This document shows, piece after piece, positions 1 to 30,650 of a stretch of 30,650 bases of DNA. A program made the translations under genes and the position numbers. Below the pieces are notes generated by a model. The model saw only the letters and a program-made list of their open reading frames with translations. It did no database searches and was not told the DNA's origin. Location of the stretch: contig MU646835.1 of assembly GCA_026770585.1 (NCBI GenBank), positions 267,674 through 298,323 on the forward strand, given 5' to 3'. This stretch comes from Baffinella frigidus (lineage: Eukaryota; Cryptophyceae; Cryptomonadales; Baffinellaceae). How positions within the stretch are numbered: the stretch's first letter is position 1; each line of letters opens with the position of its first letter.

Positions 1-48
1 CCCCCAAGACCAGCACAAGGCCCTAGGCTTAGGCTACTGAACGGTCCC

Positions 49-85
49 AGGGGGGGGCATTTTTTTTGAGCGAGGTACCCCTGTC
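49..85. mobile_element. Family-1 hairpin element, right half only
   Basis: A G-run is followed by TGAGCGAGGTACCCCTG, the right terminal repeat of the family that is complete at 4202-4307 and elsewhere. The left half is missing or decayed, so this is a remnant. Confidence 0.6.
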
Positions 86-385
86 CATGTCACGTGGCGG
101 CAAGTGATGATGTGATCCTCGGTCGGACAGGTGACGAGCCTCGGGAATCGACTGATGAAGGTATCTTTGGTCTCACGACCCCACGGGCGGGCCTGGGCAC
201 CCCAGGGCCGCTCGCACGACCTTTAGGTCCTTTAGGTTCTTCGACCTCCCAACAAAGGCGGACACCAGAACGTGTTCTGTAGAAAGGCCATGCTTCCTTT
301 CGGACCACATCAAGCCCCCCTGTATGACCCCACGGGGCGGGTCTGGGCACCCAAGGGCCGCTCACACGATCGCACGGTCGAAAGT

Positions 386-480
386 GGGGCGCTGCGAGCC
401 CGAGTTTCCGTTACCTTATCCATAGGAACCCCCCTATGCCCCTACGGTTTTCCTACCGTAGGTTCGTAGGTCTTATCGGC
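386..480. mobile_element. Family-2 hairpin element, internal fragment
   Basis: It holds the family-2 interior (CCGTTACCTTATCC, CCTACCGTAGG and GTAGGTCTTATCG) without the CCACACAGCGG ends. The complete neighbour at 542-691 provides the comparison. Confidence 0.6.
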
Positions 481-541
481 CTTCGTGCGCCGGGCGGACC
501 TGACTTGGATGATTGATTCTATCCCCCGGAGACATCACCAG

Positions 542-691
542 CCACACAGCGGACTTCGAGGGGATTTTGAACAACCCCCAAGCGATAACACCTAGGACCC
601 TATGGTAGGCAACCCGAAGGGGCACACCGTAGGGTCGTAGGTCTTATCGCTTAAGGGTTATTCAAAAACCCCTTCGAAGTCCGCTGTGTGG
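542..691. mobile_element. Family-2 hairpin element, complete
   Basis: Terminal inverted repeats CCACACAGCGGACTTCGA and its complement bound a 150-bp palindromic unit. The interior has CCTAGGACCC and ACCGTAGGGTCGTAGG. No coding capacity. I could not define a target duplication. Other copies: 6114-6274, 6655-6870 and 24029-24189. Confidence 0.85.
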
Positions 692-1330
692 TACCCAGGA
701 TCGCGAACTAAGCCAGCCAGCACCAAACTCCAACATTTCAATCAAAGCGGGAAAGCTGCCCCGCTTTCGTCTGTCTGAACGCTACAGCCTAGATTCTTAG
801 GGAAATCGTTCCAATTTAAGACGATTTTGTGGTACAATTTTTAAGACAATGCTGACTAAAACATTGAAACATACTTGTCAACCTCATTAGTTTAAAATTT
901 GTACCACTTAAGTCTGAGGCGGGCCCGTCCGGTCGTCCTAAATTGCTTCGATATTTCCATTAAGATATCCACAGTCTTGGGTCGAAGGCCCTCAAGCAGC
1001 TACAGAGGTAACTCGCTCATAAGAAGGGGGCTGCGGCAGGGACCCTACAGTACCGGGGTAGCTGGGCTACAAGAACACGGGTGCTCTGACATCGGCTGGT
1101 GTCTGTTTTCTGAAATTAGTACCAGAGGGTTGTCTAAACGCAAGATTTAGTCAACACTCTGGTACTAAACAAGAAAACGGGGGCCCCAAATCCGGTCTGT
1201 GTTCTTAAGTTCTGTTTTTTTATAGCCCAGATACCCATGTAGCACCACCTCCGCCCCCCAGTTCCCGATTTGTGAGAGCGACCTTTCTTACTACCAACAC
1301 GGCCGCCATGTATGCACCCCCGGGCGACTA
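692..1330. other. Non-coding stretch with a decayed family-1 element
   Basis: No exon is recognisable. At 1001-1025 a TA is followed by a degenerate family-1 left end (CAGAGGTAACTCGCTCATAAG), then a weak internal core to about 1060. The motif GGTACAAATTTT-like sequence and long AT-rich runs occur around 830-900. The short open frames look like chance. Confidence 0.4.
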
Positions 1331-1560
1331 GGATCTGGAGTTCTCTGACAGCCTCACAACTACACGTTGTTGAAGAACGGAGACGGGGGCGCGAACACCC
1401 CGGTCTCCGAGGAAAGGGCAGCCCCGCTTCTACGGGACCCACTATTCTCCGTGACGCGGACACCGGGGCCGGTGGCACGCGCCACAGCACCCGCCAGTCT
1501 CGGCGCCAGACCTGCTTGTCAAAGAGGTCAAAAATTTCTTTCCGTTTTTTTTCAGACGAA
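1331..1560. repeat. Upstream copy of the MYND gene's 5' region
   Basis: The run from CTGGAGTTCTC through GACGCGGACACCGGGGCCGG to TTTCTTTCCGTTTTTTT recurs at 2530-2745, directly upstream of the MYND start codon. Further fragments lie at 1738-1835, 2038-2100 and 2230-2290. This is a diverged repeat of about 220 bp. Open frames exist on both strands in both copies but differ in length and sequence, so I do not call a gene. Confidence 0.65.
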
Positions 1561-1856
1561 TTGCGACCATGTTGACTTAAGCCGACTCTCTGAGGCGGGC
1601 TTGTAGCTAGGAGGCTGCCGCAGGCAGGCTGCTAGTTGCGGACGCAGCGCACTGAGCTATGCTGTAGCTGCGCCGCTGGATGGGCGCTGTCTCGCTTGGA
1701 GAAGGGTCGACGCTCTCTTCACGTGTACTTTCCCCTCTGAACAGCCCCTCCACCGCATCCGCCCCCCCGTTCCCGATTCCTGAGAGCGACCTTTCTTACT
1801 ACCAACATGGCCACGTATGCACCCCCACCGGGGGGTGTTTACCAAAATTAGTCGTA

Positions 1857-2026
1857 AAACTTCGAACTTTGAGGTGGGTTTAGCTACGGAATTTCCTACC
1901 GTAGGAAGTAGACAATTCCGTAGGGCCATAGGACTAATTTGGTTTTTAGTCCTATGGCCCTACGGAATTGTCTACTTCCTACGGTAGGAAATTCCGTAGC
2001 TAAACCCACCTCAAAGTTCGAAGTTT
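1857..2026. mobile_element. Family-3 perfect hairpin, 80-bp arms
   Basis: Left arm 1857-1936 and right arm 1947-2026 are exact reverse complements over 80 nt with a 10-nt loop (1937-1946). Ends read AAACTTCGAACTTTGAGG; the interior contains CCTACCGTAGGAAG. A second right arm, identical over the 67 nt visible, is at 12606-12672 next to the assembly gap. Confidence 0.9.
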
Positions 2027-2799
2027 CTCTATGAAAATGGTCAAATCTTTCTTTCCGTTTTTTTCGAGGTCGGTCAGCAAATTCACCATCGAGGTTGGGG
2101 TCAGTGTCGTCAGACAAATACTTGGCCCAGCTCTGTCGAGATTGAGTATTTTTTGGTGAATTTATTAATTACACGAACAGCATGACCACGTACTTTTAAA
2201 GACCCCCTGCGGGGGGTTTTGGGCTACAAGACCAGCATGACCACATTCTAAAACAAGGGTCTGGAGTTCTCACACACACCCACCAGCAACCCGTAGCAGC
2301 TTATACCGGATCCTCCCAAGGATTCGGGTATTCTATTGAAAAAAATATTTCCCTATGACCCTACGGTAGGAAACCCTAGGGACCTCGAATTGCTGACGGG
2401 AGATACCGAAGAGATTTCTTCGGTTTAGCTGAAAATTACTACAGTACCCGATCCGTTTTGGGCTAGAAGAGAATTTATGAATTACAAGACCAGCATGGAC
2501 CAGCATGACCACATTCTAAAACAAGGGTCTGGAGTTCTCACACACACTAGACACACCACACGTTATTGTAGAACGGAGAAAAAGGCGCGAACACCCCCGT
2601 CTCGGGGGAAGGGGCAGCCCCGTTCCTGCGGGACCCCCAATTGTGGACGACGCGGACACCGGGGCCGGCGGCCCGCGCCGCAGTCGCCCGCCAGCCCTGC
2701 GTGCCAAACTGGTCAAAATATTTCTTTCCGTTTTTTTAGCTCCATAGAGGTCGGTCAGCAATCACCATCTGTGGGAGGAGGGGTGCACCACCCACGGCG
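2027..2799. other. Region upstream of the MYND gene; putative promoter
   Basis: It holds repeated pieces of a local sequence: ACAAGACCAGCATGACCAC-like at 2224-2250 and 2482-2515, TCTGGAGTTCTCACACAC at 2260-2280 and 2530-2547, and TTTCTTTCCGTTTTTTT at 2047 and 2721. A single AATTACTACAG motif sits near 2434. No TATA box or exon could be assigned. The promoter role is inferred from position only. Confidence 0.35.
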
Positions 2800-4093
2800 A
2801 TGGCGGCGGGCGCGGGCGAGCGCATCAGCCTCCCGGGGGCAGCCTCCAACGCCGCTGGCGGGGCTGATGCTGGCGAAGGCGACCGCGGGGCTCTGCACGT
2901 AACTGAGGCGCTCAGGTCTCTCGCGCTCCAGGACACCTGCGCCCACTGCGGGAAGCAGGGCGCGGCGGCGCTCAAGCGCTGCTCGATCTGCAAGCACGTC
3001 TGGTACTGCGGGGCTGACTGCCAGAAGGCGGGGTGGCGGCGCCACAAGAAGAGGTGCGCGCCGCCGCTGTCTACAAACGACGTCCGTGCGAAAGTGCTTG
3101 CGGCAGGCGCCGCTGACGATTGGCGGGCGGTGCTCGAGTGGGAGGGGCGCATGGAGGAGATAATGGTGGGGCTGCCAGATGTCAAGTGCAATCGCATCCT
3201 CGCTTCTTTCCTCGCCGCGCACTTGAGGGGAAGTGTGTCAACGGGCAGCCAATACCATGCTCTCTCGGCCGCCAGCCTTGGGTCACGCCGCGTCGACCTC
3301 CTGGGCAAGATGGAGCGCTTCCGGGACCAAGGCGAGGCCATGTGTAGCATCGCCCGCGGCCTCTCAAGCGCCGGCAAGCGCCAGGAAGCGGCGCTTCACT
3401 ACCAGTGGAATGCGAGGCGTGGTATGGGCTCGGAAGGTTGGCGATCAGCGAGGGGCGCCACGCGGAGGGGGTGGATCTGCTGCGAAATGCGCTGGCCGCG
3501 GCGCCGCTCAGTGAGGGCAGCACCAATTGAGAATTTCCTGTCTTGCGCGCGTTGATTGATGCGCTCTTCGAGACGGACGCAATCGAGGAGCTCGAGCCGC
3601 TGGTTCTGCGCTACCAAGAGGCGGGCAAGGCGGAGTGGGCAAGGGATGGGCGCCAGTGCTTCCAGCAGTTGCACTGCCTCACCTTCAGTGCGCAACTTCA
3701 CGAGGTCCTATCTGCACACCATTTCGGGAATCCCTCCACACTGCTCTGCCTTGGCTTTCCAGCAAGGCCGGTAGCATCTGTCACATGTTCCACCACGCCT
3801 GAGCGGAGACACCACGCACTCCCTGAACCTTCCCCTCTCACCAGGCACGCGGGGAGCCTCAGGAGGCCGCGAGGGACGTGCGCGCTCTGCTCGACCTTCT
3901 GCGCCAGAACGAGCCACCAGTGGATATGATCCTTTCATTTGAAACTGTTCTTCGTGAGGCCAGCTCGCGCCTCAAGATCCTCGATCCGGAGCGTGGGGAG
4001 GAGGAGCTCATCACGTCCGTGGCAGCCGAAGTGGCCAAGCTTCGTGGGCTGGCCGGGAAGGCCGAACTACAACAGCGTCCCGGGGGTGCCTAG
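2800..4093 (+). CDS. MYND-type zinc-finger protein with TPR-like helices; disrupted reading frame
   Basis: The start at 2800 opens a frame with a full MYND finger at residues 47-86: C47, C50, C61, C64, C70, C74, H82 and C86, with the usual WYC..DCQ and W..HK..C context. MYND fingers bind zinc and usually mediate protein-protein contacts. Helical TPR-like sequence follows (YGLGRLAISEGRHAEG, then LRALIDALF), but only after a frame change between 3403 and 3407, where one base appears missing (CAG/GTG). An in-frame TGA follows at 3528-3530, and coding character continues beyond it. A phase-0 intron at 3705-3844 (GTCCTA...CACCAG) joins exactly to the last exon, 3845-4093, ending in TAG. The total would be about 384 codons. 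It is either a young pseudogene or a real gene with two sequence errors. No telomere-like intron is present, unlike its neighbours. It is convergent with the minus-strand gene ending at 5515. Confidence 0.75.
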
Positions 4094-4201
4094 TTGGCGA
4101 ATGAGGGAAAGAGGGCGAGCGAGAGAGAGGGAGAGACAACATGGTGGTGTGAGTAGGCAGGCTGGGCCCTTGCTCGCAGGATGAGAGCTGATACACACAT
4201 A

Positions 4202-4307
4202 CAGGGGTACCTCGCTCATAAGAAACCGCCCCCCCCCTAGGACCCTACAGTAGGGCCCTATGGTGGTCCTAGGGGGGGGGCGGTTTCTTATGAGCGAGGT
4301 ACCCCTG
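4202..4307. mobile_element. Family-1 hairpin element, complete, TA-flanked
   Basis: A 106-bp palindrome with ends CAGGGGTACCTCGCTCATAA and complement, flanked by TA at 4200-4201 and 4308-4309. The interior has CCTAGGACC and CTACAGTAGGG. TA duplication and small non-coding palindromic structure fit a Tc1/mariner-type (Stowaway-like) MITE; the family assignment is inference. Confidence 0.85.
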
Positions 4308-4578
4308 TAATCGCTCGCTGGATTCGACGAGTTTCCCAATGCTTGCGCAAACCCTTCCCCCGATTTGGAGGCGAGCACGAGCCTCTGCACTGGAGAGCGA
4401 AACGCGATCCGAAAGCAAAAATGCTTTCTCTGCAGATCCCTTCTACGGAACGGCGTGTCGTTGGCATATGTTGGGAGAAATTTAAACCTAAAGGACCTAA
4501 AGGCAACTCAGCGTCACGCCTAAAGGACGCACAGCCTCGGTGGACATGCATACATGGCGGCAGTGTCGGTATTGGTAA

Positions 4579-4634
<56 letters not shown>

Positions 4635-4704
4635 CGCTCGCTCGCTCGCTCGCTTGCTCTCGCTCTCGCTCTCTCTCTCTCTCTCGCTCTCTCGCTTTCT
4701 CTCT
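4579..4704. repeat. CT/GCTC microsatellite
   Basis: An uninterrupted (CT)n run passes into GCTC units and back to CT. The Ser/Leu-rich and Arg/Glu-rich open frames here are by-products of the repeat. Confidence 0.95.
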
Positions 4705-4800
4705 AGCGTCACGCACAGCCTTGCATCGGGCAGAGTGGGGGGGCGAGGCGCTCTCGTCAGACACACACCCCAGCGAGTCGTATTGACGTTGATTGACTAA

Positions 4801-4978
4801 GAGGTACCTCGCTCATAAGGAGCCCCCCCCCCCCGGGGGGGCGCCTCCTTACGAGCGAGGTGCAGGGGTACCTCGCTCATAACAAAGCGCCACCCCCTGA
4901 GACCCTACAGTAGGCCTATGCCTAGGGCCCTATGGTGGTCCTAGGGGGGGTTGCCTTCTTATGAGCGAGGTACCCCTG
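4801..4978. mobile_element. Two abutting family-1 hairpin elements
   Basis: The first, about 4801-4862, has ends GAGGTACCTCGCTCATAAGG and CCTTACGAGCGAGGT and an almost pure C/G loop. The second, 4863-4978, is a full unit from CAGGGGTACC to GGTACCCCTG with the CTACAGTAGG core. Their junction is shared, so no clean TA duplication is left. Confidence 0.75.
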
Positions 4979-5169
4979 CACAGATGTCACTCTAGGAACA
5001 AGGTCCACCTCGCCGTAGGAGGATACGGTAGGCCTGTGCCCACACACAAGCGAGAGAGAACTTACCTTCATTAGTCAACCATTGAGGCTCATCACCTGTC
5101 CGACCGAGGCTCACACTGTGTCTATGAGGTTACGACCACCCTTCGAGCGCACTCTCTGCTATGTACCCA

Positions 5170-5372
5170 CAGGGGTACCTCGCTCATAAGAAAGCGCCCC
5201 CCCCCCATACGACCATCTCAGAACCCGTGTTCAAGGCCTAGCCGTCCGTTACAGGGGTACCTCGCTCATATCAAACCGCCCCCCCCTAGCTAGGACCCTA
5301 CAGTAGGGCTATGCCTAGGGCCCTATCGTGGTCCTAGGGGGGGCGCAGTTTCTTATGAGCGAGGTACCCCTG
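5170..5372. mobile_element. Family-1 half element followed by a complete one
   Basis: Half-element at 5170-5207 (CAGGGGTACCTCGCTCATAA plus C-run) with no right arm. The complete 121-bp element is 5252-5372, flanked by TA at 5250-5251 and 5373-5374. The interior has CCTAGGACC-like and CTACAGTAGGG motifs. Confidence 0.8.
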
Positions 5373-5514
5373 TAGGTCCTTCAGGTTCTCTTCACTCCCA
5401 CCACACATGTAGGCGTTCAGGGTTCAGGGTTGACGGTTGGGGGAGAGAGACGTTTATTAATGCCAACACCAGGCACCACACCCCCACCGTCGCGAGGCAC
5501 GAGTTTGTAGAGGA

Positions 5515-7179
5515 CTAGGCGTTGGCGCCGATCGCCGCGGAGGGGTCCGCGGTGTGCACTACGTCCGACACCTGGGGGTTAAGGTTTGGTGGTTCAGGAC
5601 CACATTCGGAAGTAGGGTGGAGGGTTTGGAATGTGGGGGTTGGGGCTTCAGGGTTGCAGTGTTCAGGTGGTTCAGTAGACGGGTCCGCGGTGTGCACCAC
5701 GTCCGACACCTGAAAGTAGGGTTTAAGGGTTTAATTAAGGACTACGGGGGTACCTCGCTCATAAGAAACGCCACCCTGCAGGACCCTACAGTAGGACTAT
5801 GCCCAGGGCCCTCAAGGGGTCCTAGGGGGGAGGGGCTTTCTTATGAGCGAGGTACCCCTGTAAGCGTACAGGAATTTCGGGGTTACAAGCACCCATATCT
5901 TAAGAACCAGCACCAGATTTGGGGCCTGCGTGTTCTTAATTTTGTACCAAGCATCGATCAACTCTCGCGTTTAGTCAACCCGTAGGTACTGATTTAAGAC
6001 AACAGACCACGACCGAGGCTCGACCAAGGGTGTTCTCGTAGCCCGGATATCCCTGTAGGTCTACTGTAGGGTTCTAGGGGGAGGCGCCTCCTTCAATTAG
6101 AGGTACCCCTGTACCACACAGCGGGCTACGAAGGGATTTTCGGGCTCTGAGAGCCCGAGTTTCCGTTACCTTATCCGTAGGAACCCCCCCTATGTCCCTA
6201 CGGATTGCCTACCGTAGGGTCCTAGGTCTTATCGCTTAAGGACTATTCGAAATCCCTTCAAAGGCCGCTGTGTACTGAGACAGTCTCTGCCAGAATTATC
6301 TGGGTTCTAGCTTTGCCCCAGTCGGCTTGGCTGACTATTCTCAAGCTGACATCGTGGGTCTGCGGTACAAATCCGTCAACTTTGGGGTGATAACAGGCCC
6401 GGACTCACCAAATTGAGACGCAAATTCACGGAACATACCAGAATCTGTCCACATAAAAAGACGTCAGATAGCATCTTTATATGCCTACAATAGCATATAC
6501 ACCCTTATCTTCGGCGTCGGAAGCCTAAGATAGCGGGACAGATTCTGTCTTGTTCCGAAATCAAACTAGACTGCGCCAGAGCTAGATGATGAGCTCCCGC
6601 CTTGTAACAAACGCGGAAAGAATCTGGCGTTTGAACTTGCCGGAGGGGTTCAACCCACACAGCGGGCTACCAAGGGATTTTCGGTGGATGATCCACCGAC
6701 TTTCCGTTACCTTATCCGTAGGAACCCCCTTATGTCCCTGCTACCTTACCCGTATGAACCCCCCTATGTCCCTACGCTATGCCCCCCCTATGTCCCTACG
6801 CTATCGCCTACCGTATGTCGAATCGCTTAGGGTTTATTTATTCGAAATCCCTTCGAAGTCCGCTGTGTGGCTCACCCTGGCGTCGTCGTTGGCAAACTGT
6901 GCCTTGGTCAACTCTAAACCCTAAGTGACCTTGGGGGGGGGCGAATAAATGTTCTAGGCTTAGGGTTTAGGGTTTAGGGTTTAGGGTTTAGGGTTTAGGG
7001 TTCACGGTATAGGGTTTAGGGTTAAGGTTTTAGGGTTCAGGGTTCGGGGTTTAGAGTTTAGGGTTTAGGGTTTAGGGATTAAGGTCCAGGGGGTGAATGT
7101 GACCTTGTCGTCGTCGGCGGCGAACTGAGCCTTGATCTTCTCGACCATCAGGCCCGCCTTCGTCCGTGCGATGATATTC

Positions 7180-7211
<32 letters not shown>

Positions 7212-10200
7212 ACCCAACCCTCAACCCAACCCTCAACCCTCAAACCTCAACCCTCAACCCAACCCTCAACCCAACCCTCAACCCTCAACCCTCAACCCAA
7301 CCCTCAACCCTCAACCCTCAACCCCTAGACCCAACCCTCAACCCTCAACACGAGGGGGTTAATGTTACCTTGGGTCAACCCTCAACCCTAACTAACTGTC
7401 ACCTGGGAGAAGCGAGTCAATGTTCTAGGCGTAGGGTGTAGGGTGTAGGGTGTAGGGGGTCAATATGGTCTAGGGGGTGAATGTGACCTTGTCGTCGTCG
7501 GCGGCGAACTGAGCCTTGATCTTCTCGACCATCAGGCCTGCCTTCATCCGTGCGATGATATCCTTCACCTGGGTTTGGGGTTTGGGGTTTAGGGATGAGG
7601 GTTCAGGGATTAGGGAATAGGGATTAGGGTTGGTTTGACGTGGTTCAACTAATGATGAAGACCATCAGGTCCGCCTGCATTCGGGCGATGATGTCCTTCA
7701 CCTGGGTTTGGGGTTTGGGGTTTATGGGTCCGGCCAGAACACTACGGGGAACGTTCCTGAAATTAAATATTGGATTGTCATCCGCGCGATGACATCCTTC
7801 ACCTGATTGTTTTTTTTTCAGGTTAACGGATTAGGGATTAGGGATTAGGGATTAGGGATTAGGGATTAGGCTTGGTTTGACGTCGTTCAACTGAGGATGA
7901 AGTCCATCAGGTCCGCATTTTTCCGAGCGATGATATCCTTCACCTATGTTTAGGGTTCAGGGCTCAGGGTATAGGATTTAGGGACGAGGGTTTAGGGTTC
8001 AGTGTTGAGTGTTGAGTGTTTAGGGTTTAGGGTTTAGGGATGAGGGATGAGGGTTAGGTTTGATTTGATTTCCTTGAACTGATTGGGGATGTACACCAAA
8101 CCCCAACCCCTCCACCCTAAACCCATGCCACCAGGCGTTACGGTTGGGTTTCATCAAGCTGGATCCAGCATACCCTCGATCTCATATGGAAACACCGACA
8201 ATTAATAAACTTGGTTTCAATCAGAATTTCTACGTTTGCTTTAACATCGCTTATAAAGTTCGTTATGTGCAGTAAGTTTCATTGAACCAAGTTTATAAAT
8301 CGTAAGTGTTTCGACATGAGATCCTCGGGACGCAGGATTGCATCGGGTCCCCTCATAAAATTCATCCCAGATGCAGGGCTGCATTGCCACTCGAGAATGC
8401 TGGAGGATCCTTTTTACATGTGGGGTTGTAAATATTTGCACCAGGATAAGGTGTTCCAACCTCGCGCCTGGCCAATATATGGCTAGTTACGTGACCAATC
8501 AACGAAAGTTACTACACAAATGCCCACTTTTAAAAGCGCATCGGTTTTAATTAGGCCCCTCTAGCATTCTCGTGTGGTGGAGCCATTCTGTATATTCAGG
8601 GCTAAATTCTCCTCGTTTTGTACCAGTAATAGTTTAGATGGACGGCCACTGAGATAAGTTTATTAGAGCACGCGACTAGATTAAGGGCAAGGCTGCCACG
8701 CCAGAGGGCTCGAGGGGAACCGACGCCTTATCCAAGCCAGATCCGACGTCGTTGACTTAAGTATTCAGGGGATTTCCCCTGAAAGATGTCAAAAGTGGAT
8801 GTTTCGAGCCCTCCGGCGTGGTGGTGGAGAAACAGTCCCGAGCAGTGCCACCCTAGAGTCGCTTCCCACTCGAGGCTAGACATGTGCCTATTTTAAAAGG
8901 GGGGTTGTTGGAATTTGTACCAGTCACGGGCGGGTTTGGTCACGTAGCTCCCGTATACACGGTAGCTACGTGACCAAACCCGGAAATGTATGTGAAAATT
9001 ACTACACACCGCCCCACTTATAAAGAGTCCCCGGTTTTAAAATACTCACATTTCTAGCCTCGAGTGGTCTCGGGACTCCCCCTCAACCCTAAGCCCGACA
9101 TTTGACCCTACATCCTGAACCCTGCCCCCCTGGGCCTGCTCGTCCACAAGCCTGCATACACCCTAAACCTTTAAACCCTCACCCCTGAACCCTCTACTGG
9201 AAAGCCCCAGGGGAAGTTTCAAAAAGTTCGCGACACTCTGGTGTCGCATACTTTTGAGCCATCTTCTCCTCAAAAGGCAATTTTCACCCCAAGGACGTGA
9301 CCAAAATTCGTCAAAAGGTAACCTACAAGTAATTTTAGTGTCGTGTCCAAGAATTTTGAGACTTCCTCTGTGGCTTTGCAGTAGCTGCCTCCCGACAACC
9401 CCGCCAGGCCCGAGAACGCCGTTCTATGTTGCCACAGTTGCAACAGTGCAACTGTTGCGTTCTCTGTTGCAACAGTTGCAACAGCTGCAGCAGCCACACA
9501 CGCCTCTTGCTTCCAGACCCTGCGCTGCAGCGAGGACCGAGGCTAGGACGGGCCCGCCTCGGGACCCCAGCGCGGACCTCTAACCCTCATGCTACCAGGC
9601 TTCGTGGATGGGGTTTTATCTAGGCGTGGCGCCTCGCCTTCTGGCTGTCGGCATGCTCCACCGACTTTCCGATACCTTATCCGTAGGAACCCCCCTATGT
9701 CCCGACGCTATTGCCTACCGTAGGGTCGCATGTCTTCTCGCTTGGGGGTTATTCGAAAAGGTTGTCCGCCAGCTTCGCGGGGAGGCCGTACTACGCGGGA
9801 GGGGTAGGTGTCTTTTTGCGCCCCGCGTCCATCTATTATTTCCCCTTGAAATCAGCAAAAGTTGCCGGAAATGCCCACAAATAATTGACTTTGGCGGAAA
9901 AGTAACCGCAGGATAAGGGGGGAAATGGCTCCAAGAAAGCAGCTACCCCTCCCGCGTAGTATGCCTAGGGGACCATTCTAAATGTGAGGTTGTTAAATTT
10001 AGTACAGCCACGGGCAGGCTTGGTCACGCATCTCAGGGAATTCCCGGAGATACGTGACCAAACGCCCCCATTTGTGTGAAAATTACTACACCCATCTTTT
10101 TGTTCTTCACTGGTAAAAGAATGCCTGTTTTAAAATAGTCACATTTCTAGCCTCGAGTGGAAGCTCTCTGCTTGCGGGAGGCTGTTTTAAAATAGTCACA

Positions 10201-13200
10201 TTTCTAGCCTCGAGTGGAAGCTCTCTGCTTGAGGGAGGCGCACCTTCTGGTTGTCGGCAGGGTTCTCCGCGAGCTTCGCGGGGAGGCCTGGTTTCGGGTT
10301 TCGCGTTCAGCGTTTGGGGTTCAGTGCTTCGGGTTTCGGGTTGAGTGTTTCAGGTCGAGTGCTTCGGGCTTCGGGTTTCGGGTTGAGTGTTTCGGGTTTC
10401 GGGCCTCAGGTTTCGGGGTTCGGGTTGAGTGTTTCGGGCTTCGGGTTTCGGGTTGAGTGTTTCGGGTTTCGGGTTTCGGGTTTCGGGTTTCGGGTTTCGG
10501 GTTTCGGGTTTCGGGTTTCGGGTTTCGGGTTTCGGGTTCAGTGTTTCGGGTTTCGGGTTTCGGGCTCAGCGTTTCGGGCTTCAGGTTTCAGGTTTCGGTT
10601 TTCGGGTTCAGTGTTTCGGTTTTCGGTTTTCGGTTTTCGGGCTTCAGGTTTCTGGTTTCTGGTTTCGGGTCTAGTGTTTTGGGCTTCGAGTTTCGAGTTC
10701 AGTGTTTCGGGCTTCGGGTTTCGGGCTCAGCGTTTCGGGCTTCAGGTTTCAGGTTTCGGTTTTCGGGCTTCAGGTTTCGGTTTTCGGTTTTCGGTTTTCG
10801 GGTTTCGGACTTCAGGTTTCGGTTTTCACTTTTCGGTTTTCGGTTTTCAGTCTATAGGGTTTGGGGTTTACCGTGTGCCTCCGCCCACTTGATGAGTTTT
10901 TGCTTCTTGGTTTCCGGGGCCCCCCTGGTTTCGAGTTCAAGCTTCAGGTTTCCAGGATTAGGGTTCAGGGTCCATTTTAGGGTTTATCATTTTAGGGTTT
11001 ATCCTTTTAGGGGTCTGGGGTCTGGGGTCTGGGGTCCAGGGTTCAGGGTTTACTTCTCGCGGGGATTTGAAAGGGTTGTTCGGGGTTTCGGGTTCAGGAT
11101 TTCGGGTTCAGGGTGTGGGGTGTGGGGTGTGGGGTGTGGGGTGTGGGGTGTGGGGTGTGGGGGTTACGACGCGGTCGAGGTCTTGGCGGCCGCGGCATGC
11201 TTCACCCCCTTCTTCTTCGTTACCAGCTAGGGTCAACATCAAGTCGCTTTACACAGAGATAGGTCTAGGGTTTAGGGTTCAGGGTTTCAAGTTTCGTGTT
11301 TCGGGTTTTGTGTTTCGCATTTCTTCGGGTGTCTTCGCTTGTAAAGCAATCATGGTTTTGGGTGGGCCGAGAGGTTTCGGATTTCGGGGTTTGGGGTGTG
11401 GGGTGTGGGGTTGAGGAGTTAGGGTTCGGGGGTTACGACGCGGTCGAGGTCTTGGCGGCCGCAGCGTGCTTCACCGCCTTCTTCTTCGTTACCAGCTGCG
11501 GTTAGGGTTTAGGGTTTAGGGTTTAGAGTTTAGGGTTTAGTGGCTATACGTCTGCGTCATTTGACCAGAGGCCGTAACCTGGCACAAATCCACTGACTTT
11601 ACAGTGAATTCACTGCCTCGAGACGTATAGCCATTAGGGTTNNNNNNNNNNNNNNNNNNNNNNNNNNNNNNNNNNNNNNNNNNNNNNNNNNNNNNNNNNN
11701 NNNNNNNNNNNNNNNNNNNNNNNNNNNNNNNNNNNNNNNNNNNNNNNNNNNNNNNNNNNNNNNNNNNNNNNNNNNNNNNNNNNNNNNNNNNNNNNNNNNN
11801 NNNNNNNNNNNNNNNNNNNNNNNNNNNNNNNNNNNNNNNNNNNNNNNNNNNNNNNNNNNNNNNNNNNNNNNNNNNNNNNNNNNNNNNNNNNNNNNNNNNN
11901 NNNNNNNNNNNNNNNNNNNNNNNNNNNNNNNNNNNNNNNNNNNNNNNNNNNNNNNNNNNNNNNNNNNNNNNNNNNNNNNNNNNNNNNNNNNNNNNNNNNN
12001 NNNNNNNNNNNNNNNNNNNNNNNNNNNNNNNNNNNNNNNNNNNNNNNNNNNNNNNNNNNNNNNNNNNNNNNNNNNNNNNNNNNNNNNNNNNNNNNNNNNN
12101 NNNNNNNNNNNNNNNNNNNNNNNNNNNNNNNNNNNNNNNNNNNNNNNNNNNNNNNNNNNNNNNNNNNNNNNNNNNNNNNNNNNNNNNNNNNNNNNNNNNN
12201 NNNNNNNNNNNNNNNNNNNNNNNNNNNNNNNNNNNNNNNNNNNNNNNNNNNNNNNNNNNNNNNNNNNNNNNNNNNNNNNNNNNNNNNNNNNNNNNNNNNN
12301 NNNNNNNNNNNNNNNNNNNNNNNNNNNNNNNNNNNNNNNNNNNNNNNNNNNNNNNNNNNNNNNNNNNNNNNNNNNNNNNNNNNNNNNNNNNNNNNNNNNN
12401 NNNNNNNNNNNNNNNNNNNNNNNNNNNNNNNNNNNNNNNNNNNNNNNNNNNNNNNNNNNNNNNNNNNNNNNNNNNNNNNNNNNNNNNNNNNNNNNNNNNN
12501 NNNNNNNNNNNNNNNNNNNNNNNNNNNNNNNNNNNNNNNNNNNNNNNNNNNNNNNNNNNNNNNNNNNNNNNNNNNNNNNNNNNNNNNNNNNNNNNNNNNN
12601 NNNNNCTACGGAATTGTCTACTTCCTACGGTAGGAAATTCCGTAGCTAAACCCACCTCAAAGTTCGAAGTTTGCCGACTAATCTTAGCCTCAACAAAGCT
12701 TCACAGTAGCCCCCTCCCCCTCCCCCAAGATAGCGCACGGGCGATTCAAATCAACTCTGCTTCCATACGAGACTCTCCCACGCAAGAGTGTAGGGCAGAG
12801 TGACCCACAGGAGAAATAGTAGAATTCTACTATTTCTTAAGTTCATAAGTGGACATTCTTCCCACATAAAAATCGAAATTTCGCAAATTTGTTACAAATT
12901 CCGTGTGAACTGGCTTGTTTTCCCAGGTCTGCCCTACACTCTTGCGTGGTCAGCACCTGCTTGCAAGTTTTCCTGGTACTAAATCCTGCCCGGTTTAGTG
13001 GTACACAATTCCACCCTGGAGACGACTTGAGAGCAAATGGACACCTCCCAAAAGTCAACTCCCCACGAGTGTACCCTTCTGAGGGGTACATCGTCATTTT
13101 GCGCCCCTCGGGAATGATTCTTGCCGATATCTGAGCAGAAATCTGAGACCACATCCAAGCAAAAACTTTCAAAGTTACTCTTAGAATCCGTTCTCAAAAA

Positions 13201-13469
13201 TTATGTACGGATTTTCCCTGAAAATATGCAAAGGTTGATTTGCTCTAGATTCGTCTCCAGGGTGGTACCTGCTTGTAGACAATAAAATTTACCTGCTTTA
13301 ATGAATCTCTAGCTCTGTAAAAATTACTGTGCAACTGTACAACTAACCCTACAACTGTACACACAAGGGGGGGGTTCACAACCTGCTTGTTCATCCAGTC
13401 GGCTTCCTTGGCAGGGTCAGCGGACTTGTTCTCCGTCTCATCCTTCACCTTCTTGTCCTTTGCGGACAT
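5515..13469 (-). CDS. Lysine-rich 126-residue protein, six exons, function unknown
   Basis: Exons in transcript order: 13469-13383 (starts MSAKDKKVKDETENK), 11495-11437, 10924-10872 (ETKKQKLIKWAEAHG), 10287-10244 (LPAKLAENPADNQK), 7568-7488 (VKDIIARMKAGL...AQFAADDDK) and 5571-5515 (VSDVVHTADPSAAIGANA, stop TAG). Every junction is GT-AG and all phases agree (0, 2, 1, 0, 0), giving 381 nt in total; this is why I accept the model despite long introns. The second exon also exists as a full copy at 11226-11168 that could replace it. The protein is highly charged, with a Lys/Ala-rich stretch (VTKKKAVKHAAAAK) in residues 30-48 and predicted helix in residues 50-110. There is no signal peptide or membrane segment. 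A nuclear or nucleic-acid-binding role is possible from composition only. An extra exon inside the 11642-12605 gap cannot be excluded but is not needed for frame. Introns carry telomere-like repeats, exon fragments and hairpins. Confidence 0.75.
5676..5708 (-). pseudogene. Copy of the last exon's 5' end (126-residue gene)
   Basis: On the minus strand, TTTCAG is followed by codons for VSDVVHTADPS, matching the real last exon at 5571-5515. It then diverges. It lies upstream of the real exon in the transcript and keeps an acceptor but not the C-terminus. Confidence 0.8.
5745..5860. mobile_element. Family-1 hairpin element, complete, TA-flanked
   Basis: A 116-bp unit from CGGGGGTACCTCGCTCATAA to GGTACCCCTG with TA at 5743-5744 and 5861-5862. 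It lies in the last intron of the minus-strand gene, just beyond the broken exon copy at 5676-5708. Confidence 0.85.
6040..6274. mobile_element. Decayed family-1 element abutting a family-2 hairpin
   Basis: 6040-6111 ends in AGAGGTACCCCTGTA with a weak CTACTGTAGGG core. The family-2 element 6114-6274 begins CCACACAGCGGGCT and ends GGCCGCTGTGTA, with CCTACCGTAGGGTCCTAGG inside. Confidence 0.7.
6305..6590. mobile_element. Family-8 element interrupted by another hairpin
   Basis: The left part, from TCTAGCTTTGCCCCAGTC to CACCAAATTGAG, and the right part, ACTGCGCCAGAGCTAG, are the two ends of the family intact at 14340-14480. Between them lies a 129-bp unit (6429-6557) with ends CGGAACATACCAGAATCTG and complement, differing at about two positions, flanked by AAATTCA and AAATCA. 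This is a nested insertion. Confidence 0.7.
6655..6870. mobile_element. Family-2 hairpin element with internal duplication
   Basis: Ends CCACACAGCGGGCT and AGTCCGCTGTGTGG. It is longer than other copies because ACCTTATCCGTAGGAACCCC-type sequence is repeated two to three times inside (6712-6795). Confidence 0.85.
6877..6914 (-). pseudogene. Copy of exon 5's 3' end (126-residue gene), distal
   Basis: Minus-strand codons read TKAQFANDDAR followed by GTGAGC, a good donor. This corresponds to IKAQFAADDDK at the end of the real exon 7568-7488. It lies downstream of that exon in the transcript, just outside a family-2 hairpin. Confidence 0.7.
6957..7090. repeat. TTTAGGG telomere-like tract
   Basis: Runs of GGGTTTAGGGTTTAGGG with TTCAGGG, TTAAGG and TTCGGGG variants. 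Internal to an intron of the minus-strand gene, where the sense strand reads CCCTAAA. Confidence 0.95.
7104..7163 (-). pseudogene. Copy of exon 5 lacking its 5' edge (126-residue gene)
   Basis: From ATCATCGCACGG to GACGACGACAAG it is nearly identical to the real exon. The first codons are altered (GTTGAGGAATATC instead of GTGAAGGATATC), so a splice here would shift the frame. It lies downstream of the real exon and keeps the donor GTCACA. Confidence 0.8.
7170..7395. repeat. CCCTCAA/CCCAACCCT repeat tract
   Basis: About 200 bp of AACCCTC and AACCCAACCCTC units. The C-rich strand is the plus strand here, the reverse of most other tracts in this minus-strand gene. Confidence 0.95.
7570..8075. 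repeat. Telomere-like variants alternating with three copies of exon 5's 5' end
   Basis: Tracts of GGGATTA, GGGTTTA and GGGTTTGG separate three minus-strand exon fragments: about 7701-7655 (VKDIIARMQADLM), 7802-7775 (VKDVIARM) and 7943-7895 (VKDIIARKNADLM). All begin at a GTGAAGGA-type exon start and all lie upstream of the real exon 7568-7488. Each is accompanied by a TTGACGTNGTTCAACT-like tail, so the repeating unit is tandem. Confidence 0.85.
8155..8345. repeat. Imperfect hairpin, AT-rich
   Basis: AATTAATAAACTTGGTTTCAAT (8201-8220 region) pairs with ATTGAACCAAGTTTATAAAT (8281-8300). The outer arms around 8173-8195 and 8307-8330 (GATCTCATATGGAAACAC against GTGTTTCGACATGAGATC) extend the pairing. 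Confidence 0.65.
8387..8577. mobile_element. Family-11 element, CCAC-ended, TG-flanked
   Basis: Ends CCACTCGAGAATGC and GCATTCTCGTGTGG; 191 bp. Two-base direct repeats TG flank it (8385-8386, 8578-8579). The interior includes TTACTACACAAA and CCACTTTTAAAAG. Confidence 0.7.
8866..9067. mobile_element. Family-11 element, CCAC-ended, TC-flanked
   Basis: Ends CCACTCGAGGCTAG and CTAGCCTCGAGTGG, 202 bp, flanked by TC on both sides. Inside are a second palindrome (GGTTTGGTCACGTAGCTCC / GTAGCTACGTGACCAAACC) and AAAATTACTACACAC. Confidence 0.8.
9085..9632. other. Intron sequence without an exon
   Basis: Loose CCCTAAACC/CCCTGAACC repeats at 9085-9195 are followed by low-complexity sequence with repeated GTTGCAACAGTTGCAAC palindromes at 9430-9485. 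I see no exon or phase-compatible open frame. It is part of the fourth intron of the 126-residue gene. Confidence 0.5.
9633..9787 (-). pseudogene. Copy of exon 4 split by a hairpin element (126-residue gene)
   Basis: Minus-strand pieces GGCCTCCCCGCGAAGCT..GACAAC (9787-9759) and TGCCGACAGCCAGAAG (9655-9637) reproduce the two ends of the real exon 10287-10244. Between them lies a family-2 core (about 9656-9758: CCGATACCTTATCC, CCTACCGTAGGGTCGCATG). An exon copy was therefore interrupted by palindromic DNA. Confidence 0.7.
9962..10160. mobile_element. Family-11 element with decayed left end
   Basis: Matches 8866-9067: GTTGTTAAATTTAGTACAG, the GGTCACGCATCTC / GAGATACGTGACC inner palindrome, GTGAAAATTACTACAC and TCTAGCCTCGAGTGG. 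The left CCACTCGAG end is not preserved. Confidence 0.7.
10124..10240. repeat. Tandem duplication of about 60 bp
   Basis: CTGTTTTAAAATAGTCACAT through CTCTGCTTG(C/A)GGGAGG occurs twice in a row. It duplicates the right end of the family-11 element together with the sequence leading into exon 4's donor. Confidence 0.9.
10289..10866. repeat. GGGTTTC (CCCGAAA-sense) tract filling intron 3
   Basis: Almost 580 bp of TTTCGGG, TTCAGTG and TTCGGGC units between exons 3 and 4 of the minus-strand gene. Long plus-strand open frames rich in GFGFRVSG arise only from the 7-mer and are not genes. Confidence 0.95.
10960..11160. repeat. TTTAGGG and GGGTGTG tracts
   Basis: Telomere-like units followed by a GGGTGTG 7-mer array (11112-11160) that directly touches the donor side of the second copy of exon 2. 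In the transcript sense these read CACACCC and CCCTAAA. Confidence 0.9.
11168..11226 (-). pseudogene. Second complete copy of exon 2 (126-residue gene)
   Basis: Exactly 59 nt like the copy at 11495-11437, with acceptor CCCTAG and donor GTAACC intact. The main coding change is GGG for GCG (Gly for Ala). Since 59 is not a multiple of three, splicing both copies would break the frame, so they can only be alternatives. Which is used cannot be decided here. Confidence 0.75.
11541..11633. mobile_element. 93-bp hairpin element with TTAG duplication inside telomere-like repeat
   Basis: Ends TGGCTATACGTCT and AGACGTATAGCCA, flanked by TTAG at 11537-11540 and 11634-11637. It is inserted in a TTTAGGG tract, so part of the flanking identity could come from the repeat itself. 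Confidence 0.75.
11642..12605. other. Assembly gap (N)
   Basis: 964 undetermined bases. The left edge is TTTAGGG repeat and the right edge begins inside the right arm of a family-3 hairpin, so the left arm of that hairpin probably lies in the gap. Confidence 0.99.
12606..12672. mobile_element. Family-3 hairpin, right arm only
   Basis: Identical over its whole visible length to the right arm at 1960-2026, ending AAAGTTCGAAGTTT. The left arm is hidden by the gap. Confidence 0.85.
12778..12949. mobile_element. CCAC-ended hairpin element, TC-flanked
   Basis: Ends CCACGCAAGAGTGTAGGGCAG and CTGCCCTACACTCTTGCGTGG, 172 bp, with TC at 12776-12777 and 12950-12951. It contains a perfect 26-bp palindrome at 12812-12837 (centre GAATTC). 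It lies in intron 1 of the minus-strand gene. Confidence 0.8.
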
Positions 13470-13870
13470 GTGCAGCCCCGAAGATCCACCCTGGAAATTT
13501 AGGGTGTAGGGTTTGGGGCTCGGGGCTTAGGGTTGAGGGTCCCGAGTTGGGGCCAGCCCCGAGCTCCCATCCTGCGGGTTTGGGGTTTAGGGTTTAGCGC
13601 AGGTCGTAGGGTGTGCCCCGAAGATCCACCCTGCGGTTACATTTCAGGGGTTAGGGTGTGGGGAGGGTGTGGGGATTAGGGTTCCCTCCCCCGCAGCGTT
13701 AGGCAGCCCCGAGCTCCCATCCCGCGAGATTAGGGTTTAGGGTTTAGGGTTTAGGGCAGGTCCAAGGGTGTAGGGTTCCGATTTCCTGGGTTAGGGTTGG
13801 GAGAGTTGAGTGATAAATGGGAAGGGGCCCAAAAGGGTTCAGGGCTAAACCCCAACCCACAGGCAGTCCA
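13470..13870. promoter_or_regulatory. Upstream region of the 126-residue gene, TTTAGGG-rich
   Basis: The sequence immediately before the minus-strand ATG (CCAGGGTGGATCTTCGGGGC in sense) recurs at 13612-13635, and CAGCCCCGAGCTCCCATCC occurs at 13553 and 13703. These are again repeated copies of sequence bordering the first exon, separated by TTTAGGG units. The promoter assignment rests on position only. Confidence 0.4.
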
Positions 13871-13900
13871 GCTTCTCCCGCTTCCCCAGAACATTCATCT

Positions 13901-14031
13901 CGGAAGATGACTGAATCAGTTCCCTAATTTGTGTTCTCGTTGATTAGGAAACCTATTCAAATTTACTACGCCCTAACTATTTTCTCCTATTCAACCTCCT
14001 ATTGAAAAGGAACTGATGCAGTCATCTTCCG
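13901..14031. mobile_element. Family-7 hairpin element
   Basis: Ends CGGAAGATGACTGAATCAGTT and AACTGATGCAGTCATCTTCCG. The interior has AAATTTACTACGCC. A second copy is at 25536-25668. Confidence 0.8.
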
Positions 14032-14149
14032 AGTTGAACATGCACGTGTGTGCTGGCATCGCGCCATCGAATGGGGTCCGGAAACCTGCGACATCTCCTA
14101 TCGAACGGGTTCTGGGCTGGCTCTCCTATCGAACGGCCAGGGCTGCCAC

Positions 14150-14290
14150 CAACCACCCGAAGTGAACCAGATCGGGGTGGAGTTGAGTAAATCCCCCCCC
14201 CGGACTAAACCCTGAGGGTTTATTCTTGGTGAAATTTACTACAGGCGGCATGTCACGATCTGGTTAACTTCGGGTGGCTTGTGGTGGCTG
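14150..14290. repeat. Hairpin with AATTTACTACAG core
   Basis: CCACCCGAAGTGAACCAGATC (about 14153-14173) pairs with GATCTGGTTAACTTCGGGTGG (14258-14278). The interior includes CTAAACCCTGAGGGTTTA and AAATTTACTACAGG. It begins CCAC like several other families. Confidence 0.7.
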
Positions 14291-14339
14291 TGACATCTCC
14301 TCCCTACTCTTGAAGGCGCCAGGGCGGCAGCGAACACCC

Positions 14340-14480
14340 CCTAGCTCTGCCTCAGTCGGGTTCACCCAACTATTCTCAAGTTGACATGCTACGTTTGCGG
14401 TAGAAACTGCCAATTTTGGAGCGGAAAAGAGCCTGGGCCCACCAAATTGGTGAGCCCGAATAGACTGAGACAGAGTTAGG
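14340..14480. mobile_element. Family-8 hairpin element
   Basis: Ends CTAGCTCTGCCTCAGTC and GACTGAGACAGAGTTAG, with GTTGACAT-like and CCAATTTTGGAG motifs between. This is the most abundant family in the window, with about eleven whole or partial copies. Confidence 0.85.
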
Positions 14481-14544
14481 ACCCCCCAACAGCCCGCGCG
14501 GCTTGCGGACTGCGATGTCTCTCGCAGACGGACGCGGGGCGCGG

Positions 14545-14665
14545 CTAGGGGTTTAGGGGTTTATGGCTAGGGGTTTGGGGGTTTATGGCTAGGGGGTTAG
14601 GGGTTGATTGATGGCTAGGGGTTTAGGGGTTTGGGGGTTTAGGGCGTAGGGCTTGGGGTTGAGGC
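14545..14665. repeat. GGGGTTTA repeat tract
   Basis: GGGGTTTAGGGGTTTATGGCTA units, a variant seen only here. Sense relative to the minus-strand genes is CCCTAAAC-like. Confidence 0.9.
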
Positions 14666-14704
14666 AGCCCTTAACCCTGATCTGTATGGCTGCTACCCCC
14701 AATC

Positions 14705-14851
14705 TTATCTCAGAAAACGAGTTCTAAAACTCGTTTTCTTAAGTCAACCCTACAAATTCGTCAACTTATTCTTTACTCTCCGCATAAGTTGACAAATTTA
14801 TAGAGGAATTGACTTAAGAAAACGAGTTTTCGAACTCGTTTTCTGAGATAA
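14705..14851. mobile_element. Family-5 hairpin element with AATC duplication
   Basis: Ends TTATCTCAGAAAACGAG and CTCGTTTTCTGAGATAA, 147 bp, flanked by AATC at 14701-14704 and 14852-14855. A second, inner palindrome (AACTCGTTTTCTTAAGTCAA) lies next to each end. Confidence 0.9.
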
Positions 14852-14896
14852 AATCCCCAGAAGGAAACAGCAGCGCGTGCCTTACGCGCAGTCCCA

Positions 14897-15031
14897 GCTC
14901 TACCTCAAGTCAGTCTTACGGGACTATTCTCAATTTGACATCCTGGGTTCGCGGGCACGAATCCGTCAACTTTGGATCGGACAGGCGCCTGGGCTCATCA
15001 AATTGGCGAGCCCAGGTAGACTGCGCCAGAG
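14897..15031. mobile_element. Family-8 element supplying the end of a coding region
   Basis: Decayed left end CTCTACCTCAAGTCAGTC, right end GTAGACTGCGCCAGAG. The right end overlaps the last codons and stop of the minus-strand frame 15597-14998. Confidence 0.75.
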
Positions 15032-15597
15032 GTGGAGAGCGGCTGGCTGCTGACCTTAGCCTTCTTGTGAAGCACCGTCTGGACCAGCACCTTCTGCGCC
15101 TCCTTGATGGCCTTGACGTTGTCGGCGTTTTCTTGCTTGCGGCCGCGCACCACCTTCTTGGACACCGCGTGTTTCGGGGAGACGCCCTTGATGGTGTCGG
15201 TCTGGGTGTCAAGCAGCCGCTTCATGGCGGCCATGCGCTGCGAGTAGGACTCCTTGCTGTCGGCAACGATCGTCGCGATCTTCCCCACCATGTCCTTGCC
15301 GGACTTGTGCTCGTGCGACCCGGCCAGGATCTGCGACACGCTCGCCTCACGCTGCTTCGTGTTCGCCTTGTGGAAGCGCTGGGTCGACAGGATCTTGTCC
15401 GCAACGTGCACCGCGTCATCGAGCAGCTCCGAGGGCTGTTCCCTCAGCGCCACGCCGCCGTGGCGCACCGTCGCCACAACAGCGCACAACACCATCAGCC
15501 CGGCCGCAGCGACTGCCAGCCGGCGGTAGCTCTTGACCGGCTGCCGCATCGGGAGGGCCTCCTCCATCGTTCCGTATTCGCCCGCGGACTTCACCAT
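14998..15597 (-). CDS. Single-pass membrane protein of unknown function
   Basis: A 199-codon frame from ATG at 15597. Residues 1-27 are hydrophilic and contain SYRR. A hydrophobic segment (LAVAAAGLMVLCAVVAT) spans about residues 28-44, with no cleavage-site pattern, so a signal anchor with the C-terminus across the membrane is likely. The remaining 150 residues are Lys/Ala/Gln-rich and probably helical. I do not recognise a family. The last ten residues (SGAVYLGSPI) are encoded by a family-8 element, so the natural 3' end may instead be a splice donor at 15049-15048 (AAG then GTCAGC) leading to an exon I could not identify. A CAG precedes the start by four bases after TTTTTAAAC, so an upstream non-coding exon is possible. 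Divergent from the primase gene. Confidence 0.65.
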   Translation of the reverse strand: MVKSAGEYGTMEEALPMRQPVKSYRRLAVAAAGLMVLCAVVATVRHGGVALREQPSELLDDAVHVADKILSTQRFHKANTKQREASVSQILAGSHEHKSGKDMVGKIATIVADSKESYSQRMAAMKRLLDTQTDTIKGVSPKHAVSKKVVRGRKQENADNVKAIKEAQKVLVQTVLHKKAKVSSQPLSTSGAVYLGSPI

Positions 15598-16162
15598 CGC
15601 CCTGGTTTAAAAAGTCGTGAAGTTTTACAACTCGTGAAGAGCCACAACTTAGCACCCACAAACGGATCCCTAAGTTGACAAATTTGATTCAAATCAATTT
15701 GTGCAATTCGCGGGAAAAGACGGGCAAGTGTTCTCATCGGGGTTCCATCCCCTCCCTCCGCCCCCCCCGCCCCCAACTCACCGCACCCGTCTCTCGGTGA
15801 GAGCAGCGCGTGATGGCGGAGCGGCCCGCGTGACGGTCTCTGGGATTTTCATCCCCGCAGCGAGCCAGAGTTTCGCGGTTGTTTCCAGTGAGCTCGGATA
15901 CAATGGTGGGTCGAGAGGAATCGGGAGCGGGGCTTTTGGGATACGTCGGGGCGGGGGCGGAGGGGTTATCTGACCCATTTCCGTAGAGGCACCCTCTTCA
16001 CTGCCACTGCCTCCTTCCCTCCTCTTCCCCGTCGTGACTGCGGCAGAGCTGGGTACTGATTGTGTAGATGGCAAGATGCCCGGCGAAACCTCTCCCGCAT
16101 CCACCGGATTATCTTTCTCTTCTCCTCCCCGTCCTGAACCCCACCCCCCGATCGCGCAGATC
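15598..16162. promoter_or_regulatory. Divergent intergenic region, membrane-protein gene and primase
   Basis: 565 bp between two divergent start codons, with pyrimidine-rich stretches at 15745-15780 and 16000-16030 and at 16105-16150 before CGCAG. The last could be a 5'-UTR acceptor. AAATTTGATTCAAATCAATTTG at about 15679 is a short palindrome. No core promoter element is clear. An in-frame ATG at 16076 could extend the primase N-terminus. Confidence 0.4.
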
Positions 16163-19100
16163 ATGTCAGAGGTAGCAGCGACGACGCCGGCGAAGGTGGC
16201 CCCGGCGACGGGCGAGAAGCGTAAAGCACATGACTACTCGGGCGAGAGCCTCGATGACATGCTGCGCATCTACTACGGTACGCACGCCGCCCATCAGTGC
16301 TCACGCGCCTCGCCACCTACTGCTCAACGCCCCCCCCCGCGAACCTCAGCGCCGCCGCCGCCCAATCGCATGGATCGAAAAAGGCGATGTGCTCCCACGC
16401 TGAGAGCCGGTGGTCGAAGCGACCTGGCGCCCCCTCCCCACTCAGTGCTTGGTGCTGTGTATCCCATTCAACGCCGCTTCTCCCTCCCACCTCACCACCA
16501 CCGCTGGCGCGCAGGACAGCTCTTTCCGTACGATAGGGGGGAGATATCCTTCCCAACCTGACGTCCCCGCCCCGCTCGTCCGCGGGGGGGTTCTTCCCGT
16601 ACGAGAGGGGGGGAGGACTCCTTCCCAACCTGACGCCCCCCCCCCCCGCTCGTTCGCGAGGGCTGGTGTTCCCTTGATCCCACGCTGAGGGCTGGTGTGC
16701 GCAGGACGGCTGTTCCCGTACGAGGCGCCCCCCCCCCCGCTCGTCCGCGAGGGCGGGTGTTCCCTGGATCCCACGCTGAGTTCTTTTTTCCCCAGGACGG
16801 CTGTTCCCGTACGAGGCGATGCACTCGTGGCTGTCGTGCGGGCGGAAGGGGGAGGACGCCTTCGCGAAGCGCGAGTTCTCGTACACCCTCGCCAACGACA
16901 TCTACATCCGGTCTGTCTCCCTCGAAAGTTGTACCACGGTTCCAGGCTGTCAACTTCAAGAACTTGAGGATAATCTGTCAACCCGGCTGAGCGCGAGTTC
17001 GCGTTAATCTCCATACATGTATTAATTAATTGCTTTTGGGCAACGAAAATTACTACATGATGTGCTCATAAAAGTAATAGTAGAGCATTTGTGTAGTAAA
17101 TTTCGTTGCGCCAAAAGCAATTAATTAATACTTTTGTGGAGATGAGCGTACACCCTTGGTAACGACATCTACATCCGGTCTGTCTCCCTCGAACGTTGTA
17201 CCACGGTTCCAGGCTTGGAGTCTTGAAGTTGACTGTTCTTGAAGAACTTGAGGATAGTCTGTCAACCCGGCTGAGCGCGAGTTCGCGTACACCATCGCGA
17301 ACGACATCTACCCTCGGTGCGGCCTCAGTCTATTTGGGCTCACCAGTTGTGTGGACCCGGGCTCTTTTCCGCTCCAAAGTTGATGGATTTGTACCACGAT
17401 TCAAGGCTGTCAACTTGAGGATAGTCTGTCAACCCGGCTGAGCGCGAGTTCTCGTACACCCTCGCGAACGACATCTACATTCGGCTCGCCGCCTAGCTCT
17501 GCCTGAGTAAAACTGTGCCCGCCACAGAACACATTCAGAGCAGAAACCCCGGTACAAAGGGGCAACTGAATTCTTTCATGGCGAGCTCTTATCTCAGAAA
17601 ACGAGTTCTAAAACTCGTTTTCTTAAGTCAATTCCCCTACAAATTTGTCAAGTTATGCGGAGAGTAAAGAATAAGGGGATTGACTTAAGAAAACGAGTTT
17701 TAGAACTCGTTTTCTGAGATAAGCTCGGTTTTATCCAGGCGGGGCTAGCCTTTCTCGGTCGGTTTGGTCTCACCACTATCTTATCTCAGAAAACGAGTTC
17801 TAAAACTCGTTTTCTTAAGTCAATTCCCCTACAAATTCGTCAACTTATTCTTTACTCTCCGCATGAGTTGACAAAATTGTAAGGGGATTGACTTAAGAAA
17901 ACGAGTTTTAGAACTCGTTTTCTGAGATAATATCGTGAGACCGGTTTCCATGCAAAGTCGACGAATTTGTACCTCGGTTCCAGGCTGTCAACTTAAGGAT
18001 AGTCTGTCAGCCCTGCTGAGGCAGCGCAAGGACGCCCCGCGGGGGTGCGAGACAAGAAGGCCCTATCCGATGCTTCTGCCAAACAGTTTCCTGATTCTCC
18101 TCTCTGCAAACCAACCTCAACCCTAAACTCTAAACCCTGAACCCTGAAACCTGAACCCTGAACCCTGAACCCTAAACCCTAATCCCTGAACTCTAAACCC
18201 GGAACCCTGAACCCTAAACCCTACACCCTAAACCCTAAACCCTAAACCATCAACCCTAAACCCTAAACCCTAAACCCTAAACCCTAAACCTTAAACCCTC
18301 AACCCCAAACCCTAAACCTCAAACCTCACACCCTAGACCCCAAACCCTGAACCCTGAGACCCAAACCCCAAACCCGAAACTCTAAGCCCTAAGCCCTAAG
18401 CCCTAAGCCCTTAGCCCTACGCCATAAGCCCTAAGCCCTAAACCCTAAACCCCAAACCCCAAACCCCAAACCCTCCTAACCCCGAAACCTTCATCAGGTT
18501 CCTGAGCTACAACACGGTCGAGGAGTTGAAGGCCGACATGATGAAGAAGATCCCGCACAAGATCGACATGGGCGCGGTACTTCATCACCTTTCAGGGTTG
18601 AGGGTTTAGGGTTTAGGGTTTGGGGCAGCTCACCCCTCAAACCTAAACCAGGTTTTAGGTTTTAGAGTTTGGGGGGTTGGGTGTAGGGTTTGGGGAAGTA
18701 CCTTGAACAAGATCGACATGGGCGCGGTGCTCAAACCTTCTTTGTCTTTATTGATAACCCTGAGTACGTAGAGCCATTCCGGGAGGACTTGTCGCGATTT
18801 CGAATTTGGAATTTGATAATTTCAGACTTCATTTGTACCATGCGATTTGAAACGGTGTGTTTTAAAACATTTTACGACCTTTAAAACCTTTTTGAAGTCT
18901 GAAATCTTGAAATCTCGAATTCGAAAACGCGACAAGTCCTACCGGAATGGCTCTACCTGCACCTGCAAAAGTCTCTCGCAAGTCTTGTTCTGGGAGAAAG
19001 CATCAGGGAGACGTCCCTCCCGACCTTCCTACGGACAACCGAAACCTGGTTGACATCCAACCAGGTTTCCCTTCGTAGCCCCCTTGTGTGGCCTAAACCC

Positions 19101-20694
19101 TAACCCCTAAAATCGAACGGGTGACTCGCAAACTCCAAACCCTAAGCCCAGAGCCCAGAACCTAGAACCCTAAACCCCGAAGGCTTTTGTTCGTGGAAAC
19201 CCTAAACCCTAAACCCTAATCCAGGTATCCCTTAAGTGACCAGTAGGCCCATACGCCCTACCGTAGGGCCCTAGGACCTGCCTAGGGCGAGTTAGGGCGA
19301 TTATTCGCCCGTTGGTCACTTAAGGGATACTCATCAGAGCCGAAGAGCCAGGCGATGACCAGCAAGGAGGGGCCTTACAGGAAATCTCGCGCGAGTTAAT
19401 AGTGTTATAGTGCTGACCAATATTGTAATATTGCTGACTAATAGTGTTATAGTGCTGACTTACAGTATTATAGTGCTGACTAATAGTACTACAGTGCTGA
19501 CTAATAGTATTATAGTGCTGACCCCAACCCCCAAACACTGATCCAGGTGTACTCATCAGAGCCGAAGAGCAAGGCGATGATCAGCAAGGAGGCCTTCCAG
19601 GAAATCTCGCGCGAATTCGTCCTCGATATCGATTTGACGGATTACCAGGTTTCACCCCCCCCGAAAAAGAGTACGGGCGACGGATAGTCTTTCTATTTTT
19701 TTGTACTGCGGATCGGCCACTTTTGGAGCGCGGCGGAGGTTTGTGGTGCGAAGTTTCCTTTTGGCGAATGCCGAGTTAGGGGCGTTCCTGGAAATCACGC
19801 GCGAATTCGTCCTCGATATCGATTTGACGGATTACCAGGTTTCAACCCCCCCGAAAAACAGTACGGGCGACGGATAGTCTTTCTATTTTTTGTACCGTGG
19901 ATCGGCCACTTTTGGAGCGTGGCGGAGGTTTGTGGTGCGATGTTGCTTTTCGGCGAAAGCCCAGTTAACCCTAAGCCCTAAACCAACCCTCGACCCTCAA
20001 CCCTCAACCCTCAACCCTCAACCCTAAACCCTAAACCCTAAACCCTAAACCCTAAACCCTAAACCCTACCGGGAGGACGGCACCATCGTCAACTGCATCG
20101 ACCCCTCGGACCCCCTGAACCCAAACCCCCAACCCCTGAACCCTAAACTCTGCCCCCCTTAACCCTAAACCCCTAACCCCCATACCACGAGGCCTCAACA
20201 CTAAAACCCTAGACCCTAAACCCCTAAACCGCAGGAGGGTGCCCCCATGTATACCAAGAGCTTCATGCTAAACCCTACGCCCTAAAACTTACCAGGAGGA
20301 CGGCACGATTGTGACCAACTGCATCGACCCCTCGGACCCCCAGTTCACCAAGAGCTGGCGCTTCATGGCGATCGCGTGCAAGGTCCACACCACCTAAACT
20401 CTAAACCCGAAACCCGAATCCCTGATCCCTAAACCCTAAAACGGAATCCCTGATCCATGAAACCTAAACCCGAAACCCGAAATCCGAAACCCGAAACCCG
20501 AAACCCTATAACCGAAACTCGAAACCCGAAACCCGAAACCCGAAACCCCATACCCCATACCAGAAACTCGAAACCCGAAACCCGAAACCCGAAGCCCGAA
20601 ACTCGAATCACCATACCCGAAACCCAAAACCCGAAAACCCCAACCTTCAACCCTCAACCCTCAACCCTCAATCCTCAACCCTCAACCCGCAACC

Positions 20695-20733
<39 letters not shown>

Positions 20734-23700
20734 TCCCTGATCCCTGATCCCTGACCTCCCTGAGCCCGAATCTCTGATCCCTAAACCCGAAACCCGAACC
20801 CCGAACCCCTCAACCCGAGCCCCTGCAGGTCCTGGACAAAGCGAAACCCCGAAACCCGAAACCCGAAACCCCATACCCAAAACCCGAAACCCGAAACCCG
20901 AAACCCCATACCCAAAACCCGAAACCCGCGCAGGTCCTCGACAAAGCGCGAGGACTTCGGGTTCAAGCACCTCCTCCCTGCTCCCGAATCTCTGCTCCCT
21001 CAACCCGAAACCAGAAACCCGAAATCCGAAATCCGAAGCCCGGAACCCGAAACCTGAAACCCGAAACCCGAACCCCCATACCCGCCGCCAAATAACGAGC
21101 CTTCGGGTTCCAGAATGGAATATAAATCGCTTATTGGTGCATCCCCTGCAGGTGCTCGACAAAGCGCATACCAGAAACTCGAAACCCGAAACCCGAAACC
21201 CGAAACCCGAAACCCCATACCCAAAACCCGAAACCCGAAACCCGCGCAGGTGCTCGACAAAGCGCTCCGTGAGGACTTCGGGTTCAAGCACCTCCTCTGG
21301 GTTTTCTCCGGCCGCCGTGGTACGCCTGACACCCTACACCCTAAACCCCACACCCTGCGCCCTACACCCTACACCCTACACCCTACACCCTACACCCTAC
21401 ACCCTACACCATACACCCGGAACCCGGAATCCGGAACCCGGAACCCGGAACCCGAACCCGAGACCCGAACCCGAGACCCGAAACCATTACCCGAGACCGC
21501 TGCCCGAAACAAGGTATCCATTGCTGGGTGTGCCGACGACCGCATACCCTGTTCTTGAAACTCGTTACCCGAAATCCGAAACCATTACCCGAAACCACTA
21601 CCCGAAACCGCTACCCGAAACCAGGAATCCATTGCTGGGCGCGTGACGACCTCTACATACACTAAACTTCAGCCTCGAAATCCCAAACCCGAAACCATTA
21701 CCCGAAACCCGACAATACCCGAAACCATTACCTGAAACCCGAAACCATTTCCCGAAACCTCAAACCACTACCCGAACCCAAGCATCCATTGCTAGGTGTG
21801 CCGACGACCTGATTTCCTGTTCTTAAAACCCCTTACCCGAAACCCGAAATCGTTATCCGAAACCCGAAACCATTACCCGAAACCACTACCCGAAACCAGG
21901 TAGAGAGATTGATAAGTTGTTGCCAAACAACCAGCGTCAGCGCCGCACATGCTACGCATTTTTCCACTACTGTACCCCGTGTCGGCCGCTCATGCGAGCA
22001 TTTCCCGGATGGATTCTAACTCCACCTCCTACGAACCGAAACCGCTACCCGAAATCACCACCCGAAATCACTACCCGAAACCGCTACCCGAAACCAGGTA
22101 TCCATTGCTGGGTGTGTGACGACCGTGCGCGGCACATGAACAACTCCACCCGCTCCGCCGTCGCCGAGTACCTCTCCGCCATCAAGGTTGCGAGCCTCTC
22201 CCACCCACGAACGACGGTTGACTAAAGCTCCAAGGTTTCCTGGTGTAAACTGGGGGTGTATAGCGAGGGTTTCCTGGTGTGAATTGGGGGTGTATTCGTG
22301 CCGAGACCAGGTTGCGAGCCTCTCCCATCCACAAACAAGGGTTGACTAACGCGTCAAGGTTTCCTCGTGTGAACTGGGGGTGTACATGACCAACTCTAGC
22401 CTCCCATCCACACGACGGTTTCCTCCTGTAAACTGGGGGTGTAGAGCGAGGGTTTCCTGGTGTGAATTGGGGGTGTATTCGTGCCGAGACCGGGTGTGGG
22501 TTTGGGGTTTAGGGGCGACGATCGAGAGAGGGACATGAACAACTTGCTGTCAAGGCGAGCCGCCCATCTTTCAGAAAAAGTGACTTTCTCGATCACTTTC
22601 TCTCTTCTTTTTCCTCAGTACTGTCCTGGGCAAGTATCTATACAGCAACTGTCCTGGGCAAGTATCTATACAGCATGCTAGCTATCCTACGCCAACCGCC
22701 TGCGCGTTTTTGTACACCTAATTCCAGGGTGGGGACCCTAAGCCTAAACCCTGACCACGCGCGCTTACAGGGCCTGTACAGGATGCTAACTATCGATACA
22801 TAATGCTCACTATCCTAAGCTAAGTGTGATATGCTCTCCATGAATGATACGTTTCGCATGATAACACCGCCTTGCTTGCTTTCCCATTCTAAACCCGAAA
22901 CGCGTGCAGGGCCTGTACATGATGCTAACTATCTATGCAGTATGCCAACTATCCTATGCGAAATTCCCCATGCTAACTATCCTATTCTAAATCCTACTAT
23001 GCTAATTTCCCTCTGCCAGATTTCCTATGCTAAACCGTAAACCCTGACGACCCCTTTAGGGCGGGGAGAAGTATCTATACATCATGCTAACTATCCTGTG
23101 GCAACTACAAAGTTTCCTATGCTAACTATCCTATTCTAAATCCTAAGTTTTAACTAAGTTTTCTATGCTAACTATCCTATTCTAAATCACAAAGTTTTCT
23201 ATGCTAACTATCCTATTCTAAATCACAAAGTTTTCTATGCTAACTATCCTATTCTAAACCGTAACCCCTAACCACGCGTACAGGGTGGGGAGAAGGAGAA
23301 GACAAACCTCCCAGGCATGAAGCACCTGCACCCCTCCCTCAAGCGCGCATACGAAGACACCCTTCTCCCGGAGTTCGAAAAGTAAACCCGAAACCCTAAA
23401 CCCTAAACCCCACACCGTTTTTGCTTTTCACACCCTAAATTATGATTGCTTACAAACTTTAGACCCCACACCCGGAACCGTAAACCCGGAACCCGGTACC
23501 CCACCCTGGATGGAACATTATGGTATTTTGAGCATTCTTAAGTCAACTCCCCTTGGAGAACACGCCACAATGTGGCGTGCCCGTGATGAATGGATCTAGT
23601 ACAAAAAGGTCTAATATGTATTTTAGTGGTATAAATCATGTCAACTTTTGCGATAAAGGGTTATTCGGGATTGGCCGCAAGTCCCCTCCAGGGTGGCGGA

Positions 23701-26466
23701 ACCCGGGACCGCTTGGTCCACCGTAAACCGTGATGCTCTACAAACCCTAGACCCTAAACCCTAAACCCTAAACCCTAAACCCCAAACCCCAAACCCCAAA
23801 TCAGGTGCGCAGAGGAGCAGGGCTGGTTCGACATCGAGCAGGTCCGCAACGCCCAAATGTTGATCCACTTATCAAAGTCAACCTGTCAACTTTCGAGCAC
23901 TGTCTCAGTCTATTTGGGCTCACTAATGTGGTGGGCCCGGGCTCTTTCCCGCGCCAAAGTTGACGGATCTGTACCGCACACCCAGCATGTCAACTTGAGA
24001 ATAGTCAACCCAATTGAGGCAGAGCTAGCCACACAGCGGGCTGCGAAGGGATTTTCGGCCCATTTCGGGCCGACTTTCCGTTACCTTATCCGTAGGAACC
24101 CCCCTATGCCCCCTACAGGTTGCCTACCGTAGGATCCTAGGTCTTATCGCTTGGGTGTGATTCAAACCCCCTCGAAGTCCGCTGTGTGGAATACTCCCCC
24201 GTCGTTTTGCATACAGGGGCATCTTTGTACCGGGAAAGGGGTACATAATGGTTGTACAAATTGTATATGTACATTTCAAGGCCGTTTCTGGTACGGGGCG
24301 CCTTTGGGGGCGTGCGGCCACACGAGGCTATCCTTGCGAACATAATAAAAGAACATTTTACAATCTTTGGGGAAATGATCACGTTTCCGTACGGATGTCC
24401 GTACGGAAAAATGTCCGTACGGAAACGTGATCAAATGCTGTCTTTTGGCGTGTTTCCTGGGCAATAATCCAATAATTAACTTATGAATCTGTTCGCATGG
24501 ATAGCCTCGTGTGGGGGGGCGGGGGTTGCGAGGCGCACATTTCATCTCCAAAAAAGTGTTAATTAATTGCTTTTGGCGCAACGAAATTTACTACACACAT
24601 GCTCTACTATTACTTTTAAGAGCAAATCGTGTAGTAATTTCCGTTGCCCAAAAGCAATTAATTAATACTTCTATGGAGATTACATTGCTCTGTCTCACGG
24701 TCTGATTTGGAATCGCCGGGTTGGCGAGACGGGGCTCTTTTTCGCGCCAAAGTTGACGGATCTGTACCGCAGACCCAGGAAGTTGACTTGAGGATAGTCC
24801 GTCAACAACCCGAAACCCTGAACCCTACACCCTATACCAGACGACGGACGGCGCCCCTTCGCAGTGCGCCAAGACCCTCGACCTTCTCGACAACGAAGAG
24901 ATCAGAATTATCGAGGAGGAGAAGCTCCTCCAGGAGCAGTTGACTAATCCCCTATTTCCTGGTACAAAAAGTTCACGAATCCTCTATTTCCTGGTACAAA
25001 AAATGGCTGGGTTAGTCAACTGCCCGCGCCCCGACAAGCAGACGACGGACGGCGCGCCTTCGCAGTGCGCCAAGACCCTCGACCTCCTCGACAACGAAGA
25101 GATCAAGGAGAAGCTTCTCAAGGAGGTTTCGCCCCGTCACCTCACAGATTCTATCTCAGATTTGGCTTTTGGCGTTGGAGCCATTTCGTACTTTTAGGTT
25201 TTAAAACGGCTGGATTTGTACCGGAAATCCGTTAGATGGACGCGTTGCGAAATAGATTCTTTAGGTCCTTGAGGTTTTAATTTCTCCCAACATAGCCCAA
25301 CGACACGCCCTTCCGTAGAAAGGACTGCAGAGAAAGCATTTTTGCCTTCGGATCGCGTTTATAGTGGGCGATGTGATGAGGTTGTGAGCCCCTAGATCTG
25401 CGAACGAGAGGACGGTTGACTAAATCGGGCGGGATTCGTACAGGGCCGGTGGCCATGTTGGTTGCGATGCGAATAAACGCGCGTCTTCGCTCTCGGGGCA
25501 CGCGGGTTTTCCAGGCGCGCTGACTGATTTCATCTCGAAAGACGAATGAGTCAGTTCGCTAATTAGCGTTTTCATTTCATTAGGAGGCCTAATTAAATTT
25601 ACTATGCCATAACTGATTTCTCCTATCCAACTTTTCTATTGAAAAGGAACTGATTCAGTTATCTTCCGGGATGAGATTCCTCTGGCGAAGCCACCCTAAA
25701 TTTCACGCGGAGCAGTTGTAAAAAGCAATGGCTCTAGTAGAGTCCCTCTCGGGGACTTTCGATCCACTTTTGGCGTGCATTCCCCCTGAAATCCGAGAAA
25801 TTGACTTTTGCGATTGCTCCTCGTCCGATCTTGGGTGGAGCGCTGCCCACCGAGACAACCGTCGAGAGTGGAACGTCTCAAAGCAAAAGTGGATCCTCCG
25901 TTAACTCAAGTAACCGTGGATGTTCTCGCGCAGTGGGGGAACAAGAAAGCTTGCATCTCTTGTAAAGCAAGAAATCCTCCGATTTTCTGGGCTTCGAGAC
26001 GGGCCTAAACGAGGCGTTGCCTGAAACTCACCTCGTCTCCTGCAGTGGAGACGAGGTACCTCCGTTAACTTAAGACCGTCAACTTAACAAACAGTGGATG
26101 TTTTCTCGCAGTGGAGCAAGAAGAACAACCGGGACCTAGCTGTCGCCGACAAGTGGGACGATCTCCAGGTTCAAACCCGAGACTCCCACGGCCCGTTCGG
26201 GTACGGGTAGTTCGTAGCACCCTTCGGTACTGCCTACCGTATGGCCCTACACACTACCCGTACCCGAAGAGTTCAGGGTTTCGGGTACTCACCTAGCTGT
26301 CGCCGACAAGTGGGACGACCTCCAGGTTCCAACCCCGAGACTCCCACGACTGTACCAGGCAACGCCTAAAGTCATCACACAGTTGACTAGAAATATCTCT
26401 GGATCCGGCGGTTGGTCCTCGACAGTTCTCAGGAGGCGCGGAAGCGCCCGGAACCCCGCCCGCCCA

Positions 26467-26503
<37 letters not shown>

Positions 26504-29500
26504 ACTTCCTCTCTCTCTCCCGCTCTCTCTCCCTTTCTCTCACACACACACACAAACACAAACACAAAGGGGCGGTCTGAGCGGAATCTGTTCCACGTTA
26601 GCTGTCGCCGACAAATGGGACGATCTCTAGGTTTCAAACCGAGAATTCCGCGACAGTTGCCTGGATCGAGTATGTCTGGAGCTATCTTGAGCAGGGTAGC
26701 GCCGTTGACGGAGGGGGGGGCGCACTGTATATACCCCTTGAGTGGCCAGTAGGCGCATACGCCCTACCGTAGGGCCCTAGGACCTCTGTGGGGTCATTTT
26801 TGACCCCCTGGCCACTTCAGGGATACGCACGAGCCCGAGTCCTCGAGCCGTCTCTGAAGATCTCTTGTCGATTCCTAGCTCTGCCTCAGTGAATCTGGGC
26901 TCGTCATTTAATACAGTTGGATGCCTGTTGGTTTGGAGCGTTTGCACGGAGTCCTGATCTTAATGTATTTAATGGGGAGCCCAGATCAACTGAGGCAGAG
27001 CTAGGAATCGCAAGACCTTCCTAGCTAAATCGCAAGACCTTCCTAGCCCATTTTGACCTTTCGTCGTTTTCTTCCCACCAGTCCTGGGAGGTGGCTCAAA
27101 TTGTGGTCTTGAGTTTGAGCCATTTTACCTTACAGCGGGGTCGATTCGACCCCGCTTAAGAAGTCTTGGGGCAAAATCAACTTTGGTGTTAATTTTGGCA
27201 AAATCAACTGTGGAGTTGATTTTGTCCCGCGCTTCTGACGTGAAAAAACCCTGCTTCAACAGCCCTGGGCTGGTGCGTGTGTCAGTTTGATAACACGACC
27301 ATGACAGAAGCAGGCTCGGGCAGGCTCTGGTCGGCTTTGAACTCGTAATGAATGGTGCGGCAGAAAGAGGTGTACACGAAGATCCCTTCCAACCACTTAG
27401 CAGCCACCGGGGACTTCACGGATGCAGTCCATCTTGGCGATTTGTAGTAGAATCTTATCCATTGCTCTGGAACCTAACCGGAATTTCACCTTGAATTCAA
27501 GGTGAAAACGTCTTCGATCGCTGCTAAGTGGCCCGACGCCCCGCAGACTGGGCGTGGAGGAACGAACCGCACGAACGAACCAGCCTATACTAAACCCTAA
27601 ACCCTAAACCCCGATCCCTAAACCGGCAGAAAGAGGTGTACAAGAAGATCGCGAACAAGGCGAAGAGCGGGGAGATGTCAGCGGATGAGAAGATCCGATT
27701 CATGGTCTTCAAGCTCACGTGAGCGTCCACCCCCGCGAAACGTTCTACGGAGGCTGTGTTTCAGCAGGGCAAGGGTTCCACGCGGAAAAGGAGACGCACC
27801 GCCCGAGGCTCCTACACCTACCCCCTAAACCCTGAACCCTCATCCCTGAACCCTAATCCCTAATCCCTAATCCCGAAATACAGCCACACGAGGCTACCCA
27901 GGCGAACAGAATAAAACGAACTTTTAAAAAATTGTGGGCAAATGATCACGTTTCCGCCCGCTGAGCGGTCGGACCTGTGTAAAGTCGCTGCTTTTCAGCT
28001 GAAAATTACTACACACGTTTACAATCGACATTTATTATGTTCGCATAGGTAGCCTCGTGTGGCAGTCAGGCTATTCCTACGAGCATAGGAGTACCCTAGG
28101 GGCTGTGCGTGTTCGTACTTGTGGATGAGAACATCCGATTCATGGTCTTCAAACTCACGTGAGTTTCCACCCCCGCGAAACCTAGCTCTGCCTCAGTCGG
28201 GTTGACTTGTCGTTTTCACTGCAAAAGTGAACGGGTTTGCACCCAAAGCCCGGGGGATGGACTTCCGGTCTCATCATAATGATGAGACCAAATCGTGTGG
28301 GACAGAGCTAGGTGATAGTAACAATGATTTCACCTGTGATAGAAGTATCAATATAGCTCGGTTTGCCTGCCATAAATGCTATGAAACGGTCCATGATTAT
28401 AGGATGGTTAAAGCCCGCTGACGGGCCCGCCTCGATGCCCGTTACGGTCCGGAACAGCCCCGCCGGCAGGCTCGTGAACGCCCGCGTGACCGGTCACGCG
28501 GACGCCGAAGCCAACTGTCCGAGGTGACTGCCTACAGGGGTACCCTCGTTTCCTGGAAACGTTGCTTGGGTGTGGGGTGTGCGGATGAGAAGATGCGATT
28601 CATGGTCTTCAAACTCACGTGAGTTTCCACCCCCGCGAAACCTGGGCACTTTTCGCGGCAATTTTCGTGCCCACTTTTCGTGCCCAAGTTGAGGTTTCGC
28701 TGGGCACTTTTCGTGCCCATCTCCGGAGATCGGATGCATAGATCCGGTTCATGGTCTTCAAACTCACGTGAGCAGAGGGTGTAGGGTTTAGGATTCAGAG
28801 GGTGTAGGGTTTTCACCCGCGAAACGTTTCTTCGGTGCGGGGTTTGTCCTTTAGGTCCTTAAGGTTTTAAATGCTCCCAACATATGCCAACGACACGCCC
28901 TTCCGTGTTTGTCCGAGTGTCTTGATTGCACCTTGTGTTTGCTCAAATGCCTTGACTGATTCCCGCAGGTACTCTAAATCCTAATCCCTAAACCCTAAAC
29001 TCTAAACCCTAAACCCTAAACCCTAAACCTTAAACCCTAAACCCTGAACCCTAAACCCTAAACCCTAAACCCTAAACCCTAATCCCTGAACCCTAAACCC
29101 TAAACCCTTACCCTACACCCTAAACCAGGTACCCGCGCCTGGATATCGCCGTGTCTAAGTCGATGAACCATTTGCTCAAGTCGCCCTTCTGCGTGAGTAC
29201 CCGAAACCCTGAACCCTTCGGGTACGGGTAGTGTGTAGGGCCATACGGTAGGCAGTACCGAAGGGTGCTACGCACTACCCGTACCCGAACGCGTACCCGG
29301 ATATCGCCTTGGTCGGGTAGATGCACTTTTCGTGCTCAAGTTGACAGCCCTTCTGCGTGAGAACCCGCCCACGGAAACCTGTCTCCAGTGAGAGAAATCA
29401 CGAACACTCGGGATCCTGTCTGCGGTGAGAGAAATCGCGAACACTAGGAAAAATATTCTGCAGGCCTGTCTGCGGTGAGAGAAATCACATACACTAGGGT

Positions 29501-30318
29501 AAATTTCTGCAGGTCTGCAGTGAGGGAACACACCCTCGGAAACGTGGCTGCAGTGGGGCAAATCACAAAGACTTTCAAGGGACCCCACTACCGTTGTGGC
29601 CAAAAGTAGCCGAACCCCATCACCGTTGTGGCCTAGAGTAGCCCTGATCCCGGGACGCTGCCGGAGCAGATGGTCATGTCAGAGTGAGAGAGACCTTTCT
29701 TGATGCCAACATTTTCGCCTTGTATCCCCCCGCTGAGAGGCCAGGTTTCAGCAGGACGTAGCGCCCTTACGGCAAAGGGGCTTGGAAAAAAGTTACTACG
29801 CAAATACCCACTTTTAACAGCACATCGGTTTTAAATAGGCCCCTCTGGCATTCTCGTGTGGCAGGTGCGTCCGAAGATTTCCCTTAAAAGTGCATTTGTA
29901 AGGCTTTTTCCTGGTACAAACCGGACGTGCTTCACAATCTACTTATACCCGTAGTATCTTCAGTCCGGGCGCGGAGAGCCCTGACGGCAAAGGAGCGAGG
30001 CAGGTGCACCCGAAGACGCGCCGGATCTTAAATAGGCCCCTCTACCATTCGCGTGTGGTGCATCGGTCCCGGGAGTCCCCTCCCCGCTCGAGAGCTAGTT
30101 ACAGGGGTACCTCGCTCATAAGAAACCGTCGCCTCCTAGGACCCCACAGTAGGCCTCTGCCTAGGGCCCTATGGTGGTGCTAGGGGGGTGGGCGTTTCTT
30201 ATGAGCGAGGTACCCCTGTAGCCCTGACGGCAAAGGGGCTTGGCAGGTACACCCGAAGACGCACCGGATCTGCGTGCCGCTCGACCCCCAACACGTCGAC
30301 GACTTCAACCCCAACGAC
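16163..30318 (+). CDS. PRIM1: DNA primase small (catalytic) subunit, 14 exons visible, 3' end outside window
   Basis: This subunit makes RNA primers in the polymerase alpha-primase complex in the nucleus. Exons: 16163-16277, 16796-16910, 18498-18576, 19547-19648, 20296-20382, 21250-21319, 22098-22186, 23284-23381, 23805-23841, 25042-25125, 26112-26168, 27630-27718, 29129-29192 and 30247-30318, in total 1158 nt or 386 codons. All introns are GT-AG and every phase fits. Family signatures: LFPYE (exon 2), [14 protein letters not shown] (exon 2), [10 protein letters not shown] (exons 3-4), VLDIDLTDY (exon 4, catalytic D130 and D132), [17 protein letters not shown] then IHCWVCD (exons 6-7), [20 protein letters not shown] (exons 12-13, catalytic D346) and [13 protein letters not shown] (exon 14). 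Human PRIM1 has 420 residues, so only the C-terminal part is missing. Exon 5 has one cysteine where relatives have four zinc ligands. Introns of 423-1587 bp hold repeats, hairpins and broken exon copies. Exons 9-11 are the least conserved; their choice rests on phase and position. The start at 16163 is preferred over the in-frame ATG at 16076 because a CAG after a pyrimidine tract lies just before it. Confidence 0.93.
16515..16735 (+). pseudogene. Three copies of primase exon 2's 5' end
   Basis: GACAGCTCTTTCCGTACGA at 16515, TTCTTCCCGTACGAG at 16591 and GACGGCTGTTCCCGTACGAG at 16705 repeat the start of the real exon at 16796. Two retain CAG before them. The units also repeat CGCTCGTCCGCGAGGGCGGG and CCCACGCTGAG, giving a tandem array of roughly 100-bp units. 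Confidence 0.85.
16911..17490 (+). pseudogene. Copies of primase exon 2's 3' end alternating with family-8 and family-6 elements
   Basis: Fragments of GAGCGCGAGTTCNCGTACACC...AACGACATCTACATCCG occur at 16985-17002, 17144-17183, 17272-17312 and 17440-17485, all downstream of the real exon. Between them are family-8 pieces (GTTGTACCACGGTTCCAGGC, GTCAACCCGGCTGAG) at 16925-16986, 17192-17275 and 17313-17442, and a family-6 hairpin at 17007-17143. Confidence 0.85.
17007..17143. mobile_element. Family-6 hairpin element inside an exon-2 copy
   Basis: Ends ATCTCCATACATG and complement-like CTTTTGTGGAGAT; arms carry TATTAATTAATTGCTTTTGG. The interior has GAAAATTACTACATG. It splits GAGTTCGCGT|TA from GTACACCC..AACGAC, so it sits within a broken exon copy. 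The same 137-bp length as the copy at 24544-24680. Confidence 0.85.
17589..17722. mobile_element. Family-5 hairpin element with GCTC duplication
   Basis: 134 bp, ends TTATCTCAGAAAACGAG and complement, flanked by GCTC at 17585-17588 and 17723-17726. Confidence 0.9.
17738..18022. mobile_element. Family-8 element with a family-5 element inserted, TATC duplication
   Basis: Family-8 halves GGGGCTAGCCTTTCTCGGTC...(17738-17776) and AAAGTCGACGAATTTGTACC... (17953-18022) are separated by a 150-bp family-5 hairpin (17781-17930) flanked by TATC at 17777-17780 and 17931-17934. The insertion order is therefore readable. Confidence 0.85.
18115..18487. repeat. CCCTAAA telomere-like tract at the 3' end of primase intron 2
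   Basis: About 370 bp of CCCTAAA with CCCTGAA, CCCCAAA and CCCTAAG variants, ending eleven bases before the acceptor TCATCAG of exon 3. The plus (sense) strand is C-rich. Confidence 0.95.
18700..18727 (+). pseudogene. Copy of primase exon 3's 3' end
   Basis: AACAAGATCGACATGGGCGCG followed by GTGCTC repeats the end of the real exon (CACAAGATCGACATGGGCGCG, donor GTACTT). Preceded by a mixed GGGTTTA/CCTAAACC palindromic tract (18595-18700). Located downstream of the real exon. Confidence 0.85.
18768..18956. mobile_element. 189-bp hairpin element, unassigned family
   Basis: Ends GTAGAGCCATTCCGGGAGG and complement CCTACCGGAATGGCTCTAC, with TTGTCGCG / CGCGACAA and TTTCAGACTTCA / TGAAGTCTGAAA pairing further in. 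No copy elsewhere in the window. Confidence 0.75.
19040..19068. repeat. Short perfect hairpin
   Basis: GAAACCTGGTTG and CAACCAGGTTTC around a five-base loop (ACATC), within primase intron 3. Confidence 0.8.
19228..19327. mobile_element. Family-4 hairpin element inserted at the start of an exon-4 copy
   Basis: 100 bp, ends TCCCTTAAGTGACC and GGTCACTTAAGGGA, flanked by TA (19226-19227, 19328-19329). The interior has GCCCTACCGTAGGGCCCTAGG. It lies between CCAGG and CTCATCAGAGCCGAAG, i.e. right at the acceptor of a broken copy of exon 4. Confidence 0.85.
19330..19397 (+). pseudogene. Copy of primase exon 4's 5' portion
   Basis: CTCATCAGAGCCGAAGAGC through GAAATCTCGCGCGAG matches the real exon 19547-19648 with base changes and small indels. 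It stops before the catalytic DID motif. Located upstream of the real exon. Confidence 0.9.
19398..19525. repeat. GTGCTGACTAATAGT tandem array
   Basis: Five to six units of about 22 bp, each with CTGAC and CTAAT or similar, resembling splice branch-site consensus CTRAY. Immediately upstream of the real exon 4 acceptor region. Confidence 0.9.
19599..19964 (+). repeat. Tandem duplication spanning primase exon 4's 3' end and 120 bp of intron
   Basis: The run GAAATCTCGCGCGAATTCGT to ...GAGTTA is present twice (about 19600-19777 and 19790-19968). The second copy (exon part 19783-19838) carries the DID codons and donor but no 5' half, so it is a 3'-end exon copy downstream of the real exon. Confidence 0.9.
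19970..20290 (+). pseudogene. CCCTCAA/CCCTAAA tract and two copies of primase exon 5's 5' end
   Basis: At 20073-20118 GAGGACGGCACCATCGTC.. to CCCTCGGACCCC copies the exon start. At 20235-20268 GAGGGTGCCCCC..ACCAAGAGCTTCATG follows a GCAG and looks like the same exon with an internal deletion. Both lie upstream of the real exon at 20296. Confidence 0.8.
20395..21249 (+). pseudogene. CCCGAAA tract with three copies of primase exon 6's 5' end
   Basis: GTCCTGGACAAAGCG at 20829, GTCCTCGACAAAGCGCGAGG..CACCTCCTCC at 20934-20977 (six bases missing) and GTGCTCGACAAAGCGCA at 21152-21168, each preceded by GCAG. The real exon starts at 21250. The filler is CCCGAAA, with CCCTCAA at 20645-20735. The minus-strand GFRVSG frames here are repeat by-products. 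Confidence 0.9.
21320..22097 (+). pseudogene. CCCTACA and ACCCGAAACC tracts with three copies of primase exon 7's 5' end
   Basis: GTATCCATTGCTGGGTGTGCC at 21514, GAATCCATTGCTGGGCGCG at 21625 and GCATCCATTGCTAGGTGTGC at 21783 repeat the start of the real exon at 22098; all end after GACGAC. The filler changes from CCCTACA (21325-21415) to CCCGAAACCATTA/CCACTA units. Confidence 0.9.
22187..22555. repeat. Tandem GGTTTCCTGGTGTGAATTGG units and an exon-7 fragment
   Basis: Five copies of GGTTTCCTNGTGTNAANTGGGGGTGTA between 22228 and 22476. The intron start GTTGCGAGCCTCTCCCA (22187) is repeated at 22311. GACATGAACAACTTGCTG (22532-22549) resembles the middle of exon 7 and lies downstream of it. Confidence 0.8.
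22619..23265. repeat. ATGCTAACTATCCTA array in primase intron 7
   Basis: CTGTCCTGGGCAAGTATCTATACAGCA occurs twice in tandem (22619-22674 region). Then ATGCTAACTATCCTATTCTAAATC units repeat to 23255. CTAAC in every unit matches a branch-site consensus. GGGCGGGGAGAAGTATC at 23059 may be a short copy of the exon 8 start. Confidence 0.85.
23382..23804. other. Primase intron 8 with CCCTAAA tracts
   Basis: CCCTAAACCC at 23393-23415 and 23750-23800 flank unique AT-rich sequence. CCACAATGTGGCGTG is a short palindrome near 23569. No exon fragment recognised. Confidence 0.6.
23902..24189. mobile_element. Family-8 element abutting a family-2 hairpin
   Basis: Family 8 runs from TGTCTCAGTCTATTTGGG to CAATTGAGGCAGAGCTAG (about 23902-24028). 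Family 2 occupies 24029-24189 with CCACACAGCGGGCT and AGTCCGCTGTGTGG ends and an ACCGTAGGATCCTAGG core. Confidence 0.8.
24318..24514. mobile_element. Family-10 hairpin element, CCAC-ended
   Basis: Ends CCACACGAGGCTATCC and GGATAGCCTCGTGTGG. The centre is a strong palindrome with three CCGTACGGA units between GATCACGTTT and AAACGTGATC. Flanked by GG on both sides. The related copy at 27884-28062 has a different centre. Confidence 0.85.
24544..24680. mobile_element. Family-6 hairpin element
   Basis: The same 137-bp unit as 17007-17143 but in opposite orientation; ends ATCTCCAAAAAAGTG and ACTTCTATGGAGAT, interior GAAATTTACTACACAC. ACATT occurs within three bases on each side and may be the target duplication. 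Confidence 0.85.
24694..24806. mobile_element. Family-8 element, partial
   Basis: CTCTGTCTCACGGTCTGATTTG then GGCTCTTTTTCGCGCCAAAG, TTGACGGATCTGTACCGC and AGTTGACTTGAGGATAGTC match family-8 interior. The right terminal CAGAGCTAG is missing. Confidence 0.7.
24841..24934 (+). pseudogene. Upstream copy of primase exon 10
   Basis: ACGACGGACGGCGCCCCTTC to GACAACGAAGAGATC is nearly identical to the real exon at 25042-25125, then the end is changed and extended ([14 protein letters not shown]). The acceptor CCAG is intact, but no GT directly follows the exon end. I prefer 25042-25125 because its donor is intact, but this copy could be an alternative exon. Confidence 0.75.
24940..25000. repeat. Tandem 31-bp repeat
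   Basis: AATCCNCTATTTCCTGGTAC plus AAAAA occurs twice in a row between the two exon-10 copies. Confidence 0.85.
25536..25668. mobile_element. Family-7 hairpin element
   Basis: Ends CGAAAGACGAATGAGTCAG and CTGATTCAGTTATCTTCCG; interior AAATTTACTATGCCATAACT. Second copy of the unit at 13901-14031. Confidence 0.75.
25769..25897. repeat. Inverted repeat, GATCCACTTTTGC ends
   Basis: CGATCCACTTTTGGCG pairs with CAAAGCAAAAGTGGATCC; the interior is not strongly palindromic. Possible further CCAC-type element. Confidence 0.55.
25908..25948 (+). pseudogene. Copy of primase exon 11's 5' end
   Basis: GTGGATGTTCTCGCGCAG then TGGGGGAACAAGAAA repeats GTGGATGTTTTCTCGCAG then TGGAGCAAGAAGAAC at the real exon 26112. 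It is upstream of that exon. A CCTCGTCTCC..GGAGACGAGG palindrome lies between them (26033-26058). Confidence 0.8.
26196..26268. mobile_element. Family-9 hairpin element
   Basis: Ends TTCGGGTACGGGTAG and CTACCCGTACCCGAA, interior CCTACCGTATGGCCCTAC. A copy in opposite orientation is at 29217-29289. It sits between the real exon 11 and a broken copy of its 3' end. Confidence 0.85.
26290..26632 (+). pseudogene. Two copies of primase exon 11's 3' end, with a CT/CA microsatellite
   Basis: CTAGCTGTCGCCGACAAGTG..CTCCAG then GTTCCAACCCCGAGACTCCC (26294-26344) and TTAGCTGTCGCCGACAAATG..CTCTAG then GTTTCAAACC (26598-26640) repeat the end of the real exon and the start of its intron. Between them lies a (CT)n/(CA)n microsatellite at 26467-26568. 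Confidence 0.85.
26734..26823. mobile_element. Family-4 hairpin element, TA-flanked
   Basis: 90 bp, ends CCCCTTGAGTGGCC and GGCCACTTCAGGGA, core GCCCTACCGTAGGGCCCTAGG, TA at 26732-26733 and 26824-26825. Confidence 0.8.
26875..27006. mobile_element. Family-8 hairpin element with the best preserved ends
   Basis: CCTAGCTCTGCCTCAGT and ACTGAGGCAGAGCTAGG; pairing extends outward through CGATT / AATCG, and TGGGCTC / GAGCCCA pairs inside. Confidence 0.85.
27060..27350. other. Intron sequence with small palindromes
   Basis: AGCGGGGTCGATTCGACCCCGCT at 27135-27157 and AAAATCAACTGTGGAGTTGATTTT at 27200-27223. No exon or larger element was recognised. Confidence 0.5.
27364..27385 (+). pseudogene. Copy of primase exon 12's 5' end
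   Basis: CGGCAG then AAAGAGGTGTACACGAAGAT repeats the start of the real exon at 27630 (AAAGAGGTGTACAAGAAGAT). It is cut off eight bases before a CCACTTAGCAGC hairpin. Confidence 0.9.
27393..27531. mobile_element. CCAC-ended hairpin element, single copy
   Basis: Ends CCACTTAGCAGC and GCTGCTAAGTGG, 139 bp, with a perfect 24-bp palindrome at 27484-27507 (centre GAATTC). No flanking duplication seen. Confidence 0.75.
27884..28062. mobile_element. Family-10 hairpin element, CCAC-ended
   Basis: Ends CCACACGAGGCTACCC and GGTAGCCTCGTGTGG, flanked by CAG on both sides. The interior has AAATGATCACGTTTCCG like the other copy, then a different centre with GAAAATTACTACACACG. Confidence 0.8.
28122..28158 (+). 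pseudogene. First copy of primase exon 12's 3' end
   Basis: GGATGAGAACATCCGATTC..AAACTCAC then GTGAGTTTCC repeats the exon end and donor region, followed by CACCCCCGCGAAACC as in the real intron. Confidence 0.9.
28179..28313. mobile_element. Family-8 element, divergent
   Basis: CCTAGCTCTGCCTCAGTC to GGGACAGAGCTAGG. The interior is different from other copies, with GGTCTCATCATAATGATGAGACC as an inner palindrome. Confidence 0.75.
28582..28767 (+). pseudogene. Second and third copies of primase exon 12's 3' end, with GGGCACTTTTCGTGCCC units
   Basis: Exon-end fragments at 28582-28618 and 28732-28767, each followed by GTGAG. Between them GGGCACTTTTCGTGCCCA-type palindromic units occur about three times (28646-28720). 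After the last fragment a TTTAGGG-like insertion (28773-28812) splits the intron motif from CACCCGCGAAACG. Confidence 0.85.
28975..29128. repeat. CCCTAAA tract ending at the acceptor of primase exon 13
   Basis: About 150 bp of nearly perfect CCCTAAA that runs directly into ACCAG before the exon. Confidence 0.97.
29217..29289. mobile_element. Family-9 hairpin element
   Basis: Ends TTCGGGTACGGGTAG and CTACCCGTACCCGAA, reverse orientation relative to 26196-26268. It lies between the real exon 13 and its broken copy. Confidence 0.85.
29293..29356 (+). pseudogene. Degenerate copy of primase exon 13
   Basis: TACCCGGATATCGCC, then altered sequence, then GCTCAAG..GCCCTTCTGCGTGAG. The start of the exon lost the CGCCTG codons, and stops interrupt the frame. 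The donor GTGAG is retained. Confidence 0.85.
29378..29645. repeat. CTGTCTGCGGTGAGAGAAATC tandem array
   Basis: Three clear and two weaker units of 55-70 bp, followed by a 40-bp unit with CCGTTGTGGCC present twice (29592 and 29626 regions). In primase intron 13. Confidence 0.85.
29787..30028 (+). pseudogene. Two copies of primase exon 14's 5' end joined to family-11 pieces
   Basis: Family-11 right ends (AGTTACTACGCAAATAC...CATTCTCGTGTGG, 29787-29861) lead directly into CAG and GTGCGTCCGAAGAT (29865). A second copy, GTGCACCCGAAGACGCGCCGG (30004-30024), again precedes a family-11 right end (30028-30060). Both lie upstream of the real exon at 30247. Confidence 0.8.
30102..30218. mobile_element. 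Family-1 hairpin element, complete, TA-flanked
   Basis: 117 bp, ends CAGGGGTACCTCGCTCATAA and complement, TA at 30100-30101 and 30219-30220. It is inserted before GCCCTGACGGCAAAGGGGCT, which also occurs near 29768 and 29981, so it sits inside the repeated lead-in of exon 14. Confidence 0.85.
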
Positions 30319-30344
30319 GTGAGAGCGCGCCCCCCTCCCCTGAT

Positions 30345-30625
30345 GATTCAACCCCAACGACTCAACCCCAACGACGTGCGAGCACCCCCCCTCCCGCAAA
30401 CCGCTATCGAGCGAGGAGGGAACACCTTAAAAGTTTTAAGGACTTTTACCTGAAGCCAAGATCGTTTTCTGGCCCTGACTGTCTTATATGTCGTTTTCTG
30501 GCCCCGACTGTCTTATATGTGCCGAGTTTGCTCGGTAGCGGAGGGCTCAAATGCCTCGATCGAAGACGCGCCGGATCTGCGTGCCGCTCGACCCCCAACA
30601 CGTCGACGACTTCAACCCCAACGAC
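30345..30625 (+). pseudogene. Copies of primase exon 14's 3' end
   Basis: TTCAACCCCAACGAC and ACTCAACCCCAACGACGTG at 30347-30377, then a longer copy CGAAGACGCGCCGGATCTGC to CCCCAACGAC with donor GTAAGAG (30561-30625) that lacks the exon start. Between them a 31-bp unit TCGTTTTCTGGCCC.. is in tandem (30461-30521). All lie downstream of the real exon. Confidence 0.85.
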
Positions 30626-30650
30626 GTAAGAGCGCCCCCCCCCCCTTTAG

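Follow-up and report, generated by a model that had tools for sequence, protein, structure and literature searches.

Which process fills the introns of a gene with partial copies of that gene's own exons? The question arises from a window of 30,650 nucleotides (the whole stretch of DNA analyzed, to which all positions below refer) from the cryptophyte alga Baffinella frigidus. The host gene is a nuclear gene for the small subunit of DNA primase. Its gene model comprises 14 exons within the window, separated by GT-AG introns and encoding 386 amino acids in frame; the predicted protein resembles cryptophyte primases, matches PF01896 (Pfam) and shows homology to eukaryotic primases over nearly the whole query. 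A PF01896 profile search of the genome itself gave no matches, presumably because the short exons escape the family model, and an Rfam search of the whole window at gathering scores found nothing. Relatives of the primase were compared as proteins; relative to these orthologues, the protein contains no duplicated segments, except for eight residues at an alternative start of exon 10 (25042, in frame as is the acceptor at 25066, which agrees with the orthologues). Positions 11642-12605 of the window are N, and the contig stops at the last base of the window, within the array of exon 14 copies.

Searching the primase introns with exon-only queries at a threshold of at least 24 bits returned 27 sense matches, all of them in the introns adjacent to the exon concerned. 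At this threshold there were no antisense matches in adjacent introns, no sense matches in non-adjacent introns and one antisense match in a non-adjacent intron; dinucleotide shuffles (100 replicates) yielded a mean of 0.05 adjacent sense matches per replicate. The matches were also polar. Upstream of their exons, 11 contained the exon 5' end and one the 3' end, the latter being the second half of a near-whole copy of exon 10. Downstream, 13 contained the 3' end, one was interior (exon 7), and one contained the 5' end, which belongs to a near-whole copy of exon 13 that continues through the exon end and the donor.

Merging exon-only and flank-including matches by hand resulted in 31 copies from 12 of the 14 exons: 17 upstream copies from ten exons (2, 4, 5, 6, 7, 8, 10, 11, 12 and 14) and 14 downstream copies from eight (2, 3, 4, 7, 11, 12, 13 and 14). 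The 27 exon-only matches account for 25 of these copies. The remaining six are weaker: three score below 24 bits (exon 2 at 16515 and 16589, 22.0 bits each; exon 5 at 20243, 20.4 bits), and three rely on matches that include intron flank (exon 6 at 20800, exon 8 at 23030 and exon 11 at 25898). The block around the two weak exon 2 copies aligns at E = 9e-37. None of the 31 copies contains the wrong exon end alone; the pieces of exons 5 (20243) and 7 (22517) are interior and closer to the wrong end, and were counted against strict polarity. A preliminary description of the locus had reported copies for at least ten of the fourteen exons, upstream for exons 2, 4, 5, 6, 7, 11, 12 and 14 and downstream for exons 2, 3, 4, 11, 12 and 14. 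All of these were recovered and its coordinates were correct; it had missed exons 8 and 10 upstream and exons 7 and 13 downstream. Its term "truncated" suits most copies, but those of exons 10 and 13 are near-whole with one splice site lost each, and the exon 2 copy at 16589/16609 carries an internal deletion instead.

All intact exons, as given by the gene model, and all copies lie on the forward strand. No copies were found in the introns flanking exon 1 (16163-16277) and exon 9 (23805-23841). Upstream of exon 2 (16796-16910) are copies at 16515-16533 (exon nucleotides 1-19, AG kept), 16589-16624 (nucleotides 4-20 and 53-68, AG lost) and 16705-16727 (nucleotides 1-23, 100% identical), and downstream at 17147-17288 (exon end, donor and intron), 17274-17311 (exon-only match) and 17441-17483 (donor GT changed to GC). 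Exon 3 (18498-18576) has a downstream copy at 18707-18739. Exon 4 (19547-19648) is flanked by an upstream copy at 19328-19397, with an inverted-repeat element (19225-19330) at its 5' edge, and by a downstream tandem copy at 19781-19967. Upstream copies of exon 5 (20296-20382, 87 nt) lie at 20073-20115 and 20243-20262, the latter covering nucleotides 42-61, and those of exon 6 (21250-21319) at 20800-20843, 20934-20976 and 21143-21167. Exon 7 (22098-22186, 89 nt) has upstream copies at 21485-21542, 21596-21651 and 21757-21809 and a downstream copy of nucleotides 21-48 at 22517-22544; exon 8 (23284-23381) has one upstream copy at 23030-23071. The near-whole copy of exon 10 (25066-25125, its acceptor chosen by orthologue fit), located upstream at 24838-24936, kept the acceptor and lost the donor; a shorter inverted repeat, read by eye, follows it. 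Copies of exon 11 (26112-26168) are found upstream at 25898-25947 and downstream at 26291-26348 (95% identity) and 26599-26652, and those of exon 12 (27630-27718) upstream at 27358-27384 and downstream at 28120-28183, 28580-28643 and 28731-28772. The near-whole downstream copy of exon 13 (29129-29192), at 29289-29367, kept the donor and lost the acceptor. Exon 14 (30247-30318) has an upstream copy at 29977-30028 and downstream copies at 30349-30395 and 30561-30646 (95% identity).

The geometry of these copies shows directly that they arose by head-to-tail tandem duplication: they are local direct repeats in sense orientation. Exon 4 and its downstream copy form a head-to-tail repeat with an offset of 190 nt, in which 19781-19967 is 92% identical to 19591-19778 across a gap of 2 nt, and exon 14 is separated from its first downstream copy by 9 nt. 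The corresponding gaps at exon 2 (142 nt) and exon 11 (100 nt) consist mostly of inverted-repeat elements. One such element lies inside the exon 2 tandem copy (17002-17148) and has a sibling at 24542-24682, and the filler at the exon 11 junction (26194-26292, reverse strand) is a 98% identical inverted copy of 29193-29291, including the exon 13 donor. Units that span a splice site and have one border in the exon were found downstream of exons 2, 4 and 11 and at four kinesin loci of the same genome (L040, L051, L055 and L058). Tandem duplication that breaks once within an exon and once within an intron had been proposed for this gene beforehand, and the head-to-tail units at exons 4 and 14 and at the kinesin loci bear this out. 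Several copies (exon 12, upstream exon 4 and L025) are not contiguous with their source, and the stretch between is not in every case a recognizable element.

The same pattern recurs in other genes. We examined 57 exon cores from CCT, dynein, kinesin and MCM genes of this genome and found copies at 32 bits or more for 18 of them; the other 39 had no copy at that score. All 51 sense copies were polar, 27 lying upstream near the exon start and 24 downstream near the exon end. The preliminary description would have fallen had exon fragments shown no such upstream-5'/downstream-3' bias genome-wide; across these 57 cores the bias is complete at 32 bits or more. Copies occurred on 12 of the 27 contigs examined, with identities of 71-99%. 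The 32-bit cutoff was chosen after lower-scoring lists had been viewed, and two contrary core matches lie below it (L021, upstream with the 3' end, 26.6 bits; L063, likewise, 29.7 bits). Comparing cores with other genes, excluding the same contig and family, gave no matches in 228 pairs; an earlier cross control had given 7.0 matches per set because it paired loci within one gene or family. Matches to flanked queries, some of them contrary (L020, L021, L022, L023 and, worst, L028), were discarded as driven by telomere-like repeats, as were those at L007 and L008 (28-31 bits). The final queries were exon cores with telomere-like repeats masked, upon which the contrary flanked matches above 32 bits vanished. 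L057 and L068, being copies of the L050 and L062 exons in their own right, were left out of the final count; both matches of L057 are polar, and the one match of L068, near-whole (8-75 of an 81-nt core), would count as contrary by one base.

At the kinesin loci, head-to-tail units have one border within the exon core. In L055, 28-273 aligns to 280-526 with a gap of 6 nt, and in L040 the homology spans the entire 253-nt period (87-339 against 340-587, ended by the edge of the compared window); 100% self-match rows were left out of these successive-unit alignments. TRF arrays with periods of 252 (L055), 204 (L051) and 369 (L058) have their start or their end within the exon core, and in the L058 array acceptors of two kinds alternate.

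The copies, their polarity, the head-to-tail geometry, the arrays, the junction elements and the recurrence across unrelated genes are direct observations. They are very probably explained by introns that grow, in part, through repeated small head-to-tail tandem duplications, in which one full exon stays and its edges gain twins. If a unit, about 50-370 nt long, runs from an exon into an intron or the reverse, the exon would gain a partial twin: a unit over the acceptor would create an upstream twin with the exon start, a unit over the donor a downstream twin with the exon end, and one full exon would always be left. Such duplications would survive if exon definition still selects the intact exon, whose own acceptor and donor are a normal exon distance apart; duplications within exons, or of whole exons whose two splice sites both still work, would be purged by selection. 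The polarity would thus result from the duplication geometry and the need for an intact mRNA. The first duplication may originate from replication slippage or from error-prone repair of a break, and unequal exchange between existing repeats may then add further copies. None of the 51 copies in the wider sample contains both core ends, compared to an expectation of 0 if units equal the visible homology and of 8.4 if they equal the offsets (P 3e-5), which makes this a weak test of selection. The range of copy identities suggests many separate times of origin. This fits the earlier suggestion, drawn from the density of copies, of a persistent mechanism of intron growth. In the wider sample, the density at exon edges reflects at least in part that copies of a conserved exon are easier to detect.

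We regard as doubtful the extension of this explanation to persistent, repair-driven intron growth genome-wide, in which intron breaks would be healed by local tandem duplication and filler (inverted-repeat elements, templated pieces and telomere-like repeats that read C-rich along the coding strand). Introns would then turn into arrays of exon edges and decoy splice sites, all to be rejected by exon-definition splicing.

A mechanism aimed at exon-intron junctions, for example through transcription- or splicing-tied breaks at exon edges, was hinted at by the primase gene. There, 15 of 18 local repeat families touch an intact exon (6.7 expected, P 5e-5), as do 8 of 11 families with at least 92% identity (3.2 expected, P 0.003) and 7 of 8 with at least 93% (2.2 expected). 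Uniform duplication would not predict this excess among the young repeats of the gene; the gene was, however, picked for its striking appearance. At 29 other loci, hand-picked from the 57 to avoid taking one place twice (an overlap of about 200-410 bases persists in three pairs), 22 of 88 families touch a known exon (12.6 expected, P 0.006). Among the young families (at least 92%) 3 of 23 do so, compared to 2.6 expected, which would fit if old exon copies are the easier ones to spot, the intact exon changing slowly. With the excess gone among young repeats, a targeted mechanism is unneeded at these loci, where their chance-level frequency at exons fits a non-targeted process. Targeting was not upheld among the young repeats of these loci and is considered unlikely.

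Very unlikely, judged from the sequence, is that the copies regulate expression by acting as partial exons or alternative splice sites. Splice dinucleotides are mostly kept: 12 of 13 donors, 11 of 16 acceptors as scored (14 of 16 if three one-base-off boundaries are moved) and the AG of all five upstream acceptors in L058. Yet we found both splice sites in none of the primase copies, and by our estimate retention is about that predicted from the general identity of the copies. The conservation of splice sites is not taken to show that they are used. The spliceosome probably passes over the copies.

Assembly artefacts, with haplotypes or repeats misjoined, are highly improbable: the contig ends inside the exon 14 array, the window contains a run of N, and one MCM copy that adjoins N (L062/L068) is 99% identical, but the copies have diverged from their exons by 1-29%, have their own flanks, contain or adjoin elements, and recur on 12 of the 27 contigs. 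Equally improbable as carrier of the exon pieces is a transposon or an introner-like element. Inverted-repeat elements do lie in or between copies of exons 2, 4, 11, 13 and 14, with the shorter one after the exon 10 copy, but they belong to several families, occur away from exon copies as well and look like later insertions or filler. No element common to copies of different exons was seen here, and sense copies of each exon were found beside their own exon only.

Growth by small tandem duplications can be compared with known systems. In algae and other protists, introner-like elements enlarge introns in bulk. Intron growth is alike in B. frigidus, but each piece copies its own neighboring exon, and a single element in many introns was not found. 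Intron gain of the Rogers/AGGT type likewise involves tandem duplication inside genes and affects intron structure; here, in contrast, the segments span existing splice sites and the gene model contains no AGGT-born intron, the primase splice sites being pre-existing and the protein free of duplicated segments. The closest precedent is a potato RdRp gene in which tandem duplication across an intron-exon boundary led to intron gain (PMC4974935). In both cases one border lies in an intron and the other in the following exon, and the duplicate brings an acceptor and exon start. The potato case is described as a single recent event that created a new spliced intron, proven by RNA-seq and relatives (PMC4974935), whereas in the alga the copies are multiple and diverged and affect many exons in several genes, with no new exon or intron by the gene model. 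Short head-to-tail duplications are a known repair outcome: fill-in by CST-Pol alpha-primase at staggered breaks produces small tandem duplications, described as insertions of <100 bp, at induced breaks in human and mouse cells (PMC8355091), compared to units of up to 369 nt in the alga. In a literature search, we recognized no description of exon-edge tandem copies of this kind in cryptophytes.

Genes of this type are natural experiments in splice-site choice: near-identical acceptors or donors adjoin, one of them in a complete exon, so that exon definition is testable in a protist without engineered constructs. On genomes of this kind, the partial exons may also mislead programs that predict genes or call duplications. 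Finally, the copies record the lengthening of introns, a process that is usually erased; here, old tandem duplications are still recognizable because the exon changes slowly.

On the + strand, 14 exons separated by GT-AG introns join into an open frame of 386 amino acids, whose best protein matches are cryptophyte DNA primase small subunits. The top match (63%) is to a sequence labelled Tamp, which we take to be Teleaulax; the best five also include Guillardia theta and a record labelled Rhodom.... The frame further matched solved eukaryotic primases (best E 6e-81) and PF01896. In a tree of 31 rows, the window protein groups with Guillardia and the Tamp sequence (95/81), and this group is nested in a fully supported clade of nine. 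All seven aligned relatives lack eight residues at the beginning of exon 10 (E10), which makes an acceptor at 25066 more likely than one at 25042. The gene lacks its 3' end, since the contig stops where the window stops.

Exon-only queries gave 27 sense matches at 24 bits or more, all in introns adjoining their own exon, and the single antisense match is sited away from its own exon's introns; shuffled introns yielded 0.05 adjacent sense matches per replicate. When exon-only and flanked matches were merged by hand, we obtained 31 copies for 12 of the 14 exons (25 via exon-only matches, three below 24 bits and three leaning also on the intron flank). Copies upstream of an exon contain its start and those downstream its end, except for two interior pieces (E5 at 20243 and E7 at 22517) that are closer to the wrong exon end. 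None of the 31 merged copies holds the wrong exon end alone. Two are near-whole exons, namely an E10 copy without the donor and an E13 copy without the acceptor.

The arrangement of several copies is head-to-tail. A repeat running from nucleotide 45 of exon 4 into intron 4 has an offset of 190 nt, a gap of 2 nt and 92% identity, and the end of exon 14 is repeated after 9 nt. The gaps at E2 (142 nt) and E11 (100 nt) consist mostly of inverted-repeat elements, so that the units nearly abut once these are discounted. The stretch between E11 and its downstream copy (26194-26292) repeats, in inverted orientation and at 98% identity, the first 99 bases of intron 13 (29193-29291), including the E13 donor. 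A genome search with these 99 bases listed 78 matches, with 40 of 72 candidates scored. Among the candidates scored, the element part recurs widely, two further places match from bases 7-8 (76-79% identity) and the rest from base 22 or later. Because only the two window sites among these match from base 1, the E11 filler looks to have been copied from intron 13 and not separately transposed. One family of inverted-repeat elements, with TACAGGGGTACC ends, has five near-full-length copies in the window (4200-4309, 4853-4978, 5248-5375, 5743-5862 and 30100-30220) and several partial ones.

Splice signals were scored for part of the primase copies. GT is kept in 12 of 13 donor copies and AG in 11 of 16 acceptor copies, a count that rises to 14 when three hand-set boundaries are shifted by one base. 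We estimate that this is near the level expected from copy identity, so retention does not demonstrate use. Judging from the intact reading frame and the orthologous proteins, the spliceosome probably ignores the copies.

We searched other genes of the same assembly (382,457,362 bases, 1,364 contigs) using exon matches of CCT (10), dynein AAA_6 (9), kinesin (30 of 45 matches) and MCM (10), with flanks of up to 1,500 bases per side. After removal of two matches that are copies themselves, 57 cores on 27 contigs remained; these are domain matches and not exact exon boundaries. At 32 bits or more we found 52 copies, one of them antisense; the 27 upstream copies are all closer to the exon start and the 24 downstream ones all closer to the exon end. 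None of the 51 sense copies has the opposite polarity at this threshold. Of these, 36 reach to within 10 nt of a core end; the other 15 lie inside the core and were given polarity by the nearer core end. Copies sharing a locus are not independent; counted per locus, the polarity holds in 18 of 18 (CCT 3/10, dynein 1/9, kinesin 12/29, MCM 2/9). When each core was compared with four loci that belong to other families and lie on other contigs, none of the 228 pairs gave a hit. Contrary matches below 32 bits occur at L021 (26.6 bits) and L063 (29.7 bits), and flanked queries gave contrary-polarity matches driven by telomere-like repeats. At L062/L068 (C315), a 99% identical downstream copy of an MCM exon lies beside a gap and may reflect either recent duplication or misassembly.

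Three kinesin loci carry arrays detected by TRF. The array at L058 (period 369, 2.4 copies, 91% matching) ends 66 nt inside the core, and those at L055 (period 252, 2.3 copies, 88%) and L051 (period 204, 1.8 copies, 94%) start inside it. At L058, AG is kept at five upstream acceptors, and two acceptor types alternate over the last four of them and the intact acceptor, the pattern that results when a block of two units is amplified.

Random placement would have 6.7 of the 18 local repeat families in the primase gene touching an intact exon, and 15 do so (7 of 8 versus 2.2 expected for families at least 93% identical). At 29 loci of other genes, 22 of 88 families of all ages touch an exon versus 12.6 expected, and 3 of 23 versus 2.6 at 92% identity or more. 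The most economical interpretation is untargeted duplication, with old copies of exons remaining recognisable because the intact exon evolves slowly. The primase gene still exceeds what untargeted duplication predicts.

Telomere-like repeats (CCCTAAA/CCCGAAA) fill primase introns 2-6, 8, 11 and 12 and introns at the loci L003-L067, often adjoining acceptors, with the C-rich strand mostly the coding strand. Primase introns contain the C-rich motif 104 times on the coding versus 4 times on the opposite strand. Elsewhere, the coding strand is in excess on 23 of 24 contigs with any motif (3 of 27 lack it), with 935 versus 33 occurrences when overlapping loci are counted repeatedly. On the opposite strand, the repeats would supply TTTAG|G acceptors. 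From 10001 to 11500, the + strand carries a long telomere-like tract rich in G (GTTTAGGG), which would be consistent with introns of a gene on the minus strand. The window also contains an open frame encoding a MYND zinc finger (2740-3552), apparently intronless over this stretch, and a run of N (11642-12605). The 20 kb upstream of the window contain neither G nor C and are therefore presumably all N.

Small tandem duplications are among the known products of break repair (PMC8355091), and tandem duplication is generally accepted as a way in which introns are gained (PMC3443670). In a potato gene, tandem duplication across an intron-exon boundary created a new intron (PMC4974935). Judged against open-licence literature only, the scale and the repeated rounds of duplication seem new, as does a polarity shared by unrelated genes within a single genome.
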